From Arenibacter hampyeongensis (lineage in GTDB: Bacteria; Bacteroidota; Bacteroidia; Flavobacteriales; Flavobacteriaceae), in NCBI RefSeq assembly GCF_002909255.1, contig NZ_PIOB01000002.1, positions 62,001 to 126,000 of the forward strand: a stretch of 64,000 nucleotides of DNA, read 5' to 3'. Below, piece by piece: positions 1-64,000 of this stretch (position 1 is its first letter; every line of letters begins with the position of its first letter). The notes under the pieces were generated by a model, which searched no databases, had not been told where the DNA came from, and saw only the letters and a list, made by a program, of their open reading frames with translations. Made by a program: the position numbers and the translations under genes.

Positions 1-2
1 AC

Positions 3-404
3 AACGACAACATGCATAGGGTAATTGCAAGGATGAGGGAATACGCTACTGGAATTTTGGAGGCGCGGAACATTGAGTTCAACTTTGAGGTAGACGATAA
101 AATAAACGATTTAAAACTGGATATGGAAGTCCGGCGCGACCTCTTTCTTATTTTCAAGGAAGCCATCAACAATATTGCTAAATACTCCAAAGCCAAACGT
201 GCAGAGGTTCATTTTACTTTTAAGGATAGATGGTTGGCAATTCAGATCCAGGACAACGGAATTGGGTTCGAGGCAGAAAAGGTAGATAGCGGTAATGGCT
301 TGGACAATATGGTTAAAAGGGCATCTAACTTAAAAGGGCAATTGAAAATAGAAAGTACACCAGATCTGGGTACAGAAATTTATTTGGGCATTCCCGTGAG
401 ATAA
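3..404 (+). CDS. Sensor histidine kinase, C-terminal part (NarL/NreB-type)
   Basis: The frame is open from the left edge of the window, so the N-terminus (sensor and phospho-acceptor helix) lies outside. What remains is the HATPase_c domain. Visible boxes are the N-box (EAINNIAKYSKA), the G1 box (DNGIGF) and the G2 box (GNGLDNM), followed by a short C-terminal strand. This short ATPase domain with 'KEAINNIAKYSKA' is typical of HisKA_3 kinases paired with NarL/LuxR-type regulators. The next gene on the same strand, 71 nt downstream, is such a regulator, so the two are very probably a cognate pair. The ATG at 12 is probably internal, not the true start. The signal sensed cannot be told from this fragment. 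Confidence 0.9.
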   Translation, partial: NDNMHRVIARMREYATGILEARNIEFNFEVDDKINDLKLDMEVRRDLFLIFKEAINNIAKYSKAKRAEVHFTFKDRWLAIQIQDNGIGFEAEKVDSGNGLDNMVKRASNLKGQLKIESTPDLGTEIYLGIPVR

Positions 405-475
405 AGGCCAATATAACATGTTTATGTGATTTTATCCCATGGAATTCATGCCTAACTTTACAAAAAGCGACAGTT

Positions 476-1108
476 ATGATAAGGGTAGTAATATATGAGG
501 ATAATCCACAATTTCGTGAGGGACTTACCATGTTGATCAATGGAAGCGATGGATTTTCCGTTTTGGCCTCGTACAAAAATTGTAACAATGTTTCCGAAGA
601 AATTGAAAAATGGTCGCCCGATGTAGTTTTGATGGACATAAACATGCCTGGGACAGATGGATTGGAAGGCCTTAAAAGTATAAGGGAAGTAGATACAGAA
701 GTTAAAGTGTTGATGCTAACCGTCTTTGACGACAATAAAAATGTATTTGAGGCCTTGAGGAACGGGGCCAATGGTTATTTATTGAAGAAGACCCCACCGG
801 CCAAACTATTGGAATATATACAAGATGCCACCTTGGGAGGTGCTCCCATGACATCCTCCATTGCCACTCAAGTCCTAAAAATGTTCCAGGTAATTCCGCA
901 AACCAAAAACCAGGACTATTGCCTAAGTGAACGGGAGACCCAGGTACTACAACTTTTGGTAGATGGCTACAGCTATAAAATGATTTCTTCAGAGCTCTTC
1001 ATCGCCATAGATACCGTACGGTCCCACATTAAAAAAATCTACGAAAAACTTCATGTAAATAGTAAAAGTGAAGCCGTTGCCAAGGCTTTTAAGGATAGAC
1101 TATTATAA
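476..1108 (+). CDS. Response regulator, NarL/LuxR family
   Basis: This is a 210-residue two-domain transcription factor. The receiver domain (about 1-120) has the acidic pair E8/D9, the phospho-acceptor D54 in VVLMDINMPG and the switch/lysine region ending in LLKKTPP. The C-terminal LuxR-type HTH (about 148-206) has LSERETQVLQLLVDG and the recognition helix TVRSHIKKIYEKLHV. It lies 71 nt after the histidine kinase gene and is probably cotranscribed with it. Phosphorylation by that kinase would be expected to drive DNA binding. Likely targets are the two downstream lipoprotein genes, because a similar 19-nt motif lies upstream of each; this is inference. A weaker version of the motif is at 415-433, before this gene. 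Confidence 0.93.
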   Translation: MIRVVIYEDNPQFREGLTMLINGSDGFSVLASYKNCNNVSEEIEKWSPDVVLMDINMPGTDGLEGLKSIREVDTEVKVLMLTVFDDNKNVFEALRNGANGYLLKKTPPAKLLEYIQDATLGGAPMTSSIATQVLKMFQVIPQTKNQDYCLSERETQVLQLLVDGYSYKMISSELFIAIDTVRSHIKKIYEKLHVNSKSEAVAKAFKDRLL

Positions 1109-1147
1109 CATATCCTTGATCCAAACCCACTAATAATCCTTCAAATT

Positions 1148-1166
1148 CACATACTTATGCGATTGT
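1148..1166 (+). promoter_or_regulatory. Shared 19-nt motif, copy 1
   Basis: CACATACTTATGCGATTGT lies 65 nt before the lipoprotein start at 1232. It matches the site at 3438-3456 at 18 of 19 positions. Both are in non-coding DNA next to a two-component pair, so a regulator-binding or promoter element is plausible. No direct proof exists in the sequence. Confidence 0.4.
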
Positions 1167-1231
1167 AAGAACTAAAGTTCCTGACTTCCTTTGTCCTGAA
1201 AAAATTAAAACAATAACTCAATATCAGGATA

Positions 1232-3316
1232 ATGAAAACAAAACTAATTTTACTTTCCATCTTCTTCTTAATGATAATCGGCTGTTCTGAGGACGACAGC
1301 AGTGAAATTCCAGCAAACACCTTGGAGGCAGATGCCTTTAGTGAGTATCAAGGAGAAATTCTCACCGGTGAGACCGTGGTCTTGGATGGTTCCAAATCCA
1401 AGGATAAGGCCGGTAAACCGTTCCAGTACTTATGGAAAATAAAGACCAAGCCTATGGGCAGTTTTACCGAATTGGAGGAAGAAACAACGGCCAAGCCTAA
1501 ATTTACTCCGGACAAACCAGGGAATTACTCGGTTGAATTAAAAATTTTCAATACCGAATTCTTTGATACGGATGAACTTGCAATTTTAGTAATAGACGGA
1601 GAAAACCCTCCTTTGCAGGAGACTATTATTATTTCGGAGAACATTACGGAACGTCTTCATTTGTCCAATGTATTTGACGACCCTGACAAATTTGATTATT
1701 TGGTGACAGGCGATATACATGTTAAGGCCCTACTTACCATAGATCCAAACGTTGTTATTGCCTTTGAAGAAAATACTGCAATGTATGTAGACAATCCCGG
1801 AGCCATTATCACAACTGCTGCCGCCAGCTCGTTTACCACTTTTACGGGTAAGAACAAGGTTCCTGGCTACTGGAAGGGATTGATTATAAATTCCAATAGT
1901 CCATTAAATAAGTTAGACCGTGTAACCATTGAATACGGCGGTGGTGCCATTGCCCAAGGTATGGAGGTTGCTACTAGTTTGGGTATCGATAATGAGGGTC
2001 CAGGTCATCTTGACCTGGTCTCCTCCATTATTCAGTATAGTGGTGCCTATGCTATGGCCGTAGAAGTTGGTGCTAAATGGAATACGGAATCCTTTAATGT
2101 GTATAGGGACAACAACAAAACTATTAGGGTACCGGCATCACAGTTTGGGATTGTATCCAGCCTTTCAGAATTCCACAATAATGAAGAGAATGTTATTGAG
2201 ATTATAGGCGATCCAATTCACAGCACGGTAGAAACATTGTGGAGCCCTCTAAACAATAACCCGATTGATCTGAAATATATAGTGAAAGGAAAAATAGAAG
2301 TGGTTTCCGGTCTAAGAATTATGCAAGGATTGGAGTTCTATATGGATAGGGATTCAGAAATCAACATTACTACAAGCGGGTATTTAGTGGCTCAAGGAAG
2401 TAATCAATATCCCATTAAATTTCGTGGAAATGAATCCCTGGACGGAGGTTATTGGAAAGGCATCTCCATAATGTCTGCCGATAAGAAAAATGAAATGAAT
2501 TACGTAGAAATCCAAGATGCCGGAAGTGAAATCATGGGTAGCTTACAAAACAAGACTGCCATTGGACTGGGCGGCGCCAATGAAGCCAATTTAAAACTCA
2601 ATAGTACCAAAATTACCCACAGTGGTGGTAACGGGCTTTACGTTGAAAATGGAGCTGAAATTATATCCTTGGATTTTGTGAAATTTCATAAAAACCAAGG
2701 TCCAGCTATGTCTATGGCTGCAAACCAAGTGACAAAATTGAATAATGCAGCGGGAATGGAATTTATAGACAACGGTCATAATGGTGTTGAAATCTTTGGA
2801 TCTACCTTGTACAGTCCAGATGTTAACGAGACCGTATGGCCCGCCTTGCATTTTGGCGCTAGCTATCTGGTGAGTGGCAATTTAGGAATCCAATCCGGCT
2901 TAAAAATACTTCCCGGAGCTGTATTTAAATTTGCCGAAGATAAAATGTTAGGGGTGTTTCCAAACGGATATTTAATTGCCAAAGGCACAGATGCCAACAA
3001 GATTGTTTTTACTGGGGCCAATGCCAGCAAAGGCTTCTGGAACGGAATCCGTGTTCAATCGGGCAACGTTAAAAACCTGCTAGACCAAACGGAGGTGCTC
3101 TATGCCGGAAAAACGGAGATGCCAGGGGTAGCCAAAATAGCAAGCATTGGCCTGGACGGGGATTACTTGGCCAATTTAACCATTAAGAATTCGAAAATTG
3201 CCCATGGTCACGGCTACGGCATTGCCTTGGAAGACCACAGAACCTCCTTGAATTCGGATTATGACATGGTAAATATTTTTGACGATCTCAGCCTTGGAAA
3301 TGTATACCTACCCTAG
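1232..3316 (+). CDS. Lipoprotein with PKD-like domain and three long internal repeats
   Basis: 694 residues with an SPII signal ending in the lipobox LMIIGC (C18), so probably anchored in the outer membrane. Residues about 35-122 resemble a PKD/Ig-like fold (VVLDGSKSKD, GNYSVELKIF). The rest has three diverged repeats starting near residues 156, 349 and 545. Each opens with Y(L/I)V.G.(I/L), continues with a hydrophobic strand, and reaches a G(Y/F)W(K/N)G motif about 50-60 residues later (PGYWKGLII, GGYWKGISI, KGFWNGIRV). Each is followed by a glycine- and asparagine-rich stretch, which suggests a right-handed beta-helix. No catalytic residues are recognisable. It could be an adhesin or surface-binding protein. 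The position behind the two-component pair suggests regulated surface expression. Confidence 0.85.
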   Translation: MKTKLILLSIFFLMIIGCSEDDSSEIPANTLEADAFSEYQGEILTGETVVLDGSKSKDKAGKPFQYLWKIKTKPMGSFTELEEETTAKPKFTPDKPGNYSVELKIFNTEFFDTDELAILVIDGENPPLQETIIISENITERLHLSNVFDDPDKFDYLVTGDIHVKALLTIDPNVVIAFEENTAMYVDNPGAIITTAAASSFTTFTGKNKVPGYWKGLIINSNSPLNKLDRVTIEYGGGAIAQGMEVATSLGIDNEGPGHLDLVSSIIQYSGAYAMAVEVGAKWNTESFNVYRDNNKTIRVPASQFGIVSSLSEFHNNEENVIEIIGDPIHSTVETLWSPLNNNPIDLKYIVKGKIEVVSGLRIMQGLEFYMDRDSEINITTSGYLVAQGSNQYPIKFRGNESLDGGYWKGISIMSADKKNEMNYVEIQDAGSEIMGSLQNKTAIGLGGANEANLKLNSTKITHSGGNGLYVENGAEIISLDFVKFHKNQGPAMSMAANQVTKLNNAAGMEFIDNGHNGVEIFGSTLYSPDVNETVWPALHFGASYLVSGNLGIQSGLKILPGAVFKFAEDKMLGVFPNGYLIAKGTDANKIVFTGANASKGFWNGIRVQSGNVKNLLDQTEVLYAGKTEMPGVAKIASIGLDGDYLANLTIKNSKIAHGHGYGIALEDHRTSLNSDYDMVNIFDDLSLGNVYLP

Positions 3317-3437
3317 TGAAAATATAGTAGTTATAACGCACCCTACTCCTTTCAAACATGAACAAGGGAGGATTTAATGGGAATGTTATTTAATATGTGA
3401 TTGACGTCATAAGTAGGATGGGGAACCATCAATCTTC

Positions 3438-3456
3438 CACATACATATGCGATTGT
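3438..3456 (+). promoter_or_regulatory. Shared 19-nt motif, copy 2
   Basis: CACATACATATGCGATTGT differs from the site at 1148-1166 only at one base. It lies in the 0.5-kb gap between the repeat lipoprotein and the head-GIN lipoprotein, about 360 nt upstream of the latter. If it is a promoter or operator, it implies a separate transcript with a long leader, or a small gene in between (see 3514-3639). Confidence 0.4.
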
Positions 3457-3513
3457 GGGCCGCGGAATTCCAAACGATCTTTGTTTCAATTATTAATCAA
3501 AAAAAATGAAGTC

Positions 3514-3639
3514 ATGAAAGCATTTGATAATTACAGAAGAATACCCACTGAGTCCAATAAGCATTTTTTCTTTTCACAAATGAAATATGGCAAAAGAAGT
3601 AAGTGGTCGGCCTTAAGACGTTTCACGGCCGCTTTTTAA
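3514..3639 (+). CDS. Possible small basic protein, 41 aa
   Basis: The ATG is preceded by an A-rich stretch, and the frame encodes 41 residues starting MKAFDNYRRIPTESNK, rich in Lys and Arg. The frame stays open further upstream to a GTG at 3397, but that would run through the shared motif. The ORF is followed by GC-rich and AT-rich hairpins (about 3607-3635 and 3647-3674), as expected after a transcribed unit. There is no recognisable domain. It could equally be leader RNA. Low certainty. Confidence 0.2.
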   Translation: MKAFDNYRRIPTESNKHFFFSQMKYGKRSKWSALRRFTAAF

Positions 3640-3646
3640 AAACAGA

Positions 3647-3674
3647 AAAATGGTGGTGTCTTAGGCACCATTTT
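3647..3674 (+). terminator. Terminator-like hairpin
   Basis: A 9-bp perfect stem AAAATGGTG / CACCATTTT with a 10-nt loop ends in T-rich sequence. It lies between the shared motif at 3438 and the head-GIN gene at 3815. It may end a short transcript starting near the motif, or act as an attenuator for the downstream gene. Confidence 0.4.
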
Positions 3675-3814
3675 AACTTAAAATCTCTAAATAAATGTAC
3701 TATGAAAAATCTAGGTATTGAATTTTACAGAAGATGTATATATGTCCTATATACTGTTTTTCTAATATATCTACTGTTATCAGCAAAGTAATAATCAATC
3801 TAAAAAAAAAAGAA

Positions 3815-4537
3815 ATGAGTACAACATCAAAAATAAGTTTTGTAATTGCTTTTTCAATTCTGCTTTTATCCTGTGAGAAGGATACTATAACGGCCTCAGA
3901 GGAAATTACTACAAAGGACTTTGATTTCTCCGGCTATACTGCCTTGGAAGTAAACGATAATTTTAAGGTCTATTTAAACTTTTCGGAAACCGAGGAAAAA
4001 TTGAGAGTTCAGGCGAACGACAACCTTCATGAGTATATCATAGTTGGCAAGGAAAGCAACAAGTTAACCGTAAAATTGGACAACGTTCGTAGAATAAAAG
4101 GAAAGGAAACCTTAAACGTTTTTATTACCACCAAGAAAATCAATAATTTTACCGTTGTGGGTAACGCTAAATTGGTATTGGAAGATCCTTTGGAAACAGA
4201 TAACCTAAAAATAAATCTAACCGGAAATAGCAATATTTCCGGCCCTTTGGAAATTGAAAACCTTGACGTGGATGCTTCCGGAAACTGTATGATCGATTTT
4301 TCAGGAAGTGTAAAAACAATGGATGTGGAACTAAGTGGCAACTCTGAAATATCGGATTATGATTTAAGCGTTGATATGCTGAAAATTGACCTTTCCGGTA
4401 ACAGCAATGCCTATCTTACGGTAAACAATTCAATTTCAGTCGATGGTAGTGGAAATAGTGTGCTATCCTACAAGGGCAATGCGACCATTGTTCATCAAAA
4501 GCTTTCCTCAAGCTCCAAAATTGTAAAAAAAGGATAA
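3815..4537 (+). CDS. Head-GIN domain (DUF2807) lipoprotein
   Basis: I chose the ATG at 3815 over the one at 3734. It gives a clean SPII signal (MSTTSKISFVIAFSILLLSC, lipid Cys at 20) and sits behind an A-rich stretch. The mature part starts with an FSGYTALEVNDNFKVYLNF strand. It then shows repeated beta-helix turns with 'GNS' corners (LTGNSNISG, ASGNCMIDF, LSGNSEISD, LSGNSNAYL, GSGNSVLSY), the hallmark of the putative auto-transporter adhesin head GIN family. In Bacteroidota these proteins are common beside two-component or ECF regulators. Molecular role unknown; a cell-surface structural or binding protein is likely. Confidence 0.85.
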   Translation: MSTTSKISFVIAFSILLLSCEKDTITASEEITTKDFDFSGYTALEVNDNFKVYLNFSETEEKLRVQANDNLHEYIIVGKESNKLTVKLDNVRRIKGKETLNVFITTKKINNFTVVGNAKLVLEDPLETDNLKINLTGNSNISGPLEIENLDVDASGNCMIDFSGSVKTMDVELSGNSEISDYDLSVDMLKIDLSGNSNAYLTVNNSISVDGSGNSVLSYKGNATIVHQKLSSSSKIVKKG

Positions 4538-4693
4538 TAGAGAAGTTTTGTCCATAAATTCTTGACACTCCATGTGAAAGTACAAGGTCCAAGTTCCAAT
4601 TTTAAATTCTACTTGTTGAGATTGAAGTCGGAAGAAATGGGTACTTGGAAACAGGATGTTAAGACGTACCAATAGGGACATTAAAAATATAAG

Positions 4694-4730
4694 GCCCGTG
4701 ATTTTGCAACTATTTGCAATCTGCATGGGC
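4694..4730. terminator. Hairpin between convergent genes
   Basis: GCCCGTG (4694-4700) and CATGGGC (4724-4730) form a 7-bp stem with one G-T pair, followed by TTTGTAATTTT. It lies between the convergent head-GIN gene and the PAS kinase gene and could stop transcription from the left. Confidence 0.35.
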
Positions 4731-4747
4731 TTTGTAATTTTAAAGAC

Positions 4748-5989
4748 TTAATTCAACGGTAATGTAAATTTAAAATCGCTTCCTTTACCTTTCTGACTTT
4801 CAACCCAAATTTTACCACCCAATTTTTCTACAAATTCCTTACACAAAATCAATCCAAAACCGGAGCCTTTTTCGTTCAAGGTACCTGGCAAAGGCGTATT
4901 GGTTGTTATACCGAAAAGATTTTCAAGTGTTCGGTCATCCATTCCTACCCCTGTATCGGAAATAATAATTTTAACTTGGTTCCCCTCTTCAACTGCAAAG
5001 ATTCCAATACTACCACCCGGTTGGCTGTATTTAATAGCATTGGATATAAGATTCCTAATGATAGTTTTAAGTATTTTCTTATTGGAAAACACTTCTATTT
5101 CATCTGATTGGGTCACATTTATGGTAATACCTTTGGTTTTGGCTATGGAACTTGAAAATTCCAATATTTCTTCAAAAACATCAGCAACCTTTACTTTTTC
5201 CGACTTAAAACTGATTTGTCCTGATTGTGATTTAGCCCAATCCAATAAATTTTCAAGTAGTACAAGTGTATTTCTGGCAGTAGAATTGATAAGTCCCAAA
5301 TACGTTTCAGATTTTTCAACTTCCGATTTTTCAATGGATATATTCAAAATCTCGCATAATGATAGTATATTATTGAATGGACTTCTTAAATCATGGGCAA
5401 TAATTGCAAACAATTTATCTTTGGTAGCATTTAGTTCCCTCAATTGAACTTCGCTTTCCTTTAAGGCCTGATCTGCCAATTTGCTTTCAGTAATATCCCG
5501 TATTACCCCAACCAAGAATTTTTTACCATTGCTATCAATAAACCTTGATTTCCTGGTAGAAAGAATTTTCTTTTGGTTTTTCTCAAGAGTCAGGAACTCC
5601 TCATTGGTATTGTCTATTCCGTCTGAAAGCACTTGCCTGTCTATTTCCAAAAAACATTTCATCTCATCAAGAGGAATATTTTCAGCAAGGGTCTTACCTA
5701 TAATTTTGGCTCTAGGGAGGTCCATCAGCTCACATAAGGCATTGTTAACCAGAAGGAACCTACTTTCATCATCCTTAACGAATACAGCATCGCCCATATT
5801 ATTAAGAATGGTATTGGCATATTTTTCACTTCCGTATTCTTTTTCCTCTTCGTTGTGAAAGGATAATAGCGATTGTAGAATTTCATTCTGCTTTTGAAGT
5901 TCGGTAATCTGATTCTCCATTTCGCGAAAGGACTTGTCCTTCTTTGTCTTAAGACGCTTAAATCGGCTGTGTAAAGGAAACCACATCAA
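4748..5989 (-). CDS. PAS-domain sensor histidine kinase
   Basis: 413 residues with no membrane segment, so probably cytosolic. An N-terminal coiled coil (about 15-50) precedes one PAS domain (about 54-175; ILNNMGDAVFVKDDESRFLLVNNA ends the first strand set, VIRDITES closes it). The HisKA domain has the phospho-acceptor H199 in FAIIAHDLRSPFNNIL. The HATPase_c domain has the N-box NLISNAIKYS (N318), G1 DTGVGM (D345) and G2 GSGFGL (375-380). No receiver domain and no adjacent response regulator gene, so it is an orphan kinase in this window. The PAS domain gives no clue to ligand. The next 0.87 kb upstream carries no gene. Confidence 0.93.
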   Translation of the reverse strand: MMWFPLHSRFKRLKTKKDKSFREMENQITELQKQNEILQSLLSFHNEEEKEYGSEKYANTILNNMGDAVFVKDDESRFLLVNNALCELMDLPRAKIIGKTLAENIPLDEMKCFLEIDRQVLSDGIDNTNEEFLTLEKNQKKILSTRKSRFIDSNGKKFLVGVIRDITESKLADQALKESEVQLRELNATKDKLFAIIAHDLRSPFNNILSLCEILNISIEKSEVEKSETYLGLINSTARNTLVLLENLLDWAKSQSGQISFKSEKVKVADVFEEILEFSSSIAKTKGITINVTQSDEIEVFSNKKILKTIIRNLISNAIKYSQPGGSIGIFAVEEGNQVKIIISDTGVGMDDRTLENLFGITTNTPLPGTLNEKGSGFGLILCKEFVEKLGGKIWVESQKGKGSDFKFTLPLN

Positions 5990-5999
5990 ATTATAACTA

Positions 6000-6860
6000 T
6001 TTTTAGGCTAAGACCGTAAAGCTACGATTTTCATCAATTATAATGATACCTAATTATCATAGTTTTCCATTTTAACAGTAAAAATAAGTTCAATTCAAAG
6101 TTTTGGATAATGCTATATCCGCATGGTTTTCCATGAACCTTTAATACGAAAACCTATTGGAAGGCAAATTATTGTGGGCCAGGGTATTCAATTCTTCTGA
6201 GACACATTGACCCAAGTGTGAACTTTAGGATGAATTCTTCAATTCGAAAAGCTATGACAACTAAGCAATCTAAAGCAAGAATAAACAGATTGCTTCGACT
6301 GCGCCTACCTGACGGCAGGTAAACTTGTAATGATGGGATAGCCAAAAGGCAGAGTCTATAGAAAAAAGAGGAAAGAATAAAGAGACCGACCGGAGTCAAA
6401 AGCATTTAACTTCTATTTTCTAGGCTCTAGTTTCTATCGTCAGTTCGAGTGAAATGCCGATAGGCATTTAGTATCGAGAACATGTTTGGTGCACGCCGTC
6501 CACTTCTCGATACATTCCTCCTTCGTCGGATCACTCGAAGTGACGCCTTTCAACTTTTAAACATTGGACATTGAACTATTGCCTATTGGCCAATGCCTTC
6601 AGGCTGAAGAACACTGCCCACTGAATACTGATTACTTCTCGATACAATTTGGCTCCAATTCGTTACGCAAAACCACTCGAAGTAACGGACCTTGAACCTT
6701 GAACATTAAATTTTGAACTGTCAACTGCTTACTGAAAACTGTTCACTGAATACTGCCCTCCAGCTACTTCGATTTCGACTACGCTCAATCTCCATGAGGA
6801 CTTTAGACTTATAGATAGCGGTGTATCCAATAAGAATCAAATAGATACCATTTGATATCC
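6000..6860. other. Non-coding stretch, partly REP-like repeats
   Basis: No gene is supported here. The part from about 6280 to 6800 is a mosaic of elements found again at 8.5-9.9 kb, 44-45 kb and 61.8 kb. These include a 58-nt element (6434-6491), CTCCTTCGTCGGATCACTCG-type blocks near 6508-6543, short palindromes around GACGGCAGG, and 'cactgaatactg' type blocks. The short ORFs across it are not coding: they follow repeat sequence and have no start context or homologous feel. Confidence 0.7.
6434..6491. repeat. 58-nt dispersed element, copy 1
   Basis: Matches 9669-9726 at about 56 of 58 positions with no gaps. It holds an internal hairpin AAATGCC / GGCATTT and ends TATCGAGAACATGTTTGGTG. Part of the REP-like mosaic. 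Confidence 0.8.
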
Positions 6861-8318
6861 TTAATTTAAGGACACCTTTATACCTGAAATAAAGTAATCT
6901 GGATTGTCCGTCCCAAAAGCCATAAAAACATATAGGGTGTTATTCTTGATAATTGGAGAGACAAAGGCCCCTAAGTGATCCCAAGCCCAATCATATTCAG
7001 GGTACTTTGTGTACAATTGCACTGGGTTTACCAATAATGGACTTCGGCTGTCATGGTCCCAACTACCTCCGTTCCACTTCACCAGTCCGTATTCCCTATT
7101 CCTCGAAGTTAAATAAGTAGACCCCAACTCTTCAGCCCCAAGAAGTATATAGAGTTCCGAATTAAATTCCATATATGCCGCATCATCGGCTTTCCCCCTT
7201 AAATAACCACTGCTGGCATTTCCTTTGTGGATAATATTGGAAGAGATAATACTTTGATTTAAATTAAGGGCATCGAACAAATTTGAAGCTACTATCTCAT
7301 GGATTTCCCTATCTATAAAACTTGGATTTCTGCGGTGAAATAATATCCTATACTCATTATTAAATTTTGTGATGGATAGAGGAAAACTGTTTTGTTCCAA
7401 GCCGTTCCATTCCGGAATCATAATTTCGGTCGGTTGTTGCAAAATATTCAGATCTTCATCCAAAATCATATATGCAGAAGTATAATTATTGTTAGGCTGC
7501 TGTACCCCCAGCAACACCAGTAAACTACCATCTTCCAACCTAAACGGATTTCCCGTAGAAAACACGTTACCATTTGCTTTGGCAAAGGGGATGGTCATCG
7601 TCTCCAATACCAAGTCATCATGAAAGGTCCAATCTTCCAAATTGGTACTGCTGGCATAATAAATACTTCTTTTGGTATGTGGCCCGAATACTACAGGAGT
7701 CAATAGAATATAGGTGCCATCAGATTTTTCAATGATACCGCCAGGTTGTATATAATGGAGGTTTTCTTCGGATGCAACCGTAGGATAAGGACTAAATAAT
7801 GGCCTATCATTTATAATTTCGTAGTTGATAAAAGGATTAAAAAATTCCAAGGTCGCACCAATTCTGGTATTTAAACTTCCGAGATATGTATTGCCAAGGC
7901 CGATCCAACCCTCTGTTGTATTTACACTTACAATTTCAACTACGGTGGAAGCTTCAGCATTTTGGGTTACAAACCAACTTTGATTATTGGTACCCTGTTC
8001 CAATAGGTTTTCCAAGTTGGAATAATTGGTTTTAATCCTATTAAGTTCCTGGTCATATTCTATAATCTGTATGGGATGATTTCTGGCAATATTGCTTGAT
8101 CTATCAGAGATTAGACAGTTGGAAAAAAAACTGTTCAAACTCCCAGCCGGGAAAACCTCTTCTGGTAATAAAACCTCTTCCACAGGCACTTCCTCCTCTT
8201 CCTCTGGTATTATCTCTTCCTCTGTGGGAATTACTTCTACATTTGTTACTGGGACAACATTGTCCGGATTACAGGAAATAATAAAAAAAAGCATTGAATA
8301 AAGAAGTGGTTTTTTCAT
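6861..8318 (-). CDS. Beta-propeller glycosidase-like lipoprotein
   Basis: 485 residues. The signal MKKPLLYSMLFFIISC predicts a lipoprotein (lipid Cys 16). It is followed by a very Glu-rich spacer (about 33-57), which probably acts as a flexible stalk away from the membrane. The main domain (about 160-485) has repeated strands of the GH43/GH32-like five-bladed propeller type: GGIIEKSDGTYILLTP, YYASSTNLEDWTF, GNPFRLEDGSLLVLLG and HLGAFVSPIIKNNTLYVFM. I cannot assign a family, substrate or catalytic triad with confidence. The gene is isolated between two repeat tracts. A surface enzyme or binding protein for a polysaccharide is the best guess. Confidence 0.7.
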   Translation of the reverse strand: MKKPLLYSMLFFIISCNPDNVVPVTNVEVIPTEEEIIPEEEEEVPVEEVLLPEEVFPAGSLNSFFSNCLISDRSSNIARNHPIQIIEYDQELNRIKTNYSNLENLLEQGTNNQSWFVTQNAEASTVVEIVSVNTTEGWIGLGNTYLGSLNTRIGATLEFFNPFINYEIINDRPLFSPYPTVASEENLHYIQPGGIIEKSDGTYILLTPVVFGPHTKRSIYYASSTNLEDWTFHDDLVLETMTIPFAKANGNVFSTGNPFRLEDGSLLVLLGVQQPNNNYTSAYMILDEDLNILQQPTEIMIPEWNGLEQNSFPLSITKFNNEYRILFHRRNPSFIDREIHEIVASNLFDALNLNQSIISSNIIHKGNASSGYLRGKADDAAYMEFNSELYILLGAEELGSTYLTSRNREYGLVKWNGGSWDHDSRSPLLVNPVQLYTKYPEYDWAWDHLGAFVSPIIKNNTLYVFMAFGTDNPDYFISGIKVSLN

Positions 8319-8731
8319 TAACGGGGTTGGTAGGTTACCCTAAATAGGATAGGTTGGAAGATCGAATTAATTCCTTTATATCCCGGGAATATTGGGGTCA
8401 TACTTTGGATTAAAGTTGGGGTTGGTTTTATATGAACGTAAACATACGTTGTTTTAGTGGAACAACACTGAACAAAATTAAAGTCGGTTCATGTTTTCAT
8501 AATGGGTCAAAACCACTTATGAACATACCTTAGAAGAATATTGACTACTGCACACTCCCTAACCCCTCCAAAAGGCGGGGCAGGCACTTACGCTAAAAAG
8601 TGGGATAGGTTCCCTTAATAGGGGAATTTGTTGCATACTGATAAAATTCATCATTGCGAGGAGTTTTAGCGACGAAGCAATCCTCTCACAAGAATAAAGA
8701 GATTGCCTCGCTACGTTCACAATGACGTCTA

Positions 8732-8970
8732 TTAATAATGCTAAACTAACAAGCTAATACTGCATAGTGGCTAATGGTTTTTGCCTGAAGAACACCTACC
8801 ACTGATTACTGAAAACTGTTCTCTGAAATCCCTTCTCGATACTATCCTCCTTCGTCGGATCACTCGAAGTGACGGGCTTTCTATATTAACATTATTCACC
8901 ATTTATCGGGCACAGTAACAAGCAGATTGCCGCGCTTCGCTCCCAATGACGATAGCAAGGGCTCCTTCCC
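8732..8970. repeat. 239-nt direct repeat, copy 1
   Basis: Aligns without gaps to 9366-9604 (offset 634 nt) with only scattered mismatches, mostly in the first 40 nt. Contains a CTCCTTCGTCGGATCACTCG block and the 'gattgccgcgcttcgct' block. Points to a recent local duplication inside the repeat tract. Confidence 0.85.
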
Positions 8971-9365
8971 TTGGTTAAGGGAAGGTGGCTTCGCCACAAG
9001 CGAAGTCGGAAGGGATTGAAAGTGCGGTCCTTGGAATTAGGACAATATATAGAGGATTGGTTTAGGGTTCGGGATTTCAAACTCCCCTTTCTTTCCAAGA
9101 GGGGAGCCGTTAGCGGATTTACACCCAGAAAGTTCTCTCCCGATAGATATCCGAATGCATTCAAACGGACAATGTAGGTCACTTCGTCAGAGTCCCTTTT
9201 CGGGACGAGAGAAGTCGCACATAATAGGCTGGAGCTGCTTGTGCGATTTCTCATATTCATTCGAAATGACTGGTTCCGCAAACTTGAAAATTAGACTGAA
9301 CATTGCTTATTGATCATTGCAAACTGTAACAATCTGATTGCCGCGCTGCGCCTACCTGACGGCTG

Positions 9366-9604
9366 TTAATAATATTAAACTAACATATTAATATTGCCTA
9401 GTGGCTAATGGCTTTTGCCTGAAAAACACCTACCACTGATTACTGAAAACTGTTCTCTGAAATCCCTTCTCGATACTATCCTCCTTCGTCGGATCACTCG
9501 AAGTGACGGGCTTTCTATATTAACATTATTCACCGTTTATCGGGCACAGTAACAAGCAGATTGCCGCGCTTCGCTCGCAATGACGATAGCCCGGGCTCCT
9601 TCCC
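9366..9604. repeat. 239-nt direct repeat, copy 2
   Basis: Second copy of the element at 8732-8970; see that entry. It is followed by a 'ccttcccctgggc...ataagggaagg' hairpin variant with extra sequence, which suggests that the ends of these units are variable. Confidence 0.85.
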
Positions 9605-9668
9605 CTGGGCCTGTGCTGAACGGAGTCGAAGCATAAGGGAAGGTAGCTTCGCAAGGACGAGTTTAATT

Positions 9669-9726
9669 CTATCGTCTGTTCGAGTGAAATGCCGCTAGGC
9701 ATTTAGTATCGAGAACATGTTTGGTG
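9669..9726. repeat. 58-nt dispersed element, copy 2
   Basis: Second copy of the element at 6434-6491, 3.2 kb away, on the other side of the propeller lipoprotein gene. Confidence 0.8.
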
Positions 9727-9930
9727 TGCCTTATTTACTTCTCGATACAATTTTGCTCCACTTCGTTATGCAAAACCACCTGCCTGCCGGCAGGCAGGCT
9801 CGAAGTGACAACTTTCAACATTTAAACTTTCAACATAAGTCTATAGTCCAGTATCTAGATTCTAATCTCTCCCCTTTTTCACTTCTCACCACTCAATTCT
9901 CAATACCATCCATCCAACATCCAATAAACC

Positions 9931-10188
9931 TTACTCCAAATTAACCCGCTCCCATCCCGCTTCAGGGAGTTCATAACGGTCCAGTTTCATGACCTTTCTT
10001 TCTCCATCGTAATATTTGTATACCAGGTACACACAATCATCCGAACTTTCAATATAGAACAGGCCCAAGCGCTTTGGAAAAGGCAGTCGCATCAACTCGC
10101 ATTCCTTGTTCAATTGGTGCGCACCTATTTCCATTAAGAGACGTTTAAGAGCATATCGATCATGGTTTCTGTACACAATATTTTTCAT
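9931..10188 (-). CDS. Small conserved-looking protein, 85 aa
   Basis: I do not recognise a family. The 85 residues start MKNIVYRNHDRYALKRLLME and are soluble, basic at the N-terminus and without a signal peptide. The C-terminal half has strand-like segments (LGLFYIESSDDCVYLVYKYY). The composition and the ATG next to a strong palindrome support a real gene. It is divergent from the SRAP gene at 10296, and the two share a 107-nt intergenic region. A role with the SRAP protein in DNA-damage handling is possible but rests only on position. Confidence 0.6.
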   Translation of the reverse strand: MKNIVYRNHDRYALKRLLMEIGAHQLNKECELMRLPFPKRLGLFYIESSDDCVYLVYKYYDGERKVMKLDRYELPEAGWERVNLE

Positions 10189-10189
10189 T

Positions 10190-10227
10190 ATTTGGAAATA
10201 ATCCTATTTTATGGATTATTTCCAAAT
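10190..10227. promoter_or_regulatory. Perfect 15-bp inverted repeat in a divergent promoter
   Basis: ATTTGGAAATAATCC (10190-10204) and its exact complement GGATTATTTCCAAAT (10213-10227) surround an 8-nt spacer TATTTTAT. The element starts 2 nt upstream of the small gene's ATG and ends 68 nt before the SRAP gene. It may be an operator for a dimeric regulator of both genes, or a leader hairpin of the small gene's mRNA. Confidence 0.6.
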
Positions 10228-10295
10228 TTACAATTTTTTGATTTTGAAGTCAATCCTGAAAAGTTAAATTCTTAAATTAGGGTAAAACTATTTTT

Positions 10296-11039
10296 ATGTG
10301 TTTCGGTACCAGGGTAACCACCTCTATTAAGGACGTGGAAAAATTTTACAATGTTTCCAAATTAATGGGCAAGACCCCAATAGAAGGAGAACTCACCTAT
10401 CACCATGCCAACGGATGGGCACACCCCTTGTTATGGATCATTCCCCAAGAAAGTAGTGATCATATTACCCCCTCTATGTGGGGCATAATGCCACAAAACG
10501 GTATGGGGGCCGATTTTAAAAACTACTACAAGGACGCGGCCAGGTTTGGAGCGGGACTCAATGCCCAATCTGAAAAACTTTTTGATCATTTTATTTATCG
10601 CTTCAGTGCAATGACCAAACGTTGTGTAATTCCCGTAAACGGATTTTATGAACCCCATACGGCACCCAAAAAATTTAAGATTCCTTTTTATTTTGAACGG
10701 AAAAATGAATCCCTTATGAGCCTGGCCGGACTCTACACTACTACCAAGGACGGTTATAATACCTTTACCATCCTGACCAAGGCGGCCACTCCCCTTTTTA
10801 AAAAAATACACAATACCAAAAATAGAAGGCCCATTATACTGAGGGATGAGGATGTGGACGTATGGTTGAGCAACGACCTCAGCGAAGAAGAAATAAGTAA
10901 TGTTATGGAAGATGATTTGGAGGATGTAGCCATAAAGGCCCATCCCATAAGCAAGGATCTTTACAACCCCAAAATAGATTCGAACAGGGCAGATATTATC
11001 GAGGAAGTAAAATATGAGGAATTGGAGATTGAGTATTAG
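10296..11039 (+). CDS. yedK: SRAP (YedK/HMCES-like) DNA-protein crosslinking protein
   Basis: 247 residues. SRAP proteins form a covalent thiazolidine link to abasic sites in single-stranded DNA through the Cys exposed after Met removal, and so shield the lesion. Here Cys2 is present (MCFG). The Glu motif is present as CVIPVNGFYEPH, where most members have GFYEW. The C-terminal His is present in IKAHPIS. 'PSMWGIMPQ' corresponds to the family's W-G-L-I-P block. Length is normal for the family. It is divergent from the 85-aa gene across a palindrome. SRAP genes often belong to damage responses in other bacteria; regulation here is unknown. Confidence 0.9.
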   Translation: MCFGTRVTTSIKDVEKFYNVSKLMGKTPIEGELTYHHANGWAHPLLWIIPQESSDHITPSMWGIMPQNGMGADFKNYYKDAARFGAGLNAQSEKLFDHFIYRFSAMTKRCVIPVNGFYEPHTAPKKFKIPFYFERKNESLMSLAGLYTTTKDGYNTFTILTKAATPLFKKIHNTKNRRPIILRDEDVDVWLSNDLSEEEISNVMEDDLEDVAIKAHPISKDLYNPKIDSNRADIIEEVKYEELEIEY

Positions 11040-11112
11040 GCACTGCGCCGGTCCCATAAATTAAGCCACGCCTGGTACAGTAATTTAAAACCAGCTTCTA
11101 TCTGGCACTTAA

Positions 11113-12117
11113 TTATTCCCTTTCTATACCATAAGCCTTGGCCGGATTCACAGACATCAATAGATTAATATCCTCTTCTGTAAATCCTCGTATCCTAAGT
11201 TCTGGAAGGAGTTCGGTAAAAATATTCGTATAAGGGGTAATAGTCTGTTGTTGCTTTTGGGGGTCGTACCAACCCGCATCATGGGATATGAGAATGCGAT
11301 CTAAAATGCTGTGTTCTTTGGCAAACAACAGTTTGTTAAGGTGCCTGTCCACATCCCATCCCAATCCGTCGAGACTTATCCAGCAACCAATGGCTGCCGC
11401 CTTTAGATATGTATTGTTATCATCTTCCGCCTGGGCATGTACCCATATAAATGAGTTTGGGGAAACTCCCATTTCTTTAAGAATCTTCAGTTGCGGCCAT
11501 AGGCCAATTGCTTTTCCGGTATGGGAGGCTATGGTTAATCCCGTTTCTAAACTAGTAAGGGCAGCGGCTTTCACCAATTTTTCGTGTAGGGTATCCAATG
11601 GGTCGGCAGTATCTACCCCGATCTTGATAAAGCCAGGTTTTATAGAAGTACCATCTATGCCGTTCTTAAATTCACCAATCCACTTTTCCGCTAAATCTTC
11701 CGCGCTTATTTCTTGGACATATTGGGGAAGGAATTTATTATTGCGAGCACCATACAGCCCGGTATTGGTGATGACCCTCAGTCCTGTCTTCACTGCAAGT
11801 TTTTCTAAGAGCGAAACATCCCTCCCTAAATATGTAGGGGTGGCATCCACAAAATAATTCACTTTAAAGGCTGCCAGTTCATCTAAATAAGGAGATACTT
11901 CTGCAATTATGGCATCGTGGTTCCAGGAATCGGGCTGAATACTATCGGCTCCAATAAAATCGACCAAAATATGCTCGTGAGACAACCAGATTTGGGTGAA
12001 GTCTACAGGGCGACTTCCTTGTACATCCTGTATATTGGTTTGTTGACCGAAAATAGCACCACCAAAAACCATCACTAAAGTAAAAATTGGAATTTGGTAT
12101 TTTGGAGGTGCATTCAT
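11113..12117 (-). CDS. Exported phosphotriesterase-family metal hydrolase
   Basis: 334 residues with an N-terminal hydrophobic signal (IFTLVMVFGGAIFG), so likely periplasmic. It has the amidohydrolase / phosphotriesterase-like TIM barrel pattern: H-x-H on strand 1 (WLSHEHILVDF), a Lys in GFIKIGVDT that would be the carboxylated bridging lysine, single His in IASHTG and WVHAQAED, and the last Asp in ISHDAGW. Family members act as lactonases or esterases as well as phosphotriesterases, so the substrate is open. It is followed (upstream on this strand) by an exported TIM-barrel isomerase-like gene, 37 nt away. The pair is probably one operon, perhaps for a sugar lactone or similar small compound. 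Confidence 0.85.
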   Translation of the reverse strand: MNAPPKYQIPIFTLVMVFGGAIFGQQTNIQDVQGSRPVDFTQIWLSHEHILVDFIGADSIQPDSWNHDAIIAEVSPYLDELAAFKVNYFVDATPTYLGRDVSLLEKLAVKTGLRVITNTGLYGARNNKFLPQYVQEISAEDLAEKWIGEFKNGIDGTSIKPGFIKIGVDTADPLDTLHEKLVKAAALTSLETGLTIASHTGKAIGLWPQLKILKEMGVSPNSFIWVHAQAEDDNNTYLKAAAIGCWISLDGLGWDVDRHLNKLLFAKEHSILDRILISHDAGWYDPQKQQQTITPYTNIFTELLPELRIRGFTEEDINLLMSVNPAKAYGIERE

Positions 12118-12154
12118 CTTCGAAATAATAATTATTATCGCATAATAGCCAAGC

Positions 12155-13012
12155 TTATTTTATGACGTCCAATGCACCGTTTACATATCCCACGCATTCG
12201 GCAAGGCCTGCAAAAACATCATCGGTATCCTTTTCAAATTCCATGGCCATTACACCTGTATAGTCAATTCCTTTCAAGGCCTTGAGAACCGCAGGGATAT
12301 CCAAGACCCCTCTTCCAAACTCGACCGACTTGCCATCGGCCTCCGACTTGTCCACATCTTTGAGATGGACATCATACAAGCGATCAGCATATTTTTTAAT
12401 GTTCTTTACTGGATCCAATCCCAGTCTTTGAACGTGACCTACATCAATACATAGTCCTATACGGGAGTCGAGCATTTTAATTTTATTGTAGACCACTTCA
12501 GGTGTTGGGTACACCTCATCTCCTGGTCCATGATTATGTATGGCCAACTTTATATTGGTCTCTTTTACTTTCATTTCCACCAAATGCAATAAGTCGTGAT
12601 TGGGTACTCCTATGATCATCTTCATTTTGGCCGCTTTGGCGTAGCGAAAAGCGTTTTCAACTTCTTGGGCCGTTTTCATATAGATTACTCCCGCTCCATA
12701 AAGGTTTATTCCTGCCTTATTAAATTTTGCAGTAATGCTTTGGATCTCTTCCTCGCTGCTCTCCAATGGCATATGCATGCTTTTGAGCGCAATTTGCTTA
12801 AGATTTAATCGGTTGGCCATTACCAGTGTTTCGTCCAAACTAAATTTTCGCGTGGAATAGGATGCCAATCCCAGCGTAAGACTTCTTGCTTCCGTGCCTG
12901 TATGACTTGCCCCTAAAAGATCCTTGAATGCACTAGCGGTCAAAACTGAACTTGTAGCCAATAAGCCACCAAGACCAAGTGTTTTTAAAAATGAATTTCT
13001 TGAGTATTGCAT
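12155..13012 (-). CDS. Exported sugar-phosphate isomerase/epimerase-like TIM barrel
   Basis: 285 residues. The N-terminus (SRNSFLKTLGLGGLLATSS) resembles a Tat signal but has a single Arg, so the export route is uncertain. The rest is an AP-endonuclease-2 / xylose-isomerase-like barrel: LAIHNHGPGDEVYPTPE, IGLCIDVGHVQRLG, YDVHLKDVDKSE, FGRGVLDIPAVLKAL and VMAMEFEKD. The Glu/His/Asp metal-binding positions of the family look present. In Bacteroidota such exported proteins are often encoded with sugar-oxidation or lactone genes. The next gene downstream is the phosphotriesterase-like hydrolase. Confidence 0.85.
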   Translation of the reverse strand: MQYSRNSFLKTLGLGGLLATSSVLTASAFKDLLGASHTGTEARSLTLGLASYSTRKFSLDETLVMANRLNLKQIALKSMHMPLESSEEEIQSITAKFNKAGINLYGAGVIYMKTAQEVENAFRYAKAAKMKMIIGVPNHDLLHLVEMKVKETNIKLAIHNHGPGDEVYPTPEVVYNKIKMLDSRIGLCIDVGHVQRLGLDPVKNIKKYADRLYDVHLKDVDKSEADGKSVEFGRGVLDIPAVLKALKGIDYTGVMAMEFEKDTDDVFAGLAECVGYVNGALDVIK

Positions 13013-13089
13013 TCGAAATGGTTTTAAAGGGTATGGTTTTTAGCACTGTTCCTATTATTACCGTAAGATATAAAATCTTTTGTGTACTA

Positions 13090-13623
13090 TTAACGAATGG
13101 AGTTATCTAGCTCATAAATAATATTATCCTCATCAGCGGAGTCTTTTCTGCTTGCATTCCATTTAAAATGATTTCTAAGCAGTAGTTTTTTGGAGCTTTC
13201 ATTTTGTTTGCTGGTGAATGCCTCCACCAATTCCAACTTCAATTTGTTGAACCCAAAATCGAGCACTGCTTTCATAGCCTCGTCCATGATGCCCTTGCCT
13301 TGAAATTCCGGACTTAGGTCGTACCCCACTTCTGCTGTTTTCCGATCCTTGGAAAAATTCCAGAGGACGATATTTCCTATCATTGCAGGACTATTTTTCA
13401 AGGAAATACACCATTGAAATAGTTGCCCATTCTTTATATCATTGTTGGTCTTGGCTATAAAAGCAAGTGCCTTTTCCTTAGTTTCCGCAGGCTGTCTTTT
13501 AACAAACTTGTTTACCTCCCTATCCGAACGCAGATAACGGATCATCTCCCAGTCCGTCTCCTCCAACCTACGTAAGAGAAGTCGGTTGGTTTCCAATACC
13601 TGAAAATTTTCTGTTGTGGTCAT
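13090..13623 (-). CDS. GNAT N-acetyltransferase, RimJ/RimL-like
   Basis: About 177 residues from the ATG at 13623; an upstream TTG at 13638 is a less likely start. The start 'TNRLLLRRLEETDW', the central strand AMIGNIVLWNF and the acetyl-CoA loop SPEFQGKGIMDEAM identify the Acetyltransf_3 (RimJ/RimL-like) subfamily. These enzymes transfer acetyl groups from acetyl-CoA to amines, sometimes to protein N-termini. The target here cannot be predicted. It is a single gene with no functional link to its neighbours. Confidence 0.9.
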   Translation of the reverse strand: MTTTENFQVLETNRLLLRRLEETDWEMIRYLRSDREVNKFVKRQPAETKEKALAFIAKTNNDIKNGQLFQWCISLKNSPAMIGNIVLWNFSKDRKTAEVGYDLSPEFQGKGIMDEAMKAVLDFGFNKLKLELVEAFTSKQNESSKKLLLRNHFKWNASRKDSADEDNIIYELDNSIR

Positions 13624-13760
13624 ATCATAAATATACAATCTTCCGTTTTGTTTAAGATTGGAAGGCCTATTATAAGTTCTCCTCGTAGTTGTAGTAAATA
13701 TATAGAAGGAAGAAAAGCCAATATTGCCTCCATCTTTTCCAATCAGATATTACCCATTAT

Positions 13761-14177
13761 TCAATTGGACTCTGTATACTTTTTAAAGTTATCGAGGATG
13801 GCCTGCCAACCTCCCTTCTGCATTTCTATAGAATTTTCGGATTCAGCATCAAAGCTTACTTTTACATCTGTCTTGGCCCCTACCTTATTGAAGTTAACCT
13901 TTACCTGTCTCCCATCTGGCATGGTATAGGAAAACTTCTCTCCAGGAACCACTTCATCATAAATTGCTTCAAAATCGAACCCAAAACTACCATCCTTGGC
14001 TTCCATTCGAGCAGAATATTTTCCACCTACATGCATTTCATTTGAGGCATGTGGGCATTGCCAGTCGTCTGCAGCAAAATTCCATTTTGTTATGTGTTCC
14101 GGATTGGTGTAGTAATCCCAAACCTTATTTTTTTCTGCAGAGATGGTCGCTTGGACCAAAATTTTTGTCTTCTCCAT
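13761..14177 (-). CDS. SRPBCC / AHSA1-like protein
   Basis: 138 residues of a START-like helix-grip fold. Typical motifs are the start 'ILVQATISAEKNKVWDYYTNPEHITKWNFAADDW', split here over the first 40 residues, the middle YDEVVPGEKFSYTMPDGR and the C-terminal helix GGWQAILDNFKKYTES. Members bind small hydrophobic ligands or act on chaperone ATPases, and many have no known role. No signal peptide, so it is cytosolic. Stands alone. Confidence 0.9.
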   Translation of the reverse strand: MEKTKILVQATISAEKNKVWDYYTNPEHITKWNFAADDWQCPHASNEMHVGGKYSARMEAKDGSFGFDFEAIYDEVVPGEKFSYTMPDGRQVKVNFNKVGAKTDVKVSFDAESENSIEMQKGGWQAILDNFKKYTESN

Positions 14178-14362
14178 CTTTACTTTTTTTAAATACGTTG
14201 CTCAGTAGTTGTTGTAAATTCTCTTCCACCCTAACAACAGGGATTCCCATATTTATGATTACGGAATTCTCTCAAAATTACTAAAGTTAATTATTTGGCT
14301 GAATTTTTTATAAAAATTTTAGGAAGAAGACCATCGTAATTTTCTGCGATTTGAATTTTATT

Positions 14363-15856
14363 TCACAATACAGAAATAGTCAAAAAAATCATAGTGGTAG
14401 CCGTTAGTATTAAAAGAAGGGGAACAATAAATTTTAACCACCTATCAAAACCAATTTTTACTATTGCCAAGGCTGCCAGAATTAAACCCGTGGGATTGAT
14501 CAGATAAAATAAGCCCATCCCATATAAATAAGTGTCCACAATTACTTCCCTGCCTAAATTTACCGTATCCGCCAAGGGAGAAAAAATAGGCATGGTCAAG
14601 ACCGCCATTCCTGAAGACGAAGGCATAAAAAAGGAAAGGCCCCCATAAATAAAGAGCATTACGTTTGTAAATATGCCTTTGTGCATACCTTCGGTGACGG
14701 TGCTGGCATAATACAAAATGGTATCACTAATAAGTCCATCCTCCATTAAAATGGTTACTCCCCTTGCGATTCCCACTATAAATGCAACACTAAGCAAATC
14801 GGCAGCACCTTTGGCAAAGGCCTCCACAAAATCGCTTTCCTTTATTCTGCCAATAAAGCCGATTATTATGGCCCCTACTAAAAATGTGGAGGTCATTTCT
14901 ACAAACCACCAATCCAAAAAAGAAACACCTATGATCATGACAATGAAGCACAATGAAAACACTACTGTAATTAGCCTCAGTCTATTGGTAAATTTTACCG
15001 TAGTATCCATAGTATGCATTCCAAACAGTTTGTCTATAGTCTCTTTTTGATCATAAATAAGCGATTTTGATGGATCGGCTTTTACCCGCTTGGCATACCT
15101 AAGAATATAAACAATGGTAATAGTGAGGCATAAAAGCAACATAATTACTCGATTATTGAGCCCAGTGGTCCAACTTATTCCCGCTGCATCCGAAGCTATA
15201 ATTGTAGCAAAGGGATTTATGGTAGAACACATGGAGCCTATACCAGAACCCAGAAATACACAGCTAAGTCCAACCATGGCATCATACTTGGCCGCTAGAA
15301 AAACCGGAATCAAAATTGGATAAAACGCCATGGTTTCCTCAGCAAGACCAAAGGTTGTCCCCCCAAGGGCAATAAGAGTCGTTACCGTAATTATAAGAAT
15401 ATACTCCCGCCCTTTGAGCGTTTTCGCCATCCAGGAAATTCCGGCATTGAAAGCACCAGTTAGATTCATGATGCCGATGAGGCCACCAATTATAAGGATT
15501 AAAAAAATAATGTCGGACGCGGAGATTATCCCTTTAATGGGCGATTTTGCCAGGGCTGAAAGACCTTGGGGATGGGACTTCATTTCCCTATAAGTATTGG
15601 GAATGCCTATAGGTTTATAGATATCCCCGTTTGTGAATTTTTCTATTGGGATCTTTATTCCCAAATCTTCCAGCGTTGTCTGTGTCGCAGGTAATACCAA
15701 ACTTTCTTCAGGGCTTATTTTAGTAAAACTATTGCTTTTGACATCATATGCCAGACTATCATATTTGCCGGCGGGAACAAGCCAGGTTAATATGGTTACC
15801 AATACCGCAATTAAAATAAGAATTGTTTGGGCCGTTGGAAATTGAAGTTTTTTCAT
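14363..15856 (-). CDS. YfcC-family membrane carrier
   Basis: 497 residues with about 12 hydrophobic segments. It starts with the short cytosolic PTAQTILILIAVLVTILTWL helix, followed by a periplasmic insert (about 28-105), as in the YfcC / DcuC / arginine-ornithine-antiporter-like group (ion transporter superfamily). Diagnostic blocks include IIGGLIGIMNLTGAFNAGI, GGTTFGLAEETMAFYPILIP and the GLSFFMPSSSGMAVLTMP helical hairpin. The substrate is probably an amino acid or dicarboxylate and cannot be fixed from sequence. Monocistronic. Confidence 0.88.
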   Translation of the reverse strand: MKKLQFPTAQTILILIAVLVTILTWLVPAGKYDSLAYDVKSNSFTKISPEESLVLPATQTTLEDLGIKIPIEKFTNGDIYKPIGIPNTYREMKSHPQGLSALAKSPIKGIISASDIIFLILIIGGLIGIMNLTGAFNAGISWMAKTLKGREYILIITVTTLIALGGTTFGLAEETMAFYPILIPVFLAAKYDAMVGLSCVFLGSGIGSMCSTINPFATIIASDAAGISWTTGLNNRVIMLLLCLTITIVYILRYAKRVKADPSKSLIYDQKETIDKLFGMHTMDTTVKFTNRLRLITVVFSLCFIVMIIGVSFLDWWFVEMTSTFLVGAIIIGFIGRIKESDFVEAFAKGAADLLSVAFIVGIARGVTILMEDGLISDTILYYASTVTEGMHKGIFTNVMLFIYGGLSFFMPSSSGMAVLTMPIFSPLADTVNLGREVIVDTYLYGMGLFYLINPTGLILAALAIVKIGFDRWLKFIVPLLLILTATTMIFLTISVL

Positions 15857-15931
15857 GTTTAGGTTTGGTCAATGTTTGGTAAGCGCTCAAGGTACATATT
15901 TTTCATATACCCTTAAGACAGAGGATATTGA

Positions 15932-16774
15932 TTAGGATTTCATTTTTTGCAAGAGATAGAAATTTTCATTTAAGATAAGTTCCTTTTGTAGTCTAATTTT
16001 ATGGTTATACGTCTTGGAAAGACTAAAGTAATCTTGATGGTCCATTAAGGAATAATTAGCTCTTCTTTGGTAAAACTCATCCTTTACAGTTTGATAGTCG
16101 CTCGCCTTTGTCTTAGCAACCTTCTCCCCAAAAAAGCGCAGCAAGCGTTTAAAGGCCAAAGATTCCTTTAATTCGTCCTGAAAGGATGCACTGCCAATGA
16201 TATCGCCCGTATTTTGAATGCTGTTGAAGAGATCGAACAAATTATCCGTTTCTTCACGGTCCAAAAAGAATAAAACCCCTTCAATAAGTATAAAGCACTT
16301 TTTATTGCCCTTAATTGCTTTAATGGTGGTCAATAATGCATCCTTATACGCTGTACTAAAATCAACTCCTATAAAATGTAAATTTCGCTTGGGAAGCACA
16401 TTGGTTTTTTGCCATTGCTCTATTTTGGGTTTTTTGTATTCTACAACTTCCCATTTATCAATTTCAATGTTGATTGTCTTTTTGTCCAACAGAAACGGAT
16501 ACATGCTAAACCCGGCTCCAAAATTTATTAATACCTCAATGCCGTTTGTGCCAATATTCTCCTTTATACTTTCTAAAAAATATCTGTTCCTTAGGCAATG
16601 CGTAAAAGTTTCTTCTGAAGAAACCTTCTTTAGATATTCCCGTATCCATTTTTCGGTTTTGGGATTTCTCCATAAATAGGCAAAAACATCTTTACTTAAG
16701 ATTACATCTGTAGCCCTAAAGGTGGAGGTTACAAATGCCGTTTCATGTATTTCTATATTATTACTGTCCAACAT
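15932..16774 (-). CDS. Class I methyltransferase, LCMT/PPM-like
   Basis: 280 residues. The SAM-binding motif is VLINFGAGFSMYPF, followed by the acidic strand end TINIEIDKWEVVEYK. The motif 'FILIEGVLFFLDREE' is typical of the leucine-carboxyl-methyltransferase-like (PF04072) family, called 'O-methyltransferase involved in polyketide biosynthesis' in many annotations. No signal peptide. No neighbouring biosynthetic genes, so the substrate is unknown. Confidence 0.8.
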   Translation of the reverse strand: MLDSNNIEIHETAFVTSTFRATDVILSKDVFAYLWRNPKTEKWIREYLKKVSSEETFTHCLRNRYFLESIKENIGTNGIEVLINFGAGFSMYPFLLDKKTINIEIDKWEVVEYKKPKIEQWQKTNVLPKRNLHFIGVDFSTAYKDALLTTIKAIKGNKKCFILIEGVLFFLDREETDNLFDLFNSIQNTGDIIGSASFQDELKESLAFKRLLRFFGEKVAKTKASDYQTVKDEFYQRRANYSLMDHQDYFSLSKTYNHKIRLQKELILNENFYLLQKMKS

Positions 16775-17042
16775 GGTTCAATCAATCTTAGAACAACAAT
16801 TACAACTGGCTGTGAAACATAAAACCAGGGAAACCTAAAGTTATTAAATCTTTTATTTACCCCTAAAGAATATTTTCAACCGGAGATTCATTTAGTTTTT
16901 ACATTGTTAAGCGCTCCTAATTGACGAAGTAGCCCATGCCTGGTAGGGTCATAAGTTTTCTTGAACTCCCATAAGTTTAAGTTATAAAGAAATCAAATCC
17001 ATCAGAAAATATTATCGTAAATTTAAAGGGACAATCAGATAA

Positions 17043-19310
<2,268 letters not shown>

Positions 19311-19393
19311 TGAAAAAAATCAGTTTAAACGGAATATCCCAATGGCAGGACTATACGGGAATTAAAGTTAGATTAAGTCAGGATTATTTCTAA

Positions 19394-19428
19394 AAAATCC
19401 CTCCATGAACTTGTCATGGAGGGATTTT
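19394..19428. terminator. Strong terminator after katG
   Basis: A perfect 15-bp stem (AAAATCCCTCCATGA / TCATGGAGGGATTTT) with a 5-nt loop ends in a T-rich run. Because of A tracts on the left and T tracts on the right, it can work for both katG and the convergent hexosaminidase gene. Confidence 0.9.
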
Positions 19429-19506
19429 ATTTAGAGGCCTATGTTCTTACAGTTTTACCCCAAAATAATTATATCGCTACGGATTTTCAATTTGGAGTCC
19501 CTAAAA

Positions 19507-21792
19507 TTATTTTACGGATATCTCATCTGCAAATATCCAGGCCGGACCTTTTCGTAAATGCCATTCAGGAAGGACCGATCTATTTTTTGCGATTATTTTT
19601 ATATACGCCACCTCTTGCTTTTCAAATTCAGATCCAATATGCTTAATAATGGGCTCCCTTTTTTCTTGGGTCGCAATGGATTCATCCAATACCGTATTAT
19701 AATTTTCACCATCCATTGATATGGAAATAATCACTTGGGTAGGTAACATTACCGATGTGGCCCCTATATCCTGAAAGAAGTTTAGGCCCACATATGACAG
19801 TTCAGTGGCACTTCCCAAATCAATAAGAACCTCAAAATCCTTTTGTGGAATTCCCTGCCAACTTGGATCATCGCCACGGGCAATAGCAAATTTATTATCG
19901 AAAAGTGCCTTATCCCCACCACCGCTATAGGTTTCATCATAGGCATTGCCATATATAACCTTGCACTGATCTCCAAAACCCGTTGAAAACATTTTTTTCA
20001 ATGGAAAGCCAATAGGTTTTCCATTTCTAAAACACATCGCATTTAGTTCTATGGAAGTGGCATATTCAATGGGTCCTGCATATAATTCGGAATGCACTGT
20101 TGGGTTGGAACCATCCAACGTATATCTAATTTCGTAAAAGTCCAATTCATTGTGTAATGATAGGCCGAAAACTTTATTGATTTTATCATAGCTAACGTCG
20201 TAATCAGGAGTTAAGGAACTTCCGGAAAAATTATAGCCCAATTCTTTAAGTCTGTCAAAATGGACATCCAATTTTTTTATAAAGTGTTCTTTGTTCTTTT
20301 TATCTGCCTTGGTCCAAAGCGCTTCGGAAAGTGCACTAATTCTTGGAAGCATCATATATTGGATATGGCTTAAGCTTTTCACTTGTTCGGTCCAAAGATT
20401 TCCCTGTGCGCCTAGTATATGTTGTTTTTTGTCCAGAGCAATATCCTTTGGAATTGGGTCAAAATCATATATCTTTAACACATTGTTATAGCCGCCCCAT
20501 GATGGTGGTTCATATTCACTTTTGCCTTGACTATGATCCAAATACAATGGGTCACCTGGAGACATTACCACATCATGTCCGGCATTTGCGGCTTCAATAC
20601 CCCCTTCAACACCTCGCCATGACATAACCGTTGCCCTTTCTGGCAAACCGCCTTCCAAAATTTCATCCCAGCCAATAAGTTTTCTGTTTTTGGAATGAAT
20701 AAATTTCTCCATTCTTTTAACAAAGTAACTCTGCAACTCCTCCGCAGTTTGCAAGCCTTCCCGTTGCATCCTTATTTTACATTTATCGCATTTCAACCAG
20801 GACTCCTTCCCTACTTCATCTCCGCCGATATGCAAATACTCATTGGGAAACAATTCCACTACCTCGCTTATTATATTTTGTAAAAATTGAAAGGTCCCAT
20901 CGTTCCCGGCACAATAAACTCCGGTAATCACATCGGTATCGCAAGAAAATTCCGGATAACATTGTAACGCCGCCTCGGAATGGCCGGGCATTTCTATTTC
21001 AGGAATTACATCTATGTACCTTTCCCTGGCATAGGCAACAATCTCCCTAATGTCTTCCTTGGTGTAATAACCACCATATACTTCACCCTCGGCATCCTTG
21101 GAGGTAATCTCAAAATCCTCCCAAGGTTTCTTATCCCCCTTTACCTTCCTCCAGGCACCTTTATTGGTAAGTTCGGGATAAGCATCGATTTGAATTCTCC
21201 AGCCAATACCATCTACCAAATGCCAATGAAATTTGTTCAACTTGTGCATTGCGAGGATATCTATGACTTTTTTTACTGAATCTTTGGGAACAAAATGTCG
21301 TGCTACATCCAACATCATACCTCTCCATTTATATGCGGGCGAGTCTTGTATGGATACAAAGTTGAGCACTGGTTCTTTTACACCAACCTTAGGCGATAAC
21401 ATTTGCTTTAATGTTTGGACGCCATAAAAAATCCCCTGGTCCGTACTTCCTTTGATCACAACACCCTCCTTCCCAATGGTCATACTATAAGCTCCATTCT
21501 CCCCATCCTCTCCAGATTTAATCAAATGAATTGCATTATCCTGTACCACCGTGGATAATTCAAGTGATAAATTGAAATTATCCTTTAAAAATGAACCTAG
21601 TTCATTGGTAATCTGAGGGGCCTCAATGTTATTCCCTACGAAAATTACAGTTTTGTCATTGATAGCAAAAACACCTTCCTGATACTTTATTTCACTGGGT
21701 TGGGGAATGATTCCCATTTTTGGCTGCTCTGTATTTTTACATGCAGTAACAACCAATAATAGGATCAAAAGGGTTAATCTACTAAAGTCCAT
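19507..21792 (-). CDS. GH20 beta-N-acetylhexosaminidase lipoprotein
   Basis: 761 residues, SPII signal with lipid Cys 18 (LLLVVTAC). Removes terminal GlcNAc or GalNAc residues. Domains in order: GH20b (about 26-150), the catalytic barrel (about 153-500) with the Asp325-Glu326 pair in HIGGDEVGKESW (the substrate-assisted mechanism residues), a chitobiase C-terminal-like domain (IRYTLDGSNPTVHSELYAG), and an F5/8-type discoid-like carbohydrate-binding domain at the end (about 650-761). Alone on this strand, so it probably serves chitin-oligosaccharide or glycoprotein scavenging at the cell surface. Confidence 0.95.
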   Translation of the reverse strand: MDFSRLTLLILLLVVTACKNTEQPKMGIIPQPSEIKYQEGVFAINDKTVIFVGNNIEAPQITNELGSFLKDNFNLSLELSTVVQDNAIHLIKSGEDGENGAYSMTIGKEGVVIKGSTDQGIFYGVQTLKQMLSPKVGVKEPVLNFVSIQDSPAYKWRGMMLDVARHFVPKDSVKKVIDILAMHKLNKFHWHLVDGIGWRIQIDAYPELTNKGAWRKVKGDKKPWEDFEITSKDAEGEVYGGYYTKEDIREIVAYARERYIDVIPEIEMPGHSEAALQCYPEFSCDTDVITGVYCAGNDGTFQFLQNIISEVVELFPNEYLHIGGDEVGKESWLKCDKCKIRMQREGLQTAEELQSYFVKRMEKFIHSKNRKLIGWDEILEGGLPERATVMSWRGVEGGIEAANAGHDVVMSPGDPLYLDHSQGKSEYEPPSWGGYNNVLKIYDFDPIPKDIALDKKQHILGAQGNLWTEQVKSLSHIQYMMLPRISALSEALWTKADKKNKEHFIKKLDVHFDRLKELGYNFSGSSLTPDYDVSYDKINKVFGLSLHNELDFYEIRYTLDGSNPTVHSELYAGPIEYATSIELNAMCFRNGKPIGFPLKKMFSTGFGDQCKVIYGNAYDETYSGGGDKALFDNKFAIARGDDPSWQGIPQKDFEVLIDLGSATELSYVGLNFFQDIGATSVMLPTQVIISISMDGENYNTVLDESIATQEKREPIIKHIGSEFEKQEVAYIKIIAKNRSVLPEWHLRKGPAWIFADEISVK

Positions 21793-21983
21793 ATTTTATT
21801 GCTTTATCCTTTCACTTAAAAAAAACTCAAATATAAAGTAAATTACATATGGCTGATTTTAGTTAAAATACATTGACGTGTTGTGTTTGAAAGACCTTTG
21901 GGAATAGCACAAGCACTGCCTTATGATAGGGAAGGAAAGGTCCATGTTGCCTATTGTGCTCTGTCCTTTAAAGCTATCTTTAC

Positions 21984-22664
21984 CTATTCTTCAATTATGA
22001 CCGTCTCGGCCGTGGCTCCAAGTTCCATCAATAGATCGGTAATATTTACTACAAACTTTTTGGGACCACATAGATAAAAGTTCTGTCCAAAGTCGGAAAT
22101 ATTATCGATTAGGAATTTGCGATCTATTCTATTTCCCCTAAATCCAACCACATTCTCGCGGGTAAATATTTTTATAAAATTTCCATCCAACATCTTTTGC
22201 AATTCTTCTTCCATAATAACATCTTCCGAGGTCTTATTGGAATAGATCAATTTATTGCCATGAAGGTTCTTATGGGTATAAAGATGTCTGAAAATGGATA
22301 TAAAGGGCGTAATTCCAGATCCACCGGCAATAAAAACACCGGGTCCCTTGTACTGTATGGCCCCAAAAACCTCATGTAGAATAAGTTCTGCCCCCGCATG
22401 TGTACGTCCCAACATTTTGGTGACCCCATCATGATCATTGTAGATCTTGATCATAAATTCAAGAAAGCCATGCTCCATTATTGAGGTAAAGGTAAAAGGC
22501 CTTAATTGGTCCTTCCATTCCGGAAGGTTAATGGAAACCTCCGTCGCCTGTCCCGGAATAAAATCATAACCCGCAGGTCTTTCCACCACAAAACGCTTTA
22601 CGTCATGGGTAATATAATGTGTCTCCAATATTTTAACAATATGGGTCTTCTTCGCTTTCGCCAT
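21984..22664 (-). CDS. FAD/NAD(P)-binding flavodoxin/ferredoxin reductase-like protein
   Basis: 226 residues with the FNR fold: RPFTFTS binds FAD, the GSGITPFISIFRHL motif binds the NAD(P) pyrophosphate, and the C-terminal YLCGPKKFV is the nicotinamide-side motif. There is no 2Fe-2S domain, so the electron acceptor is a separate protein. Similar stand-alone reductases serve flavohemoglobin-like or cytochrome b5-like partners. 42 nt from the aldo/keto reductase gene and on the same strand, so probably cotranscribed. Confidence 0.85.
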   Translation of the reverse strand: MAKAKKTHIVKILETHYITHDVKRFVVERPAGYDFIPGQATEVSINLPEWKDQLRPFTFTSIMEHGFLEFMIKIYNDHDGVTKMLGRTHAGAELILHEVFGAIQYKGPGVFIAGGSGITPFISIFRHLYTHKNLHGNKLIYSNKTSEDVIMEEELQKMLDGNFIKIFTRENVVGFRGNRIDRKFLIDNISDFGQNFYLCGPKKFVVNITDLLMELGATAETVIIEE

Positions 22665-22706
22665 AATTATGCTCTAATTGAATATTTCAAGGTAATAAAT
22701 TATTCA

Positions 22707-23723
22707 TTATCCCAAAATTCCCTCTATCTCCTTTAATTCCGATTCGCTAAAGCCGATATTCCTTAAACCTTCAATATTGTCCAGCAATTGCTCTGTGCGA
22801 CTAACACCTACAAGTACCGTGGAAATACGCTGATCCTTCAACAACCAGGCAATGGCCATTTGGGCGAGACTTTGGCCCCTATTTTCGGCCAGTTTATTAA
22901 GTCTGCCCACCTTGTTCAAAACTTCAGGTGTAATTTGCTCTTCTTTTAAATAACGACCATCCTTACTGGCCCTACTATCTTTCGGAATACCTTTTAAATA
23001 CTTCTTGGTCAAAACACCCTGTGCCAATGGGGAGAAAGCAATAGAGCCAATCCCCTGCTCTCCCAATACCTTTAACAAGCCGTCTTCCACCCAACGGTCG
23101 AACATATTATATCGCGGCTGATGAATCAATAAGGGCGTACCCAAATCCTTCATTATTTTGGCTGCCTTGGCCGTTAATTCCGCAGGGTACTGGGAAATAC
23201 CAGCATAAAGAGCCTTACCTGTTTGAACCAGATGGTGAAGGGCTCCCATGGTTTCCTCCAAGGGGGTATCAGGATCAGGCCTATGATGGTAAAAAATATC
23301 TACATAATCCAGCCCCATCCTTTTAAGACTTTGATCTGCAGATGCAATTAGATATTTACGTGAGCCAAAATTACCATAGGGCCCGGGCCACATATCCCAA
23401 CCAGCCTTACTGGAAATTATAAGTTCGTCCCGATAAGGCAGAAAATCCTTTTTAAAGATCTGTCCGAAATTTTCTTCCGCAGCACCATAAGGAGGTCCAT
23501 AATTATTGGCCAGATCAAAATGGGTAATTCCGTTATCGAAGGCACAGCGTAAGAGATTACGGCCCATCTCGAGATTGTCCGTATGACCAAAATTGTGCCA
23601 AAGCCCCAATGAAATTAAGGGCAAAAGGATACCGCTGTTGCCACAGCGACGGTATTGCATTGTATCATAACGTTTATCATTGGCCCTATAATGGCCGGGA
23701 TCGAAGGAGTCGTTTATTTTCAT
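22707..23723 (-). CDS. yghZ: Aldo/keto reductase, L-glyceraldehyde-3-phosphate reductase type
   Basis: 338 residues. The AKR barrel has the catalytic tetrad region ITHFDLANNYGPPYGAAEENFG (Asp/Tyr), Lys in ELIISSKAGWDMWPGPYG and His in DYVDIFYHHRPD. 'MQYRRCGNSGILLPLISLGLWHNFG' and the 'AGWDMWPGPYG' loop are characteristic of the YghZ/AKR14 group, which reduces L-glyceraldehyde 3-phosphate and methylglyoxal. NADPH-binding residues lie near the C-terminus (STVLVGVSRTEQL). Probably detoxifies aldehydes. Confidence 0.92.
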   Translation of the reverse strand: MKINDSFDPGHYRANDKRYDTMQYRRCGNSGILLPLISLGLWHNFGHTDNLEMGRNLLRCAFDNGITHFDLANNYGPPYGAAEENFGQIFKKDFLPYRDELIISSKAGWDMWPGPYGNFGSRKYLIASADQSLKRMGLDYVDIFYHHRPDPDTPLEETMGALHHLVQTGKALYAGISQYPAELTAKAAKIMKDLGTPLLIHQPRYNMFDRWVEDGLLKVLGEQGIGSIAFSPLAQGVLTKKYLKGIPKDSRASKDGRYLKEEQITPEVLNKVGRLNKLAENRGQSLAQMAIAWLLKDQRISTVLVGVSRTEQLLDNIEGLRNIGFSESELKEIEGILG

Positions 23724-23945
23724 TTTTACTTTTATCTAACAAATTTGAACAAACCCCTAAGTTAGCAAATCTTTTAAATTGAGAAAGGATTCATGAATCC
23801 CATTGGTGGACATTGTAAAACCTATAACCTTGACCACGCCCTTTCACCGGATTGTCTTTATCCATTACAAAAGCAATATTTAATTTGAACTTCTGACCAA
23901 GGTAAAGGACAATAATGGCTATGAATATTTTAGAAAGTCCATGTT

Positions 23946-25937
23946 CTAATTCTTTAAAGGATTTACCCTTAATAGTACAGTTGATTTGGGTTTCAAAGTC
24001 AATTTGAACTGTCTAGTGGAATCGTGCAAAATTTTATTCTCCAATGGATCTATCACTTGGGCGTTAAACGGAAAATTGATGGTCCGTTCACCTCCTTCTA
24101 TGGTGTGTATGCCCATCCAGTTTCGGCCTATATAGAATACATCTTCCGTATCAATATACCTATGTACACCTGCTTTATCCCATGTTGCTCCCAATTCCGA
24201 GGCCGACCATTTAAGTTTCCCATCCAGAAACAATTCCCCACCATTTGGATCAAAGATTATAGTTCCTTTACCGTTCGTCCAAAGCACGGTTATACCCTGT
24301 TCCGTCCACTTTTTTATGCTAGCCTCCTCTATTGAATTTAATTCAAGCACGCCCATAAGCCAAACTACCTTGTATTGGGCGGTTGGCATGCTTTTTAGGT
24401 CCGTTCGAAGGAATAGGTCGTATGAAGTCCCTGTTTTTGCCAACGGATAACGATTGGACAAGATATTCTCGGTTAGTTGACCATAGGTCGGGTCCCAAAA
24501 AGAGATTTCTTCATCTACCACTACCCCGACCTGGGATTTCATTTTTTCACCTATTGATGGTGGGAATAAAGTGTGCAATTCCTGTGTTTTCTCCAATACC
24601 TTCAACAGTTCGGGACTACTGAACCACCCTCCCCACATATCGAACCACCAACCTCCATACCCATAGGCCAGCATTCTTGCCGTATTTTTCCATAAAAGGG
24701 ATACCGAGGTTTCCATGTCCTCCGGACCCAACCATACACCGCTCTCGTACTGTCCTGGAGGCGCTATACCGGTTGAACGGTCTTTCAACAAGGTGGTTAT
24801 GGATGTACGTGTATCGTTCTCCGTAAGCCATAATTTACCATGGAGGTGAACCGAGTTGATTGCCGCCATTGCCGGCCAGTCCTCCCCTATCACCCGGTTA
24901 TAGACATTTGGGCTGGACAGATAGTCCAGGTCCGGACAATCCAACAGTTTTGCCAGGGCACCGTGTCCGCGCCTTGCATCCCCAACAAAATAATGGTATC
25001 CAGAAAAGGCTCCCGTCAATAGATTGCCATGGCTCTTTTCCTTTACGATTTTACTGAAATAGGCAATATTATCTACCAAGACCTCGGCTTGGAAGCGATA
25101 AGTATCTATATAGTTCTGTTCCCTATCCGGATTCCTCCATTCCTTGCGCTTTACAGGCTCATCTATATTGGCCAATTGGGCATTTTCAAAAGTAAGTGAA
25201 GGGCTGTTCCAAGCTTTTCGCAAGGCATCATTGTCCTTATAACGGTCCTTTAACCATTGCCTAAAAGTCTGCAATCGGGCAGGGTTTTGATCTTGATATT
25301 GTTTGGGGTGATAAAACCATTCTTCCGTAAAGCCACTGGCAACATGTATTCCAGCCAAATATTTGGAGTATTGGGAACCTAAAAGCCAATCCAAACAGTC
25401 ACGGAATACCTCCGCTGTTTTTTTTCGCCAAATTTCCGAGGCAAAACACTGGCGAAAAGTAGTGCCGTCCGGTAAATGGGCCGAGGCTTCTGGATATAAT
25501 TGTGTCCACCATTGCGGGGGATCCAAATAAAAACGGATAATAACTTTTGCCTTGGGATCAGCTTTTATGATCTTTTCAAAATCCTTTATCAATCCGCTAA
25601 AATCGTATTTGCCTTCTCCTAACCAAATGGGAGTCCTAAAAGCACCAATACCGGAAATGGTATTTATCCCCCCTTCTCCCAGATAGGCCGGAATATTAAA
25701 AATATGGATACCGGTCCCCGCTATTTCCTCGTAATATTCCTCCTCGCCCAAATAGGACATATAGGCATATGGCGGATAGGTTTCACCGTCTATTACCAGG
25801 GAGGGATTACCTTCGGTCCATTTTATTTCTGCCTTGGATTGGGCATGGACCAACCCATTGCCAATAAACATCATGAATATTAGGGAAAACAAATGATACG
25901 GGTAATTAAATAAGGTGCAAGTAAAAACTTTTTTCAT
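23946..25937 (-). CDS. Exported GH42/GH-A-like glycoside hydrolase
   Basis: 663 residues with a cleavable signal (ending GNGLVHAQS). The catalytic domain (about 40-440) has the clan GH-A order: strand motif AKVIIRFYLDPPQWW, an acid-base candidate around GFTEEWFYHP, and a nucleophile candidate Glu in LWLTENDTRTS. The part from about 480 resembles the beta-galactosidase trimerisation-like domain (VVWLMGVLELNSIEE, GITVLWTNGKG), and the end is a small beta domain. Closest to GH42-type beta-galactosidases but clearly divergent. Substrate unknown. The gene is isolated, without SusCD or other CAZymes beside it. Confidence 0.7.
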   Translation of the reverse strand: MKKVFTCTLFNYPYHLFSLIFMMFIGNGLVHAQSKAEIKWTEGNPSLVIDGETYPPYAYMSYLGEEEYYEEIAGTGIHIFNIPAYLGEGGINTISGIGAFRTPIWLGEGKYDFSGLIKDFEKIIKADPKAKVIIRFYLDPPQWWTQLYPEASAHLPDGTTFRQCFASEIWRKKTAEVFRDCLDWLLGSQYSKYLAGIHVASGFTEEWFYHPKQYQDQNPARLQTFRQWLKDRYKDNDALRKAWNSPSLTFENAQLANIDEPVKRKEWRNPDREQNYIDTYRFQAEVLVDNIAYFSKIVKEKSHGNLLTGAFSGYHYFVGDARRGHGALAKLLDCPDLDYLSSPNVYNRVIGEDWPAMAAINSVHLHGKLWLTENDTRTSITTLLKDRSTGIAPPGQYESGVWLGPEDMETSVSLLWKNTARMLAYGYGGWWFDMWGGWFSSPELLKVLEKTQELHTLFPPSIGEKMKSQVGVVVDEEISFWDPTYGQLTENILSNRYPLAKTGTSYDLFLRTDLKSMPTAQYKVVWLMGVLELNSIEEASIKKWTEQGITVLWTNGKGTIIFDPNGGELFLDGKLKWSASELGATWDKAGVHRYIDTEDVFYIGRNWMGIHTIEGGERTINFPFNAQVIDPLENKILHDSTRQFKLTLKPKSTVLLRVNPLKN

Positions 25938-26196
25938 TTTATAACATTATAATCTCTTCTAAGAGGTTTTGGCCCAATCCAACCATGATCAAGATGTAGA
26001 TCAAGAGATTGAAAAATAAAATCTCTATTCGTGAAAGCATCCTAGCCATAAATGTCACTGAAAAACAGAAAACTACAAATGTCGCTGAATACATCTATAA
26101 TACACGACTTCGTAGAATCCGACCAATAATTATACAATTGCCCTATCAACTATTCCAATTACAAATCCCAAATATGGAGGAAACTTGAATTTAAGA

Positions 26197-27297
26197 TTAT
26201 TTATTTTTCCTTTTTAAAATAATAAAAAGTCCTAAGAGAAGAGCAATTGCCAAAAATATAATGGCATATGTTACAGTTTGTTCAATTTTAAGTTCACCAT
26301 CTTTTTCAACCTTGATTGGTTGGTGCATAATTTCAGGAATCTCATTGAACTCCTCGTCCAAATCCAAAACCAAGGGTTCGAAACTAACATTATTGGGATC
26401 TTTTGGCACTTTGTTCTCAATAGCCAGAATTCTACTCATTTCGGCCAAGATCATAGGATTATCCACATCAAAGCCCAAGTCATCACTTAAACCCTGCCTT
26501 ATGTTTTGAGGCCAATTTAAGGGTATTTGGTAACCCAGCATCCATTTTCTATCCAAACCGCATTCGCAATCTGCCCCAATAATGGACAGTAGTTTATATA
26601 TATGGTCATTTTTAATATCCTTCAGACCTATCTTTTCCCCCATGATTCTCCCGCGGCCATACACAATGAAGGCAATAGGTTCCTTGGGCGCTTGTTCTAT
26701 TCCCAAACTCCAGAGCAGTGACTTCTCTTCCTCAAAATTATTTTGGGAAATGACTTTCATATTGGGACCAATTTTAACCAACTTCGGCATATTGGGTATA
26801 ATATTATTTATACGTTCGCAAGCCTTGAGAATATGGTTCCTAGCAGCTGAATTATCCGCATCGTTATGCCCTTCTATTAATATTACAGAGGCATATATAT
26901 GTGGTAATTCTGCCAATAATTGGTTTTGTGTTGGTGAAAATAGTACCGATTTGCGCTCCAAGCCTTCTAGGTAGGGTGTGGACAAAACCAACATTCTTCC
27001 TTCGGGATCTACCAATATATAGGCTGGTAAGGGCAGATTGTTCTCTTCAACAAAATTTGTAACGGGATTTGAGGCATCTTCCTTAAGACTCAGACCCATG
27101 GGTTTTACATTGGATTCTGCAAAACCTTGAGCCTGCTGTTTCGGAAAAAGTCTGGAATTTTCATCCACCTTGTAAATCACATAAGTAACCTTGGACAAAG
27201 TAGAAAATCCTATTTCCCGAATGGTATACCTACAAGCTTGCGATGTAGTAACATACAGTGCAAAGAGGAACGCCAAAATTATTTTTAAATTTTGCAT
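26197..27297 (-). CDS. Membrane-anchored protein of unknown function, last gene of the mod-PQQ operon
   Basis: 366 residues. The N-terminal signal (IILAFLFALYVTTSQA) is followed at once by CRYTIREIGFSTL. A single C-terminal hydrophobic helix (about 345-362) before basic residues (KRKNK) would anchor it in the inner membrane with the bulk in the periplasm. Middle motifs include LPAYILVDPEGRMLVLSTP, which has a thioredoxin-like feel, and CECGLDRKWMLG, with two Cys. I do not recognise a family. It starts 5 nt after the stop of the propeller/PA14 gene, so is surely cotranscribed. It may tether or fold the large propeller protein. Confidence 0.75.
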   Translation of the reverse strand: MQNLKIILAFLFALYVTTSQACRYTIREIGFSTLSKVTYVIYKVDENSRLFPKQQAQGFAESNVKPMGLSLKEDASNPVTNFVEENNLPLPAYILVDPEGRMLVLSTPYLEGLERKSVLFSPTQNQLLAELPHIYASVILIEGHNDADNSAARNHILKACERINNIIPNMPKLVKIGPNMKVISQNNFEEEKSLLWSLGIEQAPKEPIAFIVYGRGRIMGEKIGLKDIKNDHIYKLLSIIGADCECGLDRKWMLGYQIPLNWPQNIRQGLSDDLGFDVDNPMILAEMSRILAIENKVPKDPNNVSFEPLVLDLDEEFNEIPEIMHQPIKVEKDGELKIEQTVTYAIIFLAIALLLGLFIILKRKNK

Positions 27298-27302
27298 CTA
27301 TA

Positions 27303-29957
27303 TTATTTAGAGTGGTACAATAGTTCTGCAGGGATGGCGGCATTTTTCATGTTGGGGCCTTGCAATTTCAAATTAATTCCCTGCGCTTCGTTCCCCACAA
27401 AATAATCGGCCATTAGTGCATGTAACCCCTTCTTTAATGGCACCACAACACTTTGATCCCCGGCCCCTGGTTTCGTCTCCAAAATATTTTCGTCTGATAA
27501 GTAAACTGTACTAAAGGCTGCCGCGGTGACATTGCTAAAAGTATACATGCCATCCGTTGGAATATTAATATATCCTTTAAACCTTAGTCCGTACATTTTG
27601 TCTTGATCGAATGTCGCAAGATCTATTTCATTGACCAAATCTGATTTCTTAGGAACCATTGCTCCTAAATCTGGAAGTTCATTTCCCGTTTTCCCATTGT
27701 TTTTATAATAATTCCGAATAATTCCAGGTATGGCATCAATATTTACGGCATCGATCAGCTCCGGGATAATTACCTCCAAACTATTTTCTTCACTTTTTAA
27801 TACTTCATTGCCCTCCTTCCAAAACGTTATGGCCCTTACCAAGGTATTATCTGAAATAGCAACAGGATTTCTGTATTTTGGGGAATTCAGGGATGGCGTT
27901 GTTCCATCGGTGGTAAAATGAATTTCACCTGAGTTGCCCTTTCTTTCCATGGAAAAACTCCACTTTCCGTTATTAAGCTCAGGAAGCGCAGTAATGGTTG
28001 GCTCAGGCCTTAACCTAGTAAAGTTTCTTGTCCTCACATAAGATGCTTCTCTTCCGCTTTTGTCAACATATATTATGGATTTTAAGGTAGTATTTTTATT
28101 TATTACAATAGGTTTCTTGTATTGAGTGGATCTTTTGGTAGGCTCACTTCCATCCAATGTATAGAATAGGGTATTAAAATTACCATCCTTAGTTTTTATG
28201 TTGATAGAAAGGGTATCCATAAATTCTTCATTCTCGTAGAGATACGTAATTGGGGCTCTTGATTTTGGTGCAAAAACCATGGAAGTTTCCAACCAATTAC
28301 CACAACTACAACCCCCGCCAGCTTCCGGCGAAAGTATCATCCCCTGAGCAGGTATGGTGCTTAACCAACAATCTGGTCGCAATCGCTCCCATTGTGTAAA
28401 CTTATCGGTATCAAAATTAAATTGGGTAACACTATAACCGCGGTAAAAGGCGGATTGTTCCGTTAGGGCATAAGAGGCACATCCGTGACCGGCCTTTGGC
28501 ACCTCCTGTTCCAGCAACTCTCCGGTATCCAATTTAAAAATACCCGGTTTTACGATTAATCTATTGCCTACAATGGCTGGCTTGGAAAAATGTGCCCCAT
28601 GATGGTTTGCTGGCCATTTTAGCTGATTTTCCCATACAAAATCGCCAGTTTTGGAATCATGGTTATAGATGTAATACATTCCCTCATAGGAGGAAACAAT
28701 AACAATCCTATCGCTACTTCCGGCCATAAAAAATGCCGCCAAACCTGGTTGTACCTGTAAGGGTTTTTCCCAATTTACCTTTCCTGTATCGGGGTTTAAG
28801 GAAACTAAAAACGTATTCTTGAAAATCTTTGGCCCTGCCCTGCCCTCATCCGATAATTTAAACCCAGAATTCCTGGATTCCACAAAACAAATCTGATTGT
28901 CCGTAATGGTGATCGTTGAATTGATGATATGGGATTTTGGTTTTTTATATTCCCATATATTATCGTTCCCATCCTTTTTCTTCGCAAACATGGAAAAACT
29001 AACCACTTGATGTGCCAAGGGTCCTGATTGCTTGTCATACCAACCTTCACCTCCATAATAATTGGTGTAGTTACTTCCCTTGGGAATGGAGGTGCCAATA
29101 ATGTTATCATTTAATAAACTAATATATCCCCAATCAGTCTCCATCAAATCAACATCTTCCGTCACAGGAACTATATTGGTCATATTTCCATTGCTATTAT
29201 TGATCTTTAGCAGGTTGCTTTGGTGGGCTATATATACATAATTGTCATCTGCAGACCAATTACTACAGTCCCTAATAATGTTCATTCTTGAAAGCCCAGG
29301 AATCTCCTTTGACCAAAAAACACTTCCATTATAGGCATCTACTGCTATAATCCGTTCCCTTCCCTGAACGAACATCTTGCCGTTTACCGCGAGTGGAGAT
29401 GGCTTTCTACCACTTCTATCTGTTTGGAATCTTGGTCCGGGACGACCCATCCATTGTATTTCAAAATCGTTCGTAGTGGTGGAGCCCCAAAGACTTTCAC
29501 CTCCAAAGGCACTATTATTCGGCAAACCATATTGATGGGACCATTCGCCGGTGGAGTCATGTGGCGCCTTACTTAAAACTTCCACTACTTCATTTTTTGT
29601 GTGGCTCACCTGCCAAATATTTTTTGCTGCTGCCAACCAATCCGCATATTGTACCTTTTCGCGCTTCAACACCCCATAACCTTTTGGTTTTATAAGGCGG
29701 ATTACTTCGTCTGCACTGCTTCGATCCGCTGTGTTGACTACAACAACATTGGCTACATCGGATGTAATTGGTAGTGCGTTATAGCTATCCGTATGCTGAA
29801 TGGTGATTTTGCCCCCATATAAGCCCGTACCCTGCCATGCCTCGCGCAGTTTTTTGACTTTATTCTCCGAGGTTTCAAATACGATAACCTTTAAGGGTGT
29901 ATGTTCTGCTATTTCAAAAGCAATGGCCTCATTATCCCCACCAAAAACCAACGCCAA
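27303..29957 (-). CDS. Methyltransferase-like / PQQ propeller / PA14 protein, part 2 after an in-frame TAG
   Basis: About 884 residues. Domains: a Rossmann/SAM-methyltransferase-like segment (about 1-105; FGGDNEAIAFEIA, then SDVANVVVVN), a PQQ-type beta-propeller (about 150-560; ERIIAVDAYNGSVFW, LVSLNPDTGKVNWEK), cysteines in GHGCASY and GGGCSCGNW, two chitobiase-like domains (about 600-725; YTLDGSEPTKRST, FTTDGTTPSLNS), and a PA14-like domain (about 785-875). There is no signal peptide and no ATG: the frame opens at TTG 29957, three codons after the TAG that ends the preceding gene, in the same frame. It looks like the C-terminal 60% of one exported protein of about 1,480 residues. See the finding. 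Confidence 0.75.
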   Translation of the reverse strand: MALVFGGDNEAIAFEIAEHTPLKVIVFETSENKVKKLREAWQGTGLYGGKITIQHTDSYNALPITSDVANVVVVNTADRSSADEVIRLIKPKGYGVLKREKVQYADWLAAAKNIWQVSHTKNEVVEVLSKAPHDSTGEWSHQYGLPNNSAFGGESLWGSTTTNDFEIQWMGRPGPRFQTDRSGRKPSPLAVNGKMFVQGRERIIAVDAYNGSVFWSKEIPGLSRMNIIRDCSNWSADDNYVYIAHQSNLLKINNSNGNMTNIVPVTEDVDLMETDWGYISLLNDNIIGTSIPKGSNYTNYYGGEGWYDKQSGPLAHQVVSFSMFAKKKDGNDNIWEYKKPKSHIINSTITITDNQICFVESRNSGFKLSDEGRAGPKIFKNTFLVSLNPDTGKVNWEKPLQVQPGLAAFFMAGSSDRIVIVSSYEGMYYIYNHDSKTGDFVWENQLKWPANHHGAHFSKPAIVGNRLIVKPGIFKLDTGELLEQEVPKAGHGCASYALTEQSAFYRGYSVTQFNFDTDKFTQWERLRPDCWLSTIPAQGMILSPEAGGGCSCGNWLETSMVFAPKSRAPITYLYENEEFMDTLSINIKTKDGNFNTLFYTLDGSEPTKRSTQYKKPIVINKNTTLKSIIYVDKSGREASYVRTRNFTRLRPEPTITALPELNNGKWSFSMERKGNSGEIHFTTDGTTPSLNSPKYRNPVAISDNTLVRAITFWKEGNEVLKSEENSLEVIIPELIDAVNIDAIPGIIRNYYKNNGKTGNELPDLGAMVPKKSDLVNEIDLATFDQDKMYGLRFKGYINIPTDGMYTFSNVTAAAFSTVYLSDENILETKPGAGDQSVVVPLKKGLHALMADYFVGNEAQGINLKLQGPNMKNAAIPAELLYHSK

Positions 29958-29966
29958 TCCTTTTTC

Positions 29967-31688
29967 CTAATTATTAAGATTTTTTATCTCCTTTAGAAAC
30001 TTACTTTCATTGGTCTCGTTATCATTTGTGTTTTCATTGTAGGTGAAGTTGAAAAAGTTATCAAATTCCAAGGCCTTGGTCTTCCCATCCCCTACCGATA
30101 ATTGATATTGATAGGTAAAATCTTTACGTATATCCTCAACAATAATCTTATGCTCCTTACTGGGTGAATCTTCTTTTATTACTCGACGACCATAATCATT
30201 TCCCCAATCCAAACTGGCAATTACAGGCTCTTCCGTAATAAAATGTACTTCCACCTTATTGGGCCCTAATATATTTACAAAGGGACCTGCTGCAAACTCC
30301 AAATTGCCATCCTCCAATTTTACCATTTCTTGTACTTCGTTGTCTATAACGGCCGGTTTGTCCTTATTCTCGGCATATAAACTATTGTCGCCCATATTGG
30401 GGGCAAACTTGTATATATGACCCTCCCCAGTAGAGGCAAACAAGGCGTTATTGGCAACTGCCAAAGCGTATACCGTTCCATCAACGGAAGCTTCCCATAA
30501 AGCATGCCCGTTTTTGGTGCTTACCGCATAAACCTTGTCCGTTCCTCCCACATATAGCATATCGCCAGAGATAATGATCCTATGTGCCAAATAATTTCTT
30601 TTGGACCATATTACTTTCTTGGCATTTCTATTGTAAGCCGAAATGGAATTATCCGTCAGGATATAACTTATACTATCTTTAACCACCATTTCTTTGCCGC
30701 CTTTAAAAGACATGAAATCGGCCTGCTTGGCATTTTGACCTTCATCTAAAATACGGTTATCCGCAAATGTTTCCATGATGCCCTTTTCCCTGGATGATTG
30801 GGGGTGTACTATATTTTTTTCAGGCGTTATTAGAACAAAACAACCACCGGTACCTGCGAGTTGACCATTACTTGCACCGGTTTGCTTGTTAAAGAACATA
30901 GGCGACACCCTGCCCTGAGGTTGTATAATTTTTGTCCCCGTGGAAGCCATAGCACCTTCCAAAGTAAGGTCTTGGTATTTTTGAACATAAGTACCTTCTT
31001 TGCCAATTTTCCCCGTTTTTATATCCACCGCACAGAAGTAAGAATCTTTCCACGGCAATAGGGAGGCGCCAAAATAGGCCACCTCATCTTCTACCAAAAC
31101 ACCAGTTCTTACAGGCCAAAAGGATATGAGGGAATTGTTGTTCATTACCTTTTCCTTAATGTCCTGGGAAGGCGAAAATTTCCACACCAATTTACCGTTG
31201 GAAGCTTTTATACAATATCCATAACCGTCATCGGACCCGAAATACAATTTTCCAGAATGAAAGGTAGGCGCTACTCGTATTGGTCCCCCAGTGGTAAAAG
31301 TCCAAAGTTCCTTGCCCGTAGCTACATCCAAACAATGAATGGCATCATCCGCGGTAGAACCATAATACAATTTATCGCCTACTATTATTGGATAATAGGA
31401 CAAATCATAGTCCCTCATAGAGGGCAATGGACCACTATTGGCGTAGGTATCTTCCTTGGCAGGGCCGTACCAGGCCGGTACGGGCATTTGAGCCGCCGTA
31501 TATACCCAATCCTCACCTAAAGTAGCTGCATCCAATTGCACGGAAGAATTACCACTTCGGTAATTGTCCTTTTTAAATTGAGGCCAATCCTGTGGTGTGC
31601 TTTGCTGTTCTGCACAACTGTGGAAAATGATTATTGCAAGGAGTGGCAACAAGGCATTCTTCAAACTGCTTTTTATGGATATTTTCAT
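29967..31688 (-). CDS. PQQ-like beta-propeller lipoprotein, part 1
   Basis: About 573 residues from the ATG at 31688; a start at 31754 would overlap the ATPase gene and bury the signal. SPII signal ends IIFHSC (lipid Cys). The propeller (about 40-450) has repeated blades: YYGSTADDAIHCLDVATG, LYFGSDDGYGYCIKASNG, YVGGTDKVYAVSTKNGHALW and ALFASTGEGHIYKFAPN. The end (about 470-560) resembles an Ig/purple-acid-phosphatase N-terminal fold. The gene stops at TAG 29967-29969 after KNLNN, but the same frame continues open for 887 codons. PQQ-type propellers often bind no PQQ and act as protein-interaction scaffolds. Located in the envelope. Confidence 0.85.
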   Translation of the reverse strand: MKISIKSSLKNALLPLLAIIIFHSCAEQQSTPQDWPQFKKDNYRSGNSSVQLDAATLGEDWVYTAAQMPVPAWYGPAKEDTYANSGPLPSMRDYDLSYYPIIVGDKLYYGSTADDAIHCLDVATGKELWTFTTGGPIRVAPTFHSGKLYFGSDDGYGYCIKASNGKLVWKFSPSQDIKEKVMNNNSLISFWPVRTGVLVEDEVAYFGASLLPWKDSYFCAVDIKTGKIGKEGTYVQKYQDLTLEGAMASTGTKIIQPQGRVSPMFFNKQTGASNGQLAGTGGCFVLITPEKNIVHPQSSREKGIMETFADNRILDEGQNAKQADFMSFKGGKEMVVKDSISYILTDNSISAYNRNAKKVIWSKRNYLAHRIIISGDMLYVGGTDKVYAVSTKNGHALWEASVDGTVYALAVANNALFASTGEGHIYKFAPNMGDNSLYAENKDKPAVIDNEVQEMVKLEDGNLEFAAGPFVNILGPNKVEVHFITEEPVIASLDWGNDYGRRVIKEDSPSKEHKIIVEDIRKDFTYQYQLSVGDGKTKALEFDNFFNFTYNENTNDNETNESKFLKEIKNLNN

Positions 31689-31701
31689 GATTGCGGTATA
31701 T

Positions 31702-32364
31702 CTATGATTTATTTTTAATTTTTCCCTTATGTAGATTAACGGTTCTAGTGGCATAACTATCGGCTAAATTTCCATGGGTCACCATAACTACCGTTCCTCC
31801 ATTATCCTGAAACTTTTTTAGGTAGTGTAAAACCTCGACCGTATTTTTTTCATCCAAATTTCCAGTGGGCTCATCGGCCAAAATTATGGATGGCTTTGTA
31901 ATCATTGCCCTTACCAAGGCAACCCGCTGTTTTTCGCCAGCACTCAATTCGGAGGGTTTATGGTAGAGACGGTCCTTTATTCCCAGTTCCTCCGCAATTA
32001 GTATCACCTCTTCCTTGCTTATTGCAATATTGTCCAGTTTGTTCAATAACAAGATGTTGTCCATTGCGTTGAGATAGGGCAACAAATGGTATGACTGGAA
32101 TACAAAACCTATTTCCTTGGCTCGATAAATTGCACGTTCTTTTTCCGATAGCGAAAAGAGATCACGCTTGTTTACCACAATTCCTCCGGAGCTAGGTTTC
32201 AGCATACCGCCCAAAACAAACAAAAGGGTAGATTTACCACTGCCACTTTCGCCCTTCACCAAAACAAATTCCGAGATAGCAATAGTAAGGTCTATTGAAT
32301 CCAATGCCGTAACCTGATTTTGGCCTGCCGTATAGGATTTGGTAATTTTTTGAATAGATATCAT
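31702..32364 (-). CDS. ABC transporter ATPase, MacB/LolD type
   Basis: 220 residues. Walker A GESGSGKST, Q-loop VFQSYHLLPYL, signature LSAGEKQR, Walker B SIILADEP followed by TGNLDE, and switch His in VVMVTHG identify the LolD/MacB/FtsE subgroup. That group powers mechanotransmission at the envelope, not import. 1 nt downstream of the permease stop and 13 nt before the propeller lipoprotein ATG. Together with the permease it may release or fold lipoproteins such as the propeller protein. Confidence 0.93.
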   Translation of the reverse strand: MISIQKITKSYTAGQNQVTALDSIDLTIAISEFVLVKGESGSGKSTLLFVLGGMLKPSSGGIVVNKRDLFSLSEKERAIYRAKEIGFVFQSYHLLPYLNAMDNILLLNKLDNIAISKEEVILIAEELGIKDRLYHKPSELSAGEKQRVALVRAMITKPSIILADEPTGNLDEKNTVEVLHYLKKFQDNGGTVVMVTHGNLADSYATRTVNLHKGKIKNKS

Positions 32365-32365
32365 T

Positions 32366-33502
32366 TTAGTGCTCGTTTAATAATTTGGCTGAATCCTGGT
32401 TTACCGCCCAAACAATTGGCAACATCGAAGCCAACACTGCAAACAAAGGTCCCAATAGTACGGCTAGGTATAGCAAATTAAACACAGGATCAACAGCTAC
32501 CATAGTAACATTAAAAATTTTTGGTCCCAAGTTCATGGAGACCAAGGTACCTAGGGCGAATCCTAAAACAGATCCAACTACCCCTATTACAATTGCCCTT
32601 TGTAAAAATAGACTACTTATTTTCCAGGCTGAAAAGCCCAATGCCCGCATAATTCCAATTTCATGGGTCCTGTCCTTAACGTTCCCCATGGCCACAGACC
32701 CCAACCATATCGCACAGATAATCAATATAATGGGAAATAAAAGGGCGAAGTATTTGTCTGTCATTTTTCTTTGGTTCTCACGGGCATCCGCAATCGTGGA
32801 ATTCATGATCACTTTGGCCTCAGGGGCTATTTTGGCCAGCTCCTTTCTCAATTCGGTCAAGGGGTCCCCATTTTTCGTGGAACACATACAGTTCAATGCC
32901 ATTACTTCATTGACCCGCCCCTTCATATTTGTCAAATCCTGTAAAGTTGCCAAATCGAAATAGACCCTAATATCATCCTCGCTTCCAACTTCTGAAAGCG
33001 TTTTTATAACTTCAAATTCCTTATCAAAAAAAGTGATGGTTTCCCCCTCCGCTAGGTTAAACTGCTGTGCCAATTCATACCCTAAATATACTTTCCCCGG
33101 TGGGATGGCAAATATCATTTTGGACTTGTTGGAACCCATAGGTTCCCGCTCTTCCTTGGAAATTCCTGATAAAATAATTTCTTTATCCCTCCAATGTATC
33201 CGTTTGTGCAAGGTGGCCGTGAGATGCGAATAATTCACCGATTTTTGTTCGATCATTTTGTCCACCACTTTCTCCGACATGGTTAGATCGGAATAGCCTT
33301 GTAGCCAAAATTGATTCATATCCGATGCCACTGGAATTATTCGCACATTGAACCCCATATTCCGAGTGAGCAACCTAGTCTCATCTTGGGTGGCTTTGGT
33401 TATAGTATAAAAAGCTACTACCAGGGCCACAATGGTTATCATTGCCAACAAGCCCATTAAAAAATTGAATTTTCTATGTATTATCTCTTTAAATACCAAC
33501 AT
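32366..33502 (-). CDS. FtsX/MacB-family ABC permease
   Basis: About 378 residues from ATG 33502; the frame extends to a TTG at 33532 that would overlap the ThiF gene. Topology: one N-terminal helix (about 16-38, LMGLLAMITIVALVVAFY), a periplasmic domain (about 40-250), then three helices at the C-terminus (LLFPIILIICAIWLGSVAM; VIGVVGSVLGFALGTLVS; LYLAVLLGPLFAVLASMLP). This is the four-helix FtsX/LolCE/MacB layout. The block HEIGIMRALGFSAWKI is the ATPase coupling helix. The periplasmic loop has CMCS, an unusual Cys pair. No linked efflux partner such as MacA or TolC is present. Confidence 0.9.
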   Translation of the reverse strand: MLVFKEIIHRKFNFLMGLLAMITIVALVVAFYTITKATQDETRLLTRNMGFNVRIIPVASDMNQFWLQGYSDLTMSEKVVDKMIEQKSVNYSHLTATLHKRIHWRDKEIILSGISKEEREPMGSNKSKMIFAIPPGKVYLGYELAQQFNLAEGETITFFDKEFEVIKTLSEVGSEDDIRVYFDLATLQDLTNMKGRVNEVMALNCMCSTKNGDPLTELRKELAKIAPEAKVIMNSTIADARENQRKMTDKYFALLFPIILIICAIWLGSVAMGNVKDRTHEIGIMRALGFSAWKISSLFLQRAIVIGVVGSVLGFALGTLVSMNLGPKIFNVTMVAVDPVFNLLYLAVLLGPLFAVLASMLPIVWAVNQDSAKLLNEH

Positions 33503-33507
33503 AATTT

Positions 33508-34260
33508 TTAGCTTACTTGTTGCTCCTGACAAATTTCACACCCTTTTCTTGTTTGAATATTTATGGTATTGAAGGTCATAGTTCTTAAATCCATTGTCAA
33601 TAGCCTATTCTTTAAGGCTTCCCCAAAACCTGATATTAATTTAATGGCCTCCATAGCCCCTAAACAGGCTACCGTACCAGAGACAGCCCCGAATACGGGA
33701 AACCTTCGTTGCCAAGCCGCAGGTTGGGCAGGATACAAACAGGACAGGCATGCAGTTTCTCCGGGAACGATGGTAGTAATTTGAGCTTCCAGCTCATACA
33801 TGGCACAATCCACCAATGGTTTCCCCTGCCGAACTGCCTCCCTATTCATTAAAAACCGCTCTTCAAAAAGTGGCGCCCCATCAACAACTACATCGGCCAT
33901 GCCCACTAAATTGGCTACGTTGTCCTCATTAATATTCTCAGGAACGCCGATAATATTTATATTGGGGTTCAACTCCCTCAACCTTCTTTCAACCGATTCA
34001 ATACGTGGTTTTCCCAACCAATCATGTGTCATTAGTAATTGCCTGTTAAGATCGCTGGGTTTTACGTTCCCAGCGTGAGCCAACACAAGAGTGCCAACTC
34101 CCGCAGCTGCCAGTTCATAGGCCACTACACTGCCCAACCCCCCGCATCTGGAAACCAGCACAGTACTATTCTTTAATCTTTCCTGTCCTTCCTTACCATG
34201 CCCAGGGACATCCAATTGCCATTCGTAAATAGACAGCTCTTCCTTTGTCAGTTTTTCCAT
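33508..34260 (-). CDS. E1-like ThiF/MoeB/HesA adenylyltransferase, divergent
   Basis: 250 residues. MoeB and ThiF adenylate the C-terminal Gly of a partner ubiquitin-like protein. The nucleotide loop is VLVSRCGGLGSVVAYELAAAG. The Arg finger region 'PSDLNRQLL' is kept, but the usual Asp-rich 'L.D.D.V' segment before it is AHAGNV, so the ATP-ribose contacts differ. The later Asp is present (VVDGAP), followed by LFEERF where most have D-N-x-x-T-R. Two Cys pairs (CLSC and CEIC near the C-terminus) probably bind zinc. No rhodanese domain. It directly abuts the MoaD-like gene (stop at 34261, start at 34260), which should be its partner. Confidence 0.88.
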   Translation of the reverse strand: MEKLTKEELSIYEWQLDVPGHGKEGQERLKNSTVLVSRCGGLGSVVAYELAAAGVGTLVLAHAGNVKPSDLNRQLLMTHDWLGKPRIESVERRLRELNPNINIIGVPENINEDNVANLVGMADVVVDGAPLFEERFLMNREAVRQGKPLVDCAMYELEAQITTIVPGETACLSCLYPAQPAAWQRRFPVFGAVSGTVACLGAMEAIKLISGFGEALKNRLLTMDLRTMTFNTINIQTRKGCEICQEQQVS

Positions 34261-34545
34261 CTATCCTCCTGCTATTGGTGACATTAACATTAATTCATCA
34301 CCCTGGTTCAAAGGAGTATTATCGTCATAGTTCACCTGTATTTGATTCACTGCAATAAGGTTGAAATTCCTGTAGCTCCCATCGGCATTGAACAATGTTG
34401 ATGTAATCCCCGGCCCATAGCGCTTAGAGATTTTTTGCAAAACAACTTGGACATGTTCATCATCATCAATTGAAATAGTATCCACATCCACGCCGGTATG
34501 TGTTTTTATTTGCGCCGTAAAACGTAATTTTATTTCCTTCTTCAT
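34261..34545 (-). CDS. MoaD/ThiS-like ubiquitin-fold sulfur carrier
   Basis: 94 residues, a beta-grasp protein ending in MLMSPIAGG. The free C-terminal Gly-Gly is what E1-like enzymes adenylate and later convert to a thiocarboxylate. Start strand KLRFTAQIKTHTGVDVDTI and a conserved tail LNQGDELMLMSPIAGG fit MoaD. It is somewhat longer than typical MoaD or ThiS (about 65-85). Lies between modC (1 nt gap) and the E1-like gene (no gap), so translational coupling is likely. Similar MoaD-E1 pairs accompany tungsten aldehyde oxidoreductases in other bacteria, but no such enzyme is encoded here. Confidence 0.9.
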   Translation of the reverse strand: MKKEIKLRFTAQIKTHTGVDVDTISIDDDEHVQVVLQKISKRYGPGITSTLFNADGSYRNFNLIAVNQIQVNYDDNTPLNQGDELMLMSPIAGG

Positions 34546-34546
34546 C

Positions 34547-35197
34547 TTATTTTTTTTTACTTACTTCAAGTAGTTTTCCCTTTTCCAATCTCAATACCCT
34601 GTTGGCCAATTTACTGGCTTCCAATTGGGAATGCGAGACGTGCAAAACGGTAATCTTAAGTTTGTCTTTTAGTTTTATCAATAAATTATACATATCCTCC
34701 TTGGTGTTTTCATCCAAAGCGCTCAAGGGTTCATCCAAGCATAAAATATGTGGGTAATAGCTCAATGCCCTTCCCAGGGCGACGCGCTGTCTTTCTCCCC
34801 CACTTAGATTATGCGCCCCACGCTTCAACAAATGATCTATACCCAACATAACGGCCAGCTCGGTTACGCGTTGATCGATTTGAGTTTTGTTCCACTTTCT
34901 AATTTTTAAGGCAAACCCAATATTTTCTGCAATGGTCATGTTCTTAAACAAAGCTCCATCCTGCGGTACATAACCAATTCCACGCAGCCCAGGTACCAGG
35001 TCGGTTATATTAATCCCATTTAACCAAATTTCCCCTTGCTGTATTTTTCGCAATCCACAAATTGCTTCCAATATGGTAGACTTGCCACACCCAGTTTTGC
35101 CCATGAGTACTACATATTCCCCCTTTTCAATTTTAAAATTGACATTGGATAGTTCAAAACTTCCTTGTTCAATATATAAGTCCTTACAATGTATCAT
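34547..35197 (-). CDS. modC: Molybdate/tungstate-type ABC importer ATPase
   Basis: 216 residues. Walker A GKTGCGKST, Q-loop YVPQDGALF, signature LSGGERQR, Walker B HILCLDEP, switch His TVLHVSH. The sequence and size match short ModC/TupC/WtpC-type ATPases: the C-terminal TOBE regulatory domain found in E. coli ModC is absent, so substrate feedback at the ATPase is not expected. Starts directly after the modB stop. Confidence 0.85.
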   Translation of the reverse strand: MIHCKDLYIEQGSFELSNVNFKIEKGEYVVLMGKTGCGKSTILEAICGLRKIQQGEIWLNGINITDLVPGLRGIGYVPQDGALFKNMTIAENIGFALKIRKWNKTQIDQRVTELAVMLGIDHLLKRGAHNLSGGERQRVALGRALSYYPHILCLDEPLSALDENTKEDMYNLLIKLKDKLKITVLHVSHSQLEASKLANRVLRLEKGKLLEVSKKK

Positions 35198-35971
35198 TTA
35201 CAGAGCTGTTGTTTTGTCCCCAAACATTCTAACCACCATTAAAACGGCAAAACCTGCAGCTATCATAATCAATGACACTGCCACTGCGGCTTCAATATTT
35301 CCTACGGACATTTCCAAAAAAACCGTTGTCGGCAATACCTCGGTACGCATCCTGGTAGCTCCTGAAAAAATCAATATTGGACCAAATTCTCCCAATGCCC
35401 TCGCCCATGCCAAGGAAGCAGCCGTTAAAATCCCATTTTTGGCCTGGGGCAATAGAATATGAATAAAAGACTGTTGCTGATTACATCCCAATGTCAGCGC
35501 TACCTGTTCCTGTCTGTTGTTTATTTGCATAAAGGTTACGTGCATGGTCCTTACCGCAAAAGCACAGGCAACCATGAACTGTGCAATTACAATACTATAA
35601 ACGGTATAGGTAATTCTTAAGTGACTCTCAATAAATTGACCTGGTGCCGTCTGAAACAAAATGAGTAAGCTTAAACCAATGACCAAAGGAGGCAATACAA
35701 TGGGGATATCCAGAACCGCATCGAGAAATTTTTTCAAACGAAACTCGAATCTTGCCATAAAATACCCTATGGGAATTGCGACCACTACACTTAAGACCAT
35801 GGTAATCGTACAGGTAATCAAGCTTAACTTTATGGCATATTGAATTTCCCTACTGGCCAGGGCTTCCCAGATATGACCTGGGCTTGTATAGGAAAAATCC
35901 GCTACCATCATGGCCAAAATCAAAATGATATAGGTTGATCCAATGACCCCCATGACCAAGTAAAAAGGCAC
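35198..35971 (-). CDS. modB: Molybdate/tungstate-type ABC permease
   Basis: 257 residues with about six hydrophobic segments (for example YIILILAMMVADF, LSLITCTITMVLSVVVAIPIGYFMA, VLDIPIVLPPLVIGLSLLILF, AVAVSLIMIAAGFAVLMVVRM). The EAA-type coupling loop is RQEQVALTLGCNQQQSFIHI followed by LPQAK; ASLAWARALGEFGPILIF is the conserved ModB/CysT helix. The start is GTG 35971 as the frame has no ATG just upstream, but the frame is open for about 21 more codons, so the true start could be further up. 59 nt after the binding-protein gene. Confidence 0.85.
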   Translation of the reverse strand: MPFYLVMGVIGSTYIILILAMMVADFSYTSPGHIWEALASREIQYAIKLSLITCTITMVLSVVVAIPIGYFMARFEFRLKKFLDAVLDIPIVLPPLVIGLSLLILFQTAPGQFIESHLRITYTVYSIVIAQFMVACAFAVRTMHVTFMQINNRQEQVALTLGCNQQQSFIHILLPQAKNGILTAASLAWARALGEFGPILIFSGATRMRTEVLPTTVFLEMSVGNIEAAVAVSLIMIAAGFAVLMVVRMFGDKTTAL

Positions 35972-36030
35972 ATTGGACCTTAGCTTTAATTCCTTGTTAT
36001 GTACATTTAAACTTTCGATATTATGCTGAT

Positions 36031-37494
36031 CTAAATTTTATCAAATTCCCAATGAAAGCCATTTTTCAAGTATTGCTCTCTTGATGCTGTACTGGTAATG
36101 GACTTAAGCAAGCGTTTAAGTAAATACTGATGGTTGGAATTCACCGATATCCCAAAGTTCTGTAAGGCACTGGCTTCTTTTTCGGTAAGCTCTACCATAT
36201 CCAATTTGTCCCTAACTTGAGCAATATTGGCTTCATAAACAACTACCGCATCCAAAGATCCCGTACGGATCTGGTTCACCAATAAATCGGCCGTCGGGGT
36301 CTGAGATCTAACATTTTTATACACATCTTCCCAAAGCCCTTGACTTTCCAAAAGTTTTTTCGTCAAAGCTCCCAAAGCGCTCTGATCGTGGTTACAGACA
36401 CCAAGTTGCAGATCCTTCTGGGTCAAATCCTTTAAATTTCCAATTTTTTTAGGATTCCCTTTTTTAGTGGCGATTACAATTTTAGTATTGGAAATATCCG
36501 TTATGTCCGTGAACTTAGTCTCTACTTGAGTCATAAACGAAACATCGCAGGACAGATAGGCATCCGGACGTTGACCGGCCTTAATCTGTGAAACCAAAAT
36601 ACCACAACCGTTATATACTCGGTCCACTTTTACCCCTTCACGTTGTTCAAAAGCATTGATGGTCTGATCTACGGCCACTCGGTTCACCCCTCCACTATAA
36701 AACAACAAACGTGGGTTTTCGTCCCACAAATCACCCTCTATTGGACGGTAGCCCATGTCTTTAAACGCTATTAATCCCATATCACTTGCGGAAAGGTAAC
36801 GCATAAATTTTAAGGCTTCTGTCGGTTGCTGAGAGGACTTTAGCACTCCTATGGTTATGCTTTTATCATATTTGGAAAATTCTTCATTTTCAATAATGTC
36901 AATTTCACCGTATTGATTGGCCGTTGCGTCCCAAATTATACCCACATCTGCCGTTCCCAATTTAAGTGTATTGGCCACTTCGTTAACAGTGGGCATCTGT
37001 ACCAGTAAATTACTTTGTAGGGAATCCCAATGTCCTAATCCTGTAAATATCTTTTTTGTTAAACGCCCTATAGAGGCAGCGTCAGGATTGGCAATGGCCA
37101 CTTTTATATTCTTATTAAAAAGGTCCTCGATTTTTGAGATTCCTTTAGGATTTCCTTTGGCAACGGCAATTACAGGTTGCATATGAGCCAGTGCTTGTGT
37201 TTCTTGAACCAAACCAAAATTAATGGCCTCATCTATATAACTTCTGTCCCCAGCAATATAGAGGTCTCCTTGTTTTGCCACACGTAGATTGGAAAGTAAG
37301 GTACCGGAACCTCCATATTGCAAATCTACCCGCACACCATACTGCTTATAGTATTCCTGGGCAACCTTTTCTACCACAGGTTTTATCCCAGCTGCGCAAT
37401 ACAATAAAATAGAAGTATCACTTTTTTTTGAAGTGCAGCCAAGCAAACCTAATATAATAACCCAAACTAGCCCGAAATGTATTCTTAAGCCCAT
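36031..37494 (-). CDS. modA: Tandem-duplicated ModA-like substrate-binding lipoprotein
   Basis: 487 residues, about twice the normal 230-260. SPII signal ends LLGC (lipid Cys 20). Two homologous solute-binding modules follow. Module 1 (about 27-262): ILLYCAAGIKPVVEKVAQEY, QYGGSGTLLSNLRVAKQGDLYIAGD, VIAVAKGNPKGI, GTADVGIIWDA. Module 2 (about 267-487): LLFYSGGVNRVAVDQTINAF, VYNGCGILVSQIKAGQRPDAYLSCD, IVIATKKGNPKKI, GSLDAVVVYEA. The second has Gly-Cys-Gly where the first has GSG, so the two sites may bind different oxyanions or metal forms. First gene of the operon. Such fused ModA modules are unusual. Confidence 0.9.
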   Translation of the reverse strand: MGLRIHFGLVWVIILGLLGCTSKKSDTSILLYCAAGIKPVVEKVAQEYYKQYGVRVDLQYGGSGTLLSNLRVAKQGDLYIAGDRSYIDEAINFGLVQETQALAHMQPVIAVAKGNPKGISKIEDLFNKNIKVAIANPDAASIGRLTKKIFTGLGHWDSLQSNLLVQMPTVNEVANTLKLGTADVGIIWDATANQYGEIDIIENEEFSKYDKSITIGVLKSSQQPTEALKFMRYLSASDMGLIAFKDMGYRPIEGDLWDENPRLLFYSGGVNRVAVDQTINAFEQREGVKVDRVYNGCGILVSQIKAGQRPDAYLSCDVSFMTQVETKFTDITDISNTKIVIATKKGNPKKIGNLKDLTQKDLQLGVCNHDQSALGALTKKLLESQGLWEDVYKNVRSQTPTADLLVNQIRTGSLDAVVVYEANIAQVRDKLDMVELTEKEASALQNFGISVNSNHQYLLKRLLKSITSTASREQYLKNGFHWEFDKI

Positions 37495-37890
37495 CGTAAT
37501 ATTTTTAAATTTTTAGCCCGATCTTTTGGGCTATTGCAATAGGAATTATTTCCTTTAGCCTTCCAATTACCAATAACATTTGTTTTTACACTACTTCTTA
37601 CTTAAAAAACTTAATTAATGGTTCATTAAACGGAATACTACTTAGCATTTTCGCTAAAATATATATAAATATTTTACTTATAGTTAAATATATTGACTAT
37701 TTTGAATTTAATTGAGGAGTATTGGGACATACAAACCGCTTCAGGTCGGAATGTACGGCTTAGTTAAAATCATATTATAAGTTGCCCCTAAGATTTTGAA
37801 GAGGCCAATGGGCTTATTGTTAGAATTAAAAAATGTTATTCAAATATTGCCTTATTTCCAGGAATGCCTACAATACTACTTTATTCTTTC

Positions 37891-37920
37891 TTGATTAACA
37901 TAATATTTTTTTTATCTTTC
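37891..37920 (+). promoter_or_regulatory. Candidate Bacteroidota promoter for the permease operon
   Basis: TTG at 37891-37893 and TATCTTTC at 37913-37920, 19 nt apart, fit the -33 TTG / -7 TAnnTTTG promoter of Bacteroidota with one mismatch at the last base. It would give a leader of roughly 250 nt before the permease ATG. Confidence 0.35.
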
Positions 37921-37958
37921 CTTGAAGCTTAAGTAGAGCATTGAATATTTTTTTTTAG

Positions 37959-38132
37959 AAATCCCAGGCCAAATTCTTAATTAAACTGTGGCTTAGGAGC
38001 GATGCGCTATTTACTCCTTCAAAGGATGAAGAGTTTCTTAGGCTGGCTTTCGAAAAAGTGGCCCGATATGAATGCAACGAGACCGGTCAGGGTTTAGATG
38101 ACATGTGGGTTGACCATTCGTTTCTTTTGTAA
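37959..38132 (+). pseudogene. Open frame without a start, possible gene remnant
   Basis: Between a TAG at 37956 and a TAA at 38130 the frame encodes 57 residues with protein-like composition (LFTPSKDEEFLRLAFEKVAR, then YECNETGQGLDDMW). The only ATG is close to the end. It ends 43 nt before the permease gene. Could be the tail of a lost gene, or chance. I do not recognise it. Confidence 0.25.
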
Positions 38133-38175
38133 ATAGACATAGTACCAACCAATATAAATAAATAACCCACCAAGT

Positions 38176-39843
38176 ATGTCACCATCTGTTATAGCATTTT
38201 TGGCGGTCGTTCCCATCTTAACGGCCGCAATTCTTTTGGTAGGATTTAGAACCCCAGCTAAAATAGCCATGCCCATTTCCTTTTTGGTCACTGTGTTTGT
38301 TGCCTTTGCAGCTTGGGACATTGCCATCATCGATATTGTGGCCTCCAGTATCCAAGGGTTGTTCATCACCTTTGACATTCTGTATATTGTATTTGGGGCT
38401 ATTATCCTCCTGAACCTGCTTAAATATTCAACCGCACTCCGGGCAATTCGCAAAGGTTTTGCCGATATATCTGAGGATCGCAGGGTACAGGTCGTTATCA
38501 TTGCTTGGTTGTTCGGTTCCTTTATCGAAGGGGCCGCCGGCTTTGGAACACCCGCTGCAATTGTGGCACCCCTATTGGTAGGGATGGGATTTCCAGCATT
38601 TTGTGCGGTAATGTTGGGCATGATGGTACAGAGTACTGCGGTATCCTTTGGAGCAGTGGGTACGCCCATATTGGTTGGTGTAAGTGGGGGTATCCAAAGT
38701 CCCGAATTCACTGCCGAGCTGGCTGCATCCGGTCTTCAACTTTCAGATTACATACAGATGGTAACCTCCGAAGTAGTGGTCCTTCACGGAATCACCGGCA
38801 CGCTTATGCCCACGCTCATGGTCTGCATGATGACCCGCTTTTTTGGAAAGAACAAGTCTTGGAAAGAAGGGCTTCAGATTCTACCCTTTACCATTTTCGG
38901 GGGACTTGCATTTACAGTGCCCTATGTGCTTACAGGCCTATTTTTGGGACCCGAATTTCCTTCTATGCTCGGTGCATTGGTAGCCATACCCATAGTGGTA
39001 TTCGCAGCAAAACGCGGTTTCTTGGTGCCTAAGAAAACCTGGGACTTCGACAAGGAAAAGAATTGGCCTTCCGTTTGGTTCGGTACCTTGAACGTAAAAT
39101 TGAACAGCGATAAAGAAGAAAAAAGAATGTCCTTGGTCAAGGCATGGTTACCTTATATTATTATGGCTGCCTTGTTGGTACTTTCCCGACTTCCACAACT
39201 CCCTTTAAAGGCGTGGCTTACGGATATCAAGATAGCTTGGACCGGGATATTGGGTACCTCCATATCAGCATCCAGTAGCCCACTCTATTTACCCGGCACC
39301 ATTTTACTCTTGGCGGGAATCATTACCATCTGGCTACATAAAATGAAATCTGGCAAGGTCAGGATTGCCTTTAAGGACAGTGCAAAAATGTTGTTGGGTG
39401 CAGGGTTTGTACTCATTTTCACCGTTCCGATGGTCCGCATCTATATCAATTCTGGCTTAAACCCATCCAGACTTCCCGGAATGCCTATTGCCATGGCAGA
39501 ATGGGTGGCCAGTAACGTGGGCGATATATACCCTATGTTCGCTCCTTCAATAGGTGCTTTGGGAGCCTTTATTGCAGGTAGTAATACTGTAAGCAACCTA
39601 ATGTTCACCTTGTTCCAATATGGAGTCGCCGTAAAACTGGCGATGCCCTCTTTTATTGTAGTCGCACTCCAAGCCACGGGTGCAGCGGCCGGCAATATGA
39701 TCGCTATCCATAACGTTGTGGCCGCTTCGGCTACCGTAGGTTTCCTAGGTAAGGAAGGCCTGGTACTTAGAAAGACCATACTGCCGACCCTATATTATTT
39801 GTTTGTAGTGGGTATTTTAGGTTTAATCTTTATTTTCTATTAA
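38176..39843 (+). CDS. lldP: L-lactate/glycolate permease family transporter
   Basis: 555 residues with about 12-14 hydrophobic segments, typical of the lactate permease (LctP) family, which includes L-lactate (LldP) and glycolate (GlcA) importers. Diagnostic blocks: SFIEGAAGFGTPAAIVAPLLVG, MMVQSTAVSFGAVGTPILVG and APSIGALGAFIAGSNTVSNLMF. A conserved C-terminal block is VAASATVGFLGKEGLVLRKT. First gene of a three-gene run with a fused FAD/Fe-S oxidase (10-nt gap) and an aminotransferase. The third gene suggests that the acid imported is glycolate as much as lactate. Confidence 0.9.
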   Translation: MSPSVIAFLAVVPILTAAILLVGFRTPAKIAMPISFLVTVFVAFAAWDIAIIDIVASSIQGLFITFDILYIVFGAIILLNLLKYSTALRAIRKGFADISEDRRVQVVIIAWLFGSFIEGAAGFGTPAAIVAPLLVGMGFPAFCAVMLGMMVQSTAVSFGAVGTPILVGVSGGIQSPEFTAELAASGLQLSDYIQMVTSEVVVLHGITGTLMPTLMVCMMTRFFGKNKSWKEGLQILPFTIFGGLAFTVPYVLTGLFLGPEFPSMLGALVAIPIVVFAAKRGFLVPKKTWDFDKEKNWPSVWFGTLNVKLNSDKEEKRMSLVKAWLPYIIMAALLVLSRLPQLPLKAWLTDIKIAWTGILGTSISASSSPLYLPGTILLLAGIITIWLHKMKSGKVRIAFKDSAKMLLGAGFVLIFTVPMVRIYINSGLNPSRLPGMPIAMAEWVASNVGDIYPMFAPSIGALGAFIAGSNTVSNLMFTLFQYGVAVKLAMPSFIVVALQATGAAAGNMIAIHNVVAASATVGFLGKEGLVLRKTILPTLYYLFVVGILGLIFIFY

Positions 39844-39853
39844 TTCTATAATT

Positions 39854-42721
39854 ATGAAAAACATATTTGATGTCCTAGGGAATTCAATCAAAGGCGAAGT
39901 GCTAACGGACAACTACACCTTGGGCATGTATGCCACTGACGCCAGCATCTACCAGATTAAACCGCTAGCAGTTGTTTTGCCAAAGGATTCAGAGGATGCA
40001 AAAAAAGCCGTTGCCGTGGCATATGAAAACAAAATAACGATACTTCCCAGAGGCGCCGGCACCAGTCTGGCAGGGCAAACGGTTGGGGAATCCATGATAT
40101 TGGATTTTTCAAAACACATGAACAGCTTGTTGGAAATAAACGAAGCTGAAAAATGGGTACGGGTACAACCGGGCATGGTCAGGGACGATCTAAACGAGGT
40201 CTTAAAGCCCTATGGCCTGCATTTTGCCCCAGATCCCGCAACCAGTAGTAGAGCAAACGTAGGGGGAATGGTCGGCAACAATTCTTCAGGAACCAAAAGT
40301 ATATTATATGGTAAAACCGTAGACCATGTTCTTGAAGCTTCCGTGCTCTTGGTAGATGGCACCCAATTGCAGCTAAAGAACTGTCCATCAATGGAATATT
40401 CAGAAAAGGCCTCGCAAACGGATAGGGAAGGTGAAATTTATGCCTCCTTTAAAAAACTGATACATACCCATTCCGAAGAGATTAAAGAACGTTTTCCTAA
40501 AGTAATGCGCAGGGTCGGTGGCTATAATTTGGATGAATTCGTGTATACCGACCAATGGAATTTGGGCAAATTGATCTGTGGCAGCGAAGGCACATTGGCA
40601 ACTACCTTGGAGCTAAAACTAAATTTAACGGATCTGCCCAAACACAAATCTGTCTGTGTGGTACACTTTACGGAAGTCCTGGAGGCCATTTCGGCAGTGG
40701 AATCCATGTTGCCCTATGCTCCTTCGGCCATTGAAATTTTGGACCAGACCGTAGTGGACCTCAGTAGGCAAAATTTAACCACAAAGCATCATAGTCACTT
40801 TATAGAAGGGAATCCCGGGGCCATATTGATCGTAGAATTTTATGGGGACACCATGGAAGATGTTATGGACAGGCCGAAGCGTATGATCGCCCAATTAAAG
40901 AACCATGGCGTTGGATATGCCTACCCTCTTTTTCCGGAAGGGCAGGCCTATGAAGATGTATGGGTCATCCGCAAAAAGGGATTGGGACTCATGTTGGGCA
41001 TTAAAGGAAATAAAAAACCGTTGGCCTTTATTGAGGATGCCGGAATCCCATCCGAACACCTGGCCGAATATATAACCCAAGTTTTGAAGGTTTGCGAAAA
41101 ACATGGCACAAAGGCAGCGATGTACGCCCATGCCAGTGTGGGCGTAATCCACGTACGCCCCATATTGGACCTAAGACTGGCCGAAGACATTGAGCGATTA
41201 AAGGCCATTACGGAGGATACATTTGAACTCGTAATGAAATACAAGGGATCTTGGAGCGGAGAGCATGGCGATGGTCTTGTACGAAGTGCCTATAACAAAC
41301 GCTTCTTCGGAGATATCTTGTACGGCGCCTTTTTGGAAATAAAAAAACTTTTCGACCCCGATAATCTGATGAACCCCGGGAAAATTGTCGAGGCACAGTC
41401 CATAGAGCACAATTTGCGCTACGGTACGGGGTATAAAGATCTGCACGTAAAAACCGAATATCAGTATAAGTCCGAAGAAGGTTTTGCTGCCTCGGTACAT
41501 ATGTGCACCGGGGTTGGGGAATGCCGAAAAATACTGGGTGGGACCATGTGTCCCAGTTTTAAGGCCACACGGGAAGAGGAACATTCCACCCGTGGCAGGG
41601 CCAATGCACTAAGAATGGCCATGTCCAATCAATTCGGATTGGAGGGACTTGCGAGCAAACGCCTGCATGAGGTCATGGATCTCTGCTTATCCTGTAAGGC
41701 CTGTAAATCCGAATGCCCCAGTAATGTGGATATGGCCAAAATGAAAAGCGATTCCCTTCAAATGTACTATGATGAACATGGTATCACCTTTAGGGATAAA
41801 TTGATCCGCGGATCGGCAAAAGCAGCTGCGAATATCTCTGGTTGGAAGGCCGGTTTGGTAAACAGCATTCAAAAGAGTGTCCTATTCCGATCGCTTTTGG
41901 AGCGTACCGCAAAATTCGACAAACGCAGGAGCTTGCCCGATTTTGCAAAAGAACCTTTTTATAAATGGTTCGAAAAAAATGCCAAAAAAACGAATACAGG
42001 CAATAAAAAGGTGGTGCTGTTCGCCGATACCTATCTTAATTATCACGAACCACATATTGGGATTTCAGCTTTGGAATTATTAAATTCCTGCGGATATGAA
42101 GTCATTTTGGCCAATGTAGGCTGCTGCCAAAGACCAAAAATATCCCATGGATTTTTAAGGGATGCGAAAAAAGAGGGGGCCAAAACCATAGAAGGCTTAA
42201 AGCCATTTCTGGATCAAGGCCTAAAAGTGGTGGTTTGCGAACCCAGTTGTGCTTCCGCATTAAACGATGACCTACTAGATTTAATTGCTGACCAGGACAT
42301 AGCCGATCAATTAAAGAATGGCGTAATGATGATCGACGTTTTTTTAGCCGACGAATACGAAAAGGGTCATTTGGAGGTCCATTTCGAATCCGTTTCGGAA
42401 GGTGTTGCCATTCACGGACATTGTCATCAAAAAGCGCTGTACGGCACAAATGCTATGAAAGCCTTATTAAAGAATTCCAGGCATGTTTCCGAGATTCCAT
42501 CGGGTTGTTGCGGAATGGCGGGTTCCTTCGGCTATGAAAAGGAGCACTACGATTTATCCAAAAAGATTGGAGATGAAATTCTGTTCCCGGCAGTAGAAAA
42601 ATTGCAAAAAGACCATAAAGTAGTGGCCTGTGGATTCAGCTGCCGCCACCAGATTCAACATTTCACAAGTACCAGGCCAATACATTTTGTTGAAGCCATT
42701 AGAGCCGTGAAGAAAAACTGA
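39854..42721 (+). CDS. Fused FAD-binding/Fe-S 2-hydroxy-acid oxidase (GlcD-GlcF / Dld type)
   Basis: 955 residues. N-terminal FAD_binding_4 domain (about 35-245; ILPRGAGTSLAGQTVG and NVGGMVGNNSSGTKS) and FAD-oxidase C domain (about 250-520; WSGEHGDGLVRS). Then a ferredoxin-like part (about 545-625; CTGVGECRKILGGTMC and CLSCKACKSECPSN). The C-terminal part (about 710-940) has two CCG-type motifs (VGCCQRPKISHG, SGCCGMAGSFGYEKEH) that bind non-cubane Fe-S clusters. It oxidises a D-2-hydroxy acid such as D-lactate or glycolate and passes electrons to quinones. Combines in one chain what E. coli splits into GlcD and GlcF. Confidence 0.93.
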   Translation: MKNIFDVLGNSIKGEVLTDNYTLGMYATDASIYQIKPLAVVLPKDSEDAKKAVAVAYENKITILPRGAGTSLAGQTVGESMILDFSKHMNSLLEINEAEKWVRVQPGMVRDDLNEVLKPYGLHFAPDPATSSRANVGGMVGNNSSGTKSILYGKTVDHVLEASVLLVDGTQLQLKNCPSMEYSEKASQTDREGEIYASFKKLIHTHSEEIKERFPKVMRRVGGYNLDEFVYTDQWNLGKLICGSEGTLATTLELKLNLTDLPKHKSVCVVHFTEVLEAISAVESMLPYAPSAIEILDQTVVDLSRQNLTTKHHSHFIEGNPGAILIVEFYGDTMEDVMDRPKRMIAQLKNHGVGYAYPLFPEGQAYEDVWVIRKKGLGLMLGIKGNKKPLAFIEDAGIPSEHLAEYITQVLKVCEKHGTKAAMYAHASVGVIHVRPILDLRLAEDIERLKAITEDTFELVMKYKGSWSGEHGDGLVRSAYNKRFFGDILYGAFLEIKKLFDPDNLMNPGKIVEAQSIEHNLRYGTGYKDLHVKTEYQYKSEEGFAASVHMCTGVGECRKILGGTMCPSFKATREEEHSTRGRANALRMAMSNQFGLEGLASKRLHEVMDLCLSCKACKSECPSNVDMAKMKSDSLQMYYDEHGITFRDKLIRGSAKAAANISGWKAGLVNSIQKSVLFRSLLERTAKFDKRRSLPDFAKEPFYKWFEKNAKKTNTGNKKVVLFADTYLNYHEPHIGISALELLNSCGYEVILANVGCCQRPKISHGFLRDAKKEGAKTIEGLKPFLDQGLKVVVCEPSCASALNDDLLDLIADQDIADQLKNGVMMIDVFLADEYEKGHLEVHFESVSEGVAIHGHCHQKALYGTNAMKALLKNSRHVSEIPSGCCGMAGSFGYEKEHYDLSKKIGDEILFPAVEKLQKDHKVVACGFSCRHQIQHFTSTRPIHFVEAIRAVKKN

Positions 42722-42769
42722 AATATTTTAAATATAATTATATAACCATCCATATAAAAAATTACAATA

Positions 42770-43882
42770 ATGGGAAAAATTGATGAAATGAAAACAAGTA
42801 CAAGGGTCCTGATGGGTCCTGGGCCAAGTGATGTGCATCCTAGGGTATTGAGGGCAATGGCTACCCCTTTGGTAGGGCATTTGGATCCCGAATTTTTAGT
42901 AGTGATGGACGACATCAAGCTTATGGTACAAGAGACCCTTCAGACCAAGAACGAACTTACCTTTGTGGTATCCGCTCCAGGAAGTGCCGGAATGGAAACC
43001 TGTTTGGTGAATTTGTTGGAACCTGGCGATGAGTCCGTAATCTGTATCAACGGGGTTTTCGGTAACCGTATGGCCGACATTGTAGAACGTTGCGGGGCAA
43101 AAGTGATCAAAGTGGAAGCTGATTGGGGGAAAACCATTGATCCCGAAGATGTAAAAAAAGCCCTGGCAAGTTGTAATCCCAAATTATTGGCCATTGTGCA
43201 TGCCGAAACCTCAACGGGCGTTTTACAACCTTTGGAGGAGATCAGTAAACTGACAAAAAATGCAGGTGCGTTGTTCGTCGTAGATGCCGTAACTTCCTAT
43301 TGCGGAACCCATTTAAAAGTGGATGAATGGGGAGTAGATGCACTGTATTCCGGGAGTCAAAAATGCCTGAGTGCTCCTCCTGGCTTATCGCCGGTCACAT
43401 TTAGTCAGGCTGCGATAGACGTCCTGGACAATCGGAAGACCAAAGTACAGAGCTGGTTTTTGGATCTGACCTTGGTCAAGAATTACTGGGCCGGAGCCAA
43501 AAGGGCCTATCATCATACAGCACCCATATCGGCCATGTACGCCATGCGCGAAGCACTGCGAATAGTTCTTGAGGAAGGCTTGGAAAAACGTTTCGCCCGT
43601 CACCAAAAAAATCATGAACTTTTGCGCGATGGTCTCGAAAGTCTTGGTTTTGAATTTTTGGTTGAAAAACAACACCGACTGCCCATGTTAAACGCTGTGC
43701 GGATTCCTGCTGGCGTAAATGATGCGGAGGTTAGAAAGCGGTTGCTTGAAGAATACAATATTGAGATCGGTGGTGGCCTGGGGCCATTTGCCGGAAAAAT
43801 ATGGCGCATTGGACTAATGGGCGAAAGCTCCAACGCCAATCATGTGAATATGTTACTGGCGGCATTGAAGGATGTAATGTGA
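42770..43882 (+). CDS. Class V aminotransferase, alanine/serine-glyoxylate type
   Basis: 370 residues, PLP fold type I. Start block TRVLMGPGPSDVHPRVLRAM, PLP lysine in SGSQKCLSAPPG, and C-terminal WRIGLMGESSNANHV fit the AGXT1/PucG-like group that transfers an amino group to glyoxylate, giving glycine. 48 nt after the oxidase gene. In this context it would remove glyoxylate made from glycolate. Alternatives such as phosphonoacetaldehyde-type transaminases are less likely from the motifs. Confidence 0.9.
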   Translation: MGKIDEMKTSTRVLMGPGPSDVHPRVLRAMATPLVGHLDPEFLVVMDDIKLMVQETLQTKNELTFVVSAPGSAGMETCLVNLLEPGDESVICINGVFGNRMADIVERCGAKVIKVEADWGKTIDPEDVKKALASCNPKLLAIVHAETSTGVLQPLEEISKLTKNAGALFVVDAVTSYCGTHLKVDEWGVDALYSGSQKCLSAPPGLSPVTFSQAAIDVLDNRKTKVQSWFLDLTLVKNYWAGAKRAYHHTAPISAMYAMREALRIVLEEGLEKRFARHQKNHELLRDGLESLGFEFLVEKQHRLPMLNAVRIPAGVNDAEVRKRLLEEYNIEIGGGLGPFAGKIWRIGLMGESSNANHVNMLLAALKDVM

Positions 43883-44966
43883 AATAGCAATTAGAAAACG
43901 AAGACTGAATTTATCGGATTAAACTTCTATAAATTTAATAATGCTTATTTAATAGGCCGTCGAGACCTCAATTTAAAATATAACTGCCTTAAAACTCTCG
44001 ACTACGGTACCTATGAAGTAATAGCCATAAGGGACAATGCTCAAGAAATAACCTCGTGGGCAAAAATAGACAGGCAATGATGATAGCTGGGGCTCCTTCC
44101 CTTAGATAAGGGAAGGTGGATCCTCCGCTAGCTGCGGAGGAGACGGAAGGGATTGACAGCCCATGTCTTCGGGGAGGTGACAATAGATTGGGGATAGGTT
44201 TAGGGTGCGGGATTTCCAACTCCCCTTTCTTTCACGCCAAATGGCGCAAAATTCATTCCAGTCTACGTTCCAAGAGGGGAGCCAATAGTTTTAGCATACA
44301 AAAGGAGTTCTTTCCCGATAGTTCATGACTCCGCTCGACCGGACACGGCAGGCACTTCGACATGAGCCCTTTTTCGGGCGATTGAGAAGTCACACATATT
44401 TGGTCAGAGCCACTTGTGTGATTTAGCTCATGCCGTATTTATTCTAGGGGTATTCGTGAACCTTCGCTAAAGCTACGGTTTCTCCTCCCTCTGGTCGTTC
44501 GAAATGACTCCTACATCCCTACTTACTCCGATTTCGACTACGCTCAATCTCCGCAAGGACTTTCAACTTTCAACTTTCAACTTTTAAACATTGAATATAA
44601 TCATTGTTCATTGTAAGTAGCAGATTGCCACGCTTCGCTCGCAATGACGGAACCAAGGGCTCCTCCCTTCAGACGAAGGGAGGTGGCTTCGCCCTAGCGA
44701 AGACGGAGGGTTTGACAGCCCAGGTCTTCGGGAAAGTGACAATAGATAGCGTTTGGGTTGAAACACACCCCTGACCTCCCGCTAAAAAGCGGGACAAGCT
44801 CTCTCAAGAGGGGAATTTGTTTGTCGCCAATAAGTCTAGCATCTAGATTCTATGTTCTTCTTCTCAATACTACCGCACAACTTCGATTTCGGCTCCGCCT
44901 GCCTGCCGGCAGGCAGGCTCAATCTCCGCAAGGACTTTCAACTTTTAAACTTTGAACATAAACAAA
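43883..44966. repeat. 1-kb REP-like repeat tract
   Basis: No credible gene. Contains many short imperfect palindromes: 'ccttcccttagataagggaagg' near 44096, TCCTCCGCTAGCTGCGGAGGA near 44122, 'ctcccttcagacgaagggag' near 44664 and CTGCCTGCCGGCAGGCAGG near 44900. Blocks GATTTCGACTACGCTCAATC and 'aggactttcaactttcaac' recur. These match the tracts at 6.4 kb and 8.5-9.9 kb, so the element family is dispersed in this genome. ORFs at 43989-44328 and 44758-44955 are repeat-derived. Confidence 0.75.
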
Positions 44967-46853
44967 TTAATCCCCCCTGCCCCCATAGTCGCGTACTTCC
45001 GTTAGGGTTTCCATAAAGGCAATAATATCCTCAATTTCCTGCTGGGACAGACCCAAGGGTGCTTCGGGCAGCGTTTGGTTTTCCACCTGCAAGCCCATCC
45101 CTGCGCCGCCACCTAGGTTGTAAAACGCCAGAACATCTTCCATGGTAGCAAATAAACCATTATGCATATAGGGTGCTGTCAAGGCTATATTTCTTACAGT
45201 AACCGTTTTGAAGGAATTCTTTAAAAAAGGATGATTGTCCATTTTTAGACCATTGCCCATGCGACCCAAATCCGTATCCAATTTGGGGGCAATGGAATCA
45301 AAACCCTGGGTAACGCCCAACACCTCCGATTCCGATTCCAGATAAAAAGGAGGAATGGTGCCATTGAAGACCGGGGCAAAATGACAACTTCCACAGGCCG
45401 CTTTCCCCATAAACAAATTAAATCCCCGTTTGGCATTCTCGGGGTACTCCTTTGTTTCGTTACGCACAAATTTATCAAACGGACTATTGAAGGATTTTAA
45501 AGAGTTTACATAGGCCGCTATGGTATTGCTTATGGAACGCTGATTAATGTCCTCTTTGTCGATACCGCCATAAGCCTGCTTAAACAATTTATTATAACGG
45601 GCATTCTTTTTCAGTTTAGCAATAATCGCATCAAAATCCGTATTGAACTCCAAATCGTTATCAATCACATGTATCACCTGTTTTTCAAGATCCAAGGCGC
45701 GCATGTCCCAAAAATATCGTGTGGAATAGCCTGCATCCATCAAAGTTGGGGCATTCCTAGCGGTAAAAACACCTTTTTGATTGGATACACTTTTAGGCAA
45801 ACCATCCGAAAAACCTTTGTTGGGGTTATGACAGCTTATACAGGCCATGTCATTGTCCTTGGAAAGCTGGGGATCCTGGAACAATAATTCACCCAAGGCT
45901 ATGGTCTTAGGGTTATCCAAAGGCAGATAAACCAGTTCCGAATAAAAATCCGTATTCAGAAAATCTATGTCGAATATATTCTTGGCCTTATAGTTTTGGG
46001 CATGCTTTTTATATGGCTCCAGCGCAATGTTGTTCGCATTTTGAAATTCCAACAAGGCCGCATACAAGGGGTTTACCACTTCCTTTAAAAATGCCAATCT
46101 ATCAAAATCATTAAAAGTGGTGTTGGCGTTCAATATTTTATTGCCCTTGGTAAAGTCATTTTTGATGACTTCAAATTCGTCCATGGCTTTTGGGGAAATC
46201 CCTGATTCAAAATATAGAAATGTAGTTTCCATACTTTGCCAGCTCACAACACTTTCTTTCAAACCATTAACAGACCCTGGGGTATCGTATCCTGTTAATC
46301 CAAGGGTAAAAATCCTGACTATACCGGATCGAATACACTCGATGATCTGGCTCGACTTTAAATGAAGTGGTAAATGTATTTTTTCTATAAAATCTACCCG
46401 CTCCCTAAGACCGTTGGCCAACACTTTTATATACTGCAAATTTTCAATTGAAGCTTCGCCATAAACAGCTTCGTCCAATGCCTGTAATCCGCCAGGTGGA
46501 ATCACCTTTTCGGCTTCAAAATACTCACTTACCTTGGGCAAAGGCGCACCATTGATATAAGTGCCATTGTAGTAGGTTTGGTAATAATCAAAAATAAACT
46601 CGATCTCCTTATAGACCAACCTAGTCTTTTCAACCTGGCTTTTCAGCCCCTCCCATTCCTTAACAGAACTTGACTTATTGGCAAGGGCGGTCAAGGCATT
46701 GACTTCATTTTGAAATTTGTGAAAATTGGCCGCATATAAGGCAGCTACCTTTTCCGGAATAGTATCCCTTTGATATGGGATAGCCATTTGCCTCCCGGAC
46801 AACATCAACAGACAAATAAAAAAAGATCCCAATAAAATGCTTGTCCTTTTCAT
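44967..46853 (-). CDS. Imelysin-like / di-heme cytochrome c peroxidase fusion
   Basis: About 628 residues from ATG 46853; the TTG at 46862 is a worse start. A signal (SILLGSFFICLLMLSG) precedes an imelysin-like helical domain (about 30-290; LTGYDTPGSVNGLKES) and a MauG/CCP-type domain (about 315-620) with two CXXCH heme sites, CISCH and CGSCH. Further motifs FSDGLPKS and ARNAPTLMDAGYS are usual in bacterial cytochrome c peroxidases. A periplasmic enzyme that reduces peroxide or oxidises a partner. Imelysin domains are linked to iron uptake, so the fusion may couple the two. Downstream, 128 nt, of the metallophosphoesterase gene. Confidence 0.88.
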   Translation of the reverse strand: MKRTSILLGSFFICLLMLSGRQMAIPYQRDTIPEKVAALYAANFHKFQNEVNALTALANKSSSVKEWEGLKSQVEKTRLVYKEIEFIFDYYQTYYNGTYINGAPLPKVSEYFEAEKVIPPGGLQALDEAVYGEASIENLQYIKVLANGLRERVDFIEKIHLPLHLKSSQIIECIRSGIVRIFTLGLTGYDTPGSVNGLKESVVSWQSMETTFLYFESGISPKAMDEFEVIKNDFTKGNKILNANTTFNDFDRLAFLKEVVNPLYAALLEFQNANNIALEPYKKHAQNYKAKNIFDIDFLNTDFYSELVYLPLDNPKTIALGELLFQDPQLSKDNDMACISCHNPNKGFSDGLPKSVSNQKGVFTARNAPTLMDAGYSTRYFWDMRALDLEKQVIHVIDNDLEFNTDFDAIIAKLKKNARYNKLFKQAYGGIDKEDINQRSISNTIAAYVNSLKSFNSPFDKFVRNETKEYPENAKRGFNLFMGKAACGSCHFAPVFNGTIPPFYLESESEVLGVTQGFDSIAPKLDTDLGRMGNGLKMDNHPFLKNSFKTVTVRNIALTAPYMHNGLFATMEDVLAFYNLGGGAGMGLQVENQTLPEAPLGLSQQEIEDIIAFMETLTEVRDYGGRGD

Positions 46854-46981
46854 ATTCAACAACCGCTTTTTATCATCATATGGACTTTTTAATACGTCTA
46901 GCCTTGATTTCCCACTTGGGGCAAATCCATTCTATTGGATACTAATGAATGGTCATTTTAAAAAGCACCCTTTTGGCCAAA

Positions 46982-48652
46982 CTATTCAATCGTAATCGAC
47001 TCGGTATACGCCTTTTTGCTTGTAATGACTTCAATAACATAAAGGCCTTTTGACAGCTTGCCGACATTGATGGTTTTCTTTCTACTTTTCTTTACCAATT
47101 TCCCAATGCTGTTATAGAATTTAACTTTCTTTAGTCGCTCATTGTCATCCAATTTAAGTTTTACCTCATCCTTAGCTGCATCATAAAATAGCCTTCCACT
47201 AATTAGTCCGGACGCAGTGCCATCGGCCTGTAGCGCTATACCGGATTTGTTGATGGTAAAATAATCCTCAATGTCATCATTTTCCCTAATAAATTTTACG
47301 GTCAGGTTCTGTCCTCCCCTACCGTCATCTTCCACCTCCATAACACAGGAGCCCAATTGGTTCAGGGACACGGACATGGCCTGGTGGTTTAGGTCTCCTC
47401 CGGATATTTTACCGGCAGAGCCCGTTGTTATATAAACGGCACCCTCAGCCGATGTACTGGCTTTTTTGTAGGCCCCATTGCTATCCACTTTACCGTCCCC
47501 ATAGCCATTGGATCCAACGGTATTGCCACCTTTCGAAATTTCATCCGGGTTAAATGTATTGGCAAATCCATAATGTCCGTTCAAGAAATACGAGCGTTCG
47601 TAAGAATGGCTATGCCCGTTTAAGATTAGATCCACTCCGTTAGCCTCCATCATGGGCATAAAGTTTAGTCGCATTTCTATAAGTCGGTCCTCGGTATCGG
47701 AGTCATGTGACCCTTTAGTGTATATTGGATGGTGAAACAAGGTCACGATCCAATCTTGTTTGGTGTTTTGAATATCGGCCTGTGTCCAGTTGTACATGGC
47801 GCCTCCAACTTCACGACTGGTATGATGGGAATCTAATATTATAAAGTGGATATTGGCATAATCAAAGGAATAATAGGCCTCTGTGCCCGAGGCAGTACCT
47901 CCTGCCTGGGCAGCGGTAGGGAAGGTAAATATATCATAATAAGGGCCGGATTGTGTAGCCGAATCGGCCGACTTGCCATCATGGTTTCCCAAGCAGGACC
48001 ATGCCACGGACTTTTTCAACATATCGTCATAAATGTCGAACAGGGCATTTTGATATTCCTCATCCGTACCACTGCCATAGGCGTTATCCCCTAAAAACAA
48101 CATCATATCGGTCTTACCGCTATTTTTGGGAGCAGCGTCCACATAATCGTAATAGGCATCCCTTACGTTCCGCTGATTGTTATTGGCCGTACCTGCATCA
48201 CCTAAAATCCAAGCGCGAACAAATTGTTTGGTACCTGCTTTAGGGGCAGTTATTATGTACATCTCGCCTGAAGCACTTTCCGACAGCACACCTGATTTAT
48301 TACCAATATTGAAATAGTATTTTGTATTAGGTCTTAGCCCGGATAAGGAAACTTCGTGTTCAGTGGTCAAAGCAGAGTTGCTTGCTTTCTTGGATAATGA
48401 ATTTAATGTTTTTCCGTAATTCACCACGGATTGGGTCGCGATATCCGTTCTCCATTTTACCACAACAGATGTTGGGGTACCACTCTGTAAATAAGGGCCC
48501 CTTACTACAGATACCGAAGCGGAATTCTGTGGAAGGCCTACAGGGTTGGTTACTGCAACAGCACTTACATTGGGAAGATCTACTTGGGCGGTTTGGGCAA
48601 TTGAGACCACCGAACATAGGGCGGCAAGCAAAAAGGTACTTTTTTTGATCAT
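46982..48652 (-). CDS. T9SS-secreted purple-acid-phosphatase-like metallophosphoesterase
   Basis: 556 residues. Signal (FLLAALCSVVSIAQ); a fibronectin-like PAP N-terminal domain (about 45-135; VVRGPYLQSGTPTSVVVKW); the metallophosphoesterase core (about 145-440) with WILGDAG, LFLGDNAYG, CLGNHDG, FHHPIYTKGSHD and NGHSHSYER, giving all metal ligands; and a T9SS type A sorting domain (about 485-556; VKFYNSIGKLVKKSRKK, SKGLYVIEV). It is secreted through the type IX system and probably cleaves phosphate esters outside the cell. Its ATG overlaps the TPR gene's stop by 4 nt, so the two are translationally coupled. Confidence 0.92.
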   Translation of the reverse strand: MIKKSTFLLAALCSVVSIAQTAQVDLPNVSAVAVTNPVGLPQNSASVSVVRGPYLQSGTPTSVVVKWRTDIATQSVVNYGKTLNSLSKKASNSALTTEHEVSLSGLRPNTKYYFNIGNKSGVLSESASGEMYIITAPKAGTKQFVRAWILGDAGTANNNQRNVRDAYYDYVDAAPKNSGKTDMMLFLGDNAYGSGTDEEYQNALFDIYDDMLKKSVAWSCLGNHDGKSADSATQSGPYYDIFTFPTAAQAGGTASGTEAYYSFDYANIHFIILDSHHTSREVGGAMYNWTQADIQNTKQDWIVTLFHHPIYTKGSHDSDTEDRLIEMRLNFMPMMEANGVDLILNGHSHSYERSYFLNGHYGFANTFNPDEISKGGNTVGSNGYGDGKVDSNGAYKKASTSAEGAVYITTGSAGKISGGDLNHQAMSVSLNQLGSCVMEVEDDGRGGQNLTVKFIRENDDIEDYFTINKSGIALQADGTASGLISGRLFYDAAKDEVKLKLDDNERLKKVKFYNSIGKLVKKSRKKTINVGKLSKGLYVIEVITSKKAYTESITIE

Positions 48653-49518
48653 GATTTTTGGTTGTTAATGGAGCTTTCCAAGCTTTTTATTTGTTCTTTT
48701 AATTCTATTACGGGGATCATTTTTTTAAACTTTGCATTCAATTGTTCAATGGCAACCGAAGCCAATTTTAAGGATATAAAGGCCTCATGTGGTCTTTTTA
48801 TTTTCGCTAAATACTTTGCTTTTTTATAATACCAGAACTCGTTTCTGTTGTATTCCTGGATAAAATAATTGTATTGTTCCAACGCCTTTTCGGTTTGACC
48901 GGAATCTTTTAAGATGTCCAATTTTCTAAGTTGAAGCGATATGGTGTGTGGGCCAAGTTGGTCCAGGCCATATTGGATGGCTTTCAAAGCCCCATTATAA
49001 TTTTCGTTGTTTTCGGCAAGTATGATGTTGCAGTATTCCAATATATCCTCTGGCCGAATGTCCTTCATATTATGAATAACGTAATGATAGCCTTCCAAGG
49101 ATTTTTTGTAGGATTTAAGATTGAAAAGTATTTGGGCCTGCAGTTTTTTAGCACTTAGGTCCATACTGTCCAATTCCAAATAGGAGTATATACTTTTTAA
49201 GGCCTCCTTGTACTCTTCCATTAAATAGTGAACCTCGGCCAATTGATAATGTAGCGCTTTGGTTGTATTTCCCAAGGATAGGGATTTAAGGTAATCTTCC
49301 AGCGCATAGTCGTACTCCATGTGCTGTTGATACAACATGCCTCTTTGGTAGTACAGTTCAAAATTATTTGGATCTTCGGATATCTCAATCGTTTTTTCAG
49401 CGATACGTATGGTTAAGTCCCCATGGGCAAACATTGGCAAGGACAAGGATAAAAACAGCAATATGGGTAGCGTTCTTTTGATTACGAAATGTAGATATCT
49501 CTTATTATTAAAAATCAT
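48649..49518 (-). CDS. Exported TPR protein
   Basis: About 289 residues from ATG 49518 (a TTG two codons upstream is less likely). Signal region IKRTLPILLFLSLSLPMFA, then TPR-like helical repeats (about 35-235), for example ELYYQRGMLYQQHMEYDYAL and HYQLAEVHYLMEEYKEALKS. Likely periplasmic, and may act as a helper or dosage partner of the secreted phosphoesterase with which it overlaps by 4 nt (ATGA). Confidence 0.85.
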   Translation of the reverse strand: MIFNNKRYLHFVIKRTLPILLFLSLSLPMFAHGDLTIRIAEKTIEISEDPNNFELYYQRGMLYQQHMEYDYALEDYLKSLSLGNTTKALHYQLAEVHYLMEEYKEALKSIYSYLELDSMDLSAKKLQAQILFNLKSYKKSLEGYHYVIHNMKDIRPEDILEYCNIILAENNENYNGALKAIQYGLDQLGPHTISLQLRKLDILKDSGQTEKALEQYNYFIQEYNRNEFWYYKKAKYLAKIKRPHEAFISLKLASVAIEQLNAKFKKMIPVIELKEQIKSLESSINNQKS

Positions 49519-49918
49519 TTCCAATGCTTAACATATTTTCCATTTACCAAAACTTCCTCCATAAAGCAAAATTTATAAAAGGGACACCGCTACTGAGGTA
49601 CATTTTCAAGCTATGTATGCCCAATTTTGGTTTAATTGCTCATTTTAAGATGGAATTTTGTCATTATTAAGGGCACTAAGGTCCCGTCATCAAACGTATT
49701 GAAACAATATTACATGTGTTTTTCTGCTGAGTTAATTTTTTGTTAAAAGAGAAACGAAAATCTTAGGACTGGCATTCCAAAAGGAGTAGTTTTTAAAAAT
49801 CACGCTATGTCCATTTATCATAAAAATTAGATAGATGTAAAGACTTTCTCTTAAATTTATATTGGCAAATAGCATTCCCCCTGTCATTTAAACTCTAGTC
49901 CAACAACATTTAAATAAA
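49519..49918. other. Divergent intergenic region
   Basis: 400 nt, AT-rich, between the TPR gene (leftward) and the AraC regulator gene (rightward). Must hold both promoters. I see no clear hairpin, repeat or RNA gene. Confidence 0.5.
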
Positions 49919-50779
49919 ATGCATAACATCCCCATAAGGTCACTTCCAGAAAGCAATCAAGAGCCAAGCTTGGTGGGCAGTTTCAGTATTAGAAGTCTCG
50001 AAACCATACTTGATGGAGGAGATATGGTGGAGGAGCTTCATCGGCATGATTTTTTTTTAATGCTAATACTCATAAAAGCTAAGGGTTTACATGAAATTGA
50101 TTTCGTGCCCTATGAAGTAGACCCTAATTCCATTTTTTTATTGAGGCCTGGGCAGGTACACAAACTCAGCCTTAAACATGGAAGTACTGGTTATTTGGTT
50201 CAATTTAAAAAAGCATATTTCCTTACCCACAACAAATCTTCCAAACAGTTGCTACGTAAGGTGTGCAACCAGAACCACTATCCATTAAATGCCGACATAT
50301 TTAAAAAGTTGGATCCCATATTGTCATCCATTTTATTGGAATATAATGGGAAGCAGGAAGAATTTCATGAGGTCATAAAAGCCAATTTGAGTATTTTGTT
50401 TATTGAACTTTTAAGGCAGCGGGAAAGTACCGGAGCAAACAATATTAATGCACCATATCAGCAGGAGAAACTTGAGAAATTTTTGGAACTGCTAGAAGAG
50501 AATATTACCAAATACAAACAAGTTTCACAATATGCCGATTTACTGAACCTAACCGTGTATCAGCTTAATGCTATAACCAAAGCATTATTGAACCAGAATG
50601 CCTCACAACTCATAAACGAATACATAATTCTGGAGGCCAAAAGAAATTTATTGGCAACCTCTAATCAAGTGAGTCAAATAGCCTATCATTTAGGGTATGA
50701 GGATGTCTCCTATTTTATCCGGTTTTTTAAAAAACATACGGGTTATACGCCCGATGCTTACAGACATAATTTTAATTAA
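49919..50779 (+). CDS. AraC-family transcriptional regulator
   Basis: 286 residues. N-terminal cupin-like sensor region (about 25-140; HRHDFFLMLILIKAKG, IFLLRPGQVHKLSL). C-terminal AraC HTH (about 185-285): YADLLNLTVYQLNAITKALL, VSQIAYHLGYEDVSYFIRFF and TGYTPDAYRHNF. The second HTH is the hallmark GYEDVSYFIRFFKKHTG. Upstream of a small membrane protein and a TrxR-like enzyme on the same strand, which are the most likely targets. Confidence 0.93.
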   Translation: MHNIPIRSLPESNQEPSLVGSFSIRSLETILDGGDMVEELHRHDFFLMLILIKAKGLHEIDFVPYEVDPNSIFLLRPGQVHKLSLKHGSTGYLVQFKKAYFLTHNKSSKQLLRKVCNQNHYPLNADIFKKLDPILSSILLEYNGKQEEFHEVIKANLSILFIELLRQRESTGANNINAPYQQEKLEKFLELLEENITKYKQVSQYADLLNLTVYQLNAITKALLNQNASQLINEYIILEAKRNLLATSNQVSQIAYHLGYEDVSYFIRFFKKHTGYTPDAYRHNFN

Positions 50780-50875
50780 GTACCATCCAACTTCAGTTTT
50801 GTCCTATTATGATTTTCCTATGTGAAATTACTTTTACATCAGAAAATAATCCAATGTAAAATTAATGACATAAAC

Positions 50876-51094
50876 ATGAAAACAAAAGTAAAACTCCTGG
50901 CATCCCTAAAAATATGGATTGCCATTTATCCTTCCATCACGGCCTTTCTTTTCCTTTTTGGAAATCAATTGGCTACACTTCCCCTCTACCTTAGAACCTT
51001 GGTGCTTACTATTGTATTGGTCCCATGGATCGTATTTGTAGGCGTACCCTTCATAGATACATTAATGAAGAAAATGCAACGAAGAAATGAGTAA
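50876..51094 (+). CDS. Small two-helix membrane protein, 72 aa
   Basis: The start MKTKVK at 50876 is better than an upstream ATG at 50822, which adds an odd N-terminus. Two hydrophobic helices (about 12-30 and 37-57; IWIAIYPSITAFLFLF, LVLTIVLVPWIVFV) and a basic C-terminus KKMQRRNE. Resembles small DUF2798-like membrane proteins often found beside AraC regulators in Bacteroidota. 25 nt before the TrxR-like gene. Confidence 0.75.
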   Translation: MKTKVKLLASLKIWIAIYPSITAFLFLFGNQLATLPLYLRTLVLTIVLVPWIVFVGVPFIDTLMKKMQRRNE

Positions 51095-51119
51095 CTCAAC
51101 ATTTTAAAAATACAACACC

Positions 51120-52028
51120 ATGAAAAAGGAAGAACATTTTGATGTCATCATCATTGGAGGTAGCTATTCCGGTCTTGCAGCAGGAATGGCCTTGGGGAGG
51201 GCCTTAAAACGGGTCTTGCTCATTGATGGCAATACGCCCTGTAACAGACAAACCCCCTATTCCCATAACTTCATTACTAATGATGGCAAAACCCCTGCTG
51301 AAATAGCGGCATTGGCAAAACAACAGGTAGAAGCCTACCCTACGGTTAAATTCTTTAACGGACTTGCCGTGCAGGGCGCTAGAAGCCATAAAGCCTTTGA
51401 AATTACAGTATCCTCCGGTGAGACTTTTCGTGGCGACAAATTAATTTTTGCAACGGGCATTAAAGATATAATGCCCAATATTGACGGATTTTCGGAATGT
51501 TGGGGCATCTCGGTATTACATTGCCCCTATTGCCATGGCTATGAAGTGAAAAATGAAATAACAGGTATTTTGGGCAATGGGGATTATGCCTTCGAATTTG
51601 GAAAACTAATCTCCAATTGGACCCAGCAATTAACCATCTACACCAATGGCAAATCTACCTTGACTGCGGAACAAACAGCCAAATTAGGAGTACATAATAT
51701 TAGCGTAGTAGAAACTGAAATAGAACGTTTGGAACACCACAAAGGGCTACTGCAGAACATCATTTTTAAAAATGGTTCCAAGGCCGCCGTTACAGCCATT
51801 TATACCAAAACAGCCTTTGAACAGCAGAGCATTATTCCCGAAGCCATGGGTTGCGAGCTGAACGAAGAAGGCTACTTAAAAACTGATGCCAATTTACAAA
51901 CCAATGTTACTGGAATATATGCATGTGGTGATAATGTATCGCGTTTACGAACAGTAGCCAATGCTGTTGCCATGGGTACGGCGGCCGGAATGATGGTGAA
52001 CAAAGAGCTAGTTTTTGAGAAATTTTAA
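51120..52028 (+). CDS. Thioredoxin-reductase-like FAD oxidoreductase with CPYC motif
   Basis: 302 residues. FAD-binding start VIIIGGSYSGLAAGMAL and C-terminal ACGDNVSRLRTVANAVAMG. The redox motif is CPYC in HCPYCHGYE, as in GliT/HlmI-like and many orphan TrxR-like enzymes, rather than CATC. The second nucleotide site reads GILGNGDYAFEFG, degenerate for the usual NADPH-binding motif GxGxxA. The electron donor is therefore uncertain. No thioredoxin gene nearby. Likely oxidises or reduces a small dithiol, perhaps in response to the adjacent AraC regulator. Confidence 0.9.
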   Translation: MKKEEHFDVIIIGGSYSGLAAGMALGRALKRVLLIDGNTPCNRQTPYSHNFITNDGKTPAEIAALAKQQVEAYPTVKFFNGLAVQGARSHKAFEITVSSGETFRGDKLIFATGIKDIMPNIDGFSECWGISVLHCPYCHGYEVKNEITGILGNGDYAFEFGKLISNWTQQLTIYTNGKSTLTAEQTAKLGVHNISVVETEIERLEHHKGLLQNIIFKNGSKAAVTAIYTKTAFEQQSIIPEAMGCELNEEGYLKTDANLQTNVTGIYACGDNVSRLRTVANAVAMGTAAGMMVNKELVFEKF

Positions 52029-52291
52029 TGATTTGGTAAGCGAAATTAGTACCGCGCTGGAAATGGCTACATATGGAATGAAAAAAATGTGAAGTCAAGG
52101 GCAAGTTTGCGAATCTGGTATGGATCTGTTATTTGTGCGAAAACTTGACTGCCGAAGGGGATTAATAAAAACAAAAGGAAAAATTGAAAGAAGTATCTTT
52201 TCATGGCTTTAAAATTTGTGGTTAATCCTTTTTGTATCTGACGTTTTGACTATTAACAGTAGTATTCCGCATGGTGCTTTTACTCATAGGT

Positions 52292-52308
52292 TTTGTTGGC
52301 GGTTGTTT
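52292..52308. repeat. Left-edge motif of segment 1
   Basis: TTTGTTGGCGGTTGTTT, just downstream of the amidohydrolase stop. Matches TTTGTTGGCGGTAGTTT at 58138-58154 at 16 of 17 positions. See the cassette-like finding. Confidence 0.6.
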
Positions 52309-52313
52309 GGTCT

Positions 52314-53225
52314 TTACTGGTTTTTATGTTTCTGTATCTCTTCATCTGTTAATCTAAGGAATCTTGCAGCGTTGTTATAAAAGATATCTTCCTTTTGTTT
52401 TACGCTTAGAAAGTCAGCTGCTCTAATATTACCAACGGAAATTTTAATTGACTGAGGCCAAATCATCTCATCCGAACCATACATAATTCGCTCTCCATAA
52501 CCGGCCTCAACAATTCTTCTTAAATAATTATGAAATTCAATCTGTGGCAAAACCCAATTGATTACAGCGACTTCGACGTAGACTTGTGGATGAGCCCATA
52601 GAAGTCCAATGAGTTCGTCGATGAATGGATATCCGGCATGCATAATGTAGATTCTCAATTTTGGATGTTTCACCAATACTTCTTCCAATAACAGAGGATT
52701 GCTAAGGCTCATTCTGTAATTTTTCATTCCTATGTAGGCTGCTCCTGGAGGCCCTGGTCCCATATGAATTCCAACTGGAATGTCAAGTTCCTCAGCTAAG
52801 GAAAAATACGGCTCAAGTTTCTCGTCATTGGGAGCTAATCCACTGTACTGCGGACCAAATTCCGCCATGATTTTATAGGTGCCTTCCTGAAACCATTTCC
52901 TTAAGGAATCAACAGGTGTAGAGGAGTCACCCCAGGCTGGAATAAATCGCCCTGGATCTCGACTTTGATAGTCCAAAGCATTTGGCCCATCAACCACAGC
53001 TTTAACGATATTAAATTCTTTCAAATACTTGAATGTAGAATCTCTATAGCTTGGTTGGTCTATATTCGATCTAAGTTTTGTTACCGCTTCTAAAATATCA
53101 GGTCCCGCATATCCAGAATGCAGATGCATGTCAATAATGGGGGTATTCAACATAGTGTTTTTCCTTTGTCCAATACTGGGAATGCTCATTAACACCACAA
53201 TTGTCACTAAAACATATTTTTTCAT
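52314..53225 (-). CDS. Exported amidohydrolase-family protein
   Basis: 303 residues. Signal MKKYVLVTIVVLMSIPSIG. Amidohydrolase_2 (PF04909) barrel: H-x-H in IIDMHLHSGY, IGMH at the next His strand, LRIYIMHAGYPFIDEL, and the last Asp in MYGSDEMIWP. This family holds decarboxylases and hydrolases, with metals in some members. Substrate unknown. The gene sits alone between the two edge motifs of the 52.29-53.38 kb segment. Confidence 0.85.
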   Translation of the reverse strand: MKKYVLVTIVVLMSIPSIGQRKNTMLNTPIIDMHLHSGYAGPDILEAVTKLRSNIDQPSYRDSTFKYLKEFNIVKAVVDGPNALDYQSRDPGRFIPAWGDSSTPVDSLRKWFQEGTYKIMAEFGPQYSGLAPNDEKLEPYFSLAEELDIPVGIHMGPGPPGAAYIGMKNYRMSLSNPLLLEEVLVKHPKLRIYIMHAGYPFIDELIGLLWAHPQVYVEVAVINWVLPQIEFHNYLRRIVEAGYGERIMYGSDEMIWPQSIKISVGNIRAADFLSVKQKEDIFYNNAARFLRLTDEEIQKHKNQ

Positions 53226-53647
53226 ATTGATTTATTCTATTGTTTATATGATCAAATTACCACCAACGTATGGATCTATACCGTTACATATAATTCCATT
53301 TGAACTGGGCTTGCAGAAATACATTTAAGTGACTATAATTCATATTAGTCGAATAAAATTTTAACAGGGGCAAAAAGGGGGAAGTACTATTACCAAGAAT
53401 TGCTTCAATCCTTCTAAGGTAACGAATAATCGGTTTAGTATACACTTAATAAATAAAAATAGATAATGACCTAGGTATGGTGTTTATTGGATGGTCAGGA
53501 TTTTACCATTAATTCGCAAAGAGCAGGAATGACCTAAAGTAAAATGATACTTTAGTAAACAGAACTTAATTAAACACAATACTATCACTGTAGGTTGAGC
53601 CACAGCTTCCCCCTATTGCAAAAGGCCAATGCACTTATTCAAGTTTT
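53226..53647. other. Intergenic region with a diverged repeat
   Basis: 420 nt. The repeat at 53263-53383 aligns with 59855-59976. The rest is AT-rich with no gene or hairpin that I can defend. It should hold the promoter of the amidohydrolase gene. Confidence 0.5.
53263..53383. repeat. Right-edge diverged repeat of segment 1
   Basis: Starts CCAACGTATGGA, has ACATATAATTCCATT and AAATACATTT in the middle and ends at a G-run before GAA. It aligns with 59855-59976 with few small gaps; about two thirds of the positions look identical. Lies just upstream of the amidohydrolase gene. Confidence 0.7.
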
Positions 53648-54100
53648 TCACTCTTTGGCCAAAACCTTTTTCAATGCTGTCTGAACGATTCCGATATCAT
53701 TGGAACCCTGAAAACCACTAAATCCTACAGAAATGCGACTCTCATCGTCTAATTGGATCAATTGTCCGCCAACCCAGCCAATAAGGTCGGGAAGTTCTAT
53801 AGGGGCATCTTCGGGGTCCATAGTACCCCCGAAAACAATCTTTTCATAATCTCCTGTATTATGCCCGGTTATCCACACCTGACTCGCTTTTTGCCAGGCA
53901 ATCCTAAAGATTTCCCGTTGTTCTATTTTATCTGTACCAAATAACTTCCCATAAACTTTGCCATCTTCCGAGATGATACAGATTGCTACATTCCCATTAC
54001 AAATTTCCCAATCTTCAGGACTGTTTTGAAACCCGGGAATTTCTTTTTCCAATGCTTCAAATAAGGAGTTAATAGTTTTTTCAAGTTTAGTGGTGGTCAT
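53648..54100 (-). CDS. GlcG/HbpS-like heme-binding-type protein
   Basis: 150 residues without signal or membrane segment. It has the GlcG/HbpS (DUF336) pattern: VAICIISEDGKVYGKLFGTD, AWQKASQVWITGHNTGDYEK, VGGQLIQLDDESRISVGFSG and IGIVQTALKKVL. HbpS binds heme, and GlcG lies in glycolate operons of other bacteria, but many members have no known function. Stands alone here, 200 nt from the sialidase-like gene. Confidence 0.7.
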   Translation of the reverse strand: MTTTKLEKTINSLFEALEKEIPGFQNSPEDWEICNGNVAICIISEDGKVYGKLFGTDKIEQREIFRIAWQKASQVWITGHNTGDYEKIVFGGTMDPEDAPIELPDLIGWVGGQLIQLDDESRISVGFSGFQGSNDIGIVQTALKKVLAKE

Positions 54101-54298
54101 TAAAGATTGGTTTTAGATTTATAATTCTTTGTAAAAGTGATATAATAAACATGAAACTTCAAATATTTTTATCCAACAAAAATTGAAAACATTCATTGGG
54201 CGCACCACACTTCAATCATTAATGCATTTGACAACTAAAGATTTGGGCGCTTATTAAAACCAGCGTTATACATCTGATTATTTTTAAAAACCCATATA

Positions 54299-55555
54299 CT
54301 ATTTATTTTTTATTTCGAGCATAGTGCCCGCTATATAACGGGTGCCATTATCTTGATTGAAATAGTAGATTACCAAAACTTTATCATCCTGGAGTTCGGT
54401 TGCCCAGGTATAACCAATATCACTACTGCCGCCATCATCGCGAAGTACAATCTCAGGAGCTGTTGCAAAATCGGTACATTCCGCATTTAGAATACGGGCG
54501 CGTATTCCGTATGGTTCATGGCGGTATCCGTAGGTAAGTAAAACTCTATTATCTTTTAATCGCAAAGCATTTAAAGGATGTCCCTGGAAACCCATTGACT
54601 CCCATTTAAAAGTTTTACCGCCATCTGTTGAACGGGAAATAACAGCTTGGTCTTCAAAATGAGCTGTTCTTAAAAAACCTACAAGATCGCCTTTAGGCGT
54701 TTCTATTATTGATGCCTCATTAAATGAAATTTTGCTATCAACGGCTACCGGGGAAACATAATCCCAGGTCAACCCTTTATCCTTTGAGGTGATAAGATGA
54801 TTGGAAGTCTTGGTAGGGGTATCATGCGCTGCTACTACCCATAAAATCCTCCCATCATTTGCCTCGTATAATGCTCCTCGATTATATGCAGCCACTGGAT
54901 TTCCTAATGCATCATTTAAAACTTCTGGTGCTATATGTGGAGGATATATAGCATCACCCCACGTTTTTCCACCATCATGGGAACGAACCAGATAGCCTCC
55001 TAAAAAAACGGCATTTCCAGAGTTAATAAAACTCGGTTCCTTTAAGTTAGATAAGCCATCAGGCCTTACAAAAGCCCAGCCATAACTGGCACAAAGAAGA
55101 GTGCCGTCCTTCATTTGCAATAAACAGGGGTCTTGGGAACCCCCAAAAGGATGTGCATAAATTAATTTCGGGGTCTTTGTCCATGTTTCTCCGTTATCGC
55201 TTGATTGCACCGATACCAAATAGCTGTTGGGATCAACGTGATTTGTTTTACTCTCTTCGAATATTTTACGATCTGGTGCCCTGCGAAATGCCACCAATAT
55301 CTCTCCATCTGGCCGAGTTATTACAGACGGAAATGTAGAGAAAAACATAGAATCCTTATAAATTACGATATCCTTTATTTTACGAACACCCGGAGTACTA
55401 TCCCCCAAATATTGAGGGCTTTCATTTATTGCCAGGAGAGCGCTGTCGGATTTTACTTCTGGACTGGATTTGGTTGAATTCCTATCTGTACATTGCACGG
55501 CAACAATCAGAAGCAAACCTAATAAGCTGAATGTTTTTAGTTTACGTTTCATCAT
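54299..55555 (-). CDS. Sialidase-like lipoprotein with Asp-box repeats
   Basis: 418 residues. SPII signal (LLGLLLIVAVQC). Six-bladed propeller with four Asp-box repeats: SSDNGETWTKTP, SHDGGKTWGDA, SKDKGLTWDYV and STDGGKTFKWES. The Arg of the triad may be in VITRPDGEILVAFRRAP and YGYRHEPYGIRAR. This is the GH33/BNR fold, but many Bacteroidota members act on sugars other than sialic acid. Next to an esterase and a PhoD-type phosphatase on the same strand. Confidence 0.85.
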   Translation of the reverse strand: MMKRKLKTFSLLGLLLIVAVQCTDRNSTKSSPEVKSDSALLAINESPQYLGDSTPGVRKIKDIVIYKDSMFFSTFPSVITRPDGEILVAFRRAPDRKIFEESKTNHVDPNSYLVSVQSSDNGETWTKTPKLIYAHPFGGSQDPCLLQMKDGTLLCASYGWAFVRPDGLSNLKEPSFINSGNAVFLGGYLVRSHDGGKTWGDAIYPPHIAPEVLNDALGNPVAAYNRGALYEANDGRILWVVAAHDTPTKTSNHLITSKDKGLTWDYVSPVAVDSKISFNEASIIETPKGDLVGFLRTAHFEDQAVISRSTDGGKTFKWESMGFQGHPLNALRLKDNRVLLTYGYRHEPYGIRARILNAECTDFATAPEIVLRDDGGSSDIGYTWATELQDDKVLVIYYFNQDNGTRYIAGTMLEIKNK

Positions 55556-55671
55556 AATTATATTTCCACTTTATTTAACTTGAATTATTTTTATACTTGC
55601 CGATTGCTCAGAACAGGAGTTATGTTGATTATCCCCTTCTTCCCCACTTTACCAGATCTAAAAAATCAATA

Positions 55672-56514
55672 TCAGTATTTTATACTATTTTCTTGAGTTT
55701 CATCTTCGTTGACCTGAGCAAAAAACCAATCCAGCAAATCCGGGGTATCAAAAGCCTCATGCCAGCTCCCATGACCAACCCCGGGAAACTCAGTATATTT
55801 TGGATTTCCACCTGCCTTTTTAATTGCGGCAATCATACGTCGTGAAAAGTCAACAGGAACGGTTTTATCATTGTCACCATGGAAAACCCATAAAGGTACA
55901 TGAGTGATATTTTTTGCAAGATCAGGATTAGCTCCCCCACAGATGGGTATGGCCGCAGCAAACATTTGAGGGTGGTTTAGGATGTAATGCCAGGTTCCAA
56001 AACCGCCCATGGACTGACCGGTAATATAACGTCTAATGGTATCTATATTAAATTCTTCTTCCAAGGCCGATATGGTTTCAAAAACTAAAGCTTCCACATT
56101 GGGTTGATTGTATCTTCCCCGTGCAATCAGGCCTTCTCTTTCCATCTTTCCCAGAGATCTTCCCCAATCAGCACCAGGTGGGCATTGGGGCACAAAAATA
56201 AAAGCAGGATACTTTTTTCTGTTTTCCAAAGTGGACAGCACTTGAGCTGCCTTGGAACCTGCAATTTGCTGGATATTATCCGTACCCCTGCCAGCTCCTC
56301 CTGACAGACATACTACCAAGGGGTATTGTTTATTGGGATCGTAATCCAAAGGCATAAGCAATCGATAGTGCAGCGTATCGTTTTGCATGTTCACATGGAT
56401 TCTCCCGCTGAACAATTCGGCAATTTTCGTCTCCTTGGTCTGGGAGACCGATCTGGTTACACCTAAACTGAATATGCCAACTGCAATGATCAATATTTTT
56501 AGAACTCTCGTCAT
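55672..56514 (-). CDS. Exported alpha/beta-hydrolase esterase
   Basis: 280 residues with a signal (ILIIAVGIFSLGVTRSVS). Nucleophile Ser in ITGQSMGGFGTW, His in VGHGSWHEAF, Asp candidate in VFHGDNDKTVP. Blocks YPLVVCLSGGAGRGTDN and FIFVPQCPPGADWG fit the dienelactone hydrolase / PHB-depolymerase-like esterases of Bacteroidota. Could deacylate polysaccharides or peptides. Between the sialidase-like and PhoD-type genes with short gaps. Confidence 0.85.
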   Translation of the reverse strand: MTRVLKILIIAVGIFSLGVTRSVSQTKETKIAELFSGRIHVNMQNDTLHYRLLMPLDYDPNKQYPLVVCLSGGAGRGTDNIQQIAGSKAAQVLSTLENRKKYPAFIFVPQCPPGADWGRSLGKMEREGLIARGRYNQPNVEALVFETISALEEEFNIDTIRRYITGQSMGGFGTWHYILNHPQMFAAAIPICGGANPDLAKNITHVPLWVFHGDNDKTVPVDFSRRMIAAIKKAGGNPKYTEFPGVGHGSWHEAFDTPDLLDWFFAQVNEDETQENSIKY

Positions 56515-56566
56515 TACCTTTATATTAATTCTCCCCGGTACTGAATTGAAACAACTTCCTTGTCAA

Positions 56567-58075
56567 TTAGTTTCGGCCAATTTTTTCGGTCTCATAAAGT
56601 AAATTTCCCTTTTCATCATAATGTTGAAAGGTTGCTACTGGAATACTATCCTTTCTTTGCACGGTAACCGACAAAAATCCACCACTTGCGGACTCCTTAT
56701 CCCCTTGAATATAGAATTGTTTAATCAAGCTATCAGGATCGGTTGATTCGGGATCTCCTGCCAAACGCCCAGCGCGTGAATTGTTTTCGACCAAGGCACC
56801 TGTAGAGAATTCCTCAAATCCACTCGGGTGCATGGCGTGGTATTGCCAATGCCTGTCGCCACATATGATGTAAAGATTTTTATCGAGAAATCGATTATCA
56901 CCCAACCATGTAAAAATTGCTTCTCCCTCATGCCTAAAACCGTCATGATTTACATGATTATCTGTTTTGTACCCATCATCGGGGCCCACCATTGGAGTAG
57001 GTGAAATTATGAGCTTAAAACTGGCATCGCTCTCCATTAAAGTCTCCTTAAGCCAATCTAATTGCCCGGTTCCCAAAAGGGTTTTGTCGGGTCCATTTTT
57101 CATTTCATTGGCACTTCTGTAGTCCCTCCCCTCCAACATCCAAACCTGAAGATCTTGGCTCATGCGATGGGTACGATAGGTTTTGGCATTTATGTCCTCC
57201 AAATCCACCACGGGTAATTGCTCCTTAAAATTCTTGATCCCCAATTCATGGGATATAGGAAACTCCTGATAGGGATCGGCATCGTTGAATCTATAATCAT
57301 GATCATCCTTTTCCCAGTAGGTTCCCAACTTGCTAAAGAGTTCCCGAAACCTTGGTTGGGCAAATTGTTCATGGTATTTCCTTCGGATCCCTTCTTCATC
57401 CACCACTTCCATTCCCTTATATCCTCCAGGGTTAGGATTCTTCCCAGCTTTAACGGCTCTGTCGAAGTTGGTCTTGTGGGGATGGTCAAAGTAAACGTTA
57501 TCACCAGTACCAATGAAGTAATCCGGGTTCAGGTTTTGGATAGCCTGCAATGCGGGATACCCTTGAAGCTTGTCTTCTCCGGAATATGCCGTTCCTTCCT
57601 CATATTTTCCATAATGGAAAAAATAGTGGTTCATACCCGTTACCACAACCATTGATACTTTTGTATTGCTATTGGGTCCGGGCAAAGTTTTAAAAGTTGC
57701 TACTTCACTTTCAAAAAGTGTATTCTTGTCCCTTCCGAATTGGAGACGATAGAAGTATTTATTTCCTGGCTCCAGACCTTCAATTTTCTTTTTAATAATA
57801 AAGTCGTTCTCTGATGTAGCCTCTGCAAAGTCAGAATACAGGGGATTATCAAAAGTAGCATCCTTATCAAATTCAAATCGAGCGACACCTTCTATACCGG
57901 GTAAATCCCCCTTGATCAAGCTGTCGGAAACCGTTAATCTGGATTGTAGGATTACGGAGGTAGAAGTGGCTTCACCGGCCATAATTCCTTGTCCAAGATA
58001 AATGTCCTGAACCATGGGTTTGCAGGAAGTAATTAGGGTGGCGATCAGAAGGGTTCTTATAATTGTTTTTATCAT
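56567..58075 (-). CDS. PhoD-type alkaline phosphatase lipoprotein
   Basis: 502 residues. SPII signal (LLIATLITSC). An N-terminal Fn3-like domain (about 25-135) precedes the PhoD-like core with FIGTGDNVYFDHP, GTYWEKDDHDYRFND and IICGDRHWQYHA metal-binding motifs. PhoD enzymes use Fe and Ca and cleave phosphomono- and diesters. The closeness of 52 nt to the esterase gene suggests one operon with the sialidase-like gene. Confidence 0.88.
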   Translation of the reverse strand: MIKTIIRTLLIATLITSCKPMVQDIYLGQGIMAGEATSTSVILQSRLTVSDSLIKGDLPGIEGVARFEFDKDATFDNPLYSDFAEATSENDFIIKKKIEGLEPGNKYFYRLQFGRDKNTLFESEVATFKTLPGPNSNTKVSMVVVTGMNHYFFHYGKYEEGTAYSGEDKLQGYPALQAIQNLNPDYFIGTGDNVYFDHPHKTNFDRAVKAGKNPNPGGYKGMEVVDEEGIRRKYHEQFAQPRFRELFSKLGTYWEKDDHDYRFNDADPYQEFPISHELGIKNFKEQLPVVDLEDINAKTYRTHRMSQDLQVWMLEGRDYRSANEMKNGPDKTLLGTGQLDWLKETLMESDASFKLIISPTPMVGPDDGYKTDNHVNHDGFRHEGEAIFTWLGDNRFLDKNLYIICGDRHWQYHAMHPSGFEEFSTGALVENNSRAGRLAGDPESTDPDSLIKQFYIQGDKESASGGFLSVTVQRKDSIPVATFQHYDEKGNLLYETEKIGRN

Positions 58076-58137
58076 ACTATGGTTATTGTTGGCTTGGTTT
58101 AGATTATGGTTCGTGTCCTATAAGGCATGCATTATAC

Positions 58138-58154
58138 TTTGTTGGCGGTAGTTT
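58138..58154. repeat. Left-edge motif of segment 2
   Basis: TTTGTTGGCGGTAGTTT, immediately downstream of the AlkD-like gene stop; compare 52292-52308. Confidence 0.6.
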
Positions 58155-58811
58155 TTATGTATTCTTTTTGCCCAATCCCAAATAATGCTTTCGCGTCTCA
58201 GGATCAAACTTCTCAATGGCATATCTTAAGGTAACCCTAGCTAGCGTTGGTGCATATTCATCCAGAAAGCCTTTCAGTTTATTTTCGTCTCTTTTGCCTG
58301 CTTCCCTGATCCAGCTACCCATTGCTTTTTGTACAAATTCGTCCGAATCATTTGCAAGAATTTCGGCAATTTTAAAGGTGTCATCCAATTCATTCTTTCT
58401 TATAAAATAGTAGGTACTTACAATGGCTGTCCTTCTTTCCATGGGATTTGGGGATTTTGCCAAATTGTATAAAGGCTTTCTGTCCTTATCGAATAAATAC
58501 CCACCCACTACATAGGGTGCGGCCCTATCCACCAACCCCCAATCGTCTATATATTTATGATTTTCGATATACGCCAGGTAAGTATCCTGCCTCTCCCCTA
58601 CGGAGGTTTTCTTATTACGTGCTTTCCAATCCAAGATGGATACTGCACCAAGTCGGTGATCGTAATTTTCGTCTCTTAGTAATTTAACCACCTCAGCAAC
58701 CGGCATGTACTGAAAATCTTTCGCTAAAAAAAATATCTCCCTTTTAGGAATACCTCTCGAATATTGCTGGCCAATGTCTTTTAAAGTTTCAATGAATTCT
58801 GTTGCTGTCAT
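58155..58811 (-). CDS. AlkD-like DNA-alkylation repair (HEAT-like) protein
   Basis: 218 residues, all-helical with HEAT-like repeats. Blocks VSILDWKARNKKTS and KAMGSWIREAGKRDENKLKG fit the DNA_alkylation (AlkD) family, which removes N3- and N7-alkylated purines. The Asp of SILDW occupies the catalytic position of the family. Lies in a two-gene unit with the downstream alcohol dehydrogenase, inside segment 2 between the edge motifs. Confidence 0.8.
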   Translation of the reverse strand: MTATEFIETLKDIGQQYSRGIPKREIFFLAKDFQYMPVAEVVKLLRDENYDHRLGAVSILDWKARNKKTSVGERQDTYLAYIENHKYIDDWGLVDRAAPYVVGGYLFDKDRKPLYNLAKSPNPMERRTAIVSTYYFIRKNELDDTFKIAEILANDSDEFVQKAMGSWIREAGKRDENKLKGFLDEYAPTLARVTLRYAIEKFDPETRKHYLGLGKKNT

Positions 58812-58864
58812 TATCCTATGGTTTCATTGTTCTGCTTTGCTTTCGAAGTCATTTGTACTATATT

Positions 58865-59806
58865 TTATCCCTGTAACATTATAATTACTTTGCCTTGTGC
58901 GTGACCTTCACTTAAATATTGCATTGCTTCAGCTGTCCTGTCAAGTGAATATCTTCTTTCGATAACCGGCTTTATTTTGTGATTCTCTAAGAGCTTTACT
59001 ACAAAATCCAAATCATTTTGGTTTGATTTGGCCGAAAGATATCGCATTTTCTTTTTTCCGAACGACAACAGCCAACCGAAAAAAATTGACTTCATAATTT
59101 GCAATAACCCCCCACCTACCATGACATATGTACCGTTCGAACTTAAGATTTTTCTATAGCCCAAAAGTGGATAATTGCCATTGATAGCCACAATCAGATC
59201 ATAACGTTCATTACTTTTGGTGAAATCCTCCTTTGTATAATCAATTACATGATCTGCGCCCAAGGCACTTGCCTGCTTCATATTTCTGGGACCGCATACT
59301 GCTGTTGTTATCGTCCCGTAATACTTGGCAAGTTGCACGGCAAAGGTGCCAACTCCGCCGGCAGCACCAACAATTAACACCTTCTGTTCTTTTTGGATAT
59401 TGCCTTTGTCACGTAATGCTTTTAAGGCTGTTGTAGCTGCAACGGGTAAAGTAACAGCTTCTTCAAACAAAATTTTCGCAGGTTTTAGTACCAAGGCTTT
59501 TTCAGGTGCCACGGTGTATTCTGCCAATCCACCAAATCCAAAATCAGAAAGGTCTCCGAGCACTTCATCCCCAGGCTTGAACTGTCGGATATTTTTTCCC
59601 ACTGATTCTATCCTACCCGCTATAGCGGATCCGAAGATTTTTTTCTTCGGAGTAATTCCCATTTTCATAGAACGGTAATCCGCAGCATTTAGCGAGGCAC
59701 AAACAATTTTTATCAATACTTCGTTGTCGTTTGGCCTAGGCTTCTCAACATCGCAATATATTAACTTATCGGATGGATGTTTCTTATTGTATACTATTGC
59801 TTTCAT
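58865..59806 (-). CDS. NAD(P)-dependent zinc-less alcohol dehydrogenase/quinone oxidoreductase
   Basis: 313 residues, MDR superfamily. GroES-like N-terminal domain (NAADYRSMKMG, GDEVLGDLSDFGFGGLAEYT) and the Rossmann domain with AAGGVGTFAVQLAKYYG. The catalytic zinc ligands of the classical dehydrogenases are not kept, so it fits the quinone-oxidoreductase subgroup. Upstream lies the repeat 59855-59976, which probably includes its promoter. Confidence 0.9.
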   Translation of the reverse strand: MKAIVYNKKHPSDKLIYCDVEKPRPNDNEVLIKIVCASLNAADYRSMKMGITPKKKIFGSAIAGRIESVGKNIRQFKPGDEVLGDLSDFGFGGLAEYTVAPEKALVLKPAKILFEEAVTLPVAATTALKALRDKGNIQKEQKVLIVGAAGGVGTFAVQLAKYYGTITTAVCGPRNMKQASALGADHVIDYTKEDFTKSNERYDLIVAINGNYPLLGYRKILSSNGTYVMVGGGLLQIMKSIFFGWLLSFGKKKMRYLSAKSNQNDLDFVVKLLENHKIKPVIERRYSLDRTAEAMQYLSEGHAQGKVIIMLQG

Positions 59807-60541
59807 TACTGAAGCTATGTTAGCTGATTTTTCAACATATTCTTAAATGAATCCCAACGTATGGACATATGTAACGGTTCATATAATTCCATTCTAATGG
59901 GACATCCCTAAATACATTTTAGTGTCTTATAATTATTCTTAATCCAATAAAATTATCGCTGCTGTAAAGAGGGGAATCAATACAACCAGGTATTTGGTTC
60001 TAAGTTAGTAAATATTGAATTTAGTATCAGCTATATTTATATAGGTCGATATTAGCCATGGAATGGTATTCCTATGATTTGGTGAGTAGGTAGCATTCGC
60101 TTTGAAAAAGAAAAGGATAAATGTATAGAGATCGTGTTGCAGAATTTTATGATGCTGTGGACTAAATAATTTCATTTTTTCACCACAGCTTCACCAAATG
60201 AAGCTTATGATCCTGCTACTATTATTGTTGAAGTCTTTCGCTATTAAAAATCCTGATACGTATTAAGTTTAGGTAGCTCCATAGATGCCAACAATTCAAT
60301 ACCCCCAAAATTAACATTGGAGCCTGATGCTAATAAAAATATAACCCTAAGTAACTTTACTAGGGGATTTCAAGGGAGTCATTGTTATTATCACTAGTAG
60401 TTACGGTCTGCCTAGCACGTTTTACATGAGTTTTGTTCAGATTCTGATCTGTTCCAATATGTTCTTTGAAATTCAATTTTCTATAATGCTAAAAAGCATC
60501 TTTCAAGCTCATAACTTGAATATTTTTCGTATATTATAACT
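59807..60541. other. Intergenic region
   Basis: About 0.73 kb. It contains the repeat 59855-59976 and otherwise AT-rich sequence with many stops in all frames. No gene, RNA or tandem repeat that I can support. The last 60 nt probably hold the promoter of the small membrane protein gene. Confidence 0.5.
59855..59976. repeat. Right-edge diverged repeat of segment 2
   Basis: Aligns with 53263-53383; see that entry. Located upstream of the alcohol dehydrogenase gene, so both copies sit in the same position and orientation relative to a leftward gene. Confidence 0.7.
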
Positions 60542-60682
60542 ATGGATTTACCAATTGAGGTTTTCGAGATACTTATTCCTGTGGCTATAATAAGTGTAGC
60601 GCTGGTTCTTGTACATTACTTGACAAGAGGCAGTAGGAATTTCAGAAGCAGCAGAAATAGAAAGGCTAGGAAGCAGTTTTAA
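60542..60682 (+). CDS. Small single-span membrane protein, 46 aa
   Basis: ATG 60542 to TAA 60682 encodes a short acidic N-terminus (MDLPIEVFE), one hydrophobic helix (ILIPVAIISVALVLVHY) and a strongly basic tail (rich in Arg, ending RKARKQF). This layout fits a real small membrane protein with an in-out topology. Too short for normal ORF calling. It is preceded by an AT-rich stretch that could be a promoter. No family recognised. Confidence 0.5.
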   Translation: MDLPIEVFEILIPVAIISVALVLVHYLTRGSRNFRSSRNRKARKQF

Positions 60683-60766
60683 TCGGCTAAATTCATCTTT
60701 TGGATTTATTGTAGACCAACTTTCCCTAGTTGAAAAAGCATATCACTCACCGAAAGGACTGGGTTC

Positions 60767-61705
60767 TTATTTTAAAAAGTCAAGCATTTTTTCATTCACT
60801 GTTTCCGCTTGATCAATAGATAAAAAATGTCCTGCATTTTGTATTGTTTCACCTTTCCCTTTTGGTAGCCTATTGGCAATTTCAACCGTTCGTTTTTCAT
60901 TGATCATATCGTCATCACCAATTAAAACCAAAACAGGCATTTGTAAAGATTTAAGTTCATCATTGGAAAAAGGTTGCATACTGCTTACAAATTTGTTTTC
61001 AGACTCCAATTCCGCACCCAATTTATATTGATTTACGTAGGCAACGCTAATATTGGCAACATTGCTGGACATGCTTTCCAAGCTTTGTGCAATTTGTTTT
61101 TCCTTTGAAGAAAGTATCCTAACAATATTTTTTAATAAATCCGTACTTGGTTTGATCCATGTAAAAGTTTGGGCCGGACTTAATAATATTAAGCTTTTTA
61201 TCTTTGTCTGATCGTTTAATGCTAGCTTAACCGCCAACCACCCACCCCGGGAAGCTCCAATAACATGAAAGCTATCCAACTCCAAGGCAAATAGAACTTC
61301 TTTATACCAATCGGTAACTTTTTCCACACTATCAATATCATTGTACAAAAAGGATTTTCCTGCTTCCAATATAAAGTCGACCGCAAACACCCGATGGTTT
61401 TTGGTAAGCGATTCAATATTGGGATACCACATGGTAGAACTTGCATTCATTCCGTGAAGCAATACCACTGGTTCTGCATTTTTAGGGCCACTTACAATAA
61501 CATGGGCAATTCCGTTGGTTGTAGGAATATATAATTCCTCATAAGAGACATTCCATAATTTTAAGGTTTCGTCATAAGCTTCAAAATAAGCTGCATTTGA
61601 AGCAGATGGCTCTGTAATATATTCTGGTGTTTTTTTGTATTTATCGTATTTGTCCGTACAACCAACACCTAAAACAAAAAAAACAAGCAATAGAAATAGT
61701 CTCAT
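60767..61705 (-). CDS. Alpha/beta-hydrolase lipoprotein
   Basis: About 312 residues from the internal ATG at 61705, which starts MRLFLLLVFFVLGVGC, an SPII signal; the ATG at 61735 would add an unneeded leader. Fold motifs: oxyanion strand VVLLHGMNASS, nucleophile elbow GASRGG, Asp in IGDDDMIN and His in NAGHFLSID. The nucleophile motif is Gly-x-Ser-x-Gly. Substrate unknown. Single gene. Confidence 0.85.
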   Translation of the reverse strand: MRLFLLLVFFVLGVGCTDKYDKYKKTPEYITEPSASNAAYFEAYDETLKLWNVSYEELYIPTTNGIAHVIVSGPKNAEPVVLLHGMNASSTMWYPNIESLTKNHRVFAVDFILEAGKSFLYNDIDSVEKVTDWYKEVLFALELDSFHVIGASRGGWLAVKLALNDQTKIKSLILLSPAQTFTWIKPSTDLLKNIVRILSSKEKQIAQSLESMSSNVANISVAYVNQYKLGAELESENKFVSSMQPFSNDELKSLQMPVLVLIGDDDMINEKRTVEIANRLPKGKGETIQNAGHFLSIDQAETVNEKMLDFLK

Positions 61706-61735
61706 AGAATGCAATATACAATGGATAAATCCCAA

Positions 61736-62182
61736 AAGTTATGTGAATTGCATAAAGATAGAATAAACTATCCTGGAGTAAGTGTTTTGTTCCTTCATAC
61801 CGTGACGTAAATTAACATTCCAATTTCGATACGCTGGCCGCACCCTGAGCCTGCCTACCGTTAGGTTGGCCTGCCATGTCGATAGACAGGCGGAGTCGAA
61901 GGTCTGGACAAGCAAAGAAAACGTAGGTTCCTGAATACCTTGAAACAACAGGCAGAAATGCTTTTACAAAGAATAGATGATACCAAATTATAACTTTTTA
62001 GGTTATATTAATCTTTATTTTGAGCTAAAAAATTATCAGCCCTCTTCTTTTCGCGGTTTAAGGGTGCGTTGCTGAAGAACCAATATGCACCACTGCGAGT
62101 TTATTTAATTACTACAAAGCTCAAACAAGTTTGGCTTTTTCACTGCCCCATAGGATTACCTGCGGTGATATTTCCTTATTAA
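61736..62182. other. Intergenic region with repeat fragment
   Basis: Contains a REP-like fragment around 61838-61905 (GCCTGCCTACCGTTAGGTTG and GATAGACAGGCGGAGTCGAA) related to the tracts at 8.5-9.9 and 44-45 kb, and AT-rich sequence. No gene is supported. Confidence 0.5.
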
Positions 62183-62470
62183 TTTCCCGCAAAATATAAT
62201 GGCAGTACAAAGCATTATGAGAAATATAAAACCCAAAGAAGAAGGATGAACAGCCGTCTTAAGACTATTGCCAAGGATGCAGGTATCGAAGAACATTTTA
62301 CCACTTATACCATCCGTCATTCCTGGGCTACGATAGCCAAGTTTATGGGGATTTCAACAGAGGTTATCAGCGAAGGATTGGGCCATAACTCCTTAAAAAC
62401 AACACAGATCTATCTAAAGAGTTTTACCAACCATGTTTTGGATGAGGCGAATGAGATGGTGGTTTCCTAA
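62183..62470 (+). pseudogene. Tyrosine-recombinase (integrase) C-terminal remnant
   Basis: The frame 62246-62470 gives the C-terminal catalytic part: the Arg/His box TTYTIRHSWATIAKFMG, the second His in GLGHNSLKTT and the catalytic Tyr in QIYLKSF. The same frame upstream (from 62183) reads as more of the domain but is cut by a TAA at 62180, and no complete gene is present. This is a decayed phage or conjugative-element integrase. No att site or tRNA is visible beside it. Confidence 0.8.
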
Positions 62471-62501
62471 ATAGTTATTCAAATAACCTCTTTTAATTCC
62501 C

Positions 62502-63815
62502 TTATCTATTATGCCTTACTACATTAATTAAATAATAGATTATGGATAATACTCCAATAAAAGTACCAATGGCAATCAATTCATTAAATGACAGATTGGA
62601 TAAAAAGAATAAAATTACGAGAACTGCCATAATTGGGACAAGATATCCTCCAGGAATTCTAAATGAACCTTTAGACAATACGGAATCTTCCCTATTTTCC
62701 TTTTTTCTCAATTTTATCACAGCGATTGCCACTCCCAAATAAATAAGTAAAATAGAGGCGCTAGATAGAATTGCCAATTGCTTAAATCCACCTAATGAAG
62801 CAAATAAAAAGCAAAGTCCAACATAAATTATAATTGACACATATGGCGTAGAGAACTTCTTATGAACTCGAGATGCAATTTCAATTGGAATTACTTCATC
62901 CTTTGCGGCCCGATATAGCATCCTTGGCATACTCAATATTTCACTACTCAAATTTCCGAACATGGATACTACAGCTCCAATGGTTATCAAAGTAAACCCT
63001 ATTGGTCCAAAAATCTTGCTTGCCACCTCGCCCAATGGATTTTCTTTGAAACTGGCCAATGTTTCCCCCAATACTCCCTGGGCAGCAGTTTGGATCATTA
63101 CATAAATTAGCAACACCACCGTAATACTTATCAGTATGGCCCTTGGTATAGTTTTATTAGGATTCCTTACCTCGCCACTTACCGAAAGACCTGATTCCGC
63201 ACCTTGAAAGGCAAAGAATAGTATCAAGGATACTTCTCCAACATCCATAACGGTTGGGGTAAAATCCCATACGAGATTTACAATGTCTACTTTCGTCCAT
63301 GCTAAAAAAATCAACACCATTAAGGGGGCAATTTTAAAAATAGTAATCAACTTCACCAATCTTATTCCTTCCTTGACCCCAATTACATTAATGTATCCTA
63401 AGCCTGAAAAAAGACAAAGAAAGAAGATTGTTCTGATAATTGTTCCCTTAAAAAAAGGATTGATAGAACCCATAATATCAACAATGGTATTGGCAACTGC
63501 TGCATCTGCGGAAATAGTTGCCAATAGAAAAAGAACAGCCGCAATAAAACCGAAATACTTGCCGAATACACCTTCAATATAGGCATATGCCCCACCTGTA
63601 TCAGTTATTTTACTGCCAATTTCGGCAAAACACAGCATGACTAAAGAAATCAACAATCCACAAAAAAGATAAGCCAACACACTTGCTGAACCAAGGCCAG
63701 CAGCCACAACGGCAGGCAAAACGAATATGCCAGCTCCAATCATTATATTGATCAAATTGGCACTTAGACCCCAAGTTCCTATATTTCTTTTTAATTCGTC
63801 AGCTTGCTCTTTCAT
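62502..63815 (-). CDS. APC-family amino acid permease
   Basis: 437 residues with about 12 hydrophobic helices. The start GTWGLSANLINIMIGAGIFVLP matches the amino acid-polyamine-organocation family; the helix-1 GAGIF unwound motif binds the substrate's carboxylate. Further blocks: DTGGAYAYIEGVFG and FFAFQGAESGLSVSGEVRNP. Substrate amino acid not predictable. No neighbouring catabolic genes. Confidence 0.92.
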   Translation of the reverse strand: MKEQADELKRNIGTWGLSANLINIMIGAGIFVLPAVVAAGLGSASVLAYLFCGLLISLVMLCFAEIGSKITDTGGAYAYIEGVFGKYFGFIAAVLFLLATISADAAVANTIVDIMGSINPFFKGTIIRTIFFLCLFSGLGYINVIGVKEGIRLVKLITIFKIAPLMVLIFLAWTKVDIVNLVWDFTPTVMDVGEVSLILFFAFQGAESGLSVSGEVRNPNKTIPRAILISITVVLLIYVMIQTAAQGVLGETLASFKENPLGEVASKIFGPIGFTLITIGAVVSMFGNLSSEILSMPRMLYRAAKDEVIPIEIASRVHKKFSTPYVSIIIYVGLCFLFASLGGFKQLAILSSASILLIYLGVAIAVIKLRKKENREDSVLSKGSFRIPGGYLVPIMAVLVILFFLSNLSFNELIAIGTFIGVLSIIYYLINVVRHNR

Positions 63816-64000
63816 AGATTAACATTCAATTATACAATGATAAACATTAGGTACTGTTGTGGATAATATTATGCTATCTCAAAAATGGCTCTATCGAATA
63901 TGAATAGCTAAATGACTTTGGTTGAATAGTATATTCGACATGCACGTTCCTTCCCCATGAATTATCACCTCCGACTCCCATTTGCAATAAATCCACATTC

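Follow-up and report, generated by a model that had tools for sequence, protein, structure and literature searches.

A ten-gene run joining a Mod-type importer, a HesA-like E1 and a giant two-propeller lipoprotein in Arenibacter hampyeongensis and three other Flavobacteriaceae genomes

What task could bring together a Mod-type importer, a MoaD carrier with an E1, an FtsX-type ABC pair and a giant propeller lipoprotein? This question arose from the initial annotation of a 64,000-nucleotide stretch of DNA from Arenibacter hampyeongensis (hereafter the window), in which ten packed minus-strand ORFs had been described. We found all ten at the positions given, forming a single tight co-directional run on the minus strand from 37494 to 26197. 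The intergenic gaps as listed were 59, 0, 1, 0, -25, 1, -53, 9 and 5 nt. With the starts favoured by relatives for the FtsX gene (33502) and the propeller gene (31688) the two overlaps gave way to spacers of roughly 5 and 13 nt, and the spacing then matched the 0 to 13 nt (59 nt once) reported before. Pfam and NCBIfam matches to SBP_bac_11, BPD_transp_1, ABC_tran (two proteins), ThiS, ThiF, FtsX/MacB_PCD and PQQ_2 bore out the earlier list of parts. Among window ORFs of at least 150 aa, inspected by eye, there was no molybdenum or tungsten enzyme, as had been stated, and the gene combination was not found in the open-licence literature. The ten-gene run looks like a genuine and previously undescribed unit, for which it is fair to infer a metal- or sulfur-dependent envelope process.

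A search for this gene order in other Bacteroidota, as proposed with the initial annotation, yielded nearly the same order in three other Flavobacteriaceae genomes. The homologous genes thus occur together at four loci (the window, L020, L021 and L022), with proteins 44-88% identical across loci. This recurrence indicates that the arrangement is more than chance and supports the view that, as far as gene order can tell, the genes behave as a unit. The run was rare in the genomes searched. Its last gene product, a 366-aa anchored protein, was found at the four loci only: no copy turned up in 148 further Flavobacteriaceae genomes or in 394 further genomes sampled in two wider draws. The propeller core was detected in none of 394 genomes of a wider draw. 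These wider draws overlap, each contains the window's own genome, and all draws covered the window's phylum alone, taken from its kin to be Bacteroidota. When 84,980 species were scanned with six short peptide patterns taken from the 366-aa protein, only three Flavobacteriaceae loci matched; relatives that are distant or built differently, whatever their phylum, may escape such patterns. Because MoaD and E1 are both absent from the operon locus of L022, the pair is apparently dispensable for the operon, and the sulfur step would there be non-essential or supplied by other genes. Snuella sedimenti is among the relatives that do have the pair. L020 and L022 are metagenome-assembled or uncultured genomes, so gene absence in them is weaker evidence.

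The run begins with a tandem ModA-type binding lipoprotein (36031..37494; like all features below on the minus strand) with two SBP domains (SBP_bac_11 E 5e-86 in two stretches) and homologues in all four operon genomes. This protein passed the curated ModA score (TIGR01256, modA, 116.3 bits, cut-off 62.5). Its second domain contains Cys297, Cys316, Cys367 and His369, the cysteines being invariant in three aligned rows. The position of E. coli ModA Ser39, which we take to be a ligand site from the E. coli ModA ligand list, is occupied by Ser in domain 1 and by Cys in domain 2. The following ModB-type permease (35198..35971; BPD_transp_1), 85-88% identical to three relatives, is divergent from canonical ModB and missed the curated scores (TIGR02141 159.7 vs cut-off 182.6; TIGR01581 205.8 vs 210.3). 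For the ModC-type ATPase (34547..35197; ABC_tran) the best NCBIfam model was that of the tungstate protein WtpC, with 222 bits under a cut-off of 440. The predicted substrate of this importer would be a molybdate/tungstate-type oxyanion.

Next in the run is a MoaD/ThiS-type carrier with C-terminal Gly-Gly (34261..34545; ThiS E 2.6e-7), which scored slightly below the cut-off of TIGR01687 (47.2 vs 49.5 bits) and showed 44-46% identity in two relatives. The adjoining E1 (33508..34260; ThiF E 7e-54), with 84% identity in two relatives, has no rhodanese domain. It had been labelled ThiF/MoeB; the ThiF family assignment stood, and the MoeB type had to be given up since the protein was HesA-like in a tree. 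In this tree, which comprised 15 rows and was flagged for few rows and long branches, the three operon E1s and three cyanobacterial HesA proteins formed one clade (100/100), grouping with HesA against MoeB and ThiF and apart from the MoeB-like E1s of their own genomes. In 3/3 operon copies the nucleotide motif has Arg in place of its first Gly, which makes E1 activity uncertain. Nitrogenase (PF00148) was matched in none of the four operon genomes and in 4 of 14 control genomes. Tungsten aldehyde oxidoreductase (AOR) clusters, to which the pair had also been linked, likewise hold MoaD and E1 together and are patchily distributed, according to PMC1779556. This link failed here, with AOR (PF01314) detected in 0/4 operon genomes (5/14 controls) and no close similarity between the operon MoaD and the two AOR-linked MoaDs compared with it.

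Could these genes then serve ordinary molybdate or tungstate uptake, with the extra MoaD/E1 for the ordinary Mo-cofactor and the propeller and FtsX genes as a separate envelope add-on? The ModA model over its cut-off fits this explanation. Genomes G553 and G554 fit it as well: both have MoaA, neither has a ModB above the canonical cut-off, and their Mo-cofactor regions, by reading, adjoin Nap- and Fdh-type genes. Without a canonical ModB, the operon importer may there simply feed the ordinary Mo-cofactor. However, canonical modABC is also present in two of the four genomes (G000 and G555), and G000, G553 and G554 have, by reading, an ordinary MoaD and MoeB-like E1 of their own in their Mo-cofactor regions; in the window genome MoaA and a Mo-cofactor cluster lie outside the window. 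Judged from sequence, the operon MoaD/E1 is not the MoaD/MoeB pair of the Mo-cofactor cluster in these three genomes. As the operon E1 is HesA-like and the FtsX, propeller and anchored-protein genes accompany Mod at all four loci, we regard ordinary uptake as rather unlikely.

The FtsX/MacB-type permease (32366..33532, start probably 33502; FtsX, MacB_PCD) carries a Cys-Met-Cys motif that was invariant in a 4-row alignment. It is paired with a LolD/FtsE/MacB-type ATPase (31702..32364; ABC_tran, LolD as best model), and the equivalog cut-offs of LolCDE and MacB were missed (LolD 196.5 vs 307.75, lolCE 52.3 vs 362.45, MacB permease 28.1 vs 966). Export is the presumed pump direction. Two of four plasmid matches of the permease that were inspected lie in metal clusters, matches being seen beside DUF2318 and heavy-metal genes and in an FTR1 iron row, and the other two show no metal context. 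These neighbourhoods might indicate a Fet-like acquisition or reduction of iron or copper, in which the anchored protein would receive reductant relayed by the FtsX-ATPase pair, and a soft metal would be carried by the altered domain 2 of the tandem ModA. The Cys/His residues of that domain and the Cys-Met-Cys of FtsX would suit such a role. The Fet cluster (fetMP-fetABCDEF) also encodes an FtsX-type permease and ATPase beside envelope redox genes, and its model, in PMC10783030, relays reducing power via FetBCD. The operon differs in having a single FtsX gene instead of two and no CXXC thioredoxin; the ten ORFs gave no Pfam match to FTR1, P19 or DUF2318, and no CXXC motif was seen in the anchored protein (4-row alignment). 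Identity to Pelobacter and E. coli metal-cluster permeases was 16-21%, the E. coli proteins lack Cys-Met-Cys, and MoaD/E1 would be left unexplained. A Fet-like function therefore appears doubtful.

The propeller lipoprotein had been annotated as split. Both halves indeed contain a propeller (PQQ_2), but they are one gene cut by a single in-frame TAG (29967..29969), both ORFs being in one frame; in 3/3 relatives the gene is one uninterrupted ORF of 1448-1472 aa. The N-terminal part (29967..31754, start probably 31688; PQQ_2 E 3e-20) contains a lipobox by reading and the first propeller, and is 63-66% identical to the beginning of the relatives' ORFs. For the C-terminal part (27303..29957; 54-59% identity in relatives), Pfam, AlphaFold and Foldseek pointed to a Rossmann-type domain, a second propeller with conserved cysteines (GCSCGNW), CHB_HEX_C_1 domains and a weak PA14 match (18 bits, cut-off 24). 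The structure prediction proposed earlier recovered the expected propeller in this half, but its beginning (residues 1-130) was Rossmann-type and not propeller (AlphaFold, pLDDT 54-85 per ten-residue block). Binding of PQQ, implied by the former label, was unsupported, as no PQQ-enzyme model reached its cut-off (TIGR03075 28.7 vs 480.05; TIGR04528 31.6 and 33.4 vs 650). The surface position that the initial annotation gave the protein is putative.

The last gene (26197..27297) encodes the 366-aa protein, which has hydrophobic helices at the N- and C-terminus and no credible Pfam or NCBIfam match and no PDB sequence match, in agreement with its description as a membrane-anchored unknown. Cys22, Cys160, Cys244 and Cys246 were invariant in a 4-row alignment. 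Structure prediction, also proposed earlier and bearing on a possible thioredoxin-like fold, gave a model at a pLDDT of only 49.

The operon might instead scavenge an organic solute or one resembling a phosphonate, which the propeller lipoprotein would capture and ModABC import. This explanation would draw on a PbfA-family aminotransferase gene, which in L021 is inserted within the operon and in L020 lies 0.8 kb away, and on a Foldseek match to BT2095, a surface propeller lipoprotein that binds B12. The L020 gene, however, also scored above cut-off with PRK06082, a general aminotransferase model, and adjoins PurU, ETF and sarcosine-oxidase-like genes, no PbfA-family gene is present in the run of the window or L022, the Foldseek matches are generic propellers, and the run contains no TonB receptor or phosphonate lyase. 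We consider this explanation improbable. That unrelated modules lie together by chance, with no shared task, might be suggested by the missing MoaD/E1 in L022 and the inserted aminotransferase in L021, but is highly improbable given near-constant order at four loci, proteins 44-88% identical and gaps of only a few bases.

We tentatively prefer to read the operon as a supply-and-assembly line for a molybdenum/tungsten-type oxyanion and sulfur, dedicated to the extracytoplasmic two-propeller lipoprotein, a reading that is quite possible while still short of an even chance. The tandem ModA-like lipoprotein and ModBC would import a molybdate- or tungstate-like oxyanion. The HesA-like E1 would charge the MoaD carrier, whose thiocarboxylate sulfur could be offered to the metal or to an assembly factor, analogous to HesA, which is thought to aid entry of sulfur and molybdenum into the nitrogenase cofactor. 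The FtsX/LolD-type pair would carry sulfur, reductant or a finished unit across the inner membrane to the Cys-bearing anchored protein and the giant propeller lipoprotein, the latter being the putative client and working product. The near-constant order, the position of the E1 with HesA, the separate MoaD/MoeB-like E1 and modABC sets, and the lack of a detected nitrogenase or AOR to account for the gene set in four genomes speak for this reading, as do the metal clusters around two of four FtsX matches, the invariant cysteines found in FtsX, the anchored protein, domain 2 of the tandem ModA and propeller 2, and the effects of HesA loss given below. Against it stand L022, the ModB-poor G553 and G554, the Arg-for-Gly exchange in E1, ModB and MoaD scores under curated cut-offs, the low FtsX identity and the stop in the window's propeller gene.

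A bolder and unlikely version would be a Mo- or W-sulfur centre neither pterin-bound nor of the nitrogenase kind, sulfurated by HesA/MoaD in the cytosol, pumped outward by the FtsX-type pair and carried as cofactor by the envelope lipoprotein. If true, biology would use Mo/W by one more route, with an assembly line of its own outside the cytoplasm. The operon also raises the question of extracytoplasmic Mo/W in an unfamiliar cofactor. A HesA-type E1 with its own MoaD, tied to a Mod-type importer and a putative envelope client in genomes without detected nitrogenase, offers a small system for asking whether the metal, and not the pterin, is sulfurated. This system would also assign a task to the giant propeller protein and to a 366-aa family without known relative.

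Among known systems, the ModABC molybdate importer shares with the operon the order of binding protein, permease and ATPase and a ModA model over cut-off, whereas the operon binding protein is tandem with Cys at the Ser39 position of domain 2 and its ModB falls below cut-off. The second propeller half shares its fold with BamB, tetrathionate hydrolase and quinoproteins (Foldseek E 1e-8 to 2e-11), but at 12-16% identity and in a protein whose two propellers flank a Rossmann-type domain; no BamB model scored above cut-off. NosZ is a propeller protein, too, and we take the ABC type of the operon to differ from the NosFY type. No gene homologous to NosDFYL-NosZ was among the operon's Pfam and NCBIfam matches. 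A likeness lies in the ABC pair NosFY, which together with NosD is required to build an extracytoplasmic metal-sulfur centre (PMC7558416).

In the HesA comparison, nif and mod genes lie at most 15 kb from the Nostoc C052 gene, and the Pseudanabaena gene belongs to a nif cluster. What HesA does in the assembly of nitrogenase is defined only in loose terms. In PMC6361004, high molybdate or cystine partly suppressed the effect of HesA loss, E. coli moeB did not fully make up for the loss, and nitrate reductase was unaffected. The operon E1 resembles HesA of nitrogen-fixation clusters in its E1 fold, its two CxxC pairs, the missing rhodanese domain and 46-47% identity, and differs from it in the Arg at the first motif Gly and in being paired with its own MoaD and with envelope genes.

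We found the packed minus-strand run reported in the initial annotation borne out, with ten ORFs extending almost without gaps from 37494 to 26197. In order, they encode a tandem ModA-type binding lipoprotein (ModA2), a permease of the ModB type, an ATPase of the ModC type, a MoaD/ThiS carrier with Gly-Gly as its last residues and a ThiF/MoeB/HesA-type E1 enzyme, and then the envelope proteins: a permease of the FtsX/MacB type, an ATPase of the LolD/MacB type, two propeller ORFs and an anchored 366-aa protein (26197-27297) with a hydrophobic helix at each end, for which family searches returned no credible match. Probable starts of the FtsX and propeller genes are 33502 and 31688, respectively, the points at which the relatives' proteins begin. 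Upstream, an LctP gene at 38176 lies on the opposite strand at a distance of 681 nt, and downstream a same-strand gene follows after 259 nt. The LctP-family permease gene belongs to a co-directional plus-strand group (38176-43882) with a 955-aa oxidase of the fused GlcD/Fe-S type and a class V aminotransferase scoring under the PhnW and BhcA cut-offs. By sequence reading, the window also encodes a catalase-peroxidase (17055-19310) and, at 44967-46862, a protein resembling di-haem cytochrome c peroxidases.

The gene order, which the initial annotation had proposed to look for in other Bacteroidota, recurs with variations at three Flavobacteriaceae loci. One scan of genome contigs for the 366-aa protein turned up 25 stretches fitting a pattern, 3 of which encode relatives, namely an uncultured Flaviramulus (L020), Snuella sedimenti (L021) and a Flavobacteriaceae metagenome-assembled genome (L022). 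The Flaviramulus locus carries the complete set in the window's order; that of Snuella keeps the order but has an aminotransferase gene between ModA2 and ModB, 2 nt past ModA2; the third lacks MoaD and E1 between ModC (end 3821) and FtsX (start 3834). Identities to the window's proteins ranged from 44% (MoaD) up to 88% (ModB). Between loci the carrier (34261-34545) shares 44-46% identity versus 84% for the E1, and thus diverges much faster than its enzyme. The anchored protein was absent from all 148 other genomes of the family, from 394 others of a phylum draw and, by profile search, from 394 others of a class draw, and a Rossmann-plus-propeller-2 profile matched none of 394 others at E 1e-6; these draws overlap. 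Within the genus some E1 occurred in 18/18 genomes, the operon type only in the window's own, and those of other members showed about 35% identity to it or less. Base composition gave no sign of a recent foreign origin.

The propeller gene had been described as split. Two ORFs are indeed present, but the cut is a single in-frame TAG at 29967-29969 and both ORFs share one frame. All three relatives encode the protein as one ORF (1472, 1460 and 1448 aa), to which the N-terminal half is 63-66% and the C-terminal half 54-59% identical; therefore neither half looks decayed. The TAG may be a fresh mutation, a working split, for which TTG start codons are available shortly after it, or a sequencing error.

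Judged by its sequence, the operon E1 (33508-34260) is HesA-like. Its best three plasmid matches were cyanobacterial proteins annotated HesA/MoeB/ThiF (two from Nostoc, one from Pseudanabaena; 46-47% identity, 99% coverage). Among the two surroundings read, that of one Nostoc match has nif and mod genes at a distance of no more than 15 kb, and the Pseudanabaena match is part of a nif cluster. In a 15-row tree, with which a 9-row tree agreed, three operon E1s and these matches formed one clade (100/100), apart from their own genomes' MoeB-like proteins and from other MoeB and ThiF; some long branches were flagged, and AOR-linked E1s (AOR, tungsten aldehyde oxidoreductase) were left out because the AOR regions opened had none annotated as such. 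According to passages of one study, a Paenibacillus hesA mutant lost nearly all nitrogenase activity, was partially rescued by high molybdate or cystine, was not fully restored by E. coli moeB and kept nitrate reductase, and its authors related HesA to sulfur and molybdenum entry into FeMo-co (PMC6361004). The most unusual point of the operon is that a HesA-like E1 is accompanied by a MoaD of its own and by a Mod-type importer in genomes where no nitrogenase was detected. Against it count the L022 locus without the pair and the nucleotide motif, which reads Arg-Cys-Gly-Gly-Leu-Gly instead of the Gly-X-Gly-Gly-Leu-Gly of HesA and MoeB rows, with Arg for the first glycine in all three operon E1s.

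Our best, still tentative reading is that the operon is a dedicated oxyanion-and-sulfur supply line which, together with an ABC pump of the envelope, would serve a lipoprotein with two propellers; this is possible but somewhat less likely than not. The first rival is plain molybdenum or tungsten uptake. MoaA was found in all four operon genomes (controls positive 11/14), and the Mo-cofactor regions of three (G000, the window's own, and relatives G553 and G554) encode a short MoaD-like protein ending in Gly-Gly and a 360-aa MoeB-like protein; names in these regions (MoaD, MoeB-like, rhodanese tail, IorA/IorB, Nap, Fdh) are sequence readings only. ModB exceeded the curated cut-off in 17 of 21 genomes examined, including G000 and the relative G555, where it stands in a modA-mop-modB-modC row (names by reading); the operon ModB stayed below it in 4/4. 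The operon genes would thus read as a set additional to the Mo-cofactor set. No ModB passed the cut-off in G553, G554 and two congeners, which opposes this for the former two, and plain uptake is strongest where canonical ModB is absent. Neither AOR (controls positive 5/14) nor the nitrogenase family (4/14) was detected in the four operon genomes. At G000:C23:420000-439900 (L027), Mo-cofactor genes adjoin an IorA/IorB-type oxidoreductase pair (enzyme names by reading), so this genome probably uses the ordinary cofactor.

Aligned with E. coli ModA, in which Ser12, Ser39, Ala125, Val152 and Tyr170 hold molybdate, ModA2 has Ser at the Ser39 position in binding domain 1 and Cys297 in domain 2, where Cys297, Cys316, Cys367 and His369 are invariant (three aligned rows; L021 protein left out). 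Also invariant are a Cys-Met-Cys in FtsX (four rows), five cysteines in propeller 2, two of them within GCSCGNW, and Cys22, Cys160, Cys244 and Cys246 of the anchored protein. This pattern fits metal or sulfur handling without proving it. A Fet-like metal system is the next rival. At E 1e-3, FtsX had matches in 36 plasmid records, four of which had their surroundings read. The lowest E-value (3e-14) belonged to Pelobacter propionicus, whose gene has DUF2318, heavy-metal-domain and P-type ATPase genes as its company. On this plasmid, pPRO1, genes for an FtsX permease and an ATPase (L063:8473-10803) adjoin the DUF2318 and heavy-metal genes, a hint of a wider FtsX family linked to metals. An E. 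coli match belonged to a gene row that comprises FTR1, iron transporter, Fe-S protein, permease, FtsX, ATPase and TlpA, and around the Bdellovibrio and Halorubrum matches no metal context was seen. One Cys of the Cys-Met-Cys pairs with a Pelobacter FtsX Cys in one alignment but not in a wider one, and is missing from the two E. coli permeases aligned.

Organic-solute scavenging is a weaker rival, with an aminotransferase gene at two loci in its favour. The aminotransferase-fold gene inside the Snuella operon (L079:6390-7724) has, by eye, a homologue 0.8 kb downstream of the Flaviramulus operon on the opposite strand (L020:11920-13260), adjoining PurU, ETF and sarcosine-oxidase-like genes. This Flaviramulus gene scored above threshold with two models of NCBIfam, PbfA NF049939 (712 bits vs a cut-off of 525) and PRK06082 (725 vs 467), the second being a general aminotransferase model. 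Chance company of genes is the weakest rival. We are much surer that the operon genes form a unit than of the proposed chemistry.

No paper on this gene combination was found in the open-access literature searched. Passages on P19 clusters (PMC8238504) and tungsten cofactor genes (PMC13197769) provided background only. In passages of Iyer et al. 2006, MoaD/E1 neighbourhoods comprise AOR, siderophore and sulfur-assimilation types, and that of the operon is not among them (PMC1779556). The operon was not found to belong to either the Fet or the N2O reductase assembly system. For Fet, the authors predict that the reducing power which the thioredoxins FetE and FetF relay probably comes from FetBCD and FetA (PMC10783030), and CuZ centre formation in N2O reductase needs NosFY and NosD (PMC7558416). 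Both serve as working analogies for the operon FtsX pair.
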